A DNA stretch of 64,000 bases from Frankiales bacterium. Lineage in GTDB: Bacteria > Actinomycetota > Actinomycetes > S36-B12 > CAIYMF01. The stretch is from positions 1 through 64,000 of the forward strand of contig WGLY01000032.1 in assembly GCA_016125335.1 (NCBI GenBank), read 5' to 3'. Below the pieces are notes generated by a model. The model was not told the DNA's origin. It was given only the letters and a program-made list of their open reading frames with translations, and did not search any database. The translations under genes and the position numbers were made by a program. Of this stretch, positions 1-64,000 are shown piece after piece; the first letter of the stretch is position 1; each line of letters begins with the position of its first letter.

Positions 1-1011
1 CTCGACAAGCTCATCGCCCGCCACGACCCCGACGCGACCGTCCGCGCGCACAAGGCCGCCGCGACGCGGGATGTGTACCGGCAGCCGATCGGCGACGGGA
101 TGGCGTTCCTGGGGGTCACCCATCAGGCGCCCGTGATCGACGCGGTGTTCGACGCGATCGAGGCGGCGGGAAAGGCGTTGTGTGCGCAGCGCGGCGGAGC
201 CGACGCCCTGCGGGCCGGCAATCAAGACGCAGCCTCAGGAGCCTGCCGCGCCGACGCGCTGGCGGCTCTGGTTCTCGGCGACCGCAGCGAGGACGGGTCG
301 TTGGTCTACGACGCGTCGCGGACGCAGACCGAGCTGCTCGTCGTGATGGACCTCGACACTCTCCGCGGGGAGCGCGACGGCCTCGCACTGCTGAACGGCA
401 CCCCGATCCCCGCGCCCATCGCCCGCGAGGTCGCCGGGGTCGCCGAGCTCTGGCGCCGGGTGGTCGTCGACCCGGTCGACGGGCATCTCCTCGACTACGG
501 CACCCGCCAGTACCTGCCGGCCGCGCTGCGTGAGCACGTGCTGCACCGCGACCCCATCTGCCGCCGTCCCGGCTGCACCCGGCGTGCGCAGGAGATGGAC
601 CACGCCCTGCCGTTCCCCCAGGGCGCGAGCGACACCACGAACTGCGGCGGGCTCTGCTCGCGCTGCCACCAGGTGAAGACCGCCGGCCACGCGACCATCG
701 AGGACAGTGCGCCGGACGGCTCGGGCACATGGGTCACGCGCTGGCGGCAGCGCATCCGGATCCCGGCCCAGCCGGTGCTCGAACCACCACCACGCCGCAC
801 GTCGACGCCGCCTGCCACCGCGGCGACCGACCCCCCGCGACCGCCGCAGGTACGCCGGGGCGTCGGCGGCACGGGCGACACCGCCGGCTCCGGGACCGAC
901 GTCGACGCGGGCTGCGGTCCCGACCGCACGACCGACCACGGATCCGGCCCAGGACCCGGTCACGGACCCGAGCAGGGACCCGGCGGTCCTGCGGACCGTC
1001 CTCCGTTCTGA
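1..1011 (+). CDS. DUF222/13E12-type HNH endonuclease, 3' part (5' end outside window)
   Basis: The reading frame is open from base 1, so the start lies upstream. The visible 336 codons hold the end of a DUF222-type helical region, then an HNH nuclease motif at about 541-690, with paired CxxC-like groups (CRRPGC, CSRCH) and the motif QEMDHALPF that supplies the HNH aspartate-histidine. The last 100 residues are a Pro/Gly/Asp-rich tail of low complexity. Proteins of this kind occur in many copies in actinobacterial genomes and are often linked to mobile DNA; their substrate is generally unknown. The family call is firm, the biological role is not. Confidence 0.85.
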   Translation, partial: LDKLIARHDPDATVRAHKAAATRDVYRQPIGDGMAFLGVTHQAPVIDAVFDAIEAAGKALCAQRGGADALRAGNQDAASGACRADALAALVLGDRSEDGSLVYDASRTQTELLVVMDLDTLRGERDGLALLNGTPIPAPIAREVAGVAELWRRVVVDPVDGHLLDYGTRQYLPAALREHVLHRDPICRRPGCTRRAQEMDHALPFPQGASDTTNCGGLCSRCHQVKTAGHATIEDSAPDGSGTWVTRWRQRIRIPAQPVLEPPPRRTSTPPATAATDPPRPPQVRRGVGGTGDTAGSGTDVDAGCGPDRTTDHGSGPGPGHGPEQGPGGPADRPPF

Positions 1012-1195
1012 CCGTCGCCCCCCGGTCTCGCACGTGCGGCGGCTCCCGTCCGCGCGCGGTCGCGCGCCCGAGCGCGCATCTCGCGGCGCCCGGCGCCTGC
1101 ACCACGGCTGCTCGACGGCCGCACGACGCCGGCTCGACGGCGGCGCGTCGGTCCCGCGCCCGAGGGCGGGACCGACGCGCGCGTCGAGCGGTGGG

Positions 1196-1915
1196 TCAGG
1201 AGGTCTGGGTCGCGCTCGGCGCCGGAGCCGGGGGCGCCCAGGCGTCGTGGGAGCTCTTCAGCCCGGTGAGGTCGACGACCGAGACGGCGGTCGAGCCGCC
1301 GGAGTCCTTGACCGCCGTGACCATCACCTCGTCGCCGGACTTCACCGACCCGATGCCGTCGCGCTGGGCGTTGACCGCGGTGTCGGCGGTGACGACGTAG
1401 GTGGCCTCGAAGCCGTCGGCGCTGGTGACCGTGAGGGAGGTCTGCGACACCGACTTCACCGTGCCGCGCTGCGACTCGATGGTCTGGTAGCCGCCACCCT
1501 GCTTCGGCACGACGAAGGAGCCGTGGATGGCCCCGCCCATGCCCATGCCCGGGCCGAAGCCACGTCCGAAGCCGCCGGGCCCGTCGTGGTCGCCACGGCC
1601 GAAGCCGCCGCGCGGACCGCCGGCGCGCGGCCCGTCCTGGCCCGGCCCGTACCCCGGGGCCAGCTGCGAGGCGCCGCCCGTGGGGCTCGGCGAGGGGGAC
1701 GACGTCGCGGCGTACGCCGTGCCGGCCACGGCCAGCCCGCCGATGGCGATCGCGGCGACGGCGACTCCCGCGCCCAGCCGTCGGCGCGGCGCGGTCGGGG
1801 TGGCGGCGGGCGCCGCCTCGAGCACCTCGGGCTCGTGGGTGAACGCCGGGGGCGACACCCAGTCGGGGCCGTCGCCGTAGGCGGGCGGGTTCCAGCCGGG
1901 GCGGTCCTGGTCCAT
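1196..1915 (-). CDS. Membrane-anchored protein with Gly-rich linker and DUF5666-like beta domain
   Basis: A 239-residue protein. A cytoplasmic N-terminus of about 45 residues (Trp/Pro-rich) precedes one membrane segment at about 48-70. A Ser/Pro/Gly/Phe-rich linker follows (about 72-135), then a small beta domain (about 140-225) with the pattern GTVKSVSQTSLTV typical of DUF5666-like OB folds. The start ATG has GAGAGG about 6 bases upstream. It stands alone, with about 150 bases to the phospholipase-like gene on the same strand. No catalytic residues are recognisable; a cell-surface or stress-related role is only a guess. Confidence 0.7.
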   Translation of the reverse strand: MDQDRPGWNPPAYGDGPDWVSPPAFTHEPEVLEAAPAATPTAPRRRLGAGVAVAAIAIGGLAVAGTAYAATSSPSPSPTGGASQLAPGYGPGQDGPRAGGPRGGFGRGDHDGPGGFGRGFGPGMGMGGAIHGSFVVPKQGGGYQTIESQRGTVKSVSQTSLTVTSADGFEATYVVTADTAVNAQRDGIGSVKSGDEVMVTAVKDSGGSTAVSVVDLTGLKSSHDAWAPPAPAPSATQTS

Positions 1916-2066
1916 GGCAGGTCCTCTCGTGCTGCGCCGGGGCGCGGGTGCGCCGGTCCACGGCCCCGGCCGGCCCGGGGCTCACCAGCGTCCAGGGTCG
2001 AGCGTGCGCCTATGAGGACGCTGTGAACAAGCCGCCGGGAGGCTGGCAGATGCCGCCCCGCGTCCC

Positions 2067-3716
2067 TCAGGGACGGCCGCGGAGCCGGTCGCGCCAGGCG
2101 CGTCCGTCGGGGTCCATCAGCAGGCGGTAGAGCGCGCGCGCCCACAGCGGGTGCCGCACCTCGGCGCGGTCGACGTGGGGCACGAGATGGCCCGGCGGAC
2201 GTGGACCGGACCTGCCGGTGCGGTGCCACGCCGCGAGAGAGTCGGCGCGCGACGCCAGGCAGTCGAGCCACTGCTCGGGGTCGACGAGCGACGCCGCGTC
2301 CTCGAGCCCGAGGTGCTCGCGTGCCAGGCGCAGCCGCAGGTCGCGGGCGAACCGTCGCGCGACGTCGCCGGTGCCGGCCGGGTCCGTGGGCGCACGGTCG
2401 TCGTGCTCGGCGTCCAGGACGGCGATCGACAGCTCGCTGTCGTGCGTCCACGACCGGCGGTTGAGGTTGTCCGAGCCGATCATGGCCCACACGTCGTCGA
2501 CCACCACCACCTTCGCGTGGACGTAGACGGGCGTGCCCTGCTCGTTCTCGACGTCGTAGACCCGCACACGGTCCCCGCCCGCAGCGCGCAGCACGCGCAC
2601 CGCCTCGGACCGCCCGTGCTCGGCGGCCTCGGCCAGCCGGCCCTCGCGGTCGCCGAACCGGGGGAGCACCACGACGAGCCGGAGCCCGGGGTGCGCACGC
2701 AGGGCCTCGGCGAACACCGCCGCGACGCTGCGCGACCAGAGGTACTGGTCCTCGACGTAGACGAACGAGCGCGCCTGCGCGAGGGCCTTGCGGTACGCCG
2801 CGGCGATGCTGCGCTCGCCGTGCGGCGCGAAGGGGTAGCGGCGCAGCCGGGCCGGGTAGGTGCGCAGCACCTGCACCGCGCAGCCGCCCCGAGGCGTGCC
2901 GTCCTCCGGCAGCGGCTCGGGCAGCGGCCGGTGCGTGAGCGCGCCGGCGTGGTAGGCCCGGTCGTAGAGCTGGCGCACCGGGCTGGGCACGTCGAGGGTG
3001 CTGCTGCCGTACCACCGCTCGCGGAACGTGTGCTCGAGGTCGTGGACGGCAGGCCCGCGCACCTCGGCCTGGAGGTCGTGCCACGGCGGGCGCGGCCCGT
3101 AGGCGCGGGGGAACTCCATCACCTGCGGGTCGCCGTCATGGTCGTGGGTGTCGCCGCGGCTGAGCCCGAGGTCGATGCCGCCGACGAACGCGACGTCGTG
3201 CGCCGGGTCGCCCGGGCGCCGTATGACGACGAGCTTCTGGTGGTGGCTGCCGGCGCGACGGGTGCGGCTGTCGAGCAGGACGTCGCCGTCGTGCTCGTCG
3301 ATGTGGCGGACGAACTCGGCGTTGGCCTCCTCGCTCTGCTCGAACACGCGGGGCTGGGAGCGCCAGAGCAGCCCGAACACGAGGACACCGCGCTCGCTCG
3401 CGTCGGCGAGCACGCGGCCGATCTCGGTGCCGGGCCCGTCGAGGCGCTCCTGGAGGTCGCCGCGGAAGTCGGCGAGGTAGACGTGGTCGCCGGACCGGGT
3501 GGCCCGCAGCTCCTCGAGCAGGCGGGGGAAGTACTCGCCGCCGTCGACGAGCGGACGCACGGCGTTGCCGGTGCTGAGGTTGCGCAGCCCGGTAGCCGGG
3601 TTGCCGCGCTCGTGCCGCTCGAGGAACCAGCGGGCGATCGCCGGATCGGCGTCCGTGCCGGGTTCCGCGGCGTCCTGTTCGAGGGGCTCGTCGTCGGGAG
3701 CGGCGCTCTGCAGCAT
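2067..3716 (-). CDS. Phospholipase D-like protein with two HKD motifs
   Basis: A 549-residue protein of the phospholipase D/cardiolipin synthase superfamily. Two catalytic HxKxxxxD signatures are visible: HHQKLVVI at about residue 157, followed by the VGGIDLG stretch, and HAKVVVVDD at about 400, followed by IGSDNLNRRSW. Both halves therefore look catalytically intact, and the enzyme should use a phosphohistidine intermediate to cleave or transfer phosphodiesters; lipid is the usual substrate. There is no signal peptide or membrane segment, so it is probably cytosolic or peripheral. A TTG at 3749 would add 11 residues; the ATG at 3716 is preferred, but neither has a strong ribosome site. Confidence 0.85.
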   Translation of the reverse strand: MLQSAAPDDEPLEQDAAEPGTDADPAIARWFLERHERGNPATGLRNLSTGNAVRPLVDGGEYFPRLLEELRATRSGDHVYLADFRGDLQERLDGPGTEIGRVLADASERGVLVFGLLWRSQPRVFEQSEEANAEFVRHIDEHDGDVLLDSRTRRAGSHHQKLVVIRRPGDPAHDVAFVGGIDLGLSRGDTHDHDGDPQVMEFPRAYGPRPPWHDLQAEVRGPAVHDLEHTFRERWYGSSTLDVPSPVRQLYDRAYHAGALTHRPLPEPLPEDGTPRGGCAVQVLRTYPARLRRYPFAPHGERSIAAAYRKALAQARSFVYVEDQYLWSRSVAAVFAEALRAHPGLRLVVVLPRFGDREGRLAEAAEHGRSEAVRVLRAAGGDRVRVYDVENEQGTPVYVHAKVVVVDDVWAMIGSDNLNRRSWTHDSELSIAVLDAEHDDRAPTDPAGTGDVARRFARDLRLRLAREHLGLEDAASLVDPEQWLDCLASRADSLAAWHRTGRSGPRPPGHLVPHVDRAEVRHPLWARALYRLLMDPDGRAWRDRLRGRP

Positions 3717-3877
3717 GCGCGCACGGTGGCCAGCGGGGAGCAGGTCCAAACCTGGTGTTGGTCAGGGTTCGTCCAGGATCCGTCGAGATCCGGCACGGCG
3801 CGCATCCGGGCGCACGATCGCCGCCCGCGACGAAGGGGGGACGTCGCGGGCGGCGAGCGGTGCGGCGCAGGCCGTGG

Positions 3878-4264
3878 TCAGCCGGCGTCGTCCAGGCAGC
3901 TCTGGTCACGCAGCCGGAGCTGGTCCGCCCCGGTCCCGTCACGAGCCTGGAGACGGTCCTGGTCCTGCGTCAGGTCGCAGGTGCCGCACGTCGACGTGGC
4001 GGCGGCCGTGCCGGAGGTCACCGGCGTGCCCGCCTGGGTGCGCACGTGCATCCCTGCCTGCGTCCGCTCCTGCACCTGGGCGAGGTCGCCCAGCCGCGTG
4101 CGGGTCTGCTCCTGCGTCTGGGTGCGGACCTGCACGGTGCTGGAGACCTGCTGGCCCGACGGACCCTGCGGGCCCGTGGCCGCGCCGGCGACGACGGTTC
4201 CGCCCGCGATCACCAGGGCGGCGGCGACTGCGGCGGCGGCTCCGAACTTCATCGTGGTCCTCAT
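3878..4264 (-). CDS. Small secreted Gln/Thr-rich protein
   Basis: A 128-residue protein starting at an ATG preceded by a strong AGGAGGTGGGAACG ribosome site. Residues 1-30 form a clear signal peptide (MRTTMKFG, then an Ala/Val-rich core) with a likely cleavage near AGAA. The mature part is rich in Gln, Thr and Arg and has a CGTC pair (CxxC) near the middle and one more Cys close to the end (QSCLDDAG). No known domain is recognised. It is probably an exported protein of unknown function. Confidence 0.6.
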   Translation of the reverse strand: MRTTMKFGAAAAVAAALVIAGGTVVAGAATGPQGPSGQQVSSTVQVRTQTQEQTRTRLGDLAQVQERTQAGMHVRTQAGTPVTSGTAAATSTCGTCDLTQDQDRLQARDGTGADQLRLRDQSCLDDAG

Positions 4265-4570
4265 CGTTCCCACCTCCTGTGGCACCTCCAGGGAACCGCG
4301 GGACCGTGGAGGCCCCGGGGAGTCCGTGTGTGCGCCGCGTGGAGATGGACGTGACGGGAGGAGGTGGACCCCGGTCGACGCGGTCGAGGAAGGGGAGTCT
4401 CACCGGACCACGTCGCGGGTGTGCGGGAGGCGCGGGCCGGCGGGTCAGGGAAGCCTTCGCGCATCGTTGCAGAACCGCCTCGTGGCTCTCCTCGGCGCGT
4501 GACGAACGCCTTGCGGGACTAGCGTTTTCGGCGTCTCGAGGAACCTCGTGACGACAAGGGGGGTTTCACC
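4265..4570. other. Intergenic region between divergent secreted-protein genes
   Basis: This 306-base region separates the starts of two divergent genes. It contains the two ribosome sites (AGGAGGTGGG on the minus strand at its left edge, AAGGGGGG on the plus strand at its right edge). Both promoters should lie here, but no convincing -35/-10 pair was found. Confidence 0.5.
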
Positions 4571-7500
4571 ATGAGTGACTCCTGCAGGCCCGACACGCAC
4601 ATGTGGGGCCGTACACCGATCCTCCTGGCCCTGGGTCTCGCCGTCGCGCTCCCGCTCGGCGTCGTCCCCTCGGCCGTGACGACGGCAGCAGAGGCGGGCG
4701 CGTCGTCCCAGCTGTCCTGGTCGACGGTGGCCAACGTCGCCGACCTCGCGCCGGGCACGACCAAGAACTTCAACAGCTTCAACCAGCCGTCGGTCAACGC
4801 CGACGGCACGGTGGTGTTCCGCGCACGCACCAAGGGCGAGTCGCAGCCCGTGCGCGGTGTCTACACCCGCGACACCGACGACGCGGGCTCCGCGATCGTC
4901 CCCGTGGCCGAGGTCGGCGGCGCGGTCCCCGCGCCGAACAACTCCGACGGCACGTTCAACGAGTTCCCGGCCTTCCCGCGCATCGACGCCACCGGCTCCA
5001 TGGTGGCCACCCGCGGGCAGTCCACGCCGGTGCTCACCTACACGCTCCCGGACGGCACGGACACCAAGGTCGGGACGAGCGGGGTCTACGCCACGGTCGG
5101 CGGCACGCTGACCTCCGGCGCGACGCTCCTGGGCAACATCCCGGAGTACGCGCAGTACGCGGTGCCGGACTCGCCGGTCGAGGGCACGCGCTTCGACCAG
5201 TTCCCCGGCGCTCCCGCGGTGGACGGGTCCACGATCGTGTTCAAGGGCAACTACACGGTCGGCACGTCGGGGCTCACCGGCGTCTACTTCCGCGACCTGG
5301 GCTCGCCGGACCAGCCGGTGTCGCTCATCGCGGGGGCCACGACCCGGATCCCCAACCAGCCTGCTGCCGACTCGGTGCTGTTCGGCTCGACGGCTCCGCC
5401 GAGCGCGGCCGCCGGCAAGGCGGTCTTCTCCGGGTGGGACAACGAGGCCGCACCGACCATGGGCGGCATCTACCTCGCCCCCATCACCGCGTCCCCGGCG
5501 CTGACGACCGTCGTCGGCATCGGCGACCCCGTCCCCGGCCAGGGGCCGGACGCGCGGTTCACCAACGTCGGCGAGGGGCTCTCGTTCGACGGCCGCTACG
5601 TCGGCTTCTGGGCCTCGTGGGGCGAGCAGATGCGGTCGATCGTCCTGACCTGCCCGACGGACGGCAACAAGGACATCGTCGAGTTCTGCCTCCAGCAGCA
5701 CCCGAACGGGTTCACCACCAGCGTCCCGGTGCACCAGGGCGTCTTCGTCGCCGACACGAGCACGACGCCGGCGACCATCCACCCGGTGGCGACCAGCGGC
5801 CCCCGTTTCGACGGGTTCCAGTACTGGGTCTTCTCCGGTCGTCCTCCGGGCACCGGTGGCGGCGACGAGGTCACCCTCGAGCCGGCCCGCTGGCGCTCCT
5901 CGGCGTTCGTCGCGCTCTCCAGCGACGGCCTGCCGTCGGGCGAGTACCAGGTCGCCTTCAAGGCCTCGCCGGTCGCCGGCGGCTCCGGGATCTACCTGGC
6001 CCAGGGCCCCAGCGACCAGGAGCGCGTGGTGACCGCGGTCGACACCGCGGCCCCGGGCACCGTGCTCGACCCCATGGCGCCCGCGGCGTCGTGGGTCACC
6101 ACCGTCGGCGTGGAGCGCGACGCGTTCCGCGGCCGGTGGCTGGCCATCAACGCCTCGATGCTCGACCCCGCGACGACCGAGGCCTGGGGCGGGATCTACC
6201 TCGCCCGGGTGCCCGCCATGCTCGCCCTCGAGCAGCAGGTCGTCACCATCACCTCCTCGCCGCCGGCGGAGCCGATGGCCGGAGGCACGTACACCATCAC
6301 GGCACTGGCGGACTCCGGCCTGCCCGTGACGTTCTCGATCGACGCCGCCACGACGAACCACGCGTGCTCCATCACGGGGTCCACGGTGCGGCTCGAGCAC
6401 GCCGGCACGTGCGTCGTCGACGCGGACCAGCCCGGTGACGCCGCCTACGCCGCGGCCACGCGGGTGAAGCAGTCCTTCACCGTGAGGACGGCGCCCACCA
6501 CGGTCCTGGTGAGCACCGCGCCCACGACCTACGGCCAGGACACGACGGCGACCGCGACGGTCACCGCGCCCATCGGCTCGCCGACCGGCGAGGTGCAGTT
6601 CGCGGTGGACGACGTGGCGCTCGGCGACCCGGTCGCCGTGCACTCCGGCTCGGCCACCAGCCCGGCGATCGTCGGCTCCGGCGGCCTGCCGCTGGCAGCC
6701 GGGACGTACGAGCTCGCGGCCACGTTCACGCCGGCCGACCCGACGGTCTTCGCCGGCGGGACCGGTTCGGCCGCCCTCGTGGTCGCACCTGCCGCCACGA
6801 CGATCAGCCTGGCCGTGACCAGCAGCACCGTCGTCGCGACGGTGACCCGCAAGGTCCCCGGTGCCGGCGCGGTCAGCGGCGTCGTCGAGTTCAGCGTCGG
6901 CGGGGTCGCGGTGGGGCAGGCGCCGCTGGTCGACGGCGTGGCGACGCTGAACCACGTCGTCCCGTCGGGCTCGTCGCAGACCGTGGCGGCCGTGTACGCC
7001 GGCGACGGCAACTTCTCCGCGTCGTCGACGTCGATGGCCCGCCACGACCCGACGATCCGGGCGAAGCTGACCAGCACCTACCCGAGGACCGCCGCGGGCT
7101 GGTACCGGTCGCCCGTGACGGTGACGTTCACGTGCACCACGCACGGTGCGCCGCTCACGGCGCCCTGCCCTGCTCCGGTGCGCCTCGCGCGCAGCGGCGG
7201 CGGGCAGACGGTGACCCGCACGATCGCGGCCACCGACGGCGGGATGGCCACCGTGGTCGTCTCTCCGGTCAACATCGACCTTCGTCGGCCGAGCGTCCGC
7301 GTGGCGGGCGTGCGTGACGGCGGGGTCTACCGCGGTCAGGCGCCGGCTGTGCGCTGCGTCGCCACCGACTCGCTGTCGGGGGTCGCCCGGTGCACGATCA
7401 CGCGTCGCACCAGCGGTGACCGCACGACCTACAAGGCCACCGCCGTCGACCGTGCCGGCAACGTGGCCACGGTGACGGGCTCCTACACGGTGCTGAAGTT

Positions 7501-7777
7501 CTACGTGCAGGGCGTCCGTTACAGCCGCGGCGTGTTCCAGCTCCGTGCCGGGACGCGCTACCTGGTCGTCGCGTACGCGACGTCGCGGCCGACGTACTAC
7601 TACGCGACCGTGCACCCGCGGGTGCCGACCGTGCGGGACCACACGCTGTACGCCGCGGGGTACCACCGCTGGGTCATCGGCATCACGCCGTCGTACGGGA
7701 TGCGGAGCTGGCCGGTCTGGCACCTCGGGGTCAGGACCGGGAGCACCATGCACCTGATCCACGTGCACGTGGGCTGA
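4571..7777 (+). CDS. Large secreted protein with repeat-rich N-half and bacterial Ig-like domains
   Basis: A 1068-residue exported protein. The ATG is preceded by AAGGGGGGTTTCACC. A signal peptide spans about 1-40 (hydrophobic core LLALGLAVALPLGVV). Residues 45-550 contain repeated blocks of the kind GVY...D / F..FP, resembling a beta-propeller-like extracellular module. About 560-830 holds two to three Ig-like beta-sandwich repeats (starts like TTVLVSTAPTTYGQ and TTISLAVTSS). The remaining 230 residues form a Tyr/Arg-rich C-terminal domain with paired cysteines. There is no LPXTG anchor. This is the last gene before the tRNA repeat and is taken as chromosomal flank. Function is unknown; adhesion or polymer binding would fit. 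Confidence 0.75.
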   Translation: MSDSCRPDTHMWGRTPILLALGLAVALPLGVVPSAVTTAAEAGASSQLSWSTVANVADLAPGTTKNFNSFNQPSVNADGTVVFRARTKGESQPVRGVYTRDTDDAGSAIVPVAEVGGAVPAPNNSDGTFNEFPAFPRIDATGSMVATRGQSTPVLTYTLPDGTDTKVGTSGVYATVGGTLTSGATLLGNIPEYAQYAVPDSPVEGTRFDQFPGAPAVDGSTIVFKGNYTVGTSGLTGVYFRDLGSPDQPVSLIAGATTRIPNQPAADSVLFGSTAPPSAAAGKAVFSGWDNEAAPTMGGIYLAPITASPALTTVVGIGDPVPGQGPDARFTNVGEGLSFDGRYVGFWASWGEQMRSIVLTCPTDGNKDIVEFCLQQHPNGFTTSVPVHQGVFVADTSTTPATIHPVATSGPRFDGFQYWVFSGRPPGTGGGDEVTLEPARWRSSAFVALSSDGLPSGEYQVAFKASPVAGGSGIYLAQGPSDQERVVTAVDTAAPGTVLDPMAPAASWVTTVGVERDAFRGRWLAINASMLDPATTEAWGGIYLARVPAMLALEQQVVTITSSPPAEPMAGGTYTITALADSGLPVTFSIDAATTNHACSITGSTVRLEHAGTCVVDADQPGDAAYAAATRVKQSFTVRTAPTTVLVSTAPTTYGQDTTATATVTAPIGSPTGEVQFAVDDVALGDPVAVHSGSATSPAIVGSGGLPLAAGTYELAATFTPADPTVFAGGTGSAALVVAPAATTISLAVTSSTVVATVTRKVPGAGAVSGVVEFSVGGVAVGQAPLVDGVATLNHVVPSGSSQTVAAVYAGDGNFSASSTSMARHDPTIRAKLTSTYPRTAAGWYRSPVTVTFTCTTHGAPLTAPCPAPVRLARSGGGQTVTRTIAATDGGMATVVVSPVNIDLRRPSVRVAGVRDGGVYRGQAPAVRCVATDSLSGVARCTITRRTSGDRTTYKATAVDRAGNVATVTGSYTVLKFYVQGVRYSRGVFQLRAGTRYLVVAYATSRPTYYYATVHPRVPTVRDHTLYAAGYHRWVIGITPSYGMRSWPVWHLGVRTGSTMHLIHVHVG

Positions 7778-7806
7778 GCCCACGCACGCGCGACCTGCGC
7801 GCACGA

Positions 7807-7837
7807 CGAAGGCCCCGGCCGATGGCCGGGGCCTTCG
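7807..7837. terminator. Hairpin terminator next to first tRNA repeat
   Basis: A perfect 14-bp stem (CGAAGGCCCCGGCC / GGCCGGGGCCTTCG) with loop GAT lies between the secreted-protein gene and the tRNA-derived repeat. It could end transcription of the upstream gene and, on the minus strand, of tRNA-Lys. There is no clear U-tract. Similar hairpins sit at the same place beside the other two repeats. Confidence 0.7.
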
Positions 7838-7842
7838 CACGC

Positions 7843-7885
7843 GTACGCCGCGTAGGACTTGAACCTACAACCCGCGGATTAAGAG
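7843..7885 (-). repeat. Attachment repeat DR1 (tRNA-Lys(CTT) 3' fragment)
   Basis: Read on the minus strand this 43-bp stretch begins with the anticodon loop CTCTTAA, continues through the 3' anticodon stem, variable loop, T-arm (GTAGG-TTCAAGT-CCTAC) and acceptor 3' strand GCGGCGT plus discriminator A. The 5' half of the tRNA is absent on the right. The same 43 bases recur at 37881 and 57172. It is most simply the displaced original tRNA end at the left boundary of the array. Confidence 0.8.
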
Positions 7886-8014
7886 ACGGGTCTGCGCCGT
7901 TCTCGGCGCTGCCGCCCAATTTCGATCCGTGCTGAAAGGTGTTGGGGGAGAAGCGATTTCGCGGTTCGTGGTGTTGCTTCGCGATGCTTCAAATTCCATG
8001 ATCATTGCGCGTCC

Positions 8015-8033
8015 GAACACAGAATGAACACAG
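8015..8033 (+). other. Candidate integrase arm site, element A left arm
   Basis: GAACACAGAATGAACACAG, 129 bases right of DR1. A near copy (GAACCCAGAATGAACCCAG) lies 130 bases left of DR2 inside the integrase gene, and an identical one lies 129 bases right of DR3. The mirrored spacing suggests P and P' arm-type binding sites of the A-type integrase; this is inferred from position only. Confidence 0.5.
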
Positions 8034-8143
8034 CCTTCCTGGCCGTGATTACGCACGGTGACGAGGCCTTGGCTTCGTCGAGCAGGTCGTCTCGCGAACC
8101 TAGCGATGCGGTTAGCCGCCCGACTCGGACCCAGATCTGGCCG

Positions 8144-8290
8144 CATGTCACCCAGCCGTCGGTCTCCGAGCTGGAGCGCGGTGTGCTCGACCGGGCTGGC
8201 CTTGCCACGATCAAGGCCTACGTCGAGGCACTCGGCGGCTCGGTCGAGGTCGTCGCCGAGTTCGGTGGTCACCGGGTCGTCATCGGCTGA
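8144..8290 (+). pseudogene. Truncated XRE-family regulator (3' remnant)
   Basis: The 48 codons starting at HVTQPSVSELERG are almost identical to the end of the intact XRE gene in element C (57581-57931), including the recognition helix and the C-terminal stretch ending HRVVIG. The 5' part is missing: the homologous upstream sequence jumps from ...CTGGCCG to CATGTC at 8143/8144, whereas element C has 312 further bases at the corresponding place (57473-57784) that carry the promoter-operator and the gene start. An open frame continues upstream but encodes unrelated residues. Confidence 0.8.
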
Positions 8291-8421
8291 CACGCAACTG
8301 ACTGACCGTCGGCGATCTCGCGTCCCAGAGCGGTCAGGGTGGATTCTCGAGAGTGTCGTTTCGTCGTGGCGTGACGGGTCCGCAACGAGTTGGCGTCGGA
8401 CGTCGCACCTACGATGCATAC

Positions 8422-9129
8422 ATGGCCCGATGCACAGCACCTTCGCAAGGTCACCGCACTGCGAGCGGGCGGGCGAATTGCCCTGCGTGCGGAGGCAGGG
8501 GGTACTACCGGTCTCCCTACTCGTCATACTCGCCTCGGCCGTCATATGGCAGCAGTGGTGGAGGCTCGAGTTCCAGCGGCTCGTCTGGCGGCAGCGGTGG
8601 AGGCTCGCGGCGGACCAGGACCGGCAGAACGGTCTCGTACACCCCGAGCGAATGGCGCACCGTCGAGCCATTCACCCGCAAGGCCAGCGAGCAAGCGGCG
8701 GAGCACCCCGAACGCCGAGACCTCTTCCTGTGTCACGCCTGGGACGACCGAGAAGGTAGCGCGAAGGAGCTCTACGACCAGCTGAAGTCAAACGGCGCCT
8801 CCGTGTGGTTCAGCGAAGAAGACCTCCCCCTTGGTTCGCTCATGATTCGAGAAATCGACAAGGGGCTCCGGAACTCCCGCGTTGGGATCGTGCTGGTAAC
8901 GCCTGCGCTGATCAGGAGCATCGAATCCGAAGGCGTGGCCGAGAAGGAACTGGCCGTCTTGCTCTCAAGTCGTCGCGTCATCCCTGTGCTGCACGGAGTG
9001 ACCTTCGATGAACTCAACGACGTCAGCCCGATGCTGGCCTCGCACGCTGGGCTGAGCACCCAGGAATCGACGCTGGACAACGTCGCGGCGAAGATCGCTG
9101 CCGCTGCCGCGGCACTTCCTGCTGCCTAG
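8422..9129 (+). CDS. TIR-domain protein with N-terminal CPAC motif and Ser/Gly linker
   Basis: A 235-residue protein. The start ATG at 8422 gives the N-terminus MARCTAPSQGHRTASG, which resembles other actinobacterial TIR proteins; a GTG at 8353 would add 23 residues. Residues 20-23 carry a CPAC motif, about 30-72 is a Tyr/Ser/Gly-rich linker, and about 98-225 is a TIR domain (RRDLFLCHAWDD, then VWFSEEDLPLG with the candidate catalytic Glu at 132/133, then VGIVLVTPALI). Bacterial TIR domains are commonly NAD-degrading effectors of phage defence; that is family knowledge, and no sensor gene is evident beside it. Comparison with element C shows the gene occupies an A-only insertion between the xre end and the phased repeats. 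Confidence 0.85.
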   Translation: MARCTAPSQGHRTASGRANCPACGGRGYYRSPYSSYSPRPSYGSSGGGSSSSGSSGGSGGGSRRTRTGRTVSYTPSEWRTVEPFTRKASEQAAEHPERRDLFLCHAWDDREGSAKELYDQLKSNGASVWFSEEDLPLGSLMIREIDKGLRNSRVGIVLVTPALIRSIESEGVAEKELAVLLSSRRVIPVLHGVTFDELNDVSPMLASHAGLSTQESTLDNVAAKIAAAAAALPAA

Positions 9130-9514
9130 CGCGATCGAACACGGGCTGACGATGGCGACGTCGCGCCCAGTCGATCCGTCATCTCGTCCGCCGCGTGAAA
9201 CCCACCACCGATGGGCCTTGATGCCCGGGGAATGATGTCCGTCATCTCGTCCGCCGCCTAGCTCGGACCGAGATGGCTCCGAATGGCGGGCCGAATTCCG
9301 TCCGTCATTTCGTCCGCCGTCACCTTGGGGTCGCGTAGACCTCCGTCGCCGCCCTGTGGGTGACCGACCGGAGGGACGCAACTGTCCGCCTGCGTTCCGC
9401 GCGCCGCCTGTGATGGCCGGCGATTCCGGCCTTCCCTGTCCGGCGGCGCGGGTCGTCCACAGTTGCCCGGCAGAATGCCGGCTGATCCAGGGTGCGGGGA
9501 GTGATGGTCACGAG
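9130..9514. other. Non-coding region with 63-bp-phased repeats
   Basis: This 385-base gap between the TIR gene and a small ORF contains three direct repeats described separately. No convincing gene was found in it. Confidence 0.5.
9175..9319 (+). repeat. Three direct repeats with exact 63-bp period
   Basis: TCCGTCATCTCGTCCGCCG occurs at 9175-9193 and 9238-9256 and, with one change (CATTTCG), at 9301-9319. Starts are exactly 63 bp apart, about six helical turns, while the 44 bases between them differ. Element C has two related copies at the same period (57984 and 58047). The phasing suggests a protein-binding array on one face of the helix; origin, transfer or regulatory roles are all possible. 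Confidence 0.65.
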
Positions 9515-9742
9515 GTGGTTGGGGAGCAGGAAGTTCATCACTGCGCCGACAGGGACTGTCGCGTCGAGTCTGTCCGCACCTTGCGTTGGCAGATCGAAGA
9601 CCTCACCATCGCGCTGGCCGACGCCATGGCGTGTCCCGACGATCTCGTGGTTCTAGCGAGCGTGAGAGCGTTCCTGACCCTGCGAGACGTGCTGCAAGAG
9701 CTTGATGCTTCGCCGATCTCCAGGTGCCACGGAAAGCACTAG
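9515..9742 (+). CDS. Small conserved protein of the element left end
   Basis: A 75-residue frame from a GTG, nearly identical over about 65 residues to 58316-58537 in element C (shared CADxDC, VRTLRWQIEDLT, ALADAM and DVLQELDASPISRCHG). Conservation of the reading frame between two diverged copies supports real coding. It is rich in Leu and acidic residues, has two or three Cys (CAD.DC near the N-terminus) and no recognised domain. The start is not certain; the frame is open further upstream. Confidence 0.55.
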   Translation: MVGEQEVHHCADRDCRVESVRTLRWQIEDLTIALADAMACPDDLVVLASVRAFLTLRDVLQELDASPISRCHGKH

Positions 9743-10121
9743 GCATCGCGACGTGGCTGTCCGCGGCAGCCGATGGACCGGCCTGCGCTGGTTCTTCGCG
9801 GCGAGAGCGTCACCCGTGCTCCACGAGAACCGGTCACTCGCGCGACGTAGCCAGCGACAACGCGCGTTGTCATCCGTAGGAGCCAGACGAGTGGACCTTG
9901 GCGATCTTGATCGCCCCGTCGTGTGGATGAGAATGGGCGGGGTCACCTGGCGACGTCGTCAATACTCTGGTGCGAGCGCAGCCCGTAGATGAGTGCGATG
10001 CGGGGTTCTCGGGTCGTCGGATTGCTGCCGTCGAGCGCGTGGGTCTGTCTCCCGTCCAGAGTGCCCTCCAGGTGGCTTGGGCATCGGCGGGCGCCGGTGC
10101 CGGAGTCGAGGAGGGCGCACG
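9743..10121. other. Non-coding region between small ORF and IS110 transposase
   Basis: The first 150 bases belong to the module shared with element C and end in the 49-bp block at 9844-9892. After 9892 the sequence is unrelated to C. IS110-type elements lack obvious terminal inverted repeats, so the insertion boundary cannot be placed exactly, but the loss of similarity at 9892 is a candidate. Confidence 0.4.
9844..9892 (+). repeat. 49-bp conserved block with 16-bp palindrome
   Basis: Differs at one base from 58644-58692. It contains the perfect palindrome GACAACGCGCGTTGTC (9856-9871; ACAACGCGCGTTGT in the C copy) followed by CATCCGTAGGAGCCAGACGAGT. Similarity between elements A and C stops right after it. 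It could be a regulatory or recombination site. Confidence 0.55.
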
Positions 10122-11351
10122 ATGGATGTTCTGTTCGATCGAGTCGCTGGGCTCGATATCGGCAAGAAGATCGTGGTGGTGTGCGTGCGCACGCCGGGCG
10201 AGCGTGGTCGTCGTCGTTCGGAGGTCCGCACGTTCCGGACCATGACCCGCCACATCGACGTGCTCGGTGATTGGTTGATCGAGGAGGGTGTGCAGGTCGC
10301 GGCGATGGAGTCGACTGCCACGTATTGGAAGCCGGTGTTCTACGGGTTGGAGGACCGGCTCGAGTGCTGGTTGCTCAACGCCGCTCACATGAAGGCGGTC
10401 CCTGGGCGCAAGACCGATGTCCGGGACGCGGAGTGGATCGCCCAGCTGCTCGAGCACGGGCTGGTCAAGCCGTCGTTCGTGCCGCCCCCGTCGATCCGTC
10501 GGCTGCGCAACCTCACCCGCTACCGGGTGCAGCTGATGGCGGATCGGACTCGAGCCGCGGACCGGTTGGAGAAGGTGCTCGAGGACGCCTCGATCAAGCT
10601 CACCTCGGTCGCGTCGAACATCACCGGTGCCTCGTCGAGGGAGATGCTCGCGGCGTTGGTGTCCGGGGAGCGCGATGCGTCGATGATGGCCGATCTCGCG
10701 CACTCCACGCTGCGGCGCAAGATCCCCGACCTGACCGAGGCGTTGACCGGCCGGTTCGATGACCATCACGCGCTGCTGGTCGGGGCGATGCTGCGTCAGC
10801 TCGACCTTGCCGACGAGGCACTTGCCCGCCTTGACGCGCAGATCGTCGCGGAGATGGCGCCCTGGCAGCACCAGCTGGACCTGCTGCAGACCATCCCCGG
10901 CATCGGGAAGGTCGTCTCGCAGGTCATCATCGCCGAGACCGGCGCGGACATGGCCAGGTTCGGTTCGCCCGAGGCTCTCAGCGCATGGGCCGGGGTCGCG
11001 CCCGCAGTCCACGAGTCCGCCGGCAAGCGAACCCCTGCCGGGTCGCGGCAGGGCAACAAGTGGCTCACCTCGTCGCTGGTCGAGGCCTCGCACTCCGCGG
11101 CCAGGACCAAGGACACCTACCTGGCCGCCCAGTACGCCCGACTGGCATCGCGGCGAGGCGCCAAACGTGCAGCAGTCGCGGTCGCTCACTCCATGCTGGT
11201 GTCGGCCTACTGGATGCTGGTCCGTGACGAGCCCTACCAGGACCTCGGTCCCGACTGGCTGAACAAGCGAAACGACCAGGCGCACGCACGCCGCCTGGTC
11301 GCGCAGCTCGAACGCCTCGGCCACACGGTCGTTCTCGATCCCGTCGCCTGA
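10122..11351 (+). CDS. IS110-family transposase
   Basis: A 409-residue transposase with the two IS110 domains: an N-terminal DEDD/RuvC-like domain (DRVAGLDIGKK, MESTATYWKP, KTDVRDAEW) and the C-terminal transposase_20 domain (QTIPGIGKVVSQVIIAETG, then GNKWLTSSLVEASHSAAR). The ATG at 10122 follows GGAGTCGAGGAGGGC. It looks intact at full length. It lies immediately right of the module shared with element C, so insertion may have happened at that boundary. Members of this family move with help of an RNA encoded in their ends; such an RNA was not identified here. Confidence 0.9.
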   Translation: MDVLFDRVAGLDIGKKIVVVCVRTPGERGRRRSEVRTFRTMTRHIDVLGDWLIEEGVQVAAMESTATYWKPVFYGLEDRLECWLLNAAHMKAVPGRKTDVRDAEWIAQLLEHGLVKPSFVPPPSIRRLRNLTRYRVQLMADRTRAADRLEKVLEDASIKLTSVASNITGASSREMLAALVSGERDASMMADLAHSTLRRKIPDLTEALTGRFDDHHALLVGAMLRQLDLADEALARLDAQIVAEMAPWQHQLDLLQTIPGIGKVVSQVIIAETGADMARFGSPEALSAWAGVAPAVHESAGKRTPAGSRQGNKWLTSSLVEASHSAARTKDTYLAAQYARLASRRGAKRAAVAVAHSMLVSAYWMLVRDEPYQDLGPDWLNKRNDQAHARRLVAQLERLGHTVVLDPVA

Positions 11352-11626
11352 CCAAGGAACCGCGGAAACCGTTCCGGGGTGGCTCATCCGGGCTGCGCCC
11401 GGATGCTGTCGCGCCCTACTGCACGTCATTCTCGGGTCAGTACGAGCTGCGGTTGCCGTGGGAAGCGGATGCGGGCAGCTGGCTGCTAGTGCAAGACGGG
11501 GGCCGATGCTGCTTGTCGCCACGGGCGTGTACGAACCAGCTCGCGACGCGCCACGATCTGGCCGAGGCTCAGATTCGTGCTCGCTGGTGTCAGGGCATGT
11601 CGGAGCCCGCTCGGTGCCCCGCGGCG

Positions 11627-12139
11627 CTACTCGATACTCCTGGGCTGGACCACTTCAGGCCCGGTGAGGATGTCGTGCAAGCCGGCCAGGATGTTCTCGA
11701 GTGACAGGCCAGGGACGGCAGCGACGAGTGGGTACACGATGCCGTCCTCCTTGGCGACGTGAGTGTCGAACAGCACGCGCAAGGCCTCCCCGGCCGCGGC
11801 GGCTCGTACCGGGTGATAGGCGTAGCGCACCACCTCGACGAGCTCGGCGATGATCCGATGCTCGGCGATCATCGCTTCGATCAGCAGTCGGGTCCGACCA
11901 TCGGTCGCGGCCGCGGGGTATATCGAGCTCTCTTCGGCCTTCGCGTGGGGAAGCAACTGGGTGTCACAGAACTCGACCAGCCGACGTCGCGACTCTGACA
12001 CGTCCGCGGTTCCCGATTCGACAGCGACGAGGAGCTCCTCGACGCCATCGGCCAACACGTGAGACAAGGCCGCATGGTGGCGTCGCGCCGCTTGGACCAC
12101 CCGGTACTCGCTAGAGCCGTGATGCTCCCAGTGGGTCAT
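11627..12139 (-). CDS. Hemerythrin-like cation-binding protein
   Basis: A 170-residue four-helix protein. Conserved iron-ligand positions are visible: HHAAL, LPHAKAEESSIYP, MIAEHR and THVAKEDGIVYPL, with the HxxxE spacing of hemerythrin HHE domains. It closely resembles the first domain of the fusion protein at 29714. The ATG overlaps the stop of the upstream gene (ATGA), so it is the last gene of the leftward operon starting at narK. Hemerythrins beside nitrate reductase genes are usually read as O2 or NO/iron redox proteins; that role is inferred. Confidence 0.85.
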   Translation of the reverse strand: MTHWEHHGSSEYRVVQAARRHHAALSHVLADGVEELLVAVESGTADVSESRRRLVEFCDTQLLPHAKAEESSIYPAAATDGRTRLLIEAMIAEHRIIAELVEVVRYAYHPVRAAAAGEALRVLFDTHVAKEDGIVYPLVAAVPGLSLENILAGLHDILTGPEVVQPRSIE

Positions 12140-13377
12140 GACGGCGCCGGCTCGGTCTGGAGCGGTTCGCGTGCGCGCCTGAGCAGGACCGCTCGAACGA
12201 CCAGCGGAAGGAAGGCAGCCATCGCGCCGAGTGCAGCAAGTCCGAGAACCGTGCGGATGGTGGCCGACAGCGGGAGTGCTGCGGCGAGGACTCCCGTGTT
12301 GATCAGGACGAGCCGGGTTCGTGCCCCGGTGTCGAGGACTGCGATGGTGCGGCGGGCCGCCGCGGGACCCCCTCCGAGGACGACCGGGATGAGGTAGCTC
12401 AGGGCACCGAGGAGGACCTGTGCGCCGAAGCCGACGAGGAGCGGGACGGCGAGGCGATCGGCGACGTCTGCGGCCGCAGCCCAGGAGGGCGCGAACGCCA
12501 CAACCACGGTCAGGACCGCAAGGGTCACCACGAACCAGACAACACCGATGCACACCGACCACGTCGCGTAGGTGCTCGGACGGCGACGGAGCGTCTCCTC
12601 GACGAGCGGTCGCCCGGCGATGACGAGCCCGCCGAGGTAGCAGGTCAGGCCAAGAGCCGTCAGCACCTGGCTGCCGATGAGGGCAAGGGTCACGGAGGCC
12701 ACGATCGCCGTGATCAGCACAGGAAGCGCCCGCCGGCTGGCCCGCTCGGCGCCGTCGACGATCTGGGTGTGCAGCATCGTCGGCCACAGCGTGACGAGGG
12801 TCCCGAGAACGGTGAGGCCCATCCAGCCGAGGACGTTGAGGGCGACGTGCGCGAGAGCGACGCGAGCGTGCGCGTCGTCGTCGAGGTCGTGCAAGGCCAG
12901 GACGACACCGAGACAGATCCCGAGCAGGAGGAGCGTGCTGGCTACCACGTAGTAGCGGACCGTCGCCCCAAAGCGTGACGGCAGCGAGCGACGGATGCGG
13001 AGCAGCAGGACGAGGGCATGCCACCCGACCGCGACGATGACCAGGTCCGCGCCGACGACGACCAGGGCTACCGCATCGACAGTCATGCCGAGCACGACGG
13101 CAACGGCGCCGACGTTGAACGTCCCCAGCCGCACGGCTTCGACCAGGCGACGTCCTGCCCGGGGTTGACGCAGCAGCGCCTCGGTGAAGTATGTGCTCCA
13201 GACCAGGATCGCGTTGCTCACGGCTCCCAGGAGCAGGAGATGGACCGGGAGCCAGGGGTCGACCTAGGTGAGCATGCCGCGTAGCGCCACCACGACAGCG
13301 CAGAGCAGCCACGAGGCCCCGATGGCGCCGACGCCGATGTGCCAGGCCGACCTCGCCGACATCGTCCTCGCTGTCAC
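12136..13377 (-). pseudogene. Multi-span membrane protein interrupted by an amber codon
   Basis: Read from the GTG at 13377, which overlaps the TGA of the preceding gene (GTGA), the frame encodes a first membrane helix (GASWLLCAVVVAL), then TAG at 13264-13266 (codon 38), then continues without interruption for 376 codons (VDPWLPVHLLLLG, NAILVWSTYF and at least eight more hydrophobic helices). The downstream part alone (12136-13221, GTG start) would begin inside a helix. The protein resembles the polytopic domain found with copper oxidase/nitrite reductase proteins of actinobacteria, but no cupredoxin domain is present. Either a nonsense mutation, a sequence error or re-initiation explains it. 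Confidence 0.65.
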
Positions 13378-13574
13378 GGCTGCTCCGCCCGGAGCACGTG
13401 GGCCAGCACGGTGGGGTCATCCGAGCGCAGGTGCCCCATCACCTCGCCGCCGGAGCAGGTGAGCAGCTCAAGGACCACCCCGTCGCCGTCATGACTCACG
13501 AGCCGCCAGGTCCCACCGGAGTCCTCCCACCGCTGCAGGATCGCGAGGGACTCCTCGCCCGTCGCGCCGCTCAT
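13374..13574 (-). CDS. Small conserved protein in nitrate operon
   Basis: A 66-residue protein with a beta-strand-like pattern (TWRLVSHDGDGVVLELLTCSG) and one Cys. Its ATG overlaps the end of moeA and its TGA overlaps the GTG of the next gene, so it is tightly coupled within the leftward operon. No named domain is recognised. The compact start/stop overlaps on both sides are the main evidence that it is real. Confidence 0.65.
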   Translation of the reverse strand: MSGATGEESLAILQRWEDSGGTWRLVSHDGDGVVLELLTCSGGEVMGHLRSDDPTVLAHVLRAEQP

Positions 13575-14764
13575 GGAGGCAGCGGCAGCCAGCGCAGCAC
13601 CTGCCCCGCGGTGCTGCCTCCTGCAGGGACGACGAGATAGCCGTCGGCGACCGCGAGGCCGCGAAGCATTCCCGAGCCGTGGTGGGTCGTCGGCTCGACA
13701 CCGTCAGGCCCGAGCGCGGCGAGGACGAGGCGGGTCGCGTGCGGGGGCGCAGACACGTCGACCGGACTGATGGCGGCGCCCAGCACGGGCAGCGGTCGAC
13801 CCAGCAATGCGGCGACCAGTGGGCCACCGAGAGTGAGGAGCGCCGCGACGGCCGCCTGCGGGTTGCCGGGCAGGCCGACGAGCCAGCGCCGGCCGGGCAG
13901 CATCGCGAGCAGCATCGGGTGCCCCGGTCGCACGGCGACCGAGTCGACGATGAGGGAGCCCGATCGGGCCGCGATCGCGCGGTGCACGTGATCGGCCGGG
14001 CCGGCGGCTGTGCCACCGGTCGTGACCACGAGATCCACGTCGTCCGCAGAGTCGAGTGCCACGAGATGCGCGTCGAGCGTGTCCTGCACGCGCGTCACGC
14101 CGACGCAGTCGACGCCGAGCCGCTCGAGCCACGCCGGCACCTGGGGACCCAGAGCGTCCCGCACTCGCCCGTCGCCGGGAGTCCCGGCGTCGAGGAGCTC
14201 ATCGCCGAGCACGAGGACCCGTGCCGTCGGTCGACGTACGACGTCCACCGTGTCGGCACCCGCTGCGGCCGCGAGACCGAGGTGCGCCGGCCCGAGGACG
14301 GAGCCGGCGGCGATGAGCAGCGACCCCTCGGGCGCCTCCTCCCCGGCCGGTCGCAGGTGTCGACCTGCGACCGCTTCCGCGCGCAGGAGGCCGTCGACGA
14401 CGACGCCGTCCTCCCGGCGCACGACCGCGGTCGCGCCATCGGGAACCGCCGCGCCCGTTGCGATACCGACCGCGTCGCCGTCACAGAGCCGCGCTCCGTG
14501 AGCGAAGCCGGCGAGTACGGACCCGACGAGGACCCAGGGCCCCGAGCCGCAGACCGCCCAGCCGTCCATAGCCGAGGAGAGGAACGGCGGGAGGTCGGTG
14601 GCGGCACGGACGTCGCACGCGAGCGTCCTGCGGTGCGCCTGATGCAGCGCGACGGTCTCGCTGCCGAGCGGTGTTCCAGCCCCGTGTGCCGCGACGCGCG
14701 CCTCGTCCCACGAAGGCGAGACGAGGACGCCGTAGGGCGCGAGGTGGGCGAGGACGGCAGTCAT
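13571..14764 (-). CDS. moeA: Molybdopterin molybdotransferase MoeA
   Basis: A 397-residue MoeA homologue, the usual length. It shows the substrate motif SSAMDGWAV (about 63-71), the GATAVVRREDGV segment, and the central MPT-binding motif TTGGTAAGPADHV with the conserved GNPQAA (GLPGNPQAAVAAL) near 305. MoeA inserts molybdate into adenylylated molybdopterin in the cytosol. In this operon it should supply cofactor for NarG. Its end overlaps the start of the 66-residue gene by four bases, and its start lies just after the DUF2249 stop. It is the only molybdenum-cofactor gene in the window, so other steps must come from elsewhere in the genome. Confidence 0.92.
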   Translation of the reverse strand: MTAVLAHLAPYGVLVSPSWDEARVAAHGAGTPLGSETVALHQAHRRTLACDVRAATDLPPFLSSAMDGWAVCGSGPWVLVGSVLAGFAHGARLCDGDAVGIATGAAVPDGATAVVRREDGVVVDGLLRAEAVAGRHLRPAGEEAPEGSLLIAAGSVLGPAHLGLAAAAGADTVDVVRRPTARVLVLGDELLDAGTPGDGRVRDALGPQVPAWLERLGVDCVGVTRVQDTLDAHLVALDSADDVDLVVTTGGTAAGPADHVHRAIAARSGSLIVDSVAVRPGHPMLLAMLPGRRWLVGLPGNPQAAVAALLTLGGPLVAALLGRPLPVLGAAISPVDVSAPPHATRLVLAALGPDGVEPTTHHGSGMLRGLAVADGYLVVPAGGSTAGQVLRWLPLPP

Positions 14765-14765
14765 G

Positions 14766-15083
14766 TCACTGCTGACGGGTGAACTTCAGGAGCCACGTCT
14801 TCGGCCCGCGCTCGACGTAGCTGACGGCGAACTCGCCAGGGTGCAGTTCCTCGAGCTCGGCCAGCAGCGGGAGCGGCTCGTGCGGTGCGGCCAGCACGAT
14901 CGAGCCCGACACTGGGATCGCGCCGAGCGCGCCGTGCACAGCGGCGTGCCGCACGGCGGCCGGGATCGCGCGCACGTCCAGCACGGGCGTTGCTGCGTCA
15001 CCCTTCCCGCACGTGCAGGTGCCACCGGCGCAGCCGCCGGACGAGGTGGTGGAGTCGAGGCCGGAGTCGATGCGGATGTCCAT
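14766..15083 (-). CDS. DUF2249 domain protein
   Basis: A 105-residue protein. A Cys-rich N-terminal tail (CAGGTCTCGKG, four Cys within about 12 residues) precedes the DUF2249 fold (LDVRAIPAAVRHAAVHGAL, then the SIVLAAPHEPLPLL segment and the C-terminal strand GPKTWLLKFTR). The same domain is fused to hemerythrin at 29714. DUF2249 proteins are related to the sulfurtransferase-like TusA fold and often accompany denitrification and hemerythrin genes; function is not established. AAGGAC lies ahead of the ATG, and the gene ends one base before moeA begins. Confidence 0.85.
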   Translation of the reverse strand: MDIRIDSGLDSTTSSGGCAGGTCTCGKGDAATPVLDVRAIPAAVRHAAVHGALGAIPVSGSIVLAAPHEPLPLLAELEELHPGEFAVSYVERGPKTWLLKFTRQQ

Positions 15084-15154
15084 GGGGGTCCTTCTGGTTT
15101 GTGGCGCCGGGCCCCGGTGACGGAGGGGAGCGGGGACCCGGCGGGTCGGTGGGA

Positions 15155-16564
15155 TCAGGAGGGCTTGGGTGCGCCTGGTCGTGCGTAGCGGACCCAGGTG
15201 AGCACGATGCACGCCGCGGCGAACACGACGCCCAGGGTGAAGAACGCGGTGATGTTCGCGATGGCCAGGCCGACACCGAAGAAGAAGGGTCCGTAGGCCG
15301 CGATGGCGGACGTCCATCCGATGACGCCACCGGCCTGACGGCGCTCGAAGATCATCGGCATCTGCTTGAAGGTCGACGCGTTGCCAATCCCGGTGAAGAA
15401 GAAGATAGCGATGAAACCGACCAGGAACGCGTGGAACTCGCTGGTGAGCGCCGCTGCGCCCTGTGCCGGGTCGGGGTTCACGTGCAGCATGGTGAACAGC
15501 AGCGAGAGCAGGATCCCGATGCCGGAGATGAGGGTCCACCGCGCGCCGCCGTGCCTGTCGGTGAGCGGGGCGAACGCCACTCGGGTCGCTGCGCCGACGA
15601 GCGGGCCGAGGAAGGCGAACGAGAGCGCCAGAGGGACGGTGTACCCGGGGACCAGCACCGATGTGGAGCCGTCGGCGGCTGTCGCGACGATCGCGGTGTT
15701 GCCGGCGCCGTAGAGGTTCTTGATGAGGAGTCCGAACTGGGCGGAGAGCCCGGCGAAGGTGCCGAAGGTCATGATGTACAGGGCGGTCATGAACCAGGTG
15801 TCGATGTTGGTGAAGATGTCGAGCTGCTGGCGGAAGTTGGCGCACACCGGCACGCTCTTGAGCATGGTCCAGGCGAGCACCGCGGCCACGATCACGAACG
15901 GCACGTAGATGAAGGCGGCGTTCTGCTCCCAGACCGGGTGGTCGGTGTTGTTCGCGGGGTCGTGGAACTTCTGCGACGCACCGAGGACGCCGAGCAGTGA
16001 GAAGCCGATGATCCACGGCGTCACGAACTGGACGATGGAGACGCCGAAGTTGCCGATGCCGGCCTGCAGGCCAAGCGCGGTGCCCTGCTTACGCCGAGGG
16101 AAGAAGTACGACGTGCTCGGCATGAAGCCGGAGAACGCTCCACCGCCGATGCCGGACAGGAACGCCAGGATCAGGAACGTCGTGTAGCTGGTGGACGGGT
16201 TCTGCACAGCGATGCCCCACCCGATGAGCGGGATGAGCAGCAACGCGGTGGTCAGCGTGACGAGTTTGCGCGTCCCGATGACGGGCGGGAGCCACATCCA
16301 CACCAGGCGCAGCGTGCCGCCGGCGAGGCCGGGCATGGCGACGAGCCAGTACAGCTGGTTCTTGTCGAGCTTGAACCCGAGGTTGGTCAGGTTGGGGGCG
16401 ATCGCGCTGGCGAGGAACCACGTGCAGAACGCCAGGGTGAGCGCGAACGTGGAGATGGACAGGGTTCGCCAGGCGAGCGACGAGTTCCACGTCGCCTCGT
16501 CCTCGGGGTCCCAGTCGGACAGCCACTCGCTGCCCTTGCGGGCCTCAGGGGTGGTGACGGTCAT
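15155..16564 (-). CDS. narK: Nitrate/nitrite transporter, NarK family (second copy)
   Basis: A 469-residue major facilitator protein with about 12 hydrophobic segments. It has an extended Trp/Asp-rich N-terminus (WLSDWDPEDEATWNSS) and the nitrate-signature glycine-rich segments (GIGGGAFSGFMPS; GIGNFGVSIVQF; TGIGNASTFKQMP) typical of NarK/NarU nitrate-nitrite antiporters. It follows the first narK by 29 bases in the same direction. Paired NarK1/NarK2-type carriers beside nar operons are known in other nitrate respirers, where one favours nitrate-proton symport and the other nitrate/nitrite exchange; by the long N-terminus and sequence this is the NarK2-type antiporter, with moderate confidence. 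Confidence 0.9.
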   Translation of the reverse strand: MTVTTPEARKGSEWLSDWDPEDEATWNSSLAWRTLSISTFALTLAFCTWFLASAIAPNLTNLGFKLDKNQLYWLVAMPGLAGGTLRLVWMWLPPVIGTRKLVTLTTALLLIPLIGWGIAVQNPSTSYTTFLILAFLSGIGGGAFSGFMPSTSYFFPRRKQGTALGLQAGIGNFGVSIVQFVTPWIIGFSLLGVLGASQKFHDPANNTDHPVWEQNAAFIYVPFVIVAAVLAWTMLKSVPVCANFRQQLDIFTNIDTWFMTALYIMTFGTFAGLSAQFGLLIKNLYGAGNTAIVATAADGSTSVLVPGYTVPLALSFAFLGPLVGAATRVAFAPLTDRHGGARWTLISGIGILLSLLFTMLHVNPDPAQGAAALTSEFHAFLVGFIAIFFFTGIGNASTFKQMPMIFERRQAGGVIGWTSAIAAYGPFFFGVGLAIANITAFFTLGVVFAAACIVLTWVRYARPGAPKPS

Positions 16565-16593
16565 GTCGATCGCTCTCCTCGGTTCCGAACGGT

Positions 16594-17976
16594 TCAGCGG
16601 GTGGACGTGGTCTCGAGCACGGGCTGCTCGAAGTCGTCGGTCAGGTCGGGTGCGTTGCGGTGGAGCATGTGGACGACGGTGAGGTGCATCCAGAGCGTGC
16701 AGACCAGCGTCAGCAGGAACAGCACGCCGAACAGCGCGGTGGGGATCCCGGTGAGCTCCACGGCGTAGCCGAAGACCGGCAGCAGGAAGAAGCCGCCGAG
16801 CGCGCCGAGCATCCCGACCAGGCCGCCGACGGCACCGACGTCCTTGGGGAAGTACTCGGGGATGTGCTTGTAGACGGCCGCCTTGCCGACGCCCATCGAG
16901 CAGCCGAGCAGGACGACGAAGAAGGTGAAGGCCCAGAGGCCGAGGTGCCAGGGGAGGATCTCGGCGGTACCGTCGGCGGCCTTGCTCGTGGCGACGTCGA
17001 TGGTGATGAAACCGCTGGGCATCATGAGGACACCGGTCGAGAACAGCATCAGGCCGAAGGTCCAGTACATGATCCGGCGGGCGCCGATCTTGTCCGACAT
17101 CCAGCCCCCGACCGGCCGCAGCAGCGACGCGGGGAAGATGAACAGCGCGGTCAGCAGACCGGCCTGCCAGAGCTCCACCCCGTACTGGGTCTCGTAGTAC
17201 TTGGGCAGCGCGGACGACAGCGCGACGTAGGCGCCGAAGACGGCGACGTAATAGAGGCTAAAGCGCCACACGCGCAGGTGCTTGAGCGGCAGCAGCTGCA
17301 CCCGGAGCGGGATCGTCTTCCCCGGTGTGCGGTCGGGCTTGGGTGCGACGAACCAGAGCACCGCGGCCATGATCACGAGGGCGACGGCGTAGATCACCGG
17401 GACGAGACGCCAGCCGCCGCTGACGAAGCCGCCGAAGTACGCCGCACCAGCGGTGCCGGCGATGATCGCCGGTCCGATCAGCTTGGTGACCGACGCGCCG
17501 ACGTTGCCGGCCCCGAAGACCCCGAGCGCGAAGCCCTGCTGCGAGCGCGGGAACCAGGCGCTGTTCCAGGCGATGCCCGAGCTGAACGAGTTGCCGGCGA
17601 AGCCGATGAGGAACGCCAGGACGAAGAGCATCGTCGGGTTGTGGGTTCCGGCCAGCAGGTAGGTCGGGACCGCCGCGAGGAGCAGGAGGCCGGTCATGAC
17701 GATCCGGCCACCCCAGCGGTCGGCGAGGATGCCGGTCCCCAGACGCCAGATCGCACCGTTGAGGACGGGCAGCGCCGTCAGCCAGTAGAAGGCCGTGTCG
17801 GAGAGACCGAACTCCTTCTGGATCGGGAGGCCGAGGATCCCGAACTGCAGCCAGACCGCGAACATGAGCGTGAACGCGATCGTCGAGGTCACGAGCACCC
17901 GGTAGCGCCCCGGCGTCGGGGGACCCTGCGTGGTCGCTGGCTGCTCGAGGATGACCCCGGTGGCAGCGAGACTCAT
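16594..17976 (-). CDS. narK: Nitrate transporter, NarK family (first copy)
   Basis: A 460-residue major facilitator protein with 12 predicted helices. It carries MFS motif A (GILADRWGGRI) and nitrate-signature glycine motifs (GFAGNSFSSGIAWNSAWF; GVFGAGNVGASVTKLIGP). The sequence is closer to NarK1/NasA nitrate-proton symporters than to its neighbour. GAGGAG lies a few bases before the ATG. It is the promoter-proximal gene of the leftward operon and faces the regulator/narGHJI operon across a 194-base divergent control region. Confidence 0.9.
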   Translation of the reverse strand: MSLAATGVILEQPATTQGPPTPGRYRVLVTSTIAFTLMFAVWLQFGILGLPIQKEFGLSDTAFYWLTALPVLNGAIWRLGTGILADRWGGRIVMTGLLLLAAVPTYLLAGTHNPTMLFVLAFLIGFAGNSFSSGIAWNSAWFPRSQQGFALGVFGAGNVGASVTKLIGPAIIAGTAGAAYFGGFVSGGWRLVPVIYAVALVIMAAVLWFVAPKPDRTPGKTIPLRVQLLPLKHLRVWRFSLYYVAVFGAYVALSSALPKYYETQYGVELWQAGLLTALFIFPASLLRPVGGWMSDKIGARRIMYWTFGLMLFSTGVLMMPSGFITIDVATSKAADGTAEILPWHLGLWAFTFFVVLLGCSMGVGKAAVYKHIPEYFPKDVGAVGGLVGMLGALGGFFLLPVFGYAVELTGIPTALFGVLFLLTLVCTLWMHLTVVHMLHRNAPDLTDDFEQPVLETTSTR

Positions 17977-18170
17977 GGCAACTCCTCGATTGGTATTTGC
18001 TGATCGGAGTCACCGTAGGACCTCGTGTCCGGGGCAAGTCCAGACCAAGACATGGTATTTACTAGTGACCTGTCTTACATCTGCTCACCGCGGCAGACGG
18101 GTTCGAAGTGTCATAGAGTCCAGTTGTTCGTTAGAAACTGACGTGAAGTGAACAATGTGGGGAGGTGCTC
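17977..18170. promoter_or_regulatory. Divergent narK / regulator-narGHJI control region
   Basis: This 194-base region drives both operons. TGGTATTTGC (17991-18000) and TGGTATTTAC (18053-18062) form a direct repeat 62 bp apart. Nearer the regulator gene an imperfect inverted repeat TGTTCGTT ... AAGTGAACA lies at about 18125-18156 and could be its operator. GGGGAGGTGCTC is the ribosome site for the regulator ATG. No clear consensus FNR box (TTGAT-N4-ATCAA) was seen. Confidence 0.5.
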
Positions 18171-18905
18171 ATGGCGTTCGCCAGTCGTGTCACCCGACGC
18201 GAGCGTGGCCCCGCTCAGGCTGACTCCTCTCGACGCCGGGTCCTCGACCTGCTCGATGCCTCTGATCGTCCCCTGACCATCACCGAGATCACTTCCGGTA
18301 CCGGTCTGCACGCGAACACCGCCCGTTACCACCTCGCGCTGCTGGCTGATATGGGGCGCGTCGAGGCGGTGCGTGAGGACCGGACTCTCCCGGGACGGCC
18401 GAAGCTGCTCTACAAATCGTCCTCGCATGGTGAGCCGACTGATCCTTACCGCATGTTGGCCGCGGAGCTCGCAGCGGGGATTGCGGGCGAGGAGCCCGGT
18501 ACGTCGCCGGGCGTGGCGGCGGGTCGCCGACTGGCACGCAGCCAGCGCGAGAAGGTCGCGCCCGGCGGTGTCGCAGTCACCATGCAGGACAGCGTCACGA
18601 TGGCGGTCGAGGGCCTCGAGGTGCTCGGCTTCGAGACGACGACCGACCCCCTCGGCGACCGCTTGTACCTGTCGCATTGCCCGTTCGCCGATCTGGCCCG
18701 TGAGGACCGGGCGATCTGCCGGCTGCACCAGGACATGCTCGACGGATTCTTCGGCGAACTCGATTCCGGTGTGACCCTGCGCCGGCTCGACACCTTCGTC
18801 AAGGATGACTTGTGTGTCGCCCACCTGAACCGCCCCGACCTGCGCCCGGCCCCTGAGCCGTCCACAGCGCAGGACGCACCACCGACCTTGGGAGCAGTGA
18901 CGTGA
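18171..18905 (+). CDS. Winged-helix regulator with Cys-rich C-terminal domain (candidate nar regulator)
   Basis: A 244-residue protein. Residues 20-90 form an ArsR/DeoR-like winged helix (RVLDLLDASDRPLTITEIT, ANTARYHLALLADMGRVE). The C-terminal half has three conserved cysteines: HCPF and AICRLHQ separated by twelve residues, then DDLCVAHL. SufR-like regulators with this layout bind an iron-sulfur cluster; a redox or NO-sensing role over the flanking nar genes is inferred. The regulator at 28967 is a relative with the same cysteines. The ATG at 18171 has GGAGG six bases upstream. Its end overlaps the GTG of narG by four bases, so it is the first gene of the nar operon. Confidence 0.8.
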   Translation: MAFASRVTRRERGPAQADSSRRRVLDLLDASDRPLTITEITSGTGLHANTARYHLALLADMGRVEAVREDRTLPGRPKLLYKSSSHGEPTDPYRMLAAELAAGIAGEEPGTSPGVAAGRRLARSQREKVAPGGVAVTMQDSVTMAVEGLEVLGFETTTDPLGDRLYLSHCPFADLAREDRAICRLHQDMLDGFFGELDSGVTLRRLDTFVKDDLCVAHLNRPDLRPAPEPSTAQDAPPTLGAVT

Positions 18906-21900
18906 ACCCCGCGCCTCGCATCGACGACCCGGTCGTCGACGGACTCATCTCGGCCCGCTCGTTCCTCACCCGTTCCGATGTGTCGCCCGACCACCGGGCG
19001 GTGCACGAGGTGGGTGGTCGTGAGGGCGATGTCTTCTACCGGGACCGGTGGTCGCACGACAAGATCGTGCGCTCGACGCACGGGGTGAACTGCACCGGAT
19101 CCTGCTCCTGGAAGGTCTACGTCAAGGACGGGATCATCACCTGGGAGACCCAGCAGACCGACTACCCCTCGGTCGGTCCGGACTCGCCGGAGTACGAGCC
19201 CCGCGGCTGCCCTCGTGGCGCGGCGTTCAGCTGGTACACCTACTCGCCCACGCGGGTGCGCTATCCGTACGTCCGCGGGGTGCTCCTCGAGATGTACCGC
19301 GCGGCCAAGCTCGCAAACGACGGCGATCCGGTCAAGGCGTGGGCCACGATCGCCGACGACGAGGACGCACGCCGTCGCTACCACTCCCAGCGCGGACGCG
19401 GCGGGCTCGTGCGCGCGACCTGGGACGAGGCGCTCGAGATCGTCGCTGCCGCCCAGGTCCACACCATCGCGAAGTTCGGACCGGACCGCGTCGCCGGCTT
19501 CTCGCCGATCCCGGCGATGTCGATGGCGTCGCACGCCTCAGGCGCGCGCTACACCTCGCTGCTCGGCGGCACGATGCTGTCGTTCTACGACTGGTACGCC
19601 GACCTGCCGATCGCGTCGCCGCAGATCTGGGGCGACCAGACCGACGTCCCCGAGTCGGCCGACTGGTGGAACGCCAGCTACCTCATCATGTGGGGCTCGA
19701 ACATCCCCACGACCCGCACGCCCGACGCCCACTTCATGACCGAGGCCCGCTACAAGGGCCAGAAGGTCGTCACCGTCAGCCCGGACTACGCCGACAACAC
19801 CAAGTTCGCCGACGAGTGGATGCCCGCGGCGCCCGGGACCGACGGGGCGCTGGCCATGGCGATGGGCCACGTGGTGCTCAAGGAGTTCTACGTCGACCGG
19901 CAGGTGCCGATGTTCGTCGACTACGCCAAGCGCCTCACCGACCTGCCGTTCCTCATCTCGCTGCGCCAGCGCGAGGACGCCTGGGTGCCTGACCGGTTCG
20001 TGAACGCGGCCGACCTCGGCATCGAGGAGGACGTGGCCGAGTGGAAGCCGGCGATGATGGACCGCCGGACGAACGAGCCGGTGATCCCGCACGGCTCGAT
20101 CGGCTTCCGCCACAACGAGTCCGGCATGGGGAAGTGGAACCTCGACCTCGACGGCATCGAGCCGGTGCTCTCGCTCTACGACCCCGCAGGCGAGTCGGTC
20201 GCCGTCGACATGCCGCGCTTCGACGTCGGAGACGCGGGCAGCGAGCAGGGCTCGATCATCCGCCGCGGCGTGCCGGTCCGGCGCGTCGGCGACCGGCTTG
20301 TCACGACGGTCTACGACCTGCTGCTCGCGCAGTACGGCGTGGGCCGTGCCGGCCTCCCGGGCGAGTGGGCTGGCGGTTATGACGACGCGTCGAGCCTCTA
20401 CACGCCTGCGTGGCAGGAGGAGATCACCTCCGTCCCGGCCGAGACCGTCACCCGGATCGCCCGCGAGTTCGCGGCGAACGCCGAGGAGTCGAACGGGCGC
20501 TCGCTGATCACGCTCGGCGCCGGGACGAACCACTGGTACCACTCCGACGCCACCTATCGCGCGATCATCGCGCTGGTGGTGCTCACCGGCTGCCAGGGCA
20601 AGAACGGTGGCGGCTGGGCGCACTACGTCGGCCAGGAGAAGGCGCGACCGTTCACCGGCTGGGCGCAGCTGGCCTTCGGCCTCGACTGGGTCCGACCGCC
20701 GCGTCAGATGGCGGGGACGTCGTACTGGTACCTCCACACCGACCAGTGGCGCTACGACGCGTTCGGCGCCGAGGACGTCGCGACCCCGCTCGGCACAGGC
20801 ATCTTCGCCGGTCAGTCGTTCGCCGACACCCTCGCGCAGGCGGTGCGGATGGGGTGGACACCGGGATCGCCGACGTTCGACCGCAACCCGCTGACGCTGG
20901 CCGCGGACGCGGAGAAGGCCGGGATGTCGCCGGCGGACTACGTCGTGTCCGAGCTCAAGGCCGGACGCCTGAAGTTCGCGGTCGAGGACCCGGACGCGCC
21001 GGAGAACTTCCCGCGCGTGCTCACCGTGTGGCGCGCGAACCTGCTGGGCTCGTCGGGCAAGGGCAACGAGTACTTCCTGCACCATCTGCTCGGCGCAGAC
21101 GGGGCGATCGACAACGTGGAGACGCCCGAGGGCCTGCGCCCGAAGGACGTGACGTGGCGCGAGGAGGCCCCGGTCGGGAAGCTGGATCTCCTGGTGTCGT
21201 TGGACTTCCGGATGACCAGCACAGGGCTGTTCAGCGACGTGCTGCTGCCCGCGGCGACGTGGTACGAGAAGTACGACATCGCCTCCACCGACATGCACCC
21301 CTACATCCACGCGTTCAACGCCGCGATCGCACCGCCGTGGCAGGCGCGCAGCGACTACGACACGTTCACCCGGCTCGCCGAGGTCTTCAGCGAGATGGCC
21401 GGACCGCGGCTCGGCACCCAGACCGACGTCGTCGCGACCCCGCTCACCCATGACACCCCGACCGAGATCGGCCAGCCGGGCGGCCGCGTGCTCGACTGGC
21501 GAGCGGGCGAGTGCGAGCCGATCCCCGGCAAGACGATGCCGAACATCGCGGTGGTGCAGCGCAACTACGGCGAGATCGCGGCGATGATGACCGCGCTCGG
21601 CCCGAACGTCGAGAACCTCGGCACGGTGGTCAAGGGCGTCACCCTCAAGCAGCCCAACTCCGTGGAGCACCTGCGCAAGGTCAACGGCGTCGCGCGCGGT
21701 GGCGTGGCCGACGGTCGGCCGTTGCTGAAGTCGGCCGAGCAGGCGTGCGAAGCGATCCTCACGCTGTCCGGAGTGTCGAACGGCGCGGTCGCGGTGGCCG
21801 GGTTCGAGCAGCTCGAGAAGCGGACCGGCGTGGAGCTGGCCGACCTCGCGCGCGAGCACGAGGGCAAGCAGATCACCTTCGCCGACACCCAGAGCCGGCC

Positions 21901-22594
21901 GCAGTCGGTCATCACCTCGTGGGAGTGGTCCGGCAGCGAGCACGGTGGCAGGCGCTACTCGCCCTTCACCATCAACGTTGAACGAGGTAAGCCCTGGCAC
22001 ACCCTCACCGGTCGCCAGCACTTCTTCCTCGACCACGACTGGATGGCCGAGGTCGGCGAGTGCTTCCCGACCTACCGCCCGCCGCTCAACCTCGCGGCGC
22101 TCGCCGGCTACCCGAAGATCGGCGACCACGGCGAGTCGCACGTGGTGGTGCGCTACCTCACCCCGCACTCGAAGTGGTCGATCCACTCGGAGTACCAGGA
22201 CAACCTGTTCATGCTGGCGCTCTCGCGCGGCGGCCCGGACATCTGGATGAGCAAGGAGGACGCCGACAAGATCGGCGTCGCCGACAACGACTGGATCGAG
22301 GCGCACAACCGCAACGGCATCGTCGTCGCGCGCGCGGTCGTCTCGCACCGGATGCCCGAGGGCACCGTCTACATGTACCACGCGAAGGACCGCACGATCG
22401 GCGTCCCGCGGGTCGAGAAGACCGGGAAGCGCGGCGGCATCCACAACTCGCTGACGCGCCTGCTGCTCAAGCCGACGCACCTCATCGGTGGCTACGCCCA
22501 GCTGTCCTACGGCTTCAACTACTACGGCCCCACCGGCAACCAGCGCGACGAGGTCACCACGATCCGTCGCCGCTCGCAGGAGGTTCAGTACTGA
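18902..22594 (+). CDS. narG: Respiratory nitrate reductase alpha subunit NarG
   Basis: A 1230-residue molybdoenzyme, close to the usual length. The N-terminus has the FS0 [4Fe-4S] ligands His-Cys-Cys-Cys (HGVNCTGSCSW at about 60, then GCPRGAAFSW), and throughout are the bis-MGD-binding stretches (SPIPAMSMASHASG, SYLIMWGSNIPTTR, TVSPDYADNTKFADEW, LTGCQGKNGGGWAHYVGQEK). The family reduces nitrate to nitrite on the cytoplasmic face with electrons from NarHI. There is no Tat signal of the exported type. GTG start, overlapping the regulator; its TGA overlaps the narH ATG. Confidence 0.97.
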   Translation: MNPAPRIDDPVVDGLISARSFLTRSDVSPDHRAVHEVGGREGDVFYRDRWSHDKIVRSTHGVNCTGSCSWKVYVKDGIITWETQQTDYPSVGPDSPEYEPRGCPRGAAFSWYTYSPTRVRYPYVRGVLLEMYRAAKLANDGDPVKAWATIADDEDARRRYHSQRGRGGLVRATWDEALEIVAAAQVHTIAKFGPDRVAGFSPIPAMSMASHASGARYTSLLGGTMLSFYDWYADLPIASPQIWGDQTDVPESADWWNASYLIMWGSNIPTTRTPDAHFMTEARYKGQKVVTVSPDYADNTKFADEWMPAAPGTDGALAMAMGHVVLKEFYVDRQVPMFVDYAKRLTDLPFLISLRQREDAWVPDRFVNAADLGIEEDVAEWKPAMMDRRTNEPVIPHGSIGFRHNESGMGKWNLDLDGIEPVLSLYDPAGESVAVDMPRFDVGDAGSEQGSIIRRGVPVRRVGDRLVTTVYDLLLAQYGVGRAGLPGEWAGGYDDASSLYTPAWQEEITSVPAETVTRIAREFAANAEESNGRSLITLGAGTNHWYHSDATYRAIIALVVLTGCQGKNGGGWAHYVGQEKARPFTGWAQLAFGLDWVRPPRQMAGTSYWYLHTDQWRYDAFGAEDVATPLGTGIFAGQSFADTLAQAVRMGWTPGSPTFDRNPLTLAADAEKAGMSPADYVVSELKAGRLKFAVEDPDAPENFPRVLTVWRANLLGSSGKGNEYFLHHLLGADGAIDNVETPEGLRPKDVTWREEAPVGKLDLLVSLDFRMTSTGLFSDVLLPAATWYEKYDIASTDMHPYIHAFNAAIAPPWQARSDYDTFTRLAEVFSEMAGPRLGTQTDVVATPLTHDTPTEIGQPGGRVLDWRAGECEPIPGKTMPNIAVVQRNYGEIAAMMTALGPNVENLGTVVKGVTLKQPNSVEHLRKVNGVARGGVADGRPLLKSAEQACEAILTLSGVSNGAVAVAGFEQLEKRTGVELADLAREHEGKQITFADTQSRPQSVITSWEWSGSEHGGRRYSPFTINVERGKPWHTLTGRQHFFLDHDWMAEVGECFPTYRPPLNLAALAGYPKIGDHGESHVVVRYLTPHSKWSIHSEYQDNLFMLALSRGGPDIWMSKEDADKIGVADNDWIEAHNRNGIVVARAVVSHRMPEGTVYMYHAKDRTIGVPRVEKTGKRGGIHNSLTRLLLKPTHLIGGYAQLSYGFNYYGPTGNQRDEVTTIRRRSQEVQY

Positions 22595-24177
22595 TGACGA
22601 GAGTCATGGCCCAGGTGGGCATGGTGATGAACCTCGACAAGTGCATCGGGTGCCACACCTGCTCGGTCACGTGCAAGCAGACGTGGACGAACAGGCGCGG
22701 CGTCGAGTACGTGTGGTTCAACAACGTCGAGACGCGCCCCGGTCAGGGCTACCCGCGCCGCTACGAGGACCAGGAGCAGTGGAAGGGTGGATGGGTCCTG
22801 AACAAGCGCGGCAAGCTGCGCCTGCGCAGCGGCAGCCGCTGGCACCGGCTCACCCAGATCTTCAGCAACCCCAAGCTCCCCGGTCTGGACGACTACTACG
22901 AGCCGTGGACCTACGACTACGACACGCTCATCAGCTCCCCGCCGATGGACACGGTGCCCGTGGCACGGCCGAAGTCGATGATCACCGGCAAGGACATGGA
23001 GATCCGCTGGGGCGCGAACTGGGACGACGACCTCGGCGGCACCGCCGAGAACGGGCACAAGGACCCGATGCTCAAGGGCATCGAGGACCAGGTGTCCTTC
23101 GAGTTCGAGAAGGCCTTCATGTTCTACCTGCCGCGAATCTGCGAGCACTGCCTCAACCCGTCGTGCGTGGCCTCGTGCCCGTCGGGTGCGATGTACAAGC
23201 GGTCCGAGGACGGCATCGTGCTCGTCGACCAGGACATGTGCCGCGGCTGGCGCATGTGCGTCTCGGGCTGCCCCTACAAGAAGGTCTACTTCAACCACCG
23301 CACTGGCAAGGCCGAGAAGTGCACGATGTGCTACCCGCGCATCGAGGTCGGCCAGCCCACCGTCTGCTCCGAGACCTGCGTAGGCCGCCTGCGCTACCTC
23401 GGCCTCTTCCTCTACGACGCCGACAAGGTGATGGCCGCCGCGTCGGTCGAGAACGAGCAGGACCTCTACGAGGCCCAGCTCGACCTGTTGCTCGACCCGA
23501 ACGACCCCGAGGTCATCGAGCAGGCGCTGCGTGACGGCATCGCGGAGGACTGGATCGAGGCCGCGCAGAAGTCGCCGGTCTACGCCCTGGCGAAGACCTA
23601 CAAGCTGGCCCTGCCGCTGCACCCGGAGTACCGCACCATGCCGATGGTCTGGTACATCCCGCCGCTCTCGCCCGTGGTGGATGCGCTGGCCAACACAGGT
23701 CACGACGCCGAGGACAAGGGCAACCTGTTCGCGGCGATCGAGGCGATGCGGATCCCGATCGGCTACCTCGCCAACCTCATGACAGCCGGCGACGTGTCCG
23801 TCGTCGACGGTGTCCTGCGTCGCCTCGCCGCGATGCGCGCCTACATGCGCGACATCAACCTCGGCCGCGACCCAGACGAGTCGATCGCCGAGGCGGTCGG
23901 ACTCACCGGCGAGGAGGTCTACGAGATGTACCGGCTGCTGGCGATCGCGAAGTACGAGCACCGCTACGTCATCCCCGCCGCGCACCGGGAGGCGGCGGAG
24001 GCGCTCGAGGAGTCGCCGGGCTGCTCGCTGGACTACGAGGGGGGCCCGGGCATGCAGGGCACCTCGGTCAACGGCAAGGGACCGATCCCGGTGTCGATCG
24101 AGAGCTTCCACCTCACCAAGCAGCGGGCCGAGGCCGAGAAGTACGCGAACCTGCCCGAGGCCGGGGGAGAGCGATGA
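22594..24177 (+). CDS. narH: Respiratory nitrate reductase beta subunit NarH
   Basis: A 527-residue iron-sulfur protein that carries electrons from NarI to NarG. Four cysteine clusters are visible: CIGCHTCSVTC, CEHCLNPSCVASCP, CRGWRMCVSGCP (the Cys-to-Trp change that gives the [3Fe-4S] centre) and CTMCYPRIEVGQPTVCSETC. AGGAGG lies ten bases before the ATG, which overlaps the narG stop by one base; a second ATG at 22606 is possible. It ends overlapping narJ. Confidence 0.97.
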   Translation: MTRVMAQVGMVMNLDKCIGCHTCSVTCKQTWTNRRGVEYVWFNNVETRPGQGYPRRYEDQEQWKGGWVLNKRGKLRLRSGSRWHRLTQIFSNPKLPGLDDYYEPWTYDYDTLISSPPMDTVPVARPKSMITGKDMEIRWGANWDDDLGGTAENGHKDPMLKGIEDQVSFEFEKAFMFYLPRICEHCLNPSCVASCPSGAMYKRSEDGIVLVDQDMCRGWRMCVSGCPYKKVYFNHRTGKAEKCTMCYPRIEVGQPTVCSETCVGRLRYLGLFLYDADKVMAAASVENEQDLYEAQLDLLLDPNDPEVIEQALRDGIAEDWIEAAQKSPVYALAKTYKLALPLHPEYRTMPMVWYIPPLSPVVDALANTGHDAEDKGNLFAAIEAMRIPIGYLANLMTAGDVSVVDGVLRRLAAMRAYMRDINLGRDPDESIAEAVGLTGEEVYEMYRLLAIAKYEHRYVIPAAHREAAEALEESPGCSLDYEGGPGMQGTSVNGKGPIPVSIESFHLTKQRAEAEKYANLPEAGGER

Positions 24178-24800
24178 GCGACCCGATCGCGACCCGTCGC
24201 CTGCTCGCGGCGTGCTCGTTGCTGCTCAGCTATCCCGACGAGGCGACGGTGGAGCGCATCCCGCTCGTCCGTGAGCACCTCGCCGTGCTCCCGGCGCAGG
24301 CACGCGACCCGCTCGCGCGGTTCCTCGACTGGCTGGCGTCGACCGACGTGCTCCGCGCCCAGGAGCACTACGTCGAGATCTTCGACCGTCGTCGCAAGGC
24401 GTGCCTCTACCTCACCTACTTCCTCAACGGCGACACCCGTGGTCGTGGCATGGCGCTCGTGGGCTTCAAGGAGGCCTACCAGAGCGTGGGGTTCACGATC
24501 GGCGACGGCGAGCTGCCGGACTTCCTTCCGGTGGTGCTGGAGTTCGGCGCCGTCGGAGACCTCAAGTCGGCGCTCGGGATCCTCGGGCGCAACCGCGCAG
24601 GGCTCGAGCTGCTGCACCACGCGCTCGACGGCTTCGACTCGCCGTACGCCGAGGTCGCCGCAGCCCTGCTGACGGTGGTGCCCACCGGCATGGCCGGACC
24701 GAAGGCCGCCGAGCTGGCTGCGAGCGGTCCGCCGACCGAGATGGTGGGCCTCACCCCGTTCATCCCCGTCGAGTCGCTGCGAGTGGGAGCCCGGACATGA
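24174..24800 (+). CDS. narJ: Nitrate reductase assembly chaperone NarJ
   Basis: A 208-residue member of the NarJ/TorD chaperone family, which holds NarG for molybdenum cofactor insertion and membrane docking. Typical features are the N-terminal LLAACSLLLSYPD, the central EHYVEIFDRRRKACLYLTYFLNGDTRGRG region and LPDFLPVVLEF. All-helical and without membrane segments. It overlaps narH and narI by four bases each, so translation of the four subunits is coupled. Confidence 0.93.
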   Translation: MSDPIATRRLLAACSLLLSYPDEATVERIPLVREHLAVLPAQARDPLARFLDWLASTDVLRAQEHYVEIFDRRRKACLYLTYFLNGDTRGRGMALVGFKEAYQSVGFTIGDGELPDFLPVVLEFGAVGDLKSALGILGRNRAGLELLHHALDGFDSPYAEVAAALLTVVPTGMAGPKAAELAASGPPTEMVGLTPFIPVESLRVGART

Positions 24801-25549
24801 CCGCCACCCAGACCTTCCTGTGGGTCGTGCTGCCCTACGTGACCACGGTTGCGTTCGCGATCGGCATGTTCTGGCGCTACCGCTACGACCAGTACGGCTG
24901 GACCACCCGCTCGTCGCAGATGTACGAGTCGCGTCTGCTCCGCATCGGCAGCCCCCTGTTCCACTTCGGCATCCTCATGGCTCTCGGCGGGCACATCCTC
25001 GGACTCGTCGTGCCCGAGGGCTGGACCAGCGCGGTAGGCGTGAGCGAGCACCTCTACCACGTGGCCGCGGTGACGTTCGGCGTGATCGCGGCGGTCATGG
25101 TCGTGGTGGGTCTTGCGATCCTGATCTACCGCCGGCGCACCGTCGGCCGCGTCTTCACCGTGACAACGCGCATGGACAAGCTCATGTACGTGATGCTCGC
25201 AGCTGTCGTGCTGCTGGGGGTCTACAACACCGTGGCGATCAACCTGCTCAACGTGACGGGCGAGTACCCGGGCGGTTACAACTACCGCGAGACGGTCGCC
25301 GTCTGGTTCCGCAGCCTGTTCGTCTTCAGCCCCGACGCGAGCGGCATGGTGCTCGCACCGCCGTCGTTCCAGATCCACGCGGTGCTCGCCATGCTGCTCT
25401 TCGCGCTGATCCCGTTCACGAGGCTCGTGCACATCTTCAGCGCCCCGGTCGGTTACCTGACGCGGCCCTACCTCGTCTACCGCAGCCGCGACCCCGAGGG
25501 CTCAGCGCGCGCGCCGCGCCGCGGATGGGAGCCGGTGCAACACAAGTGA
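24797..25549 (+). CDS. narI: Respiratory nitrate reductase gamma subunit NarI
   Basis: A 250-residue cytochrome b with five membrane helices. Candidate heme b ligands are the paired histidines in helix 2 (LFHFGILMALGGHILG) and helix 5 (FQIHAVLAMLLF ... RLVHIF). NarI oxidises menaquinol at the outer membrane side and passes electrons to NarH. The start ATG overlaps narJ; the stop TGA overlaps the GTG of the following YwiC-like gene. Confidence 0.95.
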   Translation: MTATQTFLWVVLPYVTTVAFAIGMFWRYRYDQYGWTTRSSQMYESRLLRIGSPLFHFGILMALGGHILGLVVPEGWTSAVGVSEHLYHVAAVTFGVIAAVMVVVGLAILIYRRRTVGRVFTVTTRMDKLMYVMLAAVVLLGVYNTVAINLLNVTGEYPGGYNYRETVAVWFRSLFVFSPDASGMVLAPPSFQIHAVLAMLLFALIPFTRLVHIFSAPVGYLTRPYLVYRSRDPEGSARAPRRGWEPVQHK

Positions 25550-26340
25550 GCACCTCGACGGCCCCGCGGCCGGCAGCTCGACGACGCGCACCGGTCCTGC
25601 CCCCACAGCACGGGGCGTGGGCGTTCCTGGCGCTGCCCCTCGTGCTCGCCTGCACGGTTGTGACGCCATCGTGGTGGACGGTCGTGCTCGCGGTCGCGTG
25701 GTTCGCGGCCTACCCCGCGAGCTACGCGGGCGGGCGCCTGCTGCGCGACCGCCGCCCCGAACGATTCCGACGCCCCTTCGTGCTGTGGGCCGCCCTCGCC
25801 GCGGTACCCGCTGCACTCCTGCTTCTCCGGTTCCCGTGGCTCGCCTGGGTGGGGGTGGTGCTCTTCGCGCTCGTCGCGGTGAACGTCCGCTACGCACGGC
25901 GCAACAACGAGCGTGCCCTGGCCAACGACCTCGTCGTCGTCACGGAGTGCGCACTGCTCGTCCCGGTCACGTGGGCGGTGAGCACCGCCGCGAGCACGGT
26001 GCCGCTGCCCGGCACCGTGCCCGCGCAGATCGCCGTCCTCACCGTCGTCTGCTGGCTGGTGCTGGCCGGCTCGACGCTGCACGTGAAGGCACTGATCCGC
26101 GAACGACGAGATCCGCGGTACGCACGAGCCTCTCGTGCGTTCGCCGTCTCGTCGGTGGTGGTCTCGGTCGCACTGGCCGCGAAGTGGGGGCTGCCCGAAG
26201 GCTGGGCCCTGGTCGTGCCGTTCGCCGCACTGGCCGTCCGCGCGTTCCTCGTCGGGCGGCGTCCCGCGCGAGCCAAGGTCATCGGGCTGGTCGAGCTCGC
26301 GATGTTCGCCTTGGTAGCGGTTGCTGCCTGGCTCGCGTGA
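25546..26340 (+). CDS. ywiC: YwiC-like integral membrane protein
   Basis: A 264-residue membrane protein with eight or so helices. It has the N-terminal signature LPPQHGAWAFLALPL of YwiC-like proteins, which lie beside nar/fnr genes in Bacillus as well. The GTG start overlaps the narI stop by four bases. Its biochemical function is unknown; the constant association with nitrate respiration suggests a role in cofactor or quinone supply or in anaerobic adaptation. Confidence 0.85.
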   Translation: MSTSTAPRPAARRRAPVLPPQHGAWAFLALPLVLACTVVTPSWWTVVLAVAWFAAYPASYAGGRLLRDRRPERFRRPFVLWAALAAVPAALLLLRFPWLAWVGVVLFALVAVNVRYARRNNERALANDLVVVTECALLVPVTWAVSTAASTVPLPGTVPAQIAVLTVVCWLVLAGSTLHVKALIRERRDPRYARASRAFAVSSVVVSVALAAKWGLPEGWALVVPFAALAVRAFLVGRRPARAKVIGLVELAMFALVAVAAWLA

Positions 26341-26379
26341 CCCCGCTCGTGCGTTGAGGTGCACGAGAGGAGCCGGCGC

Positions 26380-26757
26380 ATGTCACACCCGCACAAGATC
26401 CGAGTGGGACACGCCTACGACGGGCGCGTGTGGGGCGACGGCGCCAGGGTGCTCGTCGACCGGCTCTGGCCTCGAGGCCTGTCCCACGTGAGGGCGGATC
26501 TCGACGAGTGGTGCAAGACCGTCGCCCCGTCGGTGGAACTCCGCACCTGGTATGGACACGACCCCGAACTGTTCGAACAGTTCCGCGAGCGATACCGGAC
26601 CGAGCTCGAGGATCCCGAACGAATCGAAGCCGTGCGCCACCTGCGTACCCTCGCCAAGCGCAGGAACGTCACGCTGCTCACTGCCTCCAGGCGCCTCGAG
26701 ACCAGTCATGCGATCGTGCTCGTCGACCTGCTCGGAGAGCAGGGCGCTACGGGCTGA
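26380..26757 (+). CDS. DUF488 family protein
   Basis: A 125-residue protein with the DUF488 signature VLVDRLWPRGLS near residue 25 and the later segments WYGHDPELFEQF and NVTLLTASRRLETSHAIVL. DUF488 proteins are small cytosolic proteins found next to nitrite/NO-related and heme genes; function is not established. GAGAGGAGCC precedes the ATG, and the gene is 39 bases downstream of ywiC, so it is probably the last gene of the nar operon. Confidence 0.85.
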   Translation: MSHPHKIRVGHAYDGRVWGDGARVLVDRLWPRGLSHVRADLDEWCKTVAPSVELRTWYGHDPELFEQFRERYRTELEDPERIEAVRHLRTLAKRRNVTLLTASRRLETSHAIVLVDLLGEQGATG

Positions 26758-26932
26758 TGTGGCGCTCCTTCGACCGCACCCGCCGGTCTGAGGTGCGGTG
26801 TACCGCGGGGTAGCTCTCGCACGCTGCGGTCATGAGTAGCCCGAGGCTCAGGTGATCGACCACGTCGCCGCCCACACGGCTGCGGAGCGCTTTTGAAGAT
26901 CTCGGGAGCGGCAACAGTCGGTAGATGACGGC

Positions 26933-28057
26933 TCAACGAGGTGGGTCGGCCCTGAACACGGTGCGCGCGAGGTGGTGCAGCATCGCACCGAAGACGATCG
27001 CCCACACCGCCAGCGCCACCCAGATCTCGGCGTGACCGATGGCCTTGACGATCGGCAGGTCGTCAACCTCACCGAGGTACGCAGAGCCGACGCCGTACAT
27101 GCCGAGTGGGAACACGATGCTCCACATCGAGGGCTCGTACACCAGCGGGACGCGGTGCCGGAAATGCCGCCAATAGCCGACGGCGAGCAGCGCCGGGATC
27201 AGCCACGTTCCGAAGGCCCAGAACAGCACGGCCAGGCCAGCGATCAGGGCGCTGGTGGCCGTGACCATGGGTGCCTTCGCCATCTCGACGATCTTCGACC
27301 CCGCCACCACGCTGATAGCGGTGGCACCCATCGCCACCCAGTACGGCGGGGTGGCCTCAACCGGTTGAATCTTGAACATCAGCAGCCGGACGACCACCAG
27401 CACACCGACGGTGCCGTAGAGGAACAGCCCGACCGACCAGGAGAACACCGCGACGAGCGCCAGCTCGCGCCGGCCCACGTCGACCTGTGGCTCGAGGGTC
27501 GCAGCCAGCACGGCGATGGACTGGCTGGCAACGACCCAGATGAACCAGCTCCCGTTGACCCCGCGCAACGCCGGGTCGGTCCTGGGCCGGTGCGCCACCA
27601 TGGCCGGGATCAAGTACCCCAGAAAGAGCCAAGCCAGGGACGACACCGCCAGCAGCCCGACGACGACCTCGCGATGCCCATCGCCGACCAGCCGGGCTCC
27701 GATCACGTTCGTGGCGGCCACGAACGTGAAGAACCCGAAGGCTCTCGCCGGATCGCTGAGGTCGTTCACCAGGTCGTGCCGGAAGGCGATCAGGCGACAT
27801 GCGAGGAGCAGCACCAGGATGACGTAGCAGATCACGGCCAGCCACAGCAGTGACAGCGACAGCCAGCCCACCCCGGCGGTGCTGGTTCCGATCGACATGA
27901 TGCCCGTGGCCATGACCAGGGCGAAGTAGCCAGGGTGAAGGCCGCTCACCCCGGCGCGGATGCGCTGCGCCCGAGACTCAGTCACGTGCGGGGTTGCTGC
28001 CGCGGTCACGTGGTGGAGTATCTCGTGCGACGCGTCTGCCGAGCTGCCGTTGTGCAT
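26933..28057 (-). CDS. TDT/SLAC1-family membrane transporter
   Basis: A 374-residue membrane protein with about ten helices of the tellurite-resistance/dicarboxylate transporter family (LHPGYFALVMATGIMSIG at helix 1; FVAATNVIGARLVGDG; later PLVYEPSMWSIVFPLGMYGVG). Members move small anions including nitrite, sulfite and malate. The start chosen, MHNGSSADAS, lies about 40 residues before helix 1; a GTG at 27985 is an alternative. The same frame is open upstream to 28576 without a stop, described separately. It lies downstream of the regulator and cupin genes in the same direction. An anion channel role for nitrite or formate fits the context but is inferred. Confidence 0.8.
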   Translation of the reverse strand: MHNGSSADASHEILHHVTAAATPHVTESRAQRIRAGVSGLHPGYFALVMATGIMSIGTSTAGVGWLSLSLLWLAVICYVILVLLLACRLIAFRHDLVNDLSDPARAFGFFTFVAATNVIGARLVGDGHREVVVGLLAVSSLAWLFLGYLIPAMVAHRPRTDPALRGVNGSWFIWVVASQSIAVLAATLEPQVDVGRRELALVAVFSWSVGLFLYGTVGVLVVVRLLMFKIQPVEATPPYWVAMGATAISVVAGSKIVEMAKAPMVTATSALIAGLAVLFWAFGTWLIPALLAVGYWRHFRHRVPLVYEPSMWSIVFPLGMYGVGSAYLGEVDDLPIVKAIGHAEIWVALAVWAIVFGAMLHHLARTVFRADPPR

Positions 28058-28576
28058 GATCTGCGCACGCCTCGTTCCGGGCGGAGGCTCAGTCCCTGCC
28101 GTGCCGCCATCACGTGGCTGCGCCGCCACCCCGGTCGGCAGCGACGCGCGTGGCTGGCCCAGGTCCGCTTGCGACGGCGATCGCTGTGATCGCGGGTCCT
28201 CAGGGTTGCCGACGACGGCGCTCGGTAGCCGGGACGGTTCCAGAGAACTGCGAGGAGCAGTCAGGGTCTCCATGGCCAGAGGCCGGCTTGGCGCATGCAG
28301 ATCTCCGCGCTGTCCAACGGCCCGGCCGCCGACGGTCCGACCTGAGCGAGGACGTCGCCGCGCCAGTCGCGGGCGGAGGCGCCACCCCGCGGCGGCGGCC
28401 GCCGCCAGCTCGGCGAGGTGCTTGAGGTGTGGACCGCACGCCGCCTGGTCGAGCCCTTCGACCTGGTTGCGGGGATCGGCGAGAGCCTCGGAGCGGGTCA
28501 CGGTGAGGGCTTCGTGGAGGTGGGTCAGGTCCGTGTGGAGGTCCTCTCCGTCGCACACGTGCTCGGGCATCGTCAT
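28058..28576 (-). other. Open frame upstream of and continuous with the TDT gene
   Basis: An ATG at 28576 overlaps the TGA of the cupin gene (ATGA), which looks like translational coupling. The first 60 codons (starting MTMPEHVCDGEDLHTDL) look protein-like, acidic and helical. After about codon 65 the sequence becomes Arg/Pro-rich and does not resemble a protein, yet it runs without a stop into the TDT gene. Possible readings are a small gene whose 3' end is frameshifted, or a fusion with an unusual linker. Confidence 0.4.
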
Positions 28577-28905
28577 GGGGTCTTGGCCACGGTGAGCAGG
28601 ACGGCGGAGTCCTCGAGCGCGTCGAGGGTGTGGCGTGCCGCGGGGATCACGAGCAGGTCCCCGGCCCGCCCCTCCCACTCGTCGCTGCCGGAGGAGAGTC
28701 GGACACGGCCGACAACCACGAGGAGGGTCGCGTCACCGGGGCTCTCGTGCTCGGCCATGGTGGTGTCCGCGGTCAGGGCGATCAGGGTCTGGCGCAGCAC
28801 GCGTTCGTGACCTCCGTAGACCGTTTCGGCGCTGCGTCCGCTGGCCGCGCGATGGGCGAGCCTCAGCTGTTCGCGGGCGACGGCGTCGAGCGAGATCTTG
28901 TTCAT
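28573..28905 (-). CDS. Small cupin-domain protein
   Basis: A 110-residue single-domain cupin. It has the beta-barrel pattern MAEHESPGDATLLVVVGRVRL followed by WEGRAGDLLVIPAARHTL, with the metal-ligand histidines of both cupin motifs partly present (H52 and H92). GGAAGGAAC lies before the ATG. It follows the Cys-containing regulator by 61 bases. Small cupins of this kind are often found beside NO or anaerobiosis genes; substrate unknown. Confidence 0.8.
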   Translation of the reverse strand: MNKISLDAVAREQLRLAHRAASGRSAETVYGGHERVLRQTLIALTADTTMAEHESPGDATLLVVVGRVRLSSGSDEWEGRAGDLLVIPAARHTLDALEDSAVLLTVAKTP

Positions 28906-28966
28906 GCGGTGTTCCTTCCCGTGCTTGGAGGTCGAGGGTGCCGGGTCACGCGTGTCGTGCCGGTGC

Positions 28967-29656
28967 TCAGGCGATCGGATCGTTGAGGTGCAGCAGGCAG
29001 GCGCCCGGCTCGGCGAAGGGACGGAGGTGGGCGCGTTGCGGGTCCCCGCCCAGCTCGGCCAGGGCTCCACGGACGAGGCCGAGGTGTAGCGGGCAGACGA
29101 TGTCGGGTTGGGCGCGGGCGACGTCGAGGAGCGGGCAACGCCGCAACCGGACCTTGGCGCCGCGGGCGTCGCCGCTGGGGTCGAACCCGAGGCGGGCAAG
29201 CAGGCCGACGACCTGGCGACGGGCGTGCGTGGGGCTCCGGGCCGACGGGTCGGTGACGAGTGAGCGACCCCAGGTGTCGCCCGCGGCCAGCGCGTCAGCC
29301 CCAGGGTCGCTGCTCGTGCGCGAGATGTGTGCTGCCAGCGCCCCAGCGAGGCCGGCATAGTCGCGGACCCGAGGGTCGGGCTCGGCCTGGCCAAGGGCCG
29401 CGGTGTACTGCCACCCGGGCCGGCCGCGACCGAGGATCGGCGCCGGTGACCTCGTGGCCAGCCCCCGCGCGACGAGGCCCTCGAGGTGTTTGCGCGCCGT
29501 GTTGGGGTGCTGGACCAGTCGCGTCGCCAGCGACTCCACCGTGACCGCCGCAGCGGACCCCTGCAGATGTTCGAGCACGCGGGCGCGCTGCGGGGACAGC
29601 GGCACCGCCGCTGTGTCGTACCGAGCAGGCGCCGGCCCTAGAATTTCCACGTACAA
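28967..29656 (-). CDS. Winged-helix regulator with Cys-rich C-terminal domain (second copy)
   Basis: A 229-residue relative of the regulator at 18171. The N-terminus has a winged helix (RARVLEHLQGSAAAVTVESLATRL, HPNTARKHLEGLVARGLA), the C-terminus the cysteines RCPLLDVARAQPDIVCPLHL and GACLLHL. An iron-sulfur or metal sensor is inferred from SufR-like proteins. A TAATAC box at 29661-29666 on the minus strand lies only 4-10 bases upstream of TTG (29656) and GTG (29650), so translation may be nearly leaderless and the exact start is uncertain. It faces the hemerythrin operon across 57 bases and heads a leftward set with cupin and TDT genes. Confidence 0.75.
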   Translation of the reverse strand: MYVEILGPAPARYDTAAVPLSPQRARVLEHLQGSAAAVTVESLATRLVQHPNTARKHLEGLVARGLATRSPAPILGRGRPGWQYTAALGQAEPDPRVRDYAGLAGALAAHISRTSSDPGADALAAGDTWGRSLVTDPSARSPTHARRQVVGLLARLGFDPSGDARGAKVRLRRCPLLDVARAQPDIVCPLHLGLVRGALAELGGDPQRAHLRPFAEPGACLLHLNDPIA

Positions 29657-29713
29657 CAGTGTATTAAATAATGAGGCAGCCGGCTACCCGTCGGCGCAAC
29701 TGAGGAGAACATC

Positions 29714-30610
29714 GTGGACATCACGCAGACCACCCCGAACCGTGGCACTCCTGCGGCTACGACATCGTCGCGAACCGGGGTGGTCCTCGCGTCAAGCGAG
29801 GCCGAGTCCGACGCCGTGGCCGCCGTCGTCCGACACCACGCCGAACTCGCCGGCGCCCTGACCTCGCTCACGGACGCGCTCCTGACCGCCGCCGCGGGCG
29901 TGCGCGGAGTGGCTGTGAACGCCGCGGACACCGCCCGGCACCGCCTGCTGGACTTCTGCACCGGCGAGCTGCTTGCGCACGCAGCGGCGGAGGAGTCCAC
30001 CCTGTACCCGGCGGCCGTGTCCGACGAGCGAGCCCGGCTCCTAGTCGAGTCGATGCTCGCCGAGCACCGGGTCCTAGAGAGCCTGGTCGCAGAGGTCCGT
30101 GCGACCGAGAACCCGGTGCGAGCGGCCGCGGGGGCGAACGCCCTGCGCGTGCTGTTCGATGTACATCTCGCCAAGGAGAACGACCTGCTCCTGCCGCGGA
30201 TCGCCGCCGACCCGTCGGTGTCGTTGACCAAGATCCTGACCGGGATGCACGAACTGCTCGGAGCCGACGAGCAACACGTACGGGAAGATCCCCCGGACCA
30301 TCGCGATCGCCCGGCCGCAGCGACAGTTTCCGCCGAGACTCATGGGGCGGCGTGCGGCTGCGGTGGGTCGGACGGCGACCAGGACGCGCCGGTCCTCGAC
30401 GTCCGAGACGTTCCGCACGCCATCCGACATGCGACGGTCTTCGGTGCCGTCGGTGCGGTTCCCCTCGCGGGCTCCCTCGTCCTGGTCGCGCCTCACGACC
30501 CGCTACCCCTGCTCAGGCAGCTCGAGGAGCGGGAGCCCGGCGCCTTCGGAGTGTCCTACGACCAGCGCGGACCCGACGCCTGGCGGGTCCGGCTCACCCG
30601 GACCCGCTAG
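29714..30610 (+). CDS. Hemerythrin-DUF2249 fusion protein
   Basis: A 298-residue two-domain protein. Residues 35-190 form a hemerythrin HHE four-helix bundle (VRHHAELAGALT, LAHAAAEESTLYP, MLAEHRVLESLV, VHLAKENDLLLPRI). A hinge with a Cys pair (AACGCGGS, about 215-220) leads into DUF2249 (about 225-295: LDVRDVPHAIRHATVFGAV, LVAPHDPLPLL, GPDAWRVRLTR). The two domains also occur as separate genes at 11627 and 14766 in the same element, so this looks like a fused version of that pair. GTG start with GAGGAGAAC upstream. Confidence 0.88.
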   Translation: MDITQTTPNRGTPAATTSSRTGVVLASSEAESDAVAAVVRHHAELAGALTSLTDALLTAAAGVRGVAVNAADTARHRLLDFCTGELLAHAAAEESTLYPAAVSDERARLLVESMLAEHRVLESLVAEVRATENPVRAAAGANALRVLFDVHLAKENDLLLPRIAADPSVSLTKILTGMHELLGADEQHVREDPPDHRDRPAAATVSAETHGAACGCGGSDGDQDAPVLDVRDVPHAIRHATVFGAVGAVPLAGSLVLVAPHDPLPLLRQLEEREPGAFGVSYDQRGPDAWRVRLTRTR

Positions 30611-30612
30611 CC

Positions 30613-31068
30613 ATGTGCTCCTACTGCGGGTGCCGCGCCATCACTGTCATCGGTCAGCTCATGTCCGAGCACGAGGCGATCATCAATGCGACCGGCCTGC
30701 TCAGCCGCGCGGCAGCCGTGGGGGACGCCGCCGCGGCACGGACCGCGGCAGCAGTGGTCGCTGCGCTGCTCGAGCCGCACGCGGTCCGCGAGGAGGTCGG
30801 CCTGTTCGCTGAACTGCGGTGTGATTCGGAGTTCACCGCTCCCATCGACTCGCTCTGTGCGGAGCACCGCGAGCTCGACTCGCTACTCGCCCTTGTGTCC
30901 GGCGGGGATCTCGAGGCGGCCGCCACGCTGGAGATGCTGATGCGCCACCACATCGACCGGGAGGAGAACGGGATGTTCCCCGCCGCAGCCATCGCCCTGG
31001 ACGGGGAGACATGGGATCTCATCGACGCCCGCGTGGCGCGCAGCGCCACAGGTGAGGTGAGCACATGA
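30613..31068 (+). CDS. Hemerythrin-like protein with N-terminal Cys motif
   Basis: A 151-residue protein. The N-terminus MCSYCGCRAI has three cysteines in a row of motifs (CxxCxC), followed by a hemerythrin HHE bundle (MSEHEAI, LEPHAVREEVGLFAEL, LCAEHRELDSLL, MRHHIDREENGMFPAA). It starts three bases after the preceding gene and overlaps the Rieske gene by four. Family members bind a di-iron site; iron-sulfur repair or NO/O2 sensing is the usual interpretation. Confidence 0.85.
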   Translation: MCSYCGCRAITVIGQLMSEHEAIINATGLLSRAAAVGDAAAARTAAAVVAALLEPHAVREEVGLFAELRCDSEFTAPIDSLCAEHRELDSLLALVSGGDLEAAATLEMLMRHHIDREENGMFPAAAIALDGETWDLIDARVARSATGEVST

Positions 31069-31373
31069 CGTGGCTAACCGTTCGCGAGCTCCGTGACCTT
31101 GAACCCGATGTCCCACTCGGAATCCTTGTCGAGGGCGTCGCGGTCTGCCTCGTGTACACGTGCGGGGAGATCTACGCCGTGCACGACGAGTGCACCCACG
31201 CGGCCGTGCCTCTGTCCGAGGGAGATGTCGCCGACCGTACGATCGAGTGCTGGATGCACGGGTCAAGGTTCGACTTGCGTACCGGAGCCGCGCTGAACCT
31301 GCCGGCAACCAAACCAGTCAGGACGTACCCCGCTCGCTTGCTCAACGGGCGCGTCCAGATTTTGCCGCCATGA
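31065..31373 (+). CDS. Rieske [2Fe-2S] ferredoxin-like protein
   Basis: A 102-residue soluble Rieske protein. The cluster ligands are visible as ECTHAAVPL (Cys-x-His) and CWMHGSRFDL (Cys-x-x-His). The layout matches small ferredoxin subunits of dioxygenase and NirD-type systems. It overlaps the hemerythrin gene by four bases (ATGA), making a three-gene operon 29714-31373. It may deliver electrons to the hemerythrin proteins; that pairing is inferred from coupling only. Confidence 0.92.
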   Translation: MTWLTVRELRDLEPDVPLGILVEGVAVCLVYTCGEIYAVHDECTHAAVPLSEGDVADRTIECWMHGSRFDLRTGAALNLPATKPVRTYPARLLNGRVQILPP

Positions 31374-32614
31374 CGGCCACTCCCTGCCCAGAGGCCGAGC
31401 GCACAAACTGCACCCCACCAGCAGGCAGTCCCCCGACGCGGGGCGCCGTCGGGAGCAAACCTGCGTCCAAGCGCGGTCCCTGCGGTGCGGCTTGTTGATC
31501 CCGGCCCGCTGCAGTGGCGTCGGGCAGGCTGCGACGGTGCCGCCCGGGCGGCTGATCTTGCCCGAGAGTCCCTGCGATTGACGATCCCGGCGAGTCTCAA
31601 GATGTCCCTGACGCTCGCCAAGATGGCGCCGGACGCGGCGATTGTCCTGGACGGAGTTGCTCGTTTGGCCGCCCTTGAAACGCAACCGCTCGGAGCGGCG
31701 GGATTCCTGGGTCGGTGACAGCGTTCGGCCATCGAATGTGCCCGAGGGCGGACTTGAGCAGAGGCCAGAAGCGGGACACTTTCTTTCGTGGTCACGGGCA
31801 CGAACTCACGCCCTGCCGGCCGATGGTGTGACGGGAGGGGACGTGCGCTCCCGCCATGGCGAACGAATGGCGTTGACGGTGTCAATAGGGGGTCACGAAG
31901 GGACCACGTCCGTCCCGCTACATCCATGTCCGCCCCGTGCTCGAACGTGCCGAGTACCAACGGATTCCCGGGCTCCAACCCGGTTCGACCCCCGCCGCCT
32001 GCACTTCGACAAGCATCTGACGTGCTGAAACACCGCAGGAGGAGGCGGGTCTTGGTACCTACCCTTCTTCCCTTGGGGGAGTGGGAACTTGCGGCTCGAT
32101 GGATACTCGACGCGATCGATTGAGCTGTGTCTCGTCTCGTTCCCCTCAGTTACCGGACGCTGTGCCGCGTGACCCTGCGCGCGTTAGTCAGACGCTCCTG
32201 GACTGCTCTCACCTCAGGCGCGGTCGCATCGTGCCTATCGAATCGCTGGGCGATAGCGCTATAGAGATCATCGGCGCTGGCTCGCGTGGTTCCTTCGGAG
32301 TGGCGGGGGTCTGCGGGGCTTCGGCGAGGCCGTGGGTCGCGCGACGCGGGGCAGCCGGAGCGGCGGCCCATCGGCGGTCCGTCGCCGACGACACGCGCGA
32401 ACGCGACATCAACTTCCAACGTCGACCACACGAGACGAATCGTCCGCCTCCGTCCAGTCGAGACCGTCCACTGCCACGCCGTCACCGACCGATCATCGCG
32501 CCCGACCAGTGACAGCCACCTGCCGCAAATCGAAGCAGACATGTGCATCGGCGGCGTGTACCGTCTGGCCCTGAGTCCATTGTGGCTCAACGGGTTTCCG
32601 GGTTGTGATGTTTC
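31374..32614. other. Long non-coding gap upstream of relaxase A (candidate transfer origin)
   Basis: About 1.24 kb without a convincing gene on either strand; the open frames present have shadow-type composition. A 77-codon frame at 31485-31718 cannot be assigned and may be a remnant. A stem CTATCG ... CGATAG at 32235-32256 runs into the perfect palindrome ATAGCGCTAT (32253-32262) about 350 bases before the relaxase. MobF relaxases commonly nick an origin close to their own gene, so oriT is expected in this gap, but no nick site can be named. Confidence 0.4.
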
Positions 32615-35600
32615 GTGTTGTCCAGTGCGAAGATCGGTCGTTCCTCCTGGCGGTACTACCAGCGCAGCGTCGCGGGTGGTGCGTGCGAGTACTACGCCGA
32701 GCACGGCGACACCCCTGGCCGCTGGCATGGGTCCGGCCTCGCGCAGCTCGGCCTCACAGCAGGTGCCGAGGTGCAGGAGCGTGAACTCGAAGCACTGTTC
32801 GGTCGCGCCCTGTCCCCGACAACAGGTGTCGCGCTGGGGTCAGCCTGGCGCGCGGATGCGGTCACGGGGTACGACCTGACGTTCTCGGCGCCGAAGTCGG
32901 TGAGCACCCTGTGGGCGTTGGGTGACGCCCGGACGATGGCCGCGATCGACGCGGCACATGCCGCGGCGGTCAACGCCGCGCTCGGCTACCTCGAGACCCA
33001 TGCGTCGCTGTCGCGACGTGGCCGTGACGGTGTCGAGCAGATCTCCTTGGCTGGGTTCACGGCCGCGTGCTTCGATCATCGGACGTCGCGCACGGGGGAT
33101 CCGCAGCTGCACACCCATGCCCTGGTGGTGAACAAGGTCCGCTGCGTCGATGGGGCGTGGCGGACGTTGGACGGGCACGAGATCTTCCACCACAAGAAGT
33201 CCGCGGGTGTGATCTACCAGACCGCGCTGCGGGCGGAGCTGAGCGCGCGGTTGCCGGTGTCGTTCGGGCCGGTGTCCGAGCACGGTCAGGCCGAGATCGC
33301 CGGCGTCCCCGAGCCGCTCATGGCCGCGTGGTCCTCGCGCACGTCCGCGGTGATGGCGGACGCGGTCCCGACGATCGCCGACGCCGAGGACGCCCTCGGC
33401 CGCCCGGTGTCCGCGGCGGAGCGCGCGCGGATCATCAAGACGGCGGTGCTCTCGACGAGGCCGGCGAAGGACGCACCCGTCCCCGAGGGTGACCGTCGTG
33501 CCCTATGGGCGGCGCAGGCGGCGGCGTTGGGGTTCGAGGCGGACGCGGTGACGGACTCCGTCCGGACCGCGAACGCCCAGGCGAGAAACGTTCCGGTGCC
33601 GTCCGGGTGGTCGGGAGCGGTGCTGGTGGACTCGGTGACCGAGGTCGGGCGGCGCAAGGCGATCTGGTCCCGTGCGGACCTGGCCGTCGCGGTCGCGTCG
33701 CGGGTCCCGACGACGGGGGACCCCCGGCTGAGGTCGGCGGCCGATGCCGTGGCGTGGGTGGAGGAGATCACCGACCTCGCGCTCACCGAGGTCGGGCTCT
33801 CCGGCGCGGTGTCCTTGGGTGCGGACCCGTCCGGGGTGAGCGCGCGCGCTTCCGATGCCCGCTACGCGTCGCGGGAGCTGGTGGAGACCGAGGCTCGGAT
33901 CCTGGACCGGGCGGTGACGGGTGGGTTCCGGTCCCCGGAGCGGCTGCGCCCGGACTTCGTCGCGTTGCTGCTGTCCGGCGAGGCGGGGCTCTCCGAGGAG
34001 CAGGCCCGGGCGGTGGTGCGCCTGATCGCGACTCGTGACCTGGTCACGGTGATGACCGCACCGGCGGGGGCGGGGAAGACCACCACCCTGGCCGCGGCCA
34101 CGGTGGTCTGGGGCAACGACTGGAAGGACGTGACCGCGCTGGCCCCGTCCGCGCGTGCCGCCGCCGAGCTCGCGAAGGCGACCGGCGCACCGGGTCAGAC
34201 CGTGGCCCGCTGGCTGCTCAACGAGGCGACCAACCCGACGCCAGTGAAGGTCCCGTCCGATCCGGGATACATGCGGCGAGAGGTGGTCGTGGTCGATGAG
34301 GCCTCGATGCTCACCACCGCGGACCTCGACGCCCTCACCGCTTACGTCGCGAAGCACCGAGCACGTCTGGTCCTGGTCGGGGACCCGGGGCAGATCGGTG
34401 CGGTCAACGCCCCCGGTGGCATGTTCGAGCACCTCACCCACAAGCTGAGCGGTCAGGTCATCGAGCTTACCGAGCTGCACCGGTTCACCCACCCGTGGGA
34501 AGCCGCCGCCACACTGCGCCTACGAGCCGGCGACGCGGGCGTCCTGGACATCTATGCGCAGCGGGGGCGGGTCCACCCGGCGGCGTCGAGTGAGGACGCC
34601 GCGGACGCGGTCTTCGACCGCTGGCATACAGCCACGATCACCGGGCGGGATGCGTTGATGCTGGCGCGGGCGTGGACGGACGTGAACGCGCTCAACGCCC
34701 GCGCCCGCGCTGTCGCGATCGCCACCGGCGCTGTCACCGGCCCCAACCTCGCCGTCATCGCTACCCGATCGGCGTCGACTCGTGGCCAGGTCGAGCAGCG
34801 GTCCTGGCGGGCCGGGGACGTGCTGCTGGCGAAGAAGAACGACAGCCGCACCCGGATCGGGGGCGAGACCCTGCGCAATGGGGACCGGTTCCGCGTCCTG
34901 GCCGCCAGCGACACCGGTGGGCTGGTCGTGGCGGACCTGCGTGGCCGCGGCACCCTCACCCTCCCCGGCGCCTACTTGGCCCGGCACGCGGAGTACGGGT
35001 GGGCCGCCACGATCGACGGCGCGCAGGGCGCGACCGCGGACGTCGGCATCGTCCTGGCCCGCGCCGGCCTCGACCGGGAGCACCTCTACGTCGCGATGTC
35101 GCGCGGGCGCCTGGAGAACCACGTCCACACCACCCCGGAGTTGGCCACCGGAGACGCCGGCCCCCACCGGCACCCGCCGACAGCATCCGGTACGAAGGCC
35201 GGGGCAGGGCCAGGGTCGCGTCCATACCCCGGACCCCTGGCCGCCGGGCTGGCGGAAGACGGGCAGGAACCGTGGCCAGGCTCGCGGCAAGGGGTGCCAG
35301 CCCAGGGTGACGCCATGACCAGTTCCAGCCCCGGGGTGCAGCTCGCACGGCCCGACCTCGACGCCGCGCTCGCCATGCTCGCCCGCGCGGTCGCGACCAG
35401 CGGACGCGAGCGTGCCGCGCACGCCCTCCTCGACCCGCCCGTCCACGCCGCGCGCGAGGCGGCGTGGGCCCGCGAGGAGGCAGCCCGGCCCAGCCCGGCG
35501 ATCCCGCGCGAGCACCAACGCAACCGCGACGCCCTCGCCGGCGCCCGGGCTCGCCGCGACATGGCAGCCGATCACGTCACCCGCGTCAGGACCGAGCTGG

Positions 35601-36004
35601 AGTCCCAGCGGGCGGAGCTCGAGCGGGTGCCGTTCTGGGCCCGCAAACGCCGCACCACCGCAGAGGCTGCGGTGCGGCGCAGCGAAGGCGACCTCGACCA
35701 GGCTCTGACCTACCTCGGGACCCAGGACGCCACCGTCACCCAACACGCCGCCGTCGTCGACGCCGACACCACCCAGCGCGACAGCGACGAGACCCAGGCT
35801 CGGCGACGCCGCCGCCAGGAGTGGGCCACCTGGGACAGCAGAGACGTGAAGGACCCCAACGTCTACACCGGCCCCGACGACCCCCGGCTCCACCCCACCC
35901 AGCCCACGCGGGCACAGGAACCGTTCACCGTCGACCACGACCCACCCCACCGCAGCCACAGCCACGGCCACCGCTATGGACGCGACCACGGGATCAGCCG
36001 ATGA
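32615..36004 (+). CDS. MobF (TrwC/TraI-type) relaxase-helicase, element A
   Basis: A 1129-residue conjugative relaxase. The GTG start yields MLSSAKIGRSSWRYYQ, with candidate catalytic tyrosines near residues 14-15 and 27-28. The metal-binding histidine triad is seen as LHTHALVVN (about 165-168), with the MobF signature YDLTFSAPKSVS near 88. The helicase half has Walker A APAGAGKTTT (about 487) and Walker B VVVDEASML. After about residue 850 comes a Pro-rich linker and a coiled-coil-like charged tail (about 940-1060). It should nick and lead one strand of element A during mobilisation. It stands 179 bases upstream of the excisionase-like gene. Confidence 0.93.
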   Translation: MLSSAKIGRSSWRYYQRSVAGGACEYYAEHGDTPGRWHGSGLAQLGLTAGAEVQERELEALFGRALSPTTGVALGSAWRADAVTGYDLTFSAPKSVSTLWALGDARTMAAIDAAHAAAVNAALGYLETHASLSRRGRDGVEQISLAGFTAACFDHRTSRTGDPQLHTHALVVNKVRCVDGAWRTLDGHEIFHHKKSAGVIYQTALRAELSARLPVSFGPVSEHGQAEIAGVPEPLMAAWSSRTSAVMADAVPTIADAEDALGRPVSAAERARIIKTAVLSTRPAKDAPVPEGDRRALWAAQAAALGFEADAVTDSVRTANAQARNVPVPSGWSGAVLVDSVTEVGRRKAIWSRADLAVAVASRVPTTGDPRLRSAADAVAWVEEITDLALTEVGLSGAVSLGADPSGVSARASDARYASRELVETEARILDRAVTGGFRSPERLRPDFVALLLSGEAGLSEEQARAVVRLIATRDLVTVMTAPAGAGKTTTLAAATVVWGNDWKDVTALAPSARAAAELAKATGAPGQTVARWLLNEATNPTPVKVPSDPGYMRREVVVVDEASMLTTADLDALTAYVAKHRARLVLVGDPGQIGAVNAPGGMFEHLTHKLSGQVIELTELHRFTHPWEAAATLRLRAGDAGVLDIYAQRGRVHPAASSEDAADAVFDRWHTATITGRDALMLARAWTDVNALNARARAVAIATGAVTGPNLAVIATRSASTRGQVEQRSWRAGDVLLAKKNDSRTRIGGETLRNGDRFRVLAASDTGGLVVADLRGRGTLTLPGAYLARHAEYGWAATIDGAQGATADVGIVLARAGLDREHLYVAMSRGRLENHVHTTPELATGDAGPHRHPPTASGTKAGAGPGSRPYPGPLAAGLAEDGQEPWPGSRQGVPAQGDAMTSSSPGVQLARPDLDAALAMLARAVATSGRERAAHALLDPPVHAAREAAWAREEAARPSPAIPREHQRNRDALAGARARRDMAADHVTRVRTELESQRAELERVPFWARKRRTTAEAAVRRSEGDLDQALTYLGTQDATVTQHAAVVDADTTQRDSDETQARRRRRQEWATWDSRDVKDPNVYTGPDDPRLHPTQPTRAQEPFTVDHDPPHRSHSHGHRYGRDHGISR

Positions 36005-36134
36005 CCCCGCAGGAACGCCGCGTTTCACCACCACGCGAGAGCAGACGGACGTGCGCGGACGGCGATGCGGATCGTGTCCGGATCGTGGCCCAGCGAACTC
36101 GGTGTTGCCGATATGTCGTGCACACCTCCAGATA

Positions 36135-36150
36135 GAGGGACTCATCAGTC
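36135..36150. promoter_or_regulatory. Inverted repeat upstream of xis-int, element A
   Basis: GGGACT-CATC-AGTCCC, a perfect 6-bp inverted repeat with a 4-base loop, lies 34 bases before the excisionase-like start and may be an operator or part of an RNA hairpin. CGGAGGCCGAG at the gene start serves as ribosome site. Confidence 0.4.
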
Positions 36151-36183
36151 CCGAGCCCGAGACAACCCCACCCGGAGGCCGAG

Positions 36184-36537
36184 ATGAACCGCAATGAGCT
36201 CGACGAACTCCCACCCGTCCTGGACGTCCCCACCGCCGCGAAGGTCCTCGGCATCGGCCGCTCGCTGGCCTACGAGCTGGTCCGCCGAGGGGAGTGGCCC
36301 ACCACCGTGCTCCACGTGGGGACGTTGATCAAGATCCCGACCGAGCCGCTCGTCCGCCTGCTCGGTGCCGAACGGGAACCCGCCTCTGACGCGGGACCCG
36401 GGCAGGGTGCGAGTCACGTCCACGGAACCATCGCGAGGGCGTTGCCGGTGTCGGCGGCGGAGCCGACAATCAACGACGGGACCCACGGGCAGGCGCCTGT
36501 GCCAGTGGTTCGGGGATCGAGGAGGGGTGTCGCATGA
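36184..36537 (+). CDS. xis: Excisionase-like HTH protein, element A
   Basis: A 117-residue protein with a MerR/excisionase-type helix-turn-helix at about 12-60 (LDVPTAAKVLGIGRSLAYELVRRGEWPTT, then LIKIPTEPLVRLLG). The remaining half is a Gly/Pro/Ala-rich tail. Its end overlaps the integrase ATG by four bases. Proteins of this family bend attachment DNA and direct excision; they may also regulate int. The symbol is assigned by position and fold. Confidence 0.82.
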   Translation: MNRNELDELPPVLDVPTAAKVLGIGRSLAYELVRRGEWPTTVLHVGTLIKIPTEPLVRLLGAEREPASDAGPGQGASHVHGTIARALPVSAAEPTINDGTHGQAPVPVVRGSRRGVA

Positions 36538-38261
36538 GTGGCGGGTTCACCTTCAAGCGCTGCCCCTGCGCGCCGGTGACGAACGAGGCCGGGAAGGTGT
36601 TGGCGTGCAAGCGCAAGCACGGCAGCTGGTACTTCGCCGCCGAGACCCGCAGCACCGACGGGAAACGCCGCCAGGTCAAGCGGGGCGGGTTCGCGACCCA
36701 GGCCGACGCCCAGGCCGCGCTGACCGCGTTCGCGGAAGCGCAGAACACCGGCGCCTGGACCGATGACCGCAACCTCACGGTGAGCGAGTTCCTCACCGAC
36801 TGGCTGGCCAAGAAGGTCGCCAACGGCCTGCGCCCGACGACCGAGCGCTCCTACCGCTGGCACATCACCGGCTACATCACCCCCGTCATCGGCAACCTCC
36901 GCCTGCGCGACGTGCGACCTCCGCACGTCGAGGAAGTCCTCCGCCTCGCGGCCGTGCCGAAGGAGAAGGGGCGCACGCCGGGGCCGGCGACGGTGCGGCG
37001 CATCCACGCCACCATGCGCTCCGCGTTCGCCAGCGCCAAGCGGGCCCGCTACATCCCCTACAACCCCGCCGTCGACGTCGAACTCCCCCGGGTTACCCGA
37101 CCCCACGTGCAACCGTGGGAAGCCGACGAGCTCGGTGCGTTCCTCGACCACTGCGCCTCAGACCCCCTCGGCCCGCTCTACGAGGTCGCGGCCTTCACCG
37201 GCCTACGACGTGGTGAGCTCCTCGGCCTGCGGTGGGACGACATCGACGTCGAACGGTCCCGGCTGGTCGTCCGCCGTCAGATCGTGCAGCTCGGTCACGC
37301 CACACACGTCGGCCCGGTCAAGACCGCCAGCGGTCAGGACCGTGTCGTCGACCTCGACGAAGCCACTATCGGTGCTCTGCTCAGCCACCAGCTTCGCCAG
37401 CAGCAGCAACGCGACGAGTGGGGGAGCGCCTGGGTCGACAGCGGCCACGTCTTCACCAAGGAGGACGGCTCGCCGCTGCACCCCGAGACCGTCACCAAAC
37501 GCTTCCGCGAACTCTCCGACGCTGCCGGGCTCCGACCGGTGCGGCTCCACGACCTACGCCACGGGCAGGCCAGCCTCATGCTCGCCGCCGGCGTCCCGAT
37601 GGCCGTTGTCAGCAAGCGACTCGGACACGGCTCACTCGCGATCACCTCGGACACCTACTCGCACCTACTCGAAGGGGTCGGCCAGCAAGCCGCCACCGCC
37701 GCAGCCGCCTTGGTCCCGCGCACAGACCGCCGAACCCAGAATGAACCCAGGTCCCCTGAAGACGCCCTCGAGGCAGGGTCTCTGGAGGCTCTGTCTATGG
37801 GTTCAGAAGACGAGCCCAAATCGGGTATCGCCGCAGGTGAAACAGCAGAGGCCCGGTCCGAAGACCGAGCCTCTGCACACGTACGCCGCGTAGGACTTGA
37901 ACCTACAACCCGCGGATTAAGAGAGGGCTCGGAGCGCATTCGGCGGAAGTCCCGAAAGTGCATTTCCGCAGGTCAGGGCAACATGCGCACGTCCGCGTTC
38001 GTGCGCGAATCGACCGGAACTGCCGAGAATGGCAACCAGAATGGCACCAATGATCTTGGTGGCTCGAGGTCACATCGAGCCCGGCATGGGCAGCAGTCGG
38101 AGCACCTCGATGGTGCCGACCTCATGGTGCGGGTGCGCGGCGAGGATCTGCTGGACGGCGTCGTCATCTTCGGCTTCCAGGATGGAGTATCCGCCCACCC
38201 AACCCGCTGGACCGGGGTCGCCGTCGGAGACAGGCTGAGTGGGGGAGCCCCAGTCGACTAG
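36534..38261 (+). CDS. int: Tyrosine-recombinase integrase, element A (frame reads through attachment site)
   Basis: Site-specific recombinase with an N-terminal zinc-finger-like CPCAPVT...C patch, a SAM-like arm/core-binding region (about 80-170) and the catalytic domain: TGLRRGE (R225), HDLRHG (H339, R342, H343), then GHGS and nucleophile DTYSH (Y375). The natural protein should end soon after about 440. The frame instead runs on through the terminator hairpin and DR2 (codons 450-464) into element B, to codon 575, overlapping the YCII gene on the other strand. In an excised circle the frame would meet the left end of A and stop after 479 codons (TGA corresponding to 7933-7935). ATG overlaps the excisionase-like gene. 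Confidence 0.9.
   Translation: MSGGFTFKRCPCAPVTNEAGKVLACKRKHGSWYFAAETRSTDGKRRQVKRGGFATQADAQAALTAFAEAQNTGAWTDDRNLTVSEFLTDWLAKKVANGLRPTTERSYRWHITGYITPVIGNLRLRDVRPPHVEEVLRLAAVPKEKGRTPGPATVRRIHATMRSAFASAKRARYIPYNPAVDVELPRVTRPHVQPWEADELGAFLDHCASDPLGPLYEVAAFTGLRRGELLGLRWDDIDVERSRLVVRRQIVQLGHATHVGPVKTASGQDRVVDLDEATIGALLSHQLRQQQQRDEWGSAWVDSGHVFTKEDGSPLHPETVTKRFRELSDAAGLRPVRLHDLRHGQASLMLAAGVPMAVVSKRLGHGSLAITSDTYSHLLEGVGQQAATAAAALVPRTDRRTQNEPRSPEDALEAGSLEALSMGSEDEPKSGIAAGETAEARSEDRASAHVRRVGLEPTTRGLREGSERIRRKSRKCISAGQGNMRTSAFVRESTGTAENGNQNGTNDLGGSRSHRARHGQQSEHLDGADLMVRVRGEDLLDGVVIFGFQDGVSAHPTRWTGVAVGDRLSGGAPVD
37732..37750 (+). other. Candidate integrase arm site, element A right arm
   Basis: GAACCCAGAATGAACCCAG, 130 bases left of DR2, in the 3' part of the integrase gene. 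It matches GAACACAGAATGAACACAG located 129 bases right of DR1 and of DR3. Its role as an arm-type integrase site is inferred from the mirrored spacing. Confidence 0.5.
37845..37876. terminator. Hairpin terminator next to second tRNA repeat
   Basis: Stem GCAGAGGCCCGGTC / GACCGAGCCTCTGC (13 of 14 pairs) with loop CGAA, four bases left of DR2. It occupies the same place as the hairpins beside DR1 and DR3 but has a different sequence, so each element seems to bring its own terminator for the tRNA it restores. Confidence 0.7.
37881..37923 (-). repeat. Attachment repeat DR2 (tRNA-Lys(CTT) 3' fragment)
   Basis: The same 43 bases as DR1 and DR3. It lies inside the extended integrase frame of element A and forms the A/B junction. 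The 5' half of the tRNA is missing on its right side, so it is not a working tRNA gene. Confidence 0.8.
37963..38049 (+). other. Candidate arm sites of integrase B, left arm of element B
   Basis: TTTCCGCAGGTCA at 37963-37975 is 39 bases right of DR2, and GCAACCAGAATGGCACCA at 38032-38049 is 108 bases right of it. Both recur on the left side of DR3 (57120-57132, also 39 bases away, and 57037-57054, 117 bases away). Their place at matched distances on the two ends of element B suggests arm-type sites for its integrase. Confidence 0.5.
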
Positions 38262-38390
38262 AGCATCGCCGGCCGACGCGCCCCAGGCCATCCAAGCCTC
38301 CATGCCGGCCTGTCGCTGTTCCGGGGTGCCGGCGGCCATCTGCTCGCCTGCGGTCATGGTGGATCGGTAGAGCACGAGGTACTTCTCCAC
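38070..38390 (-). CDS. YCII-related (DGPF-type) protein
   Basis: A 106-residue protein with the YCII/DGPF fold: KYLVLYRSTM at the start, PEQRQAGMEAWMAWGA in the middle and GYSILEAEDDDAVQQILAAHPH near the end. GTG start with GGAGGTAGCACC upstream. Family members are small cytosolic proteins, often beside sigma factors, with no settled function. Its 3' half lies antisense to the run-on end of the element A integrase, which argues that the integrase tail there is accidental. Confidence 0.85.
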   Translation of the reverse strand: MEKYLVLYRSTMTAGEQMAAGTPEQRQAGMEAWMAWGASAGDALVDWGSPTQPVSDGDPGPAGWVGGYSILEAEDDDAVQQILAAHPHHEVGTIEVLRLLPMPGSM

Positions 38391-38552
38391 GGTGCTACCT
38401 CCGAGAGCGCCTGGTCTGAGAGAGGTCAGTATCGCCGCGCTGTGTCCGCCAGGCCTAGAGTCGCGTCAGATCATGTTGTCGACCGCCCGTTCCAGGCAGT
38501 GAACGACGGCCCGTCATGGCACGCATCGGTCGGTTCGTATCGGAGGTCGTAG

Positions 38553-38918
38553 GTGGAGATCCCCAGGATGACCGACGAGGACAAGGCGCGGTTCCTCGCG
38601 CTGGTCCCGGACCGGCCAGACGTCGTCGTGAAGCCGATGTTCGGCAACCTCGGGGCGTACGTGAACGGCAACATGTTCATGGGCTCGTTCGGTGGTGACG
38701 TCGGCGTGAAGCTGTCGGCTGAGGACCGTGAGGCCCTGCTGGCGATCGCGGGAGCCGGCCCGTTCGGGCCGCCGGAGCGTCCGATGGGCGGCTACGTCAC
38801 GCTGCCCTCGGCGTGGCGCTCGCCACGCTCGAAGGCGACCTCGTGGATCGCCCGGTCCCTGGCGTTCGTGGCGGAGATGCCGCCCAAGGCCGCGAAACCG
38901 CGGAAGCAGCGGGCCTGA
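38553..38918 (+). CDS. TfoX/Sxy N-terminal domain protein
   Basis: A 121-residue protein with the TfoX N-terminal domain: VVVKPMFGNLGAYVNGNMFMGSFGGDVGVKLS and later GYVTLPSAW. The C-terminal TfoX domain is absent and the end is Lys/Arg-rich. The GTG start has GGAGG seven bases upstream; an ATG at 38568 would shorten it by five residues. TfoX relates to competence control in Proteobacteria; single-domain forms in actinobacteria have unknown function. Confidence 0.85.
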   Translation: MEIPRMTDEDKARFLALVPDRPDVVVKPMFGNLGAYVNGNMFMGSFGGDVGVKLSAEDREALLAIAGAGPFGPPERPMGGYVTLPSAWRSPRSKATSWIARSLAFVAEMPPKAAKPRKQRA

Positions 38919-38954
38919 GGCGGGCGCACCTCGGCAGGTGGCCACGTGGCGCGT

Positions 38955-39227
38955 TCAGTCGGAGCGCGTAGATCGGAAGCCGGACAGGAACCCGATGCTC
39001 GAGACGACGTAGGGGATCGCGTAGTTGGCGGCCACGCGCGCCGCGGTCGCAGGGCTGTGATCACCCGAGGTCAGCACGGCGAACTGGTTGACCACGGTGA
39101 GCAGGGTTCCGACGACGAGTGCGATCCGGGCGGCGGGGCGAACCGTTCGGCCCCGCGCGATGAGTGTGGCGCACTCGCTCCATCTCGACCACGCCAGATC
39201 CGTCGCTCGTTCCTCGGCAACGCCCAT
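38955..39227 (-). CDS. nrtS: NrtS-like small nitrate/nitrite transporter
   Basis: A 90-residue membrane protein with two helices. The first (RIALVVGTLLTVVNQFAVL, about 34-52) and second (ANYAIPYVVSSIGFLSG, about 67-83) match the NrtS pattern, including VVGTLL-xx-NQ and the IPY-VSS segment. NrtS is a small nitrate/nitrite transporter described in marine bacteria and cyanobacteria. AAGGAG lies before the ATG. Its presence in element B, next to element A with nar genes, suggests a shared theme of nitrate use. Recognition is by motif only. Confidence 0.7.
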   Translation of the reverse strand: MGVAEERATDLAWSRWSECATLIARGRTVRPAARIALVVGTLLTVVNQFAVLTSGDHSPATAARVAANYAIPYVVSSIGFLSGFRSTRSD

Positions 39228-39390
39228 GGTCCACTCCTTGTCCGCCGGCTCGGGAACCCTGCGGGAATGGCCGACGATTCCCGACGGGTTCCCGGGCCGT
39301 CCGGACGAACGTGGGCTGGCCCACCGACGAGTGCCGCGAACGCTCCTACCGTCGTCACGCTCGTCCGAGCACGTAACCAGAGGAGACGAC

Positions 39391-39849
39391 ATGACCACGA
39401 CTACATCCACCACGGTCGCCAAGGTCGGCGCATCGCCCGCATCGCGCACCGTCGTCGCGGGGGTCGTCGGAGGCCTCGCCGGCGGCATGGTCTTCGGGAT
39501 GATGATGCAGATGATGGGCTTCATCCCGATGATCGCGGCGCTGGTAGGGAGCAGCTCGGTCGCTGTCGGTTGGGTGGTGCACCTGGCCATCTCGGCTGTC
39601 ATCGGCGCGTTGTTCGGGTTGCTGCTCGCGGGGCGCGCTCTGCGACTCGGCGCTTACGCGGGCGCCGGTCTTGTCTACGGGGTGGTGTGGTGGGTGCTCG
39701 GCCCGCTCGTGCTGATGCCGGCCAAGCTCGGGATGCCGCTGTTCCAGTTCAACGACACCGTCTGGAAGTCCTTGATGGGGCACATGATCTACGGTCTCGT
39801 GCTCGGCTTGGTCGCCGGATGGGTCGTGCGCCGGAACGCGGATGCCTGA
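39391..39849 (+). CDS. Small four-helix membrane protein
   Basis: A 152-residue membrane protein with four hydrophobic segments, rich in Gly and Met (GGLAGGMVFGMMMQMMGFIPM; VHLAISAVIGALFG; GLVYGVVWWVLGPLVLMP; GLVLGLVAGWVV). It resembles small DUF6789-type membrane proteins. AGAGGAGACGAC precedes the ATG, and it overlaps the thioredoxin-like gene. No function is known. Confidence 0.75.
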   Translation: MTTTTSTTVAKVGASPASRTVVAGVVGGLAGGMVFGMMMQMMGFIPMIAALVGSSSVAVGWVVHLAISAVIGALFGLLLAGRALRLGAYAGAGLVYGVVWWVLGPLVLMPAKLGMPLFQFNDTVWKSLMGHMIYGLVLGLVAGWVVRRNADA

Positions 39850-40111
39850 CCGTTCGGGGAGTGGCCAGCGGCTCACCGTGCTGGTGTCCGGCGACTGTCC
39901 CGGGTGCGGTACGGCACGGTCGGTCGCCGCTGACGTCGCCCGCGCGCTGCCTGCCGTGGAGGTCGAGGTCGTCGACGTCGACCTCCACGGCGTCCCATCC
40001 GGGCTCGCGTTCGTAGGCACGCCGACCTACGTGCTCGACGATCGGGTGGTCTCGTTGGGGAACCCGCGTGCGGAGGACCTGGTGACCCTCATCGATGGAG
40101 CGCGACGGTGA
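39842..40111 (+). CDS. Thioredoxin/glutaredoxin-like protein
   Basis: An 89-residue thioredoxin-fold protein. It has a CPGC active site in VSGDCPGCGTARSVA near residue 19, the beta strand VEVEVVDVDLHG and the cis-proline motif GTPTYVLDD. It should work as a small thiol-disulfide oxidoreductase. It overlaps the membrane protein on its left and the Crp/Fnr gene on its right, so all three form one operon. Confidence 0.85.
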   Translation: MPDRSGSGQRLTVLVSGDCPGCGTARSVAADVARALPAVEVEVVDVDLHGVPSGLAFVGTPTYVLDDRVVSLGNPRAEDLVTLIDGARR

Positions 40112-40854
40112 CGACGGCCGCCCGGCCGCCGGGTTGGAGTCCGGATCGCTGGGCGCCCGAGTGGCGGTTGGCGGAGGTCGACATCTTCCGGGACCTGCCT
40201 GCGTCGGACATGGAACGGATCGCCCGGGCCGCACCCATGCGCGAGGTCGGGGCGTCGACCGTTGTGTATCGCCCCGGCGATGAGCACCCGGTGCTGTTCA
40301 TCCTCAAACGTGGACGGGTACGGGTCTACCGGTTGGCCGAGGATGGCCGCAGTCTGACGATGTCGATCGTCGAGCGTGGCGAGATCTTCGGTGAGATGCC
40401 CGAGCTCGGCCTGCGCATGGCGGGCTCGGGGGCGGAGACCCTCGAGCCGAGCCTGGTCTGCCTCATGAGCCGTGACGACGTGGAGCGGCTCGTGCTCGGC
40501 GACGGGCGGGTTGCTGCCAGGCTGGCCACGACGTTGGGGGAGCGCGTGTCGGAGCTCGAACGCCGGCTCGAGGACGCGGTGTTCCGCTCGGTCCCGTCGC
40601 GCGTGGCCTCGACTCTCGCGCTGTTGGCAGGCTCCGGCGACGACGACGTGAGGTTGACCCACGAGCAGCTCGCCGACCTGGTGGGGACCACGCGCGAGAC
40701 GGTGACAAAGGTGCTCGGCGACCTGCGGGGCCGGGGGCTGGTGACGTCGAGGCGCGGGCGGATCCGCGTGCAGGACCGTGCTGCGCTGGCCGATCTCGCG
40801 ACGTCGGGTGGATCGACGGCCGTGACCGGCGGGCACGCGGTAAGGCGGGCCTGA
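40108..40854 (+). CDS. Crp/Fnr-family transcriptional regulator
   Basis: A 248-residue regulator. It has a cyclic-nucleotide-binding-like domain (about 25-140: IFRDLPASDMERIARAAPM, LFILKRGRVRVYRL, GEIFGEMPELGLRM), a dimerisation helix, and a winged helix (about 165-230: THEQLADLVGTTRETVTKVLGDLRGRGLV). The E/R-TTRETVTK recognition helix is typical of Crp-type DNA reading. No N-terminal Cys cluster of Fnr kind is present, so direct oxygen sensing is unlikely. GTG start, overlapping the thioredoxin gene. Confidence 0.9.
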   Translation: MTTAARPPGWSPDRWAPEWRLAEVDIFRDLPASDMERIARAAPMREVGASTVVYRPGDEHPVLFILKRGRVRVYRLAEDGRSLTMSIVERGEIFGEMPELGLRMAGSGAETLEPSLVCLMSRDDVERLVLGDGRVAARLATTLGERVSELERRLEDAVFRSVPSRVASTLALLAGSGDDDVRLTHEQLADLVGTTRETVTKVLGDLRGRGLVTSRRGRIRVQDRAALADLATSGGSTAVTGGHAVRRA

Positions 40855-40855
40855 G

Positions 40856-42277
40856 TCAGCGGGTGAGGGCTCGACGCGCGGCCAGAAGGGTGCGCACGGC
40901 CCTGGAGGCGGCGGGCGCGGCGAGCCCGGCGCGCACGACGTCGATGGCCGCGTTCCAGGGCCCGTCCCCGTACGTCGGGTACGGGTGAGTCGTCGCCGCG
41001 AGGTCCCGCGCTCGGAGCCCGAGGCGCACGGCCAGGGTCAGTTCGGCCAGGGACTCGCCGGCCCGAGGGCCGACGACGGTCGCTCCCACGATGCGGTTCC
41101 GTGCGTCGAGGTGGAGCCTCGCGAACCCTGCCGTCCTCCCGTCCGCCACGGCGCGGTCCACGTGATCGTGCAGCCGGGTCACCGAGCGAACGCCCGGGTC
41201 GTCGGCACCCGCGCCGACCGCCGCGACCTCCGGGTCGGTGAACGTCACCCGTGGCACCGCGCGCCCTGTGACGGCTCGTCGCAGGCCCAGGACGGCGTTG
41301 GTGGCGGCGATGCCGCCGTGGACGCCGGCGACGTGGGTGAGCTGCGGATGCCCGGTGAGGTCGCCCGCCGCCCAGATCCGAGCGTTGCTGGTGCGCAGGT
41401 GGCGGTCGACGACGACGTTGCCGCGCGCATCGCATCGGATCAATGCCCGGTCGAGGTCCAGACCGCTCGTGGCCGGTGTGCGACCGACCGCCACGAGGAT
41501 CCGGTCGAACGGCACGTGCTCGCTTCCACCGACGATCACGTCGCCCCCAGCGGGGGAACCTGTCACGGCCGTGACCGCGTGCCCGGTCAGGACCCGGACG
41601 CCGTCGCGGCGCAGCGCAGCGGTGACGAGCGCCGACGCGTCGGGGTCCTCACGGGGGAGCAGACGCAGCAACGACTCGATGACGGTGACGTCGCTGCCGA
41701 GTCGCGCGAACGCCTGCCCCAGCTCGCAGCCGATGCCGCCACCGCCCAGCACCACCAGGCGAGGGGGCAGGGCGTCGAGCTCCCACAGGGTGTCGCTGGT
41801 GAGCGGATCGACGTCGGCGAGCCCTGGGAGGGAGGGGATCGTGGGACGGGCACCGGTGGCCAGCACCGCGCGCTCGAAGGGCAGCGTCTCGTCGCCCACA
41901 GCCACGTCGCATGGTCCGGTGAACCGGGCGCGGCCGTGCACAACGCGTACGCCGGCTCGCTCCAAGGCCGCCGGGGCGTCGTCCGGCTCGATCGTGGCGA
42001 TCGCGGCACGCACGTGCTGCATCACGTCGGCGAAGCGCACGGTGACCGCCGCGTCGATACCGAGCGGCGCGGCGCCGCGCGCGTGTGCGGCAGCAGCCGC
42101 TGCGGCCAGCAACGCCTTCGACGGGACGCACCCGGTCCACAGGCAGTCGCCCCCGGTCCGTTGCTGCTCGACGAGCACGACCTCGGCACCTAGGGCCGCC
42201 GCCGTCGCCGCAGCCACGATCCCTGCGGTTCCTCCGCCTACCACCACGAGATCTGGCGCGCGCCTGCCCCTGGCCAT
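40856..42277 (-). CDS. FAD-dependent pyridine nucleotide-disulfide oxidoreductase (mercuric reductase-like)
   Basis: A 473-residue class I flavoprotein disulfide reductase. It shows the FAD-binding VVVGGGTAGIVAA motif (about 10), the redox-active GGDCLWTGCVPSK (CxxxxC, about 43-48), the NAD(P)H site VVLGGGGIGCELGQAFA, the second FAD motif RIWAAGDLTG and the C-terminal HPYPTYGD helping the active site. The C-terminal Cys pair of true MerA is absent and there are no mer genes nearby, so mercury reduction is unlikely. AAGGACGTCAGG precedes the ATG. It converges on the Crp/Fnr gene and diverges from the methyltransferase set. Confidence 0.88.
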   Translation of the reverse strand: MARGRRAPDLVVVGGGTAGIVAAATAAALGAEVVLVEQQRTGGDCLWTGCVPSKALLAAAAAAAHARGAAPLGIDAAVTVRFADVMQHVRAAIATIEPDDAPAALERAGVRVVHGRARFTGPCDVAVGDETLPFERAVLATGARPTIPSLPGLADVDPLTSDTLWELDALPPRLVVLGGGGIGCELGQAFARLGSDVTVIESLLRLLPREDPDASALVTAALRRDGVRVLTGHAVTAVTGSPAGGDVIVGGSEHVPFDRILVAVGRTPATSGLDLDRALIRCDARGNVVVDRHLRTSNARIWAAGDLTGHPQLTHVAGVHGGIAATNAVLGLRRAVTGRAVPRVTFTDPEVAAVGAGADDPGVRSVTRLHDHVDRAVADGRTAGFARLHLDARNRIVGATVVGPRAGESLAELTLAVRLGLRARDLAATTHPYPTYGDGPWNAAIDVVRAGLAAPAASRAVRTLLAARRALTR

Positions 42278-42426
42278 CCTGACGTCCTTCCGGGTCGCCG
42301 GCCGCCCTTGTCGCGTGCGCAACCCGATGACCTCCGGGATTGCTTCCCGACCGCGACGCCACCCGTCGGGAAGGAATCGGTCTGCCCGTCGGGTTGCTGC
42401 GTCGAGGTCGTCGCTGCGGAGGTGCC

Positions 42427-42636
42427 ATGCCCGAGACCATCCCGTCGTACACGCCCAGCTGGTGCGGCGACATCGAGGACGATGCCGCGGCTGCCGCACC
42501 GTTGATGCGAGGCAACGGCGGGAACCGATCAGTGTCGACGGTCGTGCTCCGCGACGCCGAGACGATCACCGAGCGGTCGATCTCTGAGCTGCTCGACTGG
42601 TTGCGGCCCGGGGGTGCCAGGTCGGGCGAGCGGTGA
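42427..42636 (+). CDS. Small protein of unknown function
   Basis: A 69-residue protein from an ATG with GGAGGTGCC directly upstream. The sequence has a WCGDIEDDAAAAAPL segment with one Cys and a hydrophobic C-terminal helix (ISELLDWLRPGG). Its stop overlaps the GTG of the methyltransferase by four bases, which supports its reality. No domain is recognised. Confidence 0.6.
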   Translation: MPETIPSYTPSWCGDIEDDAAAAAPLMRGNGGNRSVSTVVLRDAETITERSISELLDWLRPGGARSGER

Positions 42637-43439
42637 GAACTCCCCTCGAACGCTCGGCGGGCTGGGCCGACTACCTCCGCGACTACCACGCTGCACGGCC
42701 CGGGATCACCGAAGCGGTGATCACCCGATCGACGCACCCTGACGCCGGAACGCCTTACCAGTGGGTCGTAGCCGCGCTGCCCGTCTCGCCGGGCACGGTG
42801 GTCGATCTGGCGTGCGGCAGCGCCCCGCTGCAGCAGCACCTCCCTCCGGGAACCGGTTACGTCGGGCTCGACCTGTCCGAGCCCGAGCTGCGAGCAGGCG
42901 TGCGCGTGGGGCGCTCGGCCCTGGCCGTCGCGGATGTCGAACGGCTGCCGCTGACCGACGCGTCCGTCGACGCGGTCACCTGCTCCATGGCGATCATGCT
43001 CTTCGACAGGCTCGACCTCGTCCTTGACGAGGTCGCACGCGTGCTGCGTCCCGGAGGCACGTTCGCCACGATCCGCCCAGCGGGTCGACCGTTCGACCTG
43101 TCGGACCTTCTCCACGTCCTGCCCCTCGCCGTCGGGCTGGGTCGTCCACCCCAGCTACCTCACCGCTACCGCTCGAGGACAGTGGCCCGCCTGCTGCGGG
43201 AGCGCGGCCTCCACCTGGCACGAGACGAGGCGCTGCGCTTCGCCTTTCCGCTCGAGGGCCCGGCCGACGCGCACCTGGCCGTCCAGGCCCTGTACCTCCC
43301 GGACGTGCCGCCCGTGCGTCGACGGCGCGCCGCTGACCTGCTGGCGCGGACCGCGGGGGCTGGACGTTCGCTGCCCGTGTCGGTGCGCCGCACGGTCGCG
43401 ACCCGTGTGGTCGAGTTGGACGCCCGAGGCGATCGATGA
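42633..43439 (+). CDS. Class I SAM-dependent methyltransferase
   Basis: A 268-residue methyltransferase. The SAM-binding motif I is VVDLACGSAPLQQHL (about 56-70), followed by YVGLDLSEPEL (motif II) and DAVTCSMAIMLFDRLDLVLDEVARVLRPGG (motif IV and post-motif). The C-terminal part is Arg-rich with no further domain. The substrate is unknown; UbiE/ArsM-like small molecules are possible. GTG start coupled to the preceding small gene; its end overlaps an in-frame ATG of the sigma factor region. Confidence 0.85.
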   Translation: MRTPLERSAGWADYLRDYHAARPGITEAVITRSTHPDAGTPYQWVVAALPVSPGTVVDLACGSAPLQQHLPPGTGYVGLDLSEPELRAGVRVGRSALAVADVERLPLTDASVDAVTCSMAIMLFDRLDLVLDEVARVLRPGGTFATIRPAGRPFDLSDLLHVLPLAVGLGRPPQLPHRYRSRTVARLLRERGLHLARDEALRFAFPLEGPADAHLAVQALYLPDVPPVRRRRAADLLARTAGAGRSLPVSVRRTVATRVVELDARGDR

Positions 43440-43552
43440 CCGCCGCCTCGGGCGCCCTTGCACCCTGCCCCCCAGGATCGACCTGGGTCCGTGATCGGGC
43501 CCACGGTCCGGGTGTGCGATCGCGGCGTCGCGGGGCCGGGGATACTGGTGCG

Positions 43553-44101
43553 GTGACCGGCGCGGATCTCACGGGCGATCGTCGGGCCGAGGGCTTCGCC
43601 GCCTACGTCGAGCCCGAGATCCCCGTCCTGCTCCGCGTGGCCCGCACGCTGACGGGGTCGGCCGCGGACGCCGACGACCTCGTCCAGGAGACGCTGATCC
43701 GAGCCTACCGAGCGCTCGACTCGTTCGACGGCCGGCATCCGCGGGCGTGGCTGCTCACGATCCTGCGGAACACCGCGTCGAATCTGCGCCGCCGGACACG
43801 GCCGGACCTGGTCGACGACTGGGACGGACTGGCCAACCCGCGACCGGCGTTCGGCGCCGCGCGACCGGTGGCCGCCGACCAGCCGGTGATCGACAACACG
43901 CTCGACACCGACGTCGCTGATGCGCTGCGGGCGCTCGACGAGCGATTTCGCACTGTGCTCGTGCTCATCGACGTGCATGGGCTCACCTACGCGGAGTGCG
44001 GTGACGCGCTGGGCATCCCGGTGGGCACCGTGATGTCGAGGTTGAGCCGTGCCCGCGATCGGATGCGGACCACGTTGCGCGCCACCGGGAGGTTCGCATG
44101 A
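43553..44101 (+). CDS. ECF-type RNA polymerase sigma factor
   Basis: A 182-residue sigma-70 factor with regions 2 and 4 only. Region 2 is LLRVARTLTGSAADADDLVQETLIRAYRALDSFDG..AWLLTILRN; region 4 is ALRALDERFRTVLVLIDVHGLTYAECGDALGIPVGTVMSRLSRARDRM. The GTG at 43553 is chosen because a GATACT box lies six bases before it, compatible with a leaderless transcript; an ATG at 43436 would add 39 poorly conserved residues. It is coupled to the zinc-finger anti-sigma gene. Confidence 0.88.
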   Translation: MTGADLTGDRRAEGFAAYVEPEIPVLLRVARTLTGSAADADDLVQETLIRAYRALDSFDGRHPRAWLLTILRNTASNLRRRTRPDLVDDWDGLANPRPAFGAARPVAADQPVIDNTLDTDVADALRALDERFRTVLVLIDVHGLTYAECGDALGIPVGTVMSRLSRARDRMRTTLRATGRFA

Positions 44102-44382
44102 TGTCGATCCGGCAGGCGCTCGAGTGCCGGCGCACCCGCAAGCGGCTCCAGCGCTTCCTCGACCGCGACCCCTCGGCGCTGCTCACCACCGAGGAGGTCC
44201 GCGAGGTCGAGGTGCACTTGCAGGGCTGCGTGCGGTGCCAGGGCCTGGCTGAGGAGTATCGCAGCCTGCACCGCAGCCTGGGTCGGCTCGGCGATGCGCT
44301 GACGCCTGACGACGACGCGGTCCGGCGTGCCCAGGAGGCCCTGCGGCGCGCGACCGAGTCGATCGACCGGCCGGAGGCCTGA
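44098..44382 (+). CDS. Anti-sigma factor-like zinc-finger protein
   Basis: A 94-residue protein with the ZAS-type zinc-binding pattern: Cys9 in ALECRRTRKRL and HLQGCVRCQGL (HxxxCxxC), then a helical tail. There is no membrane helix, so it would act in the cytosol. It overlaps the sigma factor by four bases (ATGATG). Such proteins bind the partner ECF sigma and often release it under oxidative stress; the signal here is unknown. Confidence 0.82.
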   Translation: MMSIRQALECRRTRKRLQRFLDRDPSALLTTEEVREVEVHLQGCVRCQGLAEEYRSLHRSLGRLGDALTPDDDAVRRAQEALRRATESIDRPEA

Positions 44383-44384
44383 CC

Positions 44385-45464
44385 TCAGACCGTCATCGGG
44401 TGCGCGACGGGCTGCGCCGCGGCGTCCACGACGTGGCGCGCTTCGATCGGGATCGACACCCCGACGACGTCGCCGATCCGGACGGGGTCGGTGGCGGGGA
44501 CCTCGACGTGCAGGACCTGGGACCCGCAGGCAACCGAGAGTCGGTCCCGTGCGCCTGCCGCGCGTCGTTCCACCACCTGGCCGACGACATCCGCCGCCGC
44601 GTCGGTCCGGTCGACGACGCGCAACGATTCGTGGCGCAGCAGCAGCAACCCGGGTCCTTCGGCGCGCCGCGTGTCTGGGGGAAGCCGGAGCCGACCGAGC
44701 GACGAGACGTGGTCGCCCCCTGCGACCCGGCCCTCGATCGCGATGAGGCCACCGAGCAGATGATGCACGTGAGCACTGGCGGGGCGGGCGTGCAGGACCG
44801 CAGTGGCGGCGTGCTGCAGGAGTCTGCCGTCGTCGAGAACGGCGACCGAGTCCGCGATACGTGCCGCCTCAGCCCGATCATGGGTCACCAGCAGGATGGT
44901 GGGGGCCAGCATCGCGCGAAGCTCGAGCAGCAGCTCGTGCAGCTCGTCGGCCAGTGGTCGGTCCAGGGCGCTGAACGGTTCATCGAGCAGCAGGACTCGC
45001 GGCTCCCGAGCCAGAGCGCGCGCGAGGGAAACCCGCTGAGCCTGCCCTCCAGACAGAGTCGTGATCGCTCTGTCGCCCATGCCGACGATCCCCACGAGGG
45101 CGAGGTAGTCGTTGGCGACTTGTCGCGCGGTGCGACGTGAGCAGCCGCGCATCCGGGCTGCGAAGGCGACGTTGTCCCGCACGTCGAGATGCGCGAGCAG
45201 GGCAGGGCGCTGGAACACCATGGCCATGCCACGTCGCTCGGATGCCAGGCACGTGATGGTGCTGCCGTCGAGCAGGACCTCTCCGTCGTCGGGATGTTCC
45301 AGGCCTGCCACGATCCGCAGCAGCGTCGTCTTCCCCGATCCCGACGGGCCGATCAGTGCGGTGCACTCGCCCGCGGGCACGGTCAGCTCGACAGCGTCGA
45401 GCGCGGGGGTCGGTGTCCCCGTGTACCACCGGGTCACGTTGCTGATCCGAAGTTCGCCGGTCAT
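44385..45464 (-). CDS. ABC transporter ATP-binding protein (YnjD-like)
   Basis: A 359-residue ATPase. It has Walker A GPSGSGKTTLL (about 39), the ABC signature LSGGQAQRVSLARAL (about 137), Walker B RVLLLDEPFSALD (about 156) and the H-loop LVTHDRAEA. The C-terminal 120 residues form a TOBE/MOP-like regulatory region. It overlaps the permease to its right. With the two permeases and lipoprotein it makes a type I importer similar in layout to E. coli ynjBCD; substrate unknown. Confidence 0.88.
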   Translation of the reverse strand: MTGELRISNVTRWYTGTPTPALDAVELTVPAGECTALIGPSGSGKTTLLRIVAGLEHPDDGEVLLDGSTITCLASERRGMAMVFQRPALLAHLDVRDNVAFAARMRGCSRRTARQVANDYLALVGIVGMGDRAITTLSGGQAQRVSLARALAREPRVLLLDEPFSALDRPLADELHELLLELRAMLAPTILLVTHDRAEAARIADSVAVLDDGRLLQHAATAVLHARPASAHVHHLLGGLIAIEGRVAGGDHVSSLGRLRLPPDTRRAEGPGLLLLRHESLRVVDRTDAAADVVGQVVERRAAGARDRLSVACGSQVLHVEVPATDPVRIGDVVGVSIPIEARHVVDAAAQPVAHPMTV

Positions 45465-46279
45465 GGCACGAGAGCCGGTTCGACCACGCGGGTATCGGCG
45501 CGAGCGGGGCTGTGGATCATCGTCGGACGGAGCAGGGCTAGAGCCAGGAGGAGCGGCGGCAGCGCGGCCAGCATCGACACGACGGCCACGACGTGCTCGT
45601 TGCCCGTCCCAGAGGCGGCACCCGCCACGAGCAGCGGCAAGGTCACGACGGTGCCCCCACCCACGACCACGGTGACGATGTAGTCGCTGCTGGCGATCAG
45701 GAAGGCCAGGAATGCGGCGAGCGCCAGTGGCCGTCGCAGTGCGGGCGTACGGACTGCCCGGACCACCACGGAGGTGGTGGCCCCGAGCAACCGCGCCTGC
45801 TCCTCCACGGACCAGTCGTACTCCTGCAGCGCACCTCGCACGGCGAGGAAGGTGTAGGGCAGGGCCAGTCCTGCCAGCAGCAGAGCCACACCGGCGAGGC
45901 TGGGCACACGCAGGCGCAGCAGCACGGGCGTGGCCCCCAGCGCCAGCGCCAGCGGCGGGACCGCGACGGGTGACAGGAGCGCCACCTGGGCGACCCGCAG
46001 CAGTCGCGGTGGCAGAGCGCGCACCGCGAGTGCTGCGCTCGCTCCCGCCGGTACCGCCAGCGCGACCGTAAGAAGGCCCAGCGCGACCGAGGCACCGGTG
46101 GCCGCGACGAGTGCGCCGCGGTCGGCGGCCGCTCCGAGGCCCCACTGCTGGGGTAGCGGGGCCGGGTAGCTCCACCGGGTGGCGACCGACCACAGCGCAA
46201 GCGGGACAAGCGGGACGACATACCAGACGGCGAGCGTTGCTTGGAGAGCCCTCGAGCGGGTGGACGGCGGCCTGGTCAT
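45461..46279 (-). CDS. ABC transporter permease (YnjC-like, half 2)
   Basis: A 272-residue permease with six or seven membrane segments. It carries the cytoplasmic EAA-like loop EEQARLLGATTSVVVRAVRTPALRRP. The ATG at 46279 overlaps the neighbouring permease by four bases and its own end overlaps the ATPase gene. In E. coli YnjC the two permease halves are one protein; here they are separate. Confidence 0.82.
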   Translation of the reverse strand: MTRPPSTRSRALQATLAVWYVVPLVPLALWSVATRWSYPAPLPQQWGLGAAADRGALVAATGASVALGLLTVALAVPAGASAALAVRALPPRLLRVAQVALLSPVAVPPLALALGATPVLLRLRVPSLAGVALLLAGLALPYTFLAVRGALQEYDWSVEEQARLLGATTSVVVRAVRTPALRRPLALAAFLAFLIASSDYIVTVVVGGGTVVTLPLLVAGAASGTGNEHVVAVVSMLAALPPLLLALALLRPTMIHSPARADTRVVEPALVP

Positions 46280-47115
46280 GGCGTCGTCCGTGCGGGGGAA
46301 CGCAGCAGCGAGAGTCCCGCGAGCGTGGCCCCGAGGCACGCGGTCACCAGCACGGACGTCGCGGCGAACGCCTCGGGACGAGCCGCAAAATCAGTCGAGG
46401 TGAACAGTCGATAGGCCGTCTCCGGCAGGGTCTCGGGAAGGGCCGGTCCGAGCAACCAGGCAACCTCGTACGAGCCGAGCGCGTAGGTGAAGGCCACGGT
46501 GGATGCGACGACGAGCGCGGTTCGCGATGCCGGCAGGGACACTGCGAGCCAGCGTCGTCGCGCGCCCGCGCCGAGGACGGCCAACGCGTCCTCGCGCTCC
46601 TCGAGGTCGGCGGGCAACGCCGCGAGCACGACGAGCGCGATGAACGCCGACTCCTTCCAGGCGAGCTCCAGGACGACGGCCGCATACCAGTGACCGCCGA
46701 CCCACGGCGGGAAGGATCCGGGCGCGGCATGCACGATGCGGGCCAGGAACCCCGAGTCCGAGAGGAGCAGTGCGAATGCCACCGCCCCCACGAGGTGCGG
46801 CAGCGGCACGGTGGCCGCGGCCAGCGTCGCGACCACACGTCCGGTACGCCGTCCCGCTCGGACGGCCGCCACGGTCAGCAACCCGGTCGTGATCGCGAGA
46901 CAGGTGGCGGCGCTGGCGACGACCAGCCCGACGCCTAGGGACGACACGACGGGCTCGTCCCCGAGCAGGGCCCGGTACGCATCGAGGGACAGTCGCCCAT
47001 CGCCGGTGAGCGAGTCGGCGCCGAGACTCTGCAGAAGGCCGCTGGCCAGGGCGACGCCGAGCACGGCCAGCAGGGCACCTGCCGGCGCAAGCAGCAGCCA
47101 ACCGGACCGGCTCAT
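46276..47115 (-). CDS. ABC transporter permease (YnjC-like, half 1)
   Basis: A 279-residue permease with about six membrane segments. The EAA-like loop is EEREDALAVLGAGARRRWLAVSLPASRTALV. It lies between the substrate-binding lipoprotein (four-base overlap) and the second permease (four-base overlap), so all four transporter genes form one operon. Confidence 0.82.
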   Translation of the reverse strand: MSRSGWLLLAPAGALLAVLGVALASGLLQSLGADSLTGDGRLSLDAYRALLGDEPVVSSLGVGLVVASAATCLAITTGLLTVAAVRAGRRTGRVVATLAAATVPLPHLVGAVAFALLLSDSGFLARIVHAAPGSFPPWVGGHWYAAVVLELAWKESAFIALVVLAALPADLEEREDALAVLGAGARRRWLAVSLPASRTALVVASTVAFTYALGSYEVAWLLGPALPETLPETAYRLFTSTDFAARPEAFAATSVLVTACLGATLAGLSLLRSPARTTP

Positions 47116-48386
47116 GCTCCACCGGCGAGCACATGACGGCGCCACCCGTCGTCGAGGACCGGTACCCACGTCGCCGCTAGCTCGGGGTTGGCGTTTCGGG
47201 AGAGCTCGACGTACGGCGGCACTACGGCGGAGGCGGGCAGGGCCGTGAAGGCGGCCCGGTCGCCGGGGGTGAGCCGCGACTGGTCCAGGACGGTGAACTG
47301 GCCCCACACCGAGGGCTGGGCGGCAGCCAGTTGCTGGGCAGGGGAGAGGGCGAGGTCGGCCACGACTTCGGCGGCTGCCTGGTGTCCTGAGGTGCTGGGG
47401 ATGGCCAAGAAGTTGGCGTTGCCCACGGTCCCCTCGTCGAGGGGTAGCACCCGGGTTGTGCGCGGGAAGGTCCCGCGGTCGACCAAGCCGGTGAGCGTGG
47501 CCGGCCCGTACGTCATCGTGAAGTCGACCTGGCCGCCAGCAAAGAGCTGGTCCAGGGCCATGGAGTCCTTGGGGTAAGTCGCGCCCTGACGCCATAACGA
47601 GGGGGCGAGCCCCGACAGCGCCGACCACAACGCGTCTGCCTCGCTGGTGGCCTTCGAACCGTCAGGGGATGCGGGCACGGAGCGGTAGCCGCCAGCGGTC
47701 GCGTAGAGCGCCTCACGCACGAACACCGACCCGGTGAAGTCCGGTGGTGCGGGGTAGGTGAATCGGCCGGGGTGCGCCTTCGCCCAAGCGAGCAGGCCGA
47801 GCAGGCTGCGAGGCGGGTCGCTGACCCGCGCAGAGTCGTAGACGAAGGTGAACTGCGCCTTGTGCCACGGCGCTTCGCACCCGTCGACCGGTGTCCCGAA
47901 GTCATGTGTGATCAGCGGGTCGTTCGGATCGACGTACGTCATGCTCGGCAGCTGCGAGGTCCACCCGCACGCCCACAGGCCGGCCTGCCGCCCGGTGCTG
48001 AAGTTGTCCCCGTTGACCCACACCAGGTCCACCGACCCGTCCGTGACTCCCGCCTGCTTCTCGGCCGCGATGCGGTCGATAGCGTCCTTGGTGTCCGTGA
48101 TGGGGACGCGCTTGAGCGTGACGCCGAGGGCGGCCGCGGCGGGAGCCAGCACGTCGTCGACGTACGCGTTGCCCTGCGGATCCCCACTCCACATCCACAG
48201 CGACACCGACTGCCCACGTGCTGCTGCCAGGGTATGAGCCCAGGTGCCGGCCGCAGGTGATGACGTCGCACCGCCGGTTCCCGCTACCGCAGCGGAACAT
48301 GCGCTGAGAAGCAGGACGGACGAGGCCAGCAGGGCCAGGCGTGATCGGGGCACAAGGGGTCGCCACACACGTCGTGCCGACGTCAT
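47112..48386 (-). CDS. ABC transporter substrate-binding lipoprotein (YnjB-like)
   Basis: A 424-residue lipoprotein. The signal peptide ends in the lipobox LLLSACSA with the lipidated Cys at about residue 30. The mature part has the YnjB/periplasmic-binding fold (SVSLWMWSGDPQGNAYVDDVLAP, DLVWVNGDNFSTGRQAGLW, FVYDSARVSDPP). The ATG at 48386 has GAGGAGGACCG upstream. It is the first gene of the ABC operon and diverges from the YnjF-like gene. Confidence 0.85.
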   Translation of the reverse strand: MTSARRVWRPLVPRSRLALLASSVLLLSACSAAVAGTGGATSSPAAGTWAHTLAAARGQSVSLWMWSGDPQGNAYVDDVLAPAAAALGVTLKRVPITDTKDAIDRIAAEKQAGVTDGSVDLVWVNGDNFSTGRQAGLWACGWTSQLPSMTYVDPNDPLITHDFGTPVDGCEAPWHKAQFTFVYDSARVSDPPRSLLGLLAWAKAHPGRFTYPAPPDFTGSVFVREALYATAGGYRSVPASPDGSKATSEADALWSALSGLAPSLWRQGATYPKDSMALDQLFAGGQVDFTMTYGPATLTGLVDRGTFPRTTRVLPLDEGTVGNANFLAIPSTSGHQAAAEVVADLALSPAQQLAAAQPSVWGQFTVLDQSRLTPGDRAAFTALPASAVVPPYVELSRNANPELAATWVPVLDDGWRRHVLAGGA

Positions 48387-48490
48387 CGGTCCTCCTCGTG
48401 ACGGTCTGCGTTCGCCCCGGGAACACAGCGAGCCTCCCGAAGCCTTCCCAGCGCGCGGGCTGACTGGCACCGACGACAGGAGGTGATCGG

Positions 48491-49105
48491 ATGATCGACG
48501 CAGCGTTGCGTCCCCGGCTGGCAGGCGGCGTGGACCGGCTCGCCCGAGCTATCGACCGCCCGGTGGCGACACCGGCACGGCTCACCCTGCTCGGCCTCGC
48601 GCTCGGTCTCGGCGGCGCCGTCGCTGCCGCGGGCCGATGGTGGTGGGCGGCGGCGCTGCTCTGGATCGCGTCGCGCGTCGCCGACGGCCTGGACGGAGCA
48701 TTGGCGCGGCGACGGACGCCGGGGCCGTCGTCAGCGGGTGGCTTCCTCGACATCTCGGTCGACTTCGTCGTCTACGGCGCTTTCGTCGTCGGGGTGGCAG
48801 TCGGGGCGAGCGAGCAGATGCTGCCCTTCCTGCTGGTGCTGTTCGCCTACTACGTCAACGGATCGGCCTTCCTGGCCTTCTCGGCGGCGGCCGAGCGCAG
48901 CTCGGCCCGCATCGATGACGGTCGCTCGTTGTCGTTCCTCGGAGGTCTGGCCGAAGGCACCGAGACGGTCCTCGTGCACACCCTGTGGTGCCTGATCCCC
49001 TGGTGGGCGGCGCAGGTGGCCTGGGTGTGGGCCGCCTTCGTCCTGCTCAGCGGAGCTCAGCGCATCGTGGTCGGCTACCGGGCCTTGTCCGCCGCGGCGC
49101 GGTGA
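48491..49105 (+). CDS. CDP-alcohol phosphatidyltransferase family protein (YnjF-like)
   Basis: A 204-residue membrane enzyme with about six helices. The family active site D-G-x2-A-R-x8-G-x3-D-x3-D is visible as DGLDGALARRRTPGPSSAGGFLDISVDF in pieces (DGLDGALAR at about 64; GGFLDISVD at about 84). Such enzymes transfer a phosphatidyl group from CDP-diacylglycerol to an alcohol. It lies divergent from the ynjBCD-like operon, recalling the E. coli ynj cluster that ends in ynjF. ATG with AGGAGGTGATCGG upstream; its 3' end overlaps the convergent radical SAM gene by 31 bases. Confidence 0.85.
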   Translation: MIDAALRPRLAGGVDRLARAIDRPVATPARLTLLGLALGLGGAVAAAGRWWWAAALLWIASRVADGLDGALARRRTPGPSSAGGFLDISVDFVVYGAFVVGVAVGASEQMLPFLLVLFAYYVNGSAFLAFSAAAERSSARIDDGRSLSFLGGLAEGTETVLVHTLWCLIPWWAAQVAWVWAAFVLLSGAQRIVVGYRALSAAAR

Positions 49106-50538
49106 CCGATAGAGGAGCCTCCGTCTGACCGTTGCCGGACCTCGACGATCGGCAGCAGCACCCGAAGCTCGCGGTTCTCGTCGGGGTCGTAGACGCTGTG
49201 CTGGGCGCAGGCGGGGACGAGCAGGTCGGCCTCAGGGTGAGACATCGTGTACACGCAGGCCTGCAGCCGCTCCTGGACCGCCCGCACCTCCGGATCCTCG
49301 CTCACGATTCCGTCCTGGAGCATCGCCCACGCCGGTGCCACCTGCGCGGCGTCCATGAACGAATGCATGACGAAGGTCATCAGGCGCGTGCCCGCGAGCA
49401 TCTTGCGGGGGCCACCTGCTCTGCCGATCAGTCGCCAGCCGTGCTCGATGCCGAGCCATGCGGCGTGAGGATGCCGAGCGGCGACCTGAAGCGCTCGCGC
49501 GGCAGCAACCCAGAGTGGAACTCCGCCGAGCGGCACGGCAGTGAAGTGCTCGAGGAACGCGTCCCGGACTCGAACGTCTCGAGGGTCGACGTCGTCGAAG
49601 AACGGTATCCACTTCTCGCCCACCAGCACTCCGAACGCGGATCGGTTGCAGCGCGGGTCCCCCATCTGCAACGAGCGCCACGGCAGGCGAGTGCCCGCGC
49701 CACGCTCGATCTCGCCCCACACGTCGTCCCCGGTGACGTCGCGGAAACCCTCGCGCCAACGGCGGTCGTCACCGACAAACGCTGCCGGCTGGAACGACAG
49801 CATCGAGTAGCCCATCCGCATCACCGAACGCGTGACCCCCTCGACCTCCGCAACATTGCCCGGAGTCACCGTCATGTTGTGGGCCAGGTAGTAGCGCACG
49901 CCGTAGTCGCGGCGCAGCCGCTCGAACATCTCCACGAACCGACGCCGATACGGATCGAGATCCTCCTCACGGCGGGGCCTCGGCACGCCTCGGCGTCCTC
50001 GCATGAGCGAGTCGAAATGCGCTGCGAACGACAGGCGTGCGAACCGAGGCCGTCCGTCCCCACCCAGGGCCAAACTGCGCAGGTACTCCTCGTCGAAGTC
50101 GCCGTGCGTGAAGCTCATCGGCTCACGACCCGCCAGCCGCATCTCCTGCAGCGCAGCAGCATGCGACTCGGCGTCCAGCAGCGACACCTCCCCACCGATG
50201 AGCTGAGCGTGCGCGCGGGCTCCTCGCCGGCCGCGCAGATGCGCCATCTGCTCGCGAACCCGTGCGACCGTGTGAGCACCATCGACCGCGACCTTGTTCG
50301 CGTCCTCCGAGTGGTAGCACGGCGAGCAGGTCAGATTGCACCGAGGGAACACGCCGTGGGTCCCCTCGCAGCCCACCGCGATCCGGCCCACCATCTGGTT
50401 CGCCGTCCTCGCCGACTCAGGGAGTTCGGCCCACCGCCGCGAGTAGATCTGCGCGCGTTCGGTGTCAGTCACCCCCAAGGTTGCGGCCAGCTCCTGGGCG
50501 TGCTTGCGCAACGTGCCCCATGTTTGCACCACTCGCAC
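49075..50538 (-). CDS. Radical SAM family protein
   Basis: A 487-residue protein with the radical SAM cluster motif CNLTCSPCYHSED (CxxxCxxC) near residue 67-74, then a partial TIM-barrel (AQLIGGEVSLLD as the GGE motif). The N-terminal 60 residues are not typical. The C-terminal half has scattered Cys (RCNRSAFGVLVG, LQACVYTMSHPEADLLVPACAQHSVYDPDENREL). It should cleave SAM through a [4Fe-4S] cluster; substrate unknown. GTG start after GGGGAGGCACA. Its end lies within the tail of the YnjF-like gene on the other strand, so these genes are close but convergent. Confidence 0.82.
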   Translation of the reverse strand: MRVVQTWGTLRKHAQELAATLGVTDTERAQIYSRRWAELPESARTANQMVGRIAVGCEGTHGVFPRCNLTCSPCYHSEDANKVAVDGAHTVARVREQMAHLRGRRGARAHAQLIGGEVSLLDAESHAAALQEMRLAGREPMSFTHGDFDEEYLRSLALGGDGRPRFARLSFAAHFDSLMRGRRGVPRPRREEDLDPYRRRFVEMFERLRRDYGVRYYLAHNMTVTPGNVAEVEGVTRSVMRMGYSMLSFQPAAFVGDDRRWREGFRDVTGDDVWGEIERGAGTRLPWRSLQMGDPRCNRSAFGVLVGEKWIPFFDDVDPRDVRVRDAFLEHFTAVPLGGVPLWVAAARALQVAARHPHAAWLGIEHGWRLIGRAGGPRKMLAGTRLMTFVMHSFMDAAQVAPAWAMLQDGIVSEDPEVRAVQERLQACVYTMSHPEADLLVPACAQHSVYDPDENRELRVLLPIVEVRQRSDGGSSIGHRAAADKAR

Positions 50539-50658
50539 TGTGCCTCCCCATCGCTTGACCTTGGCGCGGGAACACGGTGGGCGTCACGAGGCCTTCCCGT
50601 CGCCCGATCTGTGTGCGGGCCCACACATCCCCAGGACTTCAGGCCCTAGCCTGGGTCC

Positions 50659-50940
50659 ATGAAGTTCGTGCTCGCCGCGCTCGTGGTCGCCCCGGTCGCC
50701 TACCTCATCTGGGCCTCTTGGCGGGGACGCGTCCAGGTGCGCTGCTGCGGCGTCGACGCGCGATACGACAAGCGGATGGCAGCGGCCTTCGAGGACGAGG
50801 AAGACGATGGCGACCAGATCCGCCCGCCGTCGCCGCGTTTGGCGCGATCCGGCAAGGTGTGCGTCACGCCGTCGAACCATCAGGCCCGCGCTTGGAGCGC
50901 GCTGCCCGTGCGTGAACCGACGTCGCCACCGCGATCGTAG
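50659..50940 (+). CDS. Small single-span membrane protein
   Basis: A 93-residue protein with an N-terminal membrane segment (MKFVLAALVVAPVAYLIWASW) and a basic, then acidic cytosolic part containing a CC pair (RCCGVDARYDKRM). A TAGCCT box sits six bases before the ATG, compatible with leaderless transcription. No known domain; the N-terminal helix and the neat start suggest a real gene. Confidence 0.55.
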   Translation: MKFVLAALVVAPVAYLIWASWRGRVQVRCCGVDARYDKRMAAAFEDEEDDGDQIRPPSPRLARSGKVCVTPSNHQARAWSALPVREPTSPPRS

Positions 50941-51052
50941 CTTTGGGAATGCGACCACTCGACACTGCGGAGGCGGCCGGACGAGGCTTCTGGACGCGGG
51001 TGCTCGTGATCGACGTATGGTCTGCCCGCCCGGGAGTCGAGAGGTGAGGGCC

Positions 51053-51376
51053 GTGAACGACTTGGACCTGGTCGTGTTGACGATCGCCGGCTGCCCCCAT
51101 CTGGCTCCGGCGCTGCACGATCTGCGTGTCGCGCTCGACTCACTCGGCCTGCACGACGAGGACATCCAGGTGTTCGTCGTCGACTCGCCAGATCAGGCCA
51201 TGGCTCTGGAATTTCGCGGATCGCCGACTTTCGTCGCTGGCGGCGCCGACCTCTTCCCGGAGGAGGGCAAGCCCACCGGTCTCTCCTGCCGCCTGTACCG
51301 GACGCCTTCCGGGCTGAAGGGCTCGCCCGGTGCAGAACGGCTAGCCGAACGTCTTGGTGATCGGCACACCGGGTGA
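51053..51376 (+). CDS. Thioredoxin-like DF-family protein
   Basis: A 107-residue thioredoxin-fold protein resembling DF-family (seleno)proteins and the alkylmercury-lyase-associated fold. It starts LDLVVLTIAGCPHLAPAL (single Cys, CPH), with MALEFRGSPTFVAGGADLFP (cis-Pro motif) and GLSCRLYRTPSGLKG near the end. A GTG start with GAGAGGTGAGGG upstream is chosen. It should be a cytosolic redox or metal-handling protein. Confidence 0.75.
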   Translation: MNDLDLVVLTIAGCPHLAPALHDLRVALDSLGLHDEDIQVFVVDSPDQAMALEFRGSPTFVAGGADLFPEEGKPTGLSCRLYRTPSGLKGSPGAERLAERLGDRHTG

Positions 51377-51574
51377 GCTATCCGCTGTCTTCCAAGCGGC
51401 TGCCGAAAACGGGAAGAACTGCTCGACGCCGAGATAATGCTGGGCGCGCAGGACGCGGACCCTCCCGTTCTGCACGGAGCCGTGGTCGCGGTGTCATGAA
51501 TGTGGCGCCGAAGCTGCCGCGCGCGAGCAGTGCGAGCCCTACCTCCTGTCTCGCCGGACCGAGCCGAGTGCGGG

Positions 51575-51928
51575 CTAGAAGACAAGTACCTTGTCGGCCG
51601 CGATCGTGCGCTCTGCCAACTCGTCCATGGTCGAGCGAGTCGCCCCTGGCATGAGCATGTCTTCGGAGATCCCGCGCGCGTCCATGCACGTTCCGCAACA
51701 TAGGACATCTCCTCCGTCGGCTCGTGTCACGACGGTGAGCATGCTGTCGAGCTGGTAGTAGCCATTGGGTGTCTTCTGACCCGCCATTGCGGCGGTCACG
51801 CCGTCACCCATGAGGAACACTGTCATCTCGACGCCTTCTCGCTTAGCGAGATTCCCGGCCAACCGGATTGCGTTGTAGGTCGAGTCCAAGCCGTAAGCCG
51901 AACCATTCACGATCACGAGCATCTTCAT
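51575..51928 (-). CDS. DsrE/DsrF-like family protein
   Basis: A 117-residue YchN/DsrE-type protein. It has the nucleotide-like N-terminus MKMLVIVNGSAYGLDSTYNAIRLAGNLAKR, the motif MTVFLMGDGVTAA, and the cysteine motif DVLCCGTCMDARGI (Cys pair plus Cys) that carries sulfur in sulfur-relay relatives. GGAGTACCC precedes the ATG. It suggests sulfur or thiol chemistry in this element, in line with the thioredoxin-like and flavoprotein genes. Confidence 0.88.
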   Translation of the reverse strand: MKMLVIVNGSAYGLDSTYNAIRLAGNLAKREGVEMTVFLMGDGVTAAMAGQKTPNGYYQLDSMLTVVTRADGGDVLCCGTCMDARGISEDMLMPGATRSTMDELAERTIAADKVLVF

Positions 51929-52357
51929 GGGTACTCCAGTGTGCGGCAGGTGAGGCCTCTGACGCTACGGGCTCAGTGGCACCCGAAGCACATTCGAGCG
52001 AACGGCCATGCCACGTGATGCGGATGGCGCTCGCACGCGCTCGCGATCCTCCACGGCTCGCGCTCTTCGCCCCGTCAGGGACGGTGAGCCGAATCCATCG
52101 AGCACCTCGCGAGGGAAGTGATGCGGCCCCATGATCAGCACTCGTCTTGCACTGGGTGCTCGTCGTGGCCGCGGGCCGGTCCCTCGACGTTCCGACGGGT
52201 TCGGAGAGGTTCTGTCCGCCGTCCCGTCGGGTTCGGGATCGTCCGCGCCGGCACGGATTGCGCGCTGATGGGCGTGTAGCGCTCCCGATCTGCACACCTC
52301 CCTGGTGAGTGCAGTCGTCGTCGACTGCCTGGGCTGAGGGCGGTGATGGGGGTCGTG
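51929..52357. other. Non-coding gap upstream of relaxase B (candidate transfer origin)
   Basis: About 430 bases without a convincing gene. A perfect 7-bp inverted repeat GCAGTCG-TCGT-CGACTGC lies at 52311-52328, thirty bases before the relaxase start. Two related GTTCGG-containing motifs (GACGGGTTCGG, GTCGGGTTCGG) occur at about 52193-52228. An oriT would be expected here by analogy with other MobF loci, but it cannot be named from sequence alone. Confidence 0.4.
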
Positions 52358-55300
52358 ATGTCGGTGCATCGGATGTCGGCGTCGGGCGGGTTCCGGTACC
52401 TGCTCGCGCACACGGCGTCGGCCGACGTGCCCCGCGGTCAGTTGCCGCTGGTGGAGTACTACGTCGAGTCGGGCAACCCCCCGGGTCGCTGGCTCGGGTC
52501 GGGGCTGGAGTGCTTGGGCGATGGCCGCGGGCTCAAGCGCGGGACGCAGGTCACTGAGGCTGCGATGACCGCTGTGTTCGGTATGGCGCGCGATCCCCTC
52601 ACGGGGCGGGCGTTGGGTCGGGCGTTCCCGACCCGGATGGGCGCGGACGGGGTGGCCCGGCCTGCGGGTGTGGCCGGGTACGACCTGACGTTCACGGCGG
52701 TGAAGTCCGTCAGCCTGCTCTGGGCGCTCGGCGACGAAGCGACGCGGGCGGCGGTGCAGGCCGCGCACCACGCCGCCGTCGACCAGGTCATCGACATCCT
52801 GGAAGCCCGCGTGGCCGCCACTCGGATCGGGCGTGCGGGCGCGACCCGCGTCGGGGTGCGGGGGATCGTGGCGGCGGCGTTCGACCACCCGGACACCCGC
52901 ACCGGGGACCCGAACCTGCACACCCACGTCGTTGTCGCCAACAGAGTCCAGGCGGCGGACGGCACGTGGCGGACCCTGGACGGGCAGCTGCTGTTCGCGG
53001 CCGGGGTCGCCTTGTCGGAAACGTTCGACGCACTGCTCGCCGACGAGCTGAGCCGGCGTCTTCCGGTGGCGTTCCGGTGGCGGAATCGTGGGGAGTGGGC
53101 GACACCGGCGTTTGAGCTCGACGGGTTCCCTGACGAGTTGCTGAAGGCGTTCTCGACGCGGTCGACGGGCATCGCCACGCATCTGTTCCGGGCGACGGAG
53201 GCGTTCGTCGCCGAGCACGGACGGCATCCGACGCGGGTGGAGCAGATCCGGCTGCGCCAGACCGCGACCTTGGCCACCCGCCCGCCGAAGGTGGCGCGGT
53301 CGTGGGCGGACCTGCTGACCTCTTGGGCGCAGCGCGCCCGCGAGCTCGCCGGCCGGGAGCCGCGGGACCTGGTCGCCGACGCTCTGTCCGGGCAATACGC
53401 GCGTCCCTTGCGGCTGCGCGACATCGGCACGGAGTCCCGGCGCATCTTCGCCACTTACGCGGTGACACAGGTGGAGGGTCGGCGCTCGACCTGGAACGCG
53501 TGGAATCTCGAGGCCGAGGTCGCCCGCGCGACCAAGCACGTCCCGATGGCCTCACGCGAGGACCGAGCCAAGCTCCACGAGAGCCTGGTCGCGCTGGCAC
53601 GGGAGCAGTGCGTCGCGATCGACGGACACCCCGACACCCTCGCCCTGACACCCGAGGGGCCGTCCGCCGCCTCAGTCGAGCGCGACGGACCGTCCGTCGC
53701 CTCGATCGGGCTCGACGACGGTCCATCCGTCGCCGTGTCCGTCGCCGACGGACACGGTCTCGCGCCGTCCGCCGCCGATGGTCCGGAGCGCGGGGTGTCC
53801 GTCGCCTCGTCCGTCGCCGGCACGGCCTTGGACGGCCGCGACTCGGTTGGTCCGTCCGCTGCCGACGGATCGCCGTGGTCCGGGATGTCGCGCCGCTACA
53901 CCTCCACTCGGATCCTCGAGGCGGAGCGGCTCCTCCTCGACGCGGCGACGACCGGGGTGGGTCCGGCGGTCGAGCCAGAGGACCCGGCGTGGATGGAGGG
54001 TGTGACGCTGGGCGCGGACCAGAAGGCGGCGCTGGAGCAGGTGATGCGCTCCGGGCACGGGGTGCAGGTGCTGGTCGGTCCGGCCGGGTCGGGGAAGACC
54101 GCGACGCTGAAGGCCCTCGCGGACCTGTGGGGGTCGCAGTGGTGGCACGGGGACTCGGTGATCGGACTCGCCCCGTCGGCGACGGCGGCGCTCGAGCTGC
54201 AGCGGTCGTTGGGGATCCGCTGCGAGACGGTGGCCCGCTGGCTCTGGAAGTCCGCCGGCCCGGGAGCTGACGGGTATCTCGATGTCGCCGACCGCGCCGC
54301 CTACCTGCCCGGCGGTGCCGGGCGGACCTGGGAGCGGCAGCAGCACGTCGCCGAGATGAAGGACGGCGAACGGTCGATGGCCCTGCACTGGGGGTTCACC
54401 GACCCGGCCGACCGGTACCGGATGCGGCCCGGTCAGCTGGTCATCGTCGACGAGGCCACCCTCGCCGGCACCCTCGACCTCGCGACCCTCGCGGACCAGG
54501 CCCAGCAGGCCGGAGCGCTGCTGCTTCTGGTCGGGGATCCGGCGCAGTTGTCGGCGGTGCAGGCCGGCGGCGCGTTCGGACTGCTGGCCCGTGTCACCCA
54601 CGCCGTCGAGCTGACCGGACTGTGGCGGTTCACCCACCCGTGGGAGGCCGACGCCACCCGCGGCCTGCGCCGCGGCGACCCCACCGTCCTCGACACGTAT
54701 CAGTCGCATGGCCGGATCCTCGATGGTGACCGCGAGGCCATGCTGACCGCCGCCTACGACGCCTGGCGCGCCGACGTGGACGCGGGTCGGGAGTCGCTGC
54801 TGATCGCGGCGGACAACGACACCGTCCTCGAGCTCAACACCCGCGCCCGAGCCGACCGAGCCCTCGCCGGCAGAGCGAGCGTCCAGGGGATCGAGCTGCG
54901 CGACGGCACCACCGCCGGGGTCGGGGACCGGATCACCACTCGTCTCAACGATCGCCGACTGACCGGCCCGGACGGGGACTTCGTGCGCAACGGCGCGGTC
55001 TGGACCGTGGTCGAGATCTGCCCCGACGCTGCCCTGCTCGTCACCCCGATCGCCGACGATCCCGGCCGCGACGGCGAGGTGTGGGAGCTGCCGGGTGACT
55101 ACGTCGCCGAGCACGTCGAGCTCGGTTACGCCATCACCGCCCACCGCGCCCAGTCCCGGACCGTGGACACCGCGCACGTGATCACCGGACCCGGGATGAC
55201 CCGCGAGCACCTCTACGTCGGCATGACCCGCGGCCGCGACGCCAACCACGCCTACGTCCCCCTCGAGGGTGTCGGTGCGGGTGACGAGCCGCACCACGTC

Positions 55301-55513
55301 CTCGACCACGTCAACGCCGGTCAGTCCGCGCTCGACGTGCTGGCGGGGATCCTTGCGACCAGCGGAGCCGAGACCTCCGCCACCGAAGCCCTGAACGGCG
55401 CGCGGCCGTGGAATCCACAGCCGACGCTGCCGCCGAGTCGTCCACAGCCCATGGCCATACCTGTGGACTACGTGCCCGTCCTCGATCTCGATGAGCCCGA
55501 GCTGTCCCTGTAA
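52358..55513 (+). CDS. MobF (TrwC/TraI-type) relaxase-helicase, element B
   Basis: A 1051-residue relaxase. From the ATG at 52358 (GGGGGT five bases upstream) it begins MSVHRMSASGGFRYLLAHTA; upstream GTG and ATG codons could add five residues. It has YDLTFTAVKSVSLLWALG, the histidine triad LHTHVVVAN (about 187-190), Walker A GPAGSGKTATL (about 577), Walker B VIVDEATLA and helicase C motifs ending GYAITAHRAQSRTVD...YVGMTRGRD. Between the relaxase and helicase halves is a linker (about 428-511) with repeated PSVA/ADG units, absent in element A's relaxase. It lacks A's charged C-terminal tail. Confidence 0.93.
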   Translation: MSVHRMSASGGFRYLLAHTASADVPRGQLPLVEYYVESGNPPGRWLGSGLECLGDGRGLKRGTQVTEAAMTAVFGMARDPLTGRALGRAFPTRMGADGVARPAGVAGYDLTFTAVKSVSLLWALGDEATRAAVQAAHHAAVDQVIDILEARVAATRIGRAGATRVGVRGIVAAAFDHPDTRTGDPNLHTHVVVANRVQAADGTWRTLDGQLLFAAGVALSETFDALLADELSRRLPVAFRWRNRGEWATPAFELDGFPDELLKAFSTRSTGIATHLFRATEAFVAEHGRHPTRVEQIRLRQTATLATRPPKVARSWADLLTSWAQRARELAGREPRDLVADALSGQYARPLRLRDIGTESRRIFATYAVTQVEGRRSTWNAWNLEAEVARATKHVPMASREDRAKLHESLVALAREQCVAIDGHPDTLALTPEGPSAASVERDGPSVASIGLDDGPSVAVSVADGHGLAPSAADGPERGVSVASSVAGTALDGRDSVGPSAADGSPWSGMSRRYTSTRILEAERLLLDAATTGVGPAVEPEDPAWMEGVTLGADQKAALEQVMRSGHGVQVLVGPAGSGKTATLKALADLWGSQWWHGDSVIGLAPSATAALELQRSLGIRCETVARWLWKSAGPGADGYLDVADRAAYLPGGAGRTWERQQHVAEMKDGERSMALHWGFTDPADRYRMRPGQLVIVDEATLAGTLDLATLADQAQQAGALLLLVGDPAQLSAVQAGGAFGLLARVTHAVELTGLWRFTHPWEADATRGLRRGDPTVLDTYQSHGRILDGDREAMLTAAYDAWRADVDAGRESLLIAADNDTVLELNTRARADRALAGRASVQGIELRDGTTAGVGDRITTRLNDRRLTGPDGDFVRNGAVWTVVEICPDAALLVTPIADDPGRDGEVWELPGDYVAEHVELGYAITAHRAQSRTVDTAHVITGPGMTREHLYVGMTRGRDANHAYVPLEGVGAGDEPHHVLDHVNAGQSALDVLAGILATSGAETSATEALNGARPWNPQPTLPPSRPQPMAIPVDYVPVLDLDEPELSL

Positions 55514-55572
55514 TTCCGTGGATCACCCGATCCGCGGGTCAGAAGCACGACCGAACACGAGGGAGACCCCGC

Positions 55573-55842
55573 ATGACCCCCATGAGGACCCACCCGTCCG
55601 TCCGCATCACGCCCGCAGTCCCCGCCCGGTCGGGTGACCCCGCGTCGGGGGAGACGCGGGTGCTGCTCACCGTGGAGGAGGCCGCTCGCCGGCTGCGGAT
55701 CGGCCGCACCACCTGCTACCGCCTCGTCGCCACCGGGCAGCTGGCCACGATCACGATCGGGCACCTGCGCCGGGTCCCCGTCGACGCCCTGGCCGCGTTC
55801 GTCCGCGACCGCCGCGCCGCCGACGCCATCGACACCCACTAA
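55573..55842 (+). CDS. xis: Excisionase-like HTH protein, element B
   Basis: An 89-residue protein with the excisionase-type helix-turn-helix LLTVEEAARRLRIGRTTCYRLVATGQLATITIGHLRRVPVDALAAFV (about 33-80, read in sequence). GAGGGAGACC precedes the ATG. It is separated from the integrase by 24 bases. Its place between relaxase and integrase matches element A. Confidence 0.82.
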   Translation: MTPMRTHPSVRITPAVPARSGDPASGETRVLLTVEEAARRLRIGRTTCYRLVATGQLATITIGHLRRVPVDALAAFVRDRRAADAIDTH

Positions 55843-55866
55843 CCACCTCGAGGGAAGGAGCGCTCG

Positions 55867-57009
55867 ATGGGATCACGGGCCGCCAACAACGAGTCCTCGA
55901 TCCACCAGGACGACACCGGCCGCTGGCACGGCTACGTCTCCATGGGCCTGAAAGAAGGAGGACGCCGCGACCGCCGCCATGTCACCGCCACCAGCCGTCG
56001 CGAGGTCGTCGCCAAGGTCCGGGCGCTGGAGACGAAGCGCGACGCCGGCACGGCGCTCGCGGCGGGGACACCGCCGACTGTCGGAGTGTGGATGGGGGAG
56101 TACCTGGACAACGTCGCCGCCCGCCGGGTCCGACCCTCCACCCTCGAGCGGTACCGGTCGCTATCGCGGGTCCACATCGTGCCGAGGATCGGGCACCACC
56201 GACTCGACCGGCTCCAACCCGAGCACGTCGAACGCCTCTACACCGACATGGCCGCCGCCGGCCTCGCCCCCGCCTCCGTCCTCCAAGCCCACCGACTCCT
56301 ATCACGCGCCCTGAAGATCGCCATGCAACGAGGACGCATCGCCCGCAACGTCTGCACTCTCGTTGACGCACCCAGCGTCACTCAGCACGAGATCGAACCC
56401 CTCTCCGTGGCAGAGGCGCGCGCGATCCTCGAGACCGCCAAGACTCGACGCAACGGGACCAGGTGGGCGATCGCGCTGGCCCTCGGCCTCCGGCAGGGCG
56501 AGGCACTGGGGCTGCAATGGCGCGACCTCGACCTCGACGCCCCCACCCTTACCGTCCGTCGCGCCCTGCAACGCCAACGCGGACAGGGCCTCGTCCTCGT
56601 CGAGCCCAAGTCACGCGCCGGACGCCGGACGATCACCCTGCCCGAACCCGTCGTCGAGCTGCTCCGAGCGCACCGCGTCGCCCAGAACACCGAACGCCTC
56701 CACGCCGGCAGCGAATGGCACGCCCTCGACTACGTCTTCGCCCAACTCACCGGACTCCCACTCGACTCCCGCGCCGACCGCCGCGACTGGGACCAGCTCC
56801 TGCAGGACGCCGGGGTGAGGCCAGCGCGGCTGCACGACGCGAGACACACCGCCGCCACCACCCTGTTGCTTATGGGAGTGCCGGCGCGGGTGGTCATGCA
56901 GATCCTCGGCCACTCCCAGATCGGGCTCACCCTCGGCACCTACAGCCACGTCGTGCCCGAGCTCGCCACCGACGCCGCCAACAAGATGAGCGCTGCGTAC
57001 TGGTCCTGA
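55867..57009 (+). CDS. int: Tyrosine-recombinase integrase, element B
   Basis: A 380-residue integrase. It has a short N-terminal arm-binding domain (HQDDTGRWHGYVSMGLKEGG), a SAM-like core-binding domain (about 70-150) and the catalytic residues in ALGLRQGE (R about 210), LHDARH (H323, R326, H327), GHSQIG and GTYSH (Y359). Unlike integrase A it stops well before the attachment repeat (163 bases). ATG with GGAAGGAGCGCTCG upstream. Its sequence clearly differs from integrase A, yet both elements share the same tRNA target. Confidence 0.93.
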   Translation: MGSRAANNESSIHQDDTGRWHGYVSMGLKEGGRRDRRHVTATSRREVVAKVRALETKRDAGTALAAGTPPTVGVWMGEYLDNVAARRVRPSTLERYRSLSRVHIVPRIGHHRLDRLQPEHVERLYTDMAAAGLAPASVLQAHRLLSRALKIAMQRGRIARNVCTLVDAPSVTQHEIEPLSVAEARAILETAKTRRNGTRWAIALALGLRQGEALGLQWRDLDLDAPTLTVRRALQRQRGQGLVLVEPKSRAGRRTITLPEPVVELLRAHRVAQNTERLHAGSEWHALDYVFAQLTGLPLDSRADRRDWDQLLQDAGVRPARLHDARHTAATTLLLMGVPARVVMQILGHSQIGLTLGTYSHVVPELATDAANKMSAAYWS

Positions 57010-57171
57010 CGCTCGCGGCGTCCCACTTTGAGAATTGCAACCAAAATGGCACCACGGCTTGTTCGAAGGCTCTCGCGGAGGCTTGCCCGGGGGCGTGAGA
57101 ATCAGCGCCCGAAGGAGCGTTTCCGCAGGTCAACGACGAAGGCCCGGTCCGAGGACCGGGCCTTCGCACAC
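57010..57171. other. Right end of element B with candidate arm sites
   Basis: Contains GCAACCAAAATGGCACCA (57037-57054) and TTTCCGCAGGTCA (57120-57132), which mirror copies on the left end of element B. In the excised circle these would lie on the two sides of the attachment core as candidate P and P' arm sites. Confidence 0.5.
57137..57166. terminator. Hairpin terminator next to third tRNA repeat
   Basis: A perfect 14-bp stem CGAAGGCCCGGTCC / GGACCGGGCCTTCG with a GA loop, five bases left of DR3. Same place and similar sequence to the hairpin at 7807. Confidence 0.7.
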
Positions 57172-57214
57172 GTACGCCGCGTAGGACTTGAACCTACAAC
57201 CCGCGGATTAAGAG
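57172..57214 (-). repeat. Attachment repeat DR3 (tRNA-Lys(CTT) 3' fragment)
   Basis: Third exact copy of the 43-bp tRNA-Lys 3' fragment. Its right flank matches that of DR1 (ACGGGTCTGCGCCGTTCT), not that of DR2. Confidence 0.8.
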
Positions 57215-57343
57215 ACGGGTCTGCGCCGTTCTTTGTGCTGCCGCCCAATTTCGACCCGTGCTGAAAAGTGTTGGGGGAGAGACGGTTACGTGGATCGTCG
57301 TGCTGCTTCGCATCGCCTCAAATTCCATGATCACTGCGCGTCC

Positions 57344-57362
57344 GAACACAGAATGAACACAG
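57344..57362 (+). other. Candidate integrase arm site, element C left arm
   Basis: GAACACAGAATGAACACAG, identical to 8015-8033 and at the same distance (129 bases) from its repeat. Confidence 0.5.
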
Positions 57363-57500
57363 CCCTCCTGGTCGTGGTTACGCACGGTGACGAGGCCTGG
57401 GCTTCGGCGAGCAGGTCGTCTCGCGGACCTAGCGATGCTGCTAGCCAGCCGACTCGGGCCCAGATCTGGCCGTTGCGCCGCCGCTATCGAGCCCTTAACG

Positions 57501-57520
57501 GTATAGGTCACAACCTATAC
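57501..57520. promoter_or_regulatory. Operator-like inverted repeat and -10 box of the XRE gene
   Basis: GTATAGGT-CACA-ACCTATAC is a perfect 8-bp inverted repeat with a 4-base centre. TATACT at 57516-57521 overlaps it as a likely -10 box, 60 bases before the XRE ATG, so binding there would block transcription. Autoregulation is the natural reading. The segment is missing from element A because of the deletion there. Confidence 0.65.
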
Positions 57521-57580
57521 TCCGCTTGAGGGTCGAGCGACGAGACCGGACGGTTGGTCGAGCAGGTGGGTGACGAACGA

Positions 57581-57931
57581 ATGGCAGATGCGCGAGACGA
57601 GGTGACCGGGGTTTCGTCGGCGAAGCGGTCCCGGTCCTGGGACGAGGTTCGCGCCCAGCGGCCGCCGCGCGAGGACGCCGTCGCCCAACACAAGGACCGG
57701 ATGCTCGCCGAGACCCGCACCTATCGGCTGCGCGAGGTCCGCGAGGAGCAGGGGCTCACCCAGGTCGAGCTTGCTGCCCGGATGCATGTCACCCAGCCGT
57801 CGGTGTCCGAGTTGGAGCGCGGTGAGCTCGACCGGGCTGGCCTGGCCACCATCAAGGCCTATGTCGAGGCACTCGGTGGCTCGGTAGAGGTGGTCGCCGA
57901 CTTCGCTGGCCACCGGGTCGTCATCGGCTGA
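57581..57931 (+). CDS. XRE-family HTH regulator (antitoxin-like)
   Basis: A 116-residue protein with a basic N-terminus and an XRE helix-turn-helix at about 55-100 (RLREVREEQGLTQVELAARMHVTQPSVSELERG). The C-terminus ATIKAYVEALGGSVEVVADFAGHRVVIG is typical of HigA/YgiT-like antitoxins. No toxin gene is visible next to it. ATG 57581 is preferred; TTG at 57554 would add nine residues. An operator lies upstream. In element A the same gene is broken. Confidence 0.82.
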   Translation: MADARDEVTGVSSAKRSRSWDEVRAQRPPREDAVAQHKDRMLAETRTYRLREVREEQGLTQVELAARMHVTQPSVSELERGELDRAGLATIKAYVEALGGSVEVVADFAGHRVVIG

Positions 57932-58315
57932 CATCCGGCCGCCACCGCGAAGGCGACCGAGCGACTGGTTCGCACAGCCGCAGTCCGTCATCTCGTCCGC
58001 CTCCTGGCTTGGGGGGAGGTCCCTCCCGACGGCGGACCGAATGCCGTCCTTCAATTCGTCCGCCGCCAGGCCCAGCGTCGTCTCATGGGTTCGTCTCTCC
58101 GTCCGCGCCCGGAACCCGCGCGCGTGCGCGCCGTCCGCCAGGTCCTTGACCAACGTGTAGGTGACCGACGGCGAGGACACTGATGTCCGCCGGCTACCAG
58201 GCGGACGGTCACGAGGGCCGCGGTCTCCCGTGCCGTCTGTGTGGCGGTGCGCGTCGTCCACAGCGGCCGGCGGCATGAGCGCCGTCCCACGGGTCGGCGG
58301 ACGGATGGTCAGCAT
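57932..58315. other. Non-coding region with phased repeats
   Basis: A 384-base gap holding two copies of the 63-bp-phased repeat; the rest shows no gene or clear signal. Confidence 0.5.
57984..58065 (+). repeat. Two direct repeats with 63-bp period
   Basis: TCCGTCATCTCGTCCGCCT at 57984-58002 and TCCTTCAATTCGTCCGCCG at 58047-58065, 63 bp apart. They match the three-copy array of element A (9175-9319) in sequence and period. Confidence 0.6.
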
Positions 58316-58537
58316 GTGACGAGTCAGCAAGAAGTCCATCGATGTGCCGACGCGGACTGTCTCGTGGTTCCAGTCCGCACGTTGCGTTGGCAGATCGAAG
58401 ACCTCACCAGCGCTCTCGCCGACGCCATGGCCTGGCCCGACGATCTCGTGGTGCTCGCGAGCGTGAGAGCGTTCTTGACCTTGCACGACGTGCTTCAAGA
58501 GCTCGATGCGTCGCCGATCTCCAGGTGCCACGGGTAG
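58316..58537 (+). CDS. Small conserved protein of the element left end
   Basis: A 73-residue frame from GTG, homologous to 9515-9742 in element A, with the shared cores CADADC, VRTLRWQIEDLT and DVLQELDASPISRCHG. Two copies with the same frame support coding. No known domain; the upstream part of the open frame is not conserved, so the GTG is a reasonable start. Confidence 0.55.
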   Translation: MTSQQEVHRCADADCLVVPVRTLRWQIEDLTSALADAMAWPDDLVVLASVRAFLTLHDVLQELDASPISRCHG

Positions 58538-58889
58538 CGCGAATCATCATGACGTGGTTGTCAGCGATAGCCGCCGACCTGCCTGGCGCCACTTGGTCGC
58601 GTCAACACAGTCGTCGTGCCCCACGACTACTGGTCGCTCGTGGGACGTAGCCAGCAACAACGCGCGTTGTCATCCGTAGGAGCCAGACGAGTATCGACCG
58701 TTCCGCCCGCCGGCTAGGACCTTGCGCGTGTGGCGGCCACGGACCCTGACCGTTGCTCAACCTCGGTTCGAAAGTTGCCTGGCGCCGGTTCGTTGGTTCT
58801 CTTGCGGCTAAGGGTCTCTCGCTGGCATTGTCCGTTTCGCATCACTGAGTGCGGCTGGACTGGGCCGTGGTGTCAGACGGGGGTTCGTC
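58538..58889. other. Intergenic region with conserved palindromic block
   Basis: Contains the 49-bp block at 58644-58692 with the palindrome ACAACGCGCGTTGT (58657-58670). From 58693 the sequence is unrelated to element A. GGGGG at 58879-58883 serves as ribosome site for the next gene. No other signal is clear. Confidence 0.5.
58644..58692 (+). repeat. 49-bp conserved block (element C copy)
   Basis: One mismatch to 9844-9892, in the first base of the palindrome flank (CAACAACG instead of CGACAACG). Confidence 0.55.
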
Positions 58890-61800
58890 GTGCGTGTGTG
58901 GCGTGGTGTGACGCGGTCCGCTGCGGCGGCCGTCGCGGTTGTGCTTGTCGTCGCGTTGGGGTCGGCTGCCTTTGCCGACATCCCGCTGTCTCCTGGTGCT
59001 GTGTCGACCGTTGCGGGTGATGGCACGTACGCGACGGTGAACGGGACTGGGACCGCGGCGAGTTTCAAGACTCCTGGCGGCTCGGTCTTGGTCTCTGGGG
59101 CGCTGTATGTGTCGACGGTGGATTCGATTCGCCGGGTGGATACGTCGTCGTTGGCGGTGACGACGTTGGCGGGTGGGGGGACGTCGTCGGCGTGCGCGGT
59201 CGATAGCTCGACGGCGGCGAGTGTCACGTTCGGGGCTGCCTCGGGTCTGGTGTCTGATGGCACCTACCTGTACACGGTGCGCAACTGCAGCGGGACGACC
59301 TGGCTGGTACGGCGAACGTCGCTGAGCACGGGTGCGACGACACGGCTGGGGTCGTTCACCATGTCTGGGGGGTCGTCGAAGTCTGATCTGGTGCTGGATG
59401 GCTCGGCGCTGTTCGTGGCAGTCGGGGCTTCGATCGTGCGTTGGGATCTGTCGAGCAACACCTCGAGTGTGGTGGCGACGGAGGCGTCGGGGTGGACGTT
59501 GGGGTCTGTGGCGGGTACGGCGAGCACGCTGTGGGCTGTGGCCCGCAACGTGTCGACGGGTCTGTCGCGGCTGGAGTCAGTCGACCCGTCTACGGGGACG
59601 ATCACGTCGGTGAGCGGAACGGGTGCCGCATTCGGGGCTGGCGGCCCGGGGGGTGACGCGATCGCGGACGCCGGCTCGTACGTGTTCGTGAGCTGGGGTG
59701 GCACGATCCGCCGTTACGCGAAAGCAGACGGGTCGTTCGTGGATGTGGCAGGCACCGGCGGGTTCGACAGCGGGATCTTCGACGGGACGGGGACGGATGC
59801 CTGGTTGGGGTCGGTGACGGCTCTGACCTGGGATGGTGCGGGCCTGTGGGTCTCTGACCGAAACCTGGTCCGCCGGGTCGTGGACGGGACCGCTTTGCCC
59901 TCGGAGTTGTCCCCGTTGGCGACGGTGTCGGTAGGGATGCCGCTGGCACAGGTCGTGACGATCACGGGTAACGCCACGAGCGTGGATGTGGATGGCGTGC
60001 CGGGCGTGGCGAACTTCAGCAACGCCGTGGGCATGGCGGTGGTGGGCCAGTCGGTGTATGTGGCCGGCCATGGGATCCGCCGATTCAACCTGGTCACCCG
60101 CCAGACCGATACGTTCGTCCCCTACGGGACCTCGGGTTGCGGGACCGACGGTCTGACTGGCGGCTCCATGCGCTACCTGTCGTCGATGACCACGGACGAT
60201 CACTACCTCTATGTGGCGGACACCTGCGGAACGATCAAGCGGGTATCGCTGGCTTCGGGCAGCGAAGGTGCGATCTCGACTGTGCTGTCGCTGACGTCGT
60301 CGTGGACGCCGGGGTCACTGGCGATGGGACCCGACGGCTACCTGTACATGGCCGGGAAGTCGCCGACGTCTGGCTCGGGATACGACTTGAACATCTACCG
60401 GATCAACCCGCGCACTGGTGTCATGTCGGTATTCGCCACCGAGACCGGGGCAGGCCGGCTGCGGGCCATGACCGCCGATGCGGACGCGCTTTGGCTGATT
60501 GTGGAGATGCCCTGTTCGACCAGCCCGTGCACGACCGGTCAAGAGAACAAGTTGGATCGGATCGATCTGGCAACTGCGGCGATCACGACTTTGGTGGCGG
60601 ACCCCCGTCCGAACGCCACCGGGCATCTCTTCGCCCCCTACTTCACGACGCTCACTTCCGCCGGCCAATACCTCTATTCGACCCATGCCACGACGCTGAC
60701 TGAGTTCGACAAGACCACGGGCGCCTGGGCGGATGTCGCGGGGGTCTACGCCCCCAGCCAGGGCAACGTCCCCGCCGTCGACGGGTATGGGCCAACCGCG
60801 ACGCTCGTCCTACCGCAGGCGATGGCCAGTGACGGGCATGACATCTTCTTCCTCGACAACGGCGGCTACCTTCGGGTCGCGGTGCCCGCACCCGTGACCG
60901 TGGGCGCGCTGGATCCGAACTCCACCCGTGGCGGCGGCAACCCCGACAGCATGGATTGCCAGTGCCAAAGCGCAGATCCGGTCAACACGGCCACCGGCGA
61001 GTGGTGGGAGACGGCCACCGATGTGACCCTGCCGGGTCGCTATCCGGCGCCGTGGACGCGCACATACTCCTCACTGGCCGCCGCCGAGGACTCCCCGCTC
61101 GGGTTCGGGTGGGCCGGGTCCCTGCTGGAGTCCCTTTCCGTGCCGGCCAGTGGGTCGGATCCGGTGACGGTGCACACCGAGTCGGGCGCCCAGAGCGTGT
61201 TCGACCCGACCGGGACCCTGGCGGTCTACGCGACCACCCCCCGCACCCACGCGACGTTGAGCAAGGACTCCACCACCGGGTCCTGGACCTACACCCGCCG
61301 TGGCCGACTGACCGCGACGTTCGACTCCGGCGGGCGGCTGGTGACCCGCACCGACCGCAACGGTGAGACCCTGACCCTCGGCTACAACGCCGCCACCCCG
61401 CCCCAGCTGGTGTCGGTCACCACCGCCGACGGTCGCGCGTTGAGCATCACCTACAACACCGCGGGCCGCATCGCCACGGTCACCGGCCCCTCAGCCGCCG
61501 GCACACCGGCCCGGACCACCTCCTACGGGTACGACCCGGCCGGGAACCTCACCACCGTCACCGACTCCCGCGGCGGCACCTGGACCTACACCTACGACGC
61601 CAACCACCGCATGACCTCGGCCAGCGACCCCACCGGCGCGACCACCACCACCCACTACGACAGCGCCGGGCGGGTCGACTGGCAGCAAGACGCCCGCAGC
61701 AAGACCACCACCTTCGACTACACCGACACCACCTCCGGGACCGACCAGCTGCGCACGACCCGAGTCAGCGACCCGACGGGTGTCACCACCGACGACGCCT

Positions 61801-64000
61801 ACACCAACGGCTGGCTGACCAGCCGGACCCTCGCCCCGGGCACCGCCGACGCCGCCACCTGGACCTACGGCTATGACCAGGCCGGGAACCAGACCAGCAG
61901 CACCGACCCGACCGGGCGCACCACGACCGCCACCTTCGACGGGCGCGGCAACAGGCTGACCCAGACCGTCTCGTCGGGCGCCACCATGACCGACGGGTCC
62001 GTACCCGGCACCACCACCACGACCTGGACCTACAACAGCTTCAACGAGCCGCTCACCCAGATCACCACCGCCGGCGCCTCGACCACCTGGACCTACGACA
62101 CGCGCGGCAACGTGCTCACCCAGGTCCGCAAACTCACCGCCACGACCAACGCCACCACCACCTGGACCCACACCAACCCTGCCCACCCGGGGGACACCAG
62201 CACCGTCACCGACCCGCGAGGCAACACCACCTCCTACACCTACACCGCCGAGGGCTTCACCGCGTCCGTGACCACCCCGGCCGGGCACGTCACCGGCACG
62301 AGCGACACCACCGTGACCGCCACCGCCACCTACGACCCCTACGGCGATGTCCTGACCCGGGTCGACCCGCGCGGGCACGTCACCGGCGCCACCCCCGCCG
62401 GCTACACCACCACGAACACCTACGACGACGCGGGCCTGCTAAACACCACCACCAGCCCGCTCGGACTAGTCACCACCTACGGCTACGACGCCGACGGACG
62501 CCGCACCACCGTCACCAACAACACCGCCGCCACCTGGACCACGCGCTACCTGCCCACCGGCCAGGTCGACACCCTCACCGACCCTCTCGGGCACACCACC
62601 ACCTACGGCTACGACGACGCCGGACGCTGCACCTCAGTCACCGACCCGACCGGCGCCGTGACCACCACCTCCTACAACAACCACGGCCAGCCCGCCACCA
62701 CCACACGGCCCGCCGGCAACGTCACCGGGGCCACCCCGACCCAAACCGCGGCCGCCACCACTACCTACGGCTACGACGCCGCCGACCGGCCCACCACCAG
62801 CAGCAACCCCGACCCCAACGGCGGCGCCGACCTGGTCACCACCACCACCTACGACGCGGCCGGGCGAGCGTGGAAGACCACAGACCCCGCCGGGCTCACC
62901 ACCACCAGCGGCTACGATTCCACCAACCGGCTGACCTCCCTCACCGACCCCGCCGGCGATCTGACCCGCTACACCTACGACTACGCCGACCGGACCACCT
63001 CAAGCGTCGACCCCCGATCCAAGACCACCAGCTACACCTACGACGCCGGCGGGAACCTGACCAAGACCGTCGACCCGCTCACCACGACAACCAGCCCCAC
63101 CGGTCGCGCCACCACCCAGACCTGGGACAGCGCCGGGCGACTGTGGACCGTGACCGACCCACGCGGAAACGCCACCGGAGCGCCCACCGGGTCCTACACC
63201 ACCACCTACGGCTACGACGCGGCCGGGAACCCCACCACCGTGACCGACGCCCTGGGCCACACCACCACCACCGCATACGACACCGACGGACGCACCACCA
63301 CGCTGACCAACCCGCTCAGCCACGCCACCAGCTACACCTACGACACCACCGGCAGGCTGGCCACCATCACCGCGCCGGACGGCGGCACCACCACCTACGG
63401 CTACGACACCGCCGACCGCCAAACCAGCATCACCGCCCCCGAAGGCGGCATTTGGTCCACCGGCTACGACAACGCGGGCCGAGTCATCAGCCAGACCGAC
63501 CCCGCCACCACCACCCGCACCTACACCTACACCCCCGACGGGGCACTGGCCACCATCACCAGCGCCCGCGGCACCACCACCCGCACCTACGACACCCTCG
63601 ACCGCCTCACAGCCCAGACCTACACCGACACCACACCCACCATCGGCTACACCTACGACCGCGACAGCCGCCGCGCCACCCTCACCGACGCCGAAGGCAC
63701 CCTCACCTACGCCTACGACAACGCCTCACGCACCACGTCCATCACCCGCACCCCCACCACCGGACCCGCCACCAACTGGGCCTACACCTACGACACCGCC
63801 GGGAACGTCCTCACCCGCACCCGCCCCGACACCAGCGTCGAAACCTGGACCTACGACAACGCCGGACAACCCACCAAGGTCGTCGCCCCCACCGGCACCA
63901 CCACCTTCACCTACGACGACGCCGGAAACACCACCGCCACAGCACTCCCCAACACCACGACCGAAACCCGCACCTGGGACGCCACCAACGCCCTCACCAG
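58890..64000 (+). CDS. Secreted RHS/YD-repeat protein (3' end outside window)
   Basis: Open for at least 1703 codons from a GTG with GGGGG six bases upstream. A signal peptide lies at about 1-30 (AAAAVAVVLVVALGSAAFA). About 35-680 is a NHL/beta-propeller-like region of repeated LYVxxxxxIRRV units. Near 695 comes a DUF6531-type start of the RHS region (DPVNTATGEWWETATDVTLPG), followed from about 870 to the window end by many YD repeats (YGYDxxGRxTTVTD). Such proteins form a shell around a C-terminal toxin or adhesin. The variable C-terminus, which would decide this, is not in the window. Confidence 0.88.
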   Translation, partial: MRVWRGVTRSAAAAVAVVLVVALGSAAFADIPLSPGAVSTVAGDGTYATVNGTGTAASFKTPGGSVLVSGALYVSTVDSIRRVDTSSLAVTTLAGGGTSSACAVDSSTAASVTFGAASGLVSDGTYLYTVRNCSGTTWLVRRTSLSTGATTRLGSFTMSGGSSKSDLVLDGSALFVAVGASIVRWDLSSNTSSVVATEASGWTLGSVAGTASTLWAVARNVSTGLSRLESVDPSTGTITSVSGTGAAFGAGGPGGDAIADAGSYVFVSWGGTIRRYAKADGSFVDVAGTGGFDSGIFDGTGTDAWLGSVTALTWDGAGLWVSDRNLVRRVVDGTALPSELSPLATVSVGMPLAQVVTITGNATSVDVDGVPGVANFSNAVGMAVVGQSVYVAGHGIRRFNLVTRQTDTFVPYGTSGCGTDGLTGGSMRYLSSMTTDDHYLYVADTCGTIKRVSLASGSEGAISTVLSLTSSWTPGSLAMGPDGYLYMAGKSPTSGSGYDLNIYRINPRTGVMSVFATETGAGRLRAMTADADALWLIVEMPCSTSPCTTGQENKLDRIDLATAAITTLVADPRPNATGHLFAPYFTTLTSAGQYLYSTHATTLTEFDKTTGAWADVAGVYAPSQGNVPAVDGYGPTATLVLPQAMASDGHDIFFLDNGGYLRVAVPAPVTVGALDPNSTRGGGNPDSMDCQCQSADPVNTATGEWWETATDVTLPGRYPAPWTRTYSSLAAAEDSPLGFGWAGSLLESLSVPASGSDPVTVHTESGAQSVFDPTGTLAVYATTPRTHATLSKDSTTGSWTYTRRGRLTATFDSGGRLVTRTDRNGETLTLGYNAATPPQLVSVTTADGRALSITYNTAGRIATVTGPSAAGTPARTTSYGYDPAGNLTTVTDSRGGTWTYTYDANHRMTSASDPTGATTTTHYDSAGRVDWQQDARSKTTTFDYTDTTSGTDQLRTTRVSDPTGVTTDDAYTNGWLTSRTLAPGTADAATWTYGYDQAGNQTSSTDPTGRTTTATFDGRGNRLTQTVSSGATMTDGSVPGTTTTTWTYNSFNEPLTQITTAGASTTWTYDTRGNVLTQVRKLTATTNATTTWTHTNPAHPGDTSTVTDPRGNTTSYTYTAEGFTASVTTPAGHVTGTSDTTVTATATYDPYGDVLTRVDPRGHVTGATPAGYTTTNTYDDAGLLNTTTSPLGLVTTYGYDADGRRTTVTNNTAATWTTRYLPTGQVDTLTDPLGHTTTYGYDDAGRCTSVTDPTGAVTTTSYNNHGQPATTTRPAGNVTGATPTQTAAATTTYGYDAADRPTTSSNPDPNGGADLVTTTTYDAAGRAWKTTDPAGLTTTSGYDSTNRLTSLTDPAGDLTRYTYDYADRTTSSVDPRSKTTSYTYDAGGNLTKTVDPLTTTTSPTGRATTQTWDSAGRLWTVTDPRGNATGAPTGSYTTTYGYDAAGNPTTVTDALGHTTTTAYDTDGRTTTLTNPLSHATSYTYDTTGRLATITAPDGGTTTYGYDTADRQTSITAPEGGIWSTGYDNAGRVISQTDPATTTRTYTYTPDGALATITSARGTTTRTYDTLDRLTAQTYTDTTPTIGYTYDRDSRRATLTDAEGTLTYAYDNASRTTSITRTPTTGPATNWAYTYDTAGNVLTRTRPDTSVETWTYDNAGQPTKVVAPTGTTTFTYDDAGNTTATALPNTTTETRTWDATNALT

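Follow-up and report, generated by a model that had tools for sequence, protein, structure and literature searches.

A YnjBCD-type importer, a YnjF-like phosphatidyltransferase and a Tes-like radical SAM protein in a conserved actinobacterial gene cassette on a predicted MobF-type integrative element

The gene set described here lies within a 64,000-nt stretch of Frankiales DNA, which was analysed as a whole and is referred to below as the window. All genes named in the initial annotation were present at their assigned places, mostly overlapping or abutting one another (Table 1), and their designation as the cargo of an element held, with a TrwC relaxase, an integrase and exact 33-nt repeats detected around them. 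The 33-nt repeat occurs in three copies with 0 mismatches, at positions 7853, 37891 and 57182 (expected mean 0.00), and the longer 87-nt repeats at 37849–37935 and 57140–57226 match at 91%. The joint presence of relaxase, integrase and flanking attachment repeats identifies an integrative mobilizable element; judged from sequence, the cassette is the cargo of an integrated MobF-type element, with the capacity for excision and transfer predicted from its genes. No tRNA gene was called within the window. In the same-genus genome G280, and only there, the attachment repeat sequence overlaps a tRNA-Lys(ctt) predicted by ARAGORN (locus L125); the element backbone in G280 is ~85% identical, and a search of that genome gave no radical SAM match. 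A megablast search of the cargo DNA against plasmid records returned no similar record.

Table 1. Features of the cassette and of the surrounding element (positions in the window)
Feature	Position	Strand	Basis
Left attachment repeat	37891..37923	.	33-nt core inside longer 87-nt repeat
Small membrane protein (accessory)	39391..39849	+	sub-threshold DUF1440 match only
Thioredoxin-like protein, CPGC motif (accessory)	39842..40111	+	Pfam Thioredoxin_3
Crp/Fnr-type regulator (accessory)	40108..40854	+	Pfam HTH_Crp_2, cNMP_binding
MerA-like flavoprotein disulfide reductase (core), start uncertain	40856..42280	-	Pfam Pyr_redox_2, Pyr_redox_dim
SAM-dependent methyltransferase (accessory)	42633..43439	+	Pfam Methyltransf_11
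ECF sigma factor (accessory)	43436..44101	+	Sigma70_r2/r4; TIGR02937 82.8 bits over 42.9
zf-HC2 anti-sigma protein (accessory)	44098..44382	+	Pfam zf-HC2; HxxxCxxC motif
YnjD-like ABC ATPase (core), start uncertain	44385..45479	-	Pfam ABC_tran
ABC permease, second half of YnjC (core)	45461..46279	-	Pfam BPD_transp_1
ABC permease, first half of YnjC (core)	46276..47151	-	Pfam BPD_transp_1 22.4 bits, cut-off 26.4
YnjB-like substrate-binding lipoprotein (core)	47112..48389	-	NF008633 447.2 bits, cut-off 203
YnjF-like CDP-alcohol phosphatidyltransferase (core)	48491..49105	+	Pfam CDP-OH_P_transf
Tes-like radical SAM protein (core)	49075..50538	-	Pfam 22.3 bits, cut-off 29.5; CX3CX2C
Short putative membrane ORF (possible part)	50659..50940	+	match near second copy's sigma gene
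DF-like thiol protein (accessory)	51047..51376	+	NF049942 52.2 bits, cut-off 70
DsrE/TusD-like protein (neighbour rather than part)	51575..51928	-	Pfam DsrE
MobF (TrwC) relaxase of element	52343..55513	+	Pfam TrwC 276 bits, AAA_30
HTH_17 protein, excisionase-like (role inferred)	55573..55842	+	Pfam HTH_17
Tyrosine integrase of element	55867..57009	+	Pfam Phage_integrase
Right attachment repeat	57182..57214	.	33-nt core; lies in second copy of longer repeat

The importer, described earlier as split into ynjB-C-C-D, was recovered in that order as a YnjB protein well above its family cut-off, two permeases and an ABC ATPase with intact Walker A, LSGGQ and Walker B motifs. YnjB carries an LSAC lipobox-like motif; the fold neighbours of its predicted model (pLDDT 85.7) did not separate ligands, with binders of sugars, glycerophosphodiesters, dinucleotides and polyamines mixed in one flat list, and a sequence search for PDB relatives gave none at E 0.01. 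CDP-alcohol phosphatidyltransferases are marked by the motif DxxDGxxAR..GxxxDxxxD, which YnjF contains in full and once, from residue 65, and the best solved-structure match of YnjF was 4mnd, an inositol-phosphate phosphotransferase (E 1e-4). In E. coli the gene order is ydjXYZ-ynjABCDEF, and YnjB, a YnjC permease, the YnjD ATPase and YnjF are grouped there as in the window, where, however, YnjC is represented by two proteins, a radical SAM protein and a flavoprotein are added, and YnjA and YnjE are missing. The ynjABCD genes are termed a putative membrane transporter in PMC2731931.

The description of the flavoprotein as MerA-like was accurate insofar as it is a pyridine nucleotide-disulfide oxidoreductase with an intact CLWTGC motif, but its score of 367.2 bits lies under the cut-off of the MerA model (TIGR02053, 454.45). 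MerA has a C-terminal vicinal cysteine pair, which is absent from this protein, its cysteines being confined to positions 46, 51, 124, 185 and 283 of 474. For the methyltransferase, none of the specific NCBIfam models exceeded its cut-off, and the DF-like protein likewise scored below that of the DF family (seleno)protein model. The small membrane protein gave a weak match (33 bits, 31%) inside a DUF6789 gene of B. glumae, and the short ORF matched a sequence adjoining the sigma gene of a second copy of the set in the same genome (37.5% over 56 residues, E 4e-8). A promoter shared through the ECF sigma factor received no support: GGAAC-type patterns were seen in 2 of 6 window gaps and in one of four gaps of locus L010 (a 2-kb one), and the eight gaps in L011 and L012 contained none.

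In the radical SAM protein, the cysteines of the CX3CX2C motif (C67, C71 and C74) are each invariant in 39/39 alignment rows, as are four additional cysteines, C57, C297, C428 and C444. Its predicted model (mean pLDDT 81.7) was aligned best by VIA with 7tol and 7tom, structures of the tetraether lipid synthase Tes (GDGT-MAS) (Z 23.2 and 22.5; next other entry, 14.5), with 338 residues aligned at 3.4 Å, a value that pertains to a predicted model and not a solved structure. This ranking was obtained by re-ranking Foldseek's 1000 entries with VIA-align, and 7tol came first only after that step; with Foldseek alone, it was not among the best 50. At the sequence level, the match to 7tol was at chance (E 0.84), with an unrelated aldolase ranked ahead of it (E 0.07), and the NCBIfam model for Tes (NF045702, cut-off 450) gave no window match at E 0.01. 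PMC9433317 describes GDGT-MAS as binding and joining lipid tails, with ligands provided by a rubredoxin domain (C9, C12, C33, H36) and an N-terminal cluster (C73, C77, C80, His). The rubredoxin domain and the cysteines of the N-terminal cluster are absent from the window protein, in which C57 is the single cysteine preceding C67. The likeness to Tes/GDGT-MAS comprises the model fold over 338 residues, CX3CX2C and further invariant C-terminal cysteines, which are possible counterparts of the ligands of its C-terminal auxiliary Fe4S4 cluster, whereas the differences comprise an identity of 18%, two missing domains and scores under every family threshold. Based on the predicted model, the radical SAM protein aligns best with a lipid-tail enzyme, and its substrate may be a lipid, although a shared fold does not by itself establish this.

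More distant homologues of this protein were named best among NCBIfam models by TrsS (NF045646, 100–107 bits; cut-off 490), to which the window protein scored 15.6 bits. A candidate selenocysteine was discarded, the in-frame TGA in genome G390 being merely the terminal stop. The one plasmid record matching the window protein was Cupriavidus p1, and hhalign of the window profile against the Cupriavidus protein gave 99.7% (E 2.5e-25, 355 columns), versus 34.8% against ArsS. The Cupriavidus homologue scored 73 bits with the Tes model and 107 with TrsS, and a Roseomonas homologue 90 with Tes, all sub-cut-off; near the C terminus of the Cupriavidus homologue, an FMDA..C..C stretch aligns with 7tol only at negative score.

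In a set of 394 genomes from the class, 7 carry the radical SAM gene, 9 carry YnjB and 6 carry both (Fisher p 1.2e-10, uncorrected for kinship). For the neighborhood counts, 44 of the 79 loci were used, those flanked by 7.5 kb or more on each side. The radical SAM gene was accompanied by the flavoprotein in 40/44 loci, by YnjF in 35, by YnjBCCD in 32 and by a VTT (TVP38) protein in 29; the YnjD-like ATPase stood with ynjB in 32 loci, and two further loci had only ATPase matches that were 26–31% identical. Independent scattering of the genes, named initially as the opposing outcome, was therefore not observed for the core, which on the co-occurrence counts is more than a random mix. The core is conserved across many actinobacterial families and is present twice in the window genome, the VTT/TVP38 gene occurring in the second copy and not in the window copy. 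The proposal of one packed set stood for this core but not for all members: the window-type methyltransferase was found in 9/44 loci (another methyltransferase type in 22), Crp/Fnr in 13, relatives of the small membrane protein in 11, the ECF sigma gene in 10, the anti-sigma gene in 4, the thioredoxin-like gene in 3, the DF gene in 2, the short ORF in 1 and the DsrE gene in none. The sigma, anti-sigma, methyltransferase, Crp, thioredoxin-like and DF genes are accessories, and DsrE is outside the set. The set is looser in the wider phylum sample, in which, among nine other loci of which four were stretches under 13 kb, the flavoprotein was found in five and YnjB in two. YnjBCD-YnjF was also seen in stretches from other phyla in which the search gave no radical SAM homologue. 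A literature search gave no paper describing this gene set, in agreement with the earlier remark that the combination was unfamiliar as a described pathway.

The radical SAM protein's relatives suggest a connection with arsenosugar-type operons that is absent from the initial annotation. Its distant homologues neighbor ArsS and arsenosugar glycosyltransferases in Cupriavidus (ArsS 465.7 over 300, TIGR04283 277.7 over 182, TIGR04282 201.5 over 134) and Burkholderia, where, in a single B. glumae record, an annotated arsS is two genes away. The operons of Cupriavidus p1 and the B. glumae plasmid contain ArsM-like protein (not annotated in B. glumae), ArsS, TIGR04282/TIGR04283 and MTAP. They share with the cassette the radical SAM homologue, a flavoprotein and a VTT protein, together with ECF sigma and zf-HC2 genes in B. 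glumae and a gene that is sigma-like by sequence in Cupriavidus. In contrast, the window has the importer and YnjF instead of ArsM, ArsS, glycosyltransferase and MTAP. ArsS (TIGR04167) was over its cut-off of 300 in 0/16 genomes (best in the window genome, 23.3 bits), and ArsM (NF008823) exceeded 263 in 5/16, with a best score of 62.3 bits in the window genome; tblastn with actinobacterial TIGR04283 and MTAP representatives found no match in the window or L010 at E 1e-3. A plasmid operon of Roseomonas haemaphysalidis (L139) combines the Tes-like and a second radical SAM protein, VTT and FAD oxidoreductases with an ABC importer as well, which, however, is of the phosphate/phosphonate type and not YnjB. 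There TIGR04282 scored 185 over 134, TIGR04283 fell just below its cut-off (165 of 182) and ArsS reached 61 of 300, likewise under cut-off. The Streptomyces-type loci and L031 encode an NAD(P)-binding flavoprotein for which the name ArsO was rejected: it scored 53 bits in L031 against a cut-off of 425 and gave no ArsO match at E 1e-5 in L051.

We tentatively propose that the set, carried by a MobF integrative element, is a conserved cassette that imports a precursor and turns it into a modified phospholipid. With the route suggested initially (import, radical SAM modification and attachment to lipid), the conserved core, the Tes-like model fold and the intact YnjF motif agree, although not every gene belongs to the unit. 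YnjB, the two YnjC permeases and YnjD would import a small polar compound, and YnjF, judging from its family, would transfer phosphatidyl from CDP-diacylglycerol to that compound or its product. Proteins of the VTT/TVP38 family could move lipid across the membrane, and in relatives and the second copy this protein could carry the product across. According to the model, the Tes-like radical SAM protein may then abstract hydrogen at an unactivated carbon, either in the lipid or in the head group, and form a new bond, and its additional cysteines may coordinate an auxiliary cluster. Thiols or a metalloid center may be kept reduced by the flavoprotein, joined in this subtype by the thioredoxin-like and DF proteins, the methyltransferase may finish the product, and the ECF sigma/zf-HC2 pair and Crp/Fnr would control the cassette. 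Because radical SAM relatives serve arsenosugar-type operons, a metalloid-containing head group is, by analogy, a leading candidate.

A second reading, which we consider unlikely though worth weighing, is a thiol or metal(loid) stress cassette, in which an oxidant or a metal is detoxified by the flavoprotein together with the thioredoxin-like, DF and DsrE proteins, YnjBCD takes up a protectant, YnjF and VTT mend the membrane and the radical SAM protein serves repair, not synthesis. It is consistent with the surroundings of YnjBCD-YnjF grouped with TVP38 and an FAD oxidoreductase, which in Metabacillus include MsrA, MsrB and a gene of the carboxymuconolactone decarboxylase (AhpD-like) type, and on an IncC plasmid include DUF692/DoxX/DUF2282, AhpD-like, HAD type II and sigma genes. 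An ars operon adjoining a sister element in the same genome also contains a DF-like gene (60.7 bits; cut-off, 70). The conserved actinobacterial partners, however, are the radical SAM enzyme and the importer rather than peroxidases or Msr (AhpD-like genes occur in 6/44 loci), and a repair role leaves the Tes-like fold unexplained.

Less probable again is a salvage of arsenosugar lipids, in which an organoarsenical produced by other organisms is taken up through YnjBCD and converted by the cassette into an arsenic-containing lipid, the Streptomyces-type and proteobacterial operons producing their own arsenosugar. Both operon types share the radical SAM family and flavoprotein, often with VTT, and in the 44 loci YnjB (32) and TIGR04283/MTAP markers above 80 bits (6) are mutually exclusive (overlap 0, p 1.3e-4), with six loci having neither YnjB nor arsenosugar markers. 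An ArsM-like protein in four Streptomyces loci (191.6 bits in L051, cut-off 263), and two ArsR-type regulators over cut-off and sub-cut-off ArsC-like genes between the radical SAM gene and ynjD in L031, point the same way. Two of the 32 YnjB loci (L058 and L073), however, have weaker glycosyltransferase matches (62 and 70 bits), L037, outside the 44, has a TIGR04283-type gene together with ynjC and ynjD, and kinship confounds the pattern, a marker being found in 9/14 rows of one clade, in which L078 nevertheless has YnjB, while the marker-bearing L077 lies outside that clade. The window genome has neither ArsS nor ArsM over cut-off, and the other YnjB loci have few Ars-type matches nearby: L013 has an L031-like flavoprotein at its edge, L016/L086 and L066 have weak ArsR matches, and L012/L022 have thioredoxin reductase. 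The broader form, an Actinomycetota route to arsenic-containing (or phosphonate-like) membrane lipids in which a ready-made organoarsenical or a related head group enters through YnjBCD, YnjF builds it into a phospholipid and a trimmed Tes-like radical SAM protein forms a bond at an unactivated lipid carbon, is slightly more doubtful still. A chance gathering of unrelated stress genes is very improbable: such elements carry varied cargo, as the related backbone in G280 illustrates, but the recurrence of the core in many families and its duplication in the window genome contradict it, leaving it applicable to DsrE and perhaps the short ORF.

The favored reading, of a modified phospholipid made from an imported precursor, ties YnjBCD-YnjF to a lipid-type radical SAM enzyme. 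Relatives of this enzyme accompany ArsS in operons of two proteobacterial genera, whereas the related operon of a third genus lacks ArsS, and in Streptomyces-type loci they occur with genes for ArsM-like, MTAP and TIGR04283 proteins; these associations provide a first testable clue for a gene set without known function. On its predicted model, the window protein would add a bacterial, trimmed relative to the tetraether synthase fold. YnjBCD-YnjF sets occur in several phyla, E. coli among their carriers, and the literature search found no assigned substrate for them. If the salvage of lipid head groups were true, the YnjBCD-YnjF sets of other phyla, including that of E. coli, would be lipid head-group salvage systems too.

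The initial annotation had read the cargo of element B as a packed cluster of redox, sigma and Ynj-type transport genes, and family and model searches found every gene that it named. Thioredoxin_3, HTH_Crp_2, Pyr_redox_2, Methyltransf_11, Sigma70_r2/r4, zf-HC2, ABC_tran, CDP-OH_P_transf and DsrE exceeded their Pfam cut-offs, and the substrate-binding protein scored 447 bits with the YnjB model NF008633 (cut-off 203); matches of the DF-like protein, and of the radical SAM protein to Pfam radical SAM, fell below cut-off. Motif searches found intact the CDP-alcohol phosphotransferase motif of YnjF, the Walker and LSGGQ motifs of YnjD, CLWTGC in the flavoprotein, CPGC in the thioredoxin-like protein and HxxxCxxC in the anti-sigma protein. 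An inverted repeat lies upstream of the membrane gene, and one half of it, TTCCCGACGGGTT, recurs with one mismatch upstream of the flavoprotein gene. This half matches at 2 window positions where 0.05 are expected and may be a regulator site.

Features of the cargo and of the surrounding elements (window positions unless another locus is named)
Feature	Position	Description
Apparent element A	7853-37891	
Hemerythrin/DUF2249 protein gene, element A	29714-30610	
Apparent element B	37891-57182	
33-nt sequence, three copies	7853, 37891, 57182	0 mismatches
Inverted repeat	39246-39299	23 nt, 87%; upstream of membrane gene
Repeat half	42360-42372	one mismatch; upstream of flavoprotein gene
Cargo	39391-51928	
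Permease gene	46276-47151	Pfam match below cut-off
ynjF/radical SAM gene overlap	49075-49105	convergent, 31 bases
Radical SAM gene	49075-50538, minus strand	
TrwC relaxase gene	52343-55513	
HTH_17 gene	55573-55842	
Tyrosine integrase gene	55867-57009	
Second radical SAM and metallophosphoesterase genes	13356-17382 of Roseomonas L139	separate genes flanking phosphonate-type importer
ars operon, own genome	L126 (G000:C25:62001-82000)	ArsR-like, DF-like, ArsC-like, thioredoxin reductase, Acr3 (431.9 bits), ArsA (810.6 bits); beside sister element's relaxase, contig C25

The radical SAM protein reached the cut-off of no NCBIfam or Pfam model. Its C67-x3-C71-x2-C74 motif and C57, C297, C428 and C444 were each present in 39/39 aligned rows. 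An AlphaFold2 model (mean pLDDT 81.7) aligned best with the tetraether lipid synthase GDGT-MAS (7tol and 7tom, Z 23.2 and 22.5; 338 residues, 3.4 Å, 18% identity), followed by viperin (Z 14.5). Foldseek alone ranked other radical SAM enzymes first, and the sequence profile matched 7tol at E 0.84 only. C297, C428 and C444 are candidate ligands of a C-terminal cluster; this region of a distant homologue aligned to 7tol only at a negative score. GDGT-MAS joins lipid tails at unactivated carbons; besides a rubredoxin domain it carries three Fe4S4 clusters (PMC9433317). Neither the rubredoxin cysteines nor those of the N-terminal cluster domain are present in the window protein.

Among 394 genomes of the class, own genome included, the radical SAM protein was matched in 7 (E 1e-10), YnjB in 9 (E 1e-20) and both in 6 (Fisher p 1.2e-10, kinship ignored). 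A contig scan returned 204 radical SAM relatives, and 79 loci were kept from the best 80; their record titles were actinobacterial (Actinomycetota) except for one labelled Planococcus sp. APC 4015, whose cassette resembles those of Microbacterium loci and whose record name may be wrong or contig foreign. Neighbours were counted by tblastn (E 1e-5) in the 44 of these 79 loci whose flanks both reach 7.5 kb or more. The flavoprotein occurred in 40/44, ynjF in 35, ynjD in 34 (two being weak ATPase matches without ynjB), ynjB and each ynjC half in 32, and VTT/TVP38 in 29. Less frequent neighbours were a UbiE-like methyltransferase (22/44), Crp (13), the membrane protein (11), sigma and HAD type II (10 each), the window's methyltransferase type (9), AhpD-like (6), zf-HC2 (4), the thioredoxin-like gene (3), DF (2) and the short ORF (1); DsrE was found in 0/44. 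Contig C1 of the own genome carries a further copy of the set (radical SAM 67%, YnjB 73%) with permeases, ATPase, ynjF, sigma, zf-HC2, methyltransferase, VTT, several flavoprotein matches, DF, Crp and the thioredoxin-like gene. In a tree, both radical SAM copies form one group (100/99) with those of Actinomycetales RI_321 and Candidatus Nanopelagicales STC_133, which belong to the window genome's order; the DNA of these two records is identical to that of two sampled genomes of the order (G157 and G247), at 40 of 40 sampled 200-mers for each. The phylum-wide picture is less tidy than that within the class: the radical SAM protein occurred in 10/396 sampled genomes, and of the nine loci besides that of the window genome, four of them on stretches below 13 kb, five had the flavoprotein nearby, two YnjB, two a TIGR04283-type gene and four none of these.

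YnjBCD sets also occur elsewhere, with YnjF, TVP38 and FAD oxidoreductase genes in Metabacillus, Falsirhodobacter and a Salmonella IncC plasmid, with YnjF in Aliiroseovarius, and with no YnjF annotated nearby in Deinococcus aetherius. Searching these stretches with the window radical SAM protein gave no homologue. We infer an old module of importer, YnjF, VTT protein and flavoprotein that gained the radical SAM gene in Actinomycetota. The conjugative Salmonella plasmid (NZ_CP051400.1) also encodes DUF692, DoxX, sigma, AhpD-like and HAD type II proteins.

Downstream of the cargo lie the TrwC relaxase, HTH_17 and tyrosine integrase genes, and both elements carry a relaxase, an HTH gene and an integrase of these types. 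Against the three exact copies of the 33-nt sequence a mean of 0.00 is expected; the last two copies sit within an 87-nt repeat. No tRNA gene was called in the window; in a genome of the same genus (G280), the repeat sequence overlaps an ARAGORN tRNA-Lys(ctt), next to a backbone that shares about 85% identity with element B. The three exact att copies and this overlap suggest that window 7853-57214 comprises two integrative elements, one behind the other, at a tRNA-Lys(ctt) site. The cargo seems variable, since G280 gave no radical SAM gene match. Elsewhere in the own genome, a relaxase gene 80% DNA-identical to that of element A adjoins the ars operon.

More distant relatives lie beside arsenosugar-type genes. 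On plasmid p1 of Cupriavidus sp. KK10, a homologue (29% over 365 residues; hhalign 99.7%) is encoded in one row with ArsS (465.7 bits, cut-off 300), TIGR04283 (277.7, cut-off 182), TIGR04282 (201.5, cut-off 134), MTAP (276.2, cut-off 274.85), an ArsM-like protein (333.9, below cut-off 500), a flavoprotein sharing 42% identity with that of the window, VTT-type, DUF692-type and DUF547 proteins and a PHO4-type transporter. Burkholderia plasmids carry a closer relative of this homologue (63.6%; 45 records), and in one record arsS, TIGR04282, TIGR04283, MTAP, ECF sigma and zf-HC2 are annotated within about 13 kb of it, with a TVP38/FAD oxidoreductase fusion about 13 kb away. On a Roseomonas plasmid a homologue is accompanied by a second radical SAM gene, which scores 61 bits with the ArsS model (cut-off 300), and by TIGR04282, VTT, FAD oxidoreductases, a phosphate/phosphonate-type importer and a metallophosphoesterase. 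In Streptomyces-type actinobacterial loci, a single protein instead joins the metallophosphoesterase to an Rv1681-like radical SAM part, which suggests that the two act together. The relatives in these loci, at 56-61% identity, belong to the window family itself. Their neighbours vary and include this fusion, the flavoprotein, MTAP, TIGR04283 (224.5 against cut-off 182 in L061) and, in L034, L051, L093 and L096, an ArsM-like protein; YnjB was not found in these loci. Among the 44 long-flank loci (best 80 of 204), those with YnjB (32) and those with TIGR04283/MTAP above 80 bits (6) had an overlap of 0 (p 1.3e-4). This exclusion is partly due to kinship, as a marker occurs in 9/14 rows of one clade of the radical SAM tree. 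Two YnjB loci have weaker glycosyltransferase matches, and L037 has a TIGR04283-type gene together with ynjC and ynjD. In Microbacterium proteolyticum (L031), the radical SAM gene is separated from ynjD by a block with two ArsR-type regulators above cut-off and arsenate-reductase-like proteins below cut-off. No ArsS or ArsM exceeded its cut-off in the own genome. Arsenic is a candidate lead for the cassette, drawn from relatives of its radical SAM protein.

The combination had been noted as one without a known description, and we likewise found none in one library of open full-text papers searched for Ynj names, TrsS, arsenosugars with radical SAM, arsenosugar clusters and the gene set. The single parts are of known kinds; what appears new, within the open papers searched, is that they occur together and that they are linked to arsenosugar operons. 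Gene content, conservation, motifs and the fold of the model are direct observations on the cassette. What links the sets is a radical SAM enzyme with a lipid-tail fold alongside a phosphatidyltransferase, a VTT protein and a polar compound; on this reading the cassette most likely serves lipid head-group salvage and radical modification. The importer would take up the polar compound; the fold matches of YnjB mix sugar, glycerophosphodiester, dinucleotide and polyamine binders. The phosphatidyltransferase and VTT protein would then serve head-group salvage into a putative lipid product, which the radical SAM enzyme may modify, with thiol-based reduction probably accompanying the pathway and the sigma factor presumably controlling the cassette.
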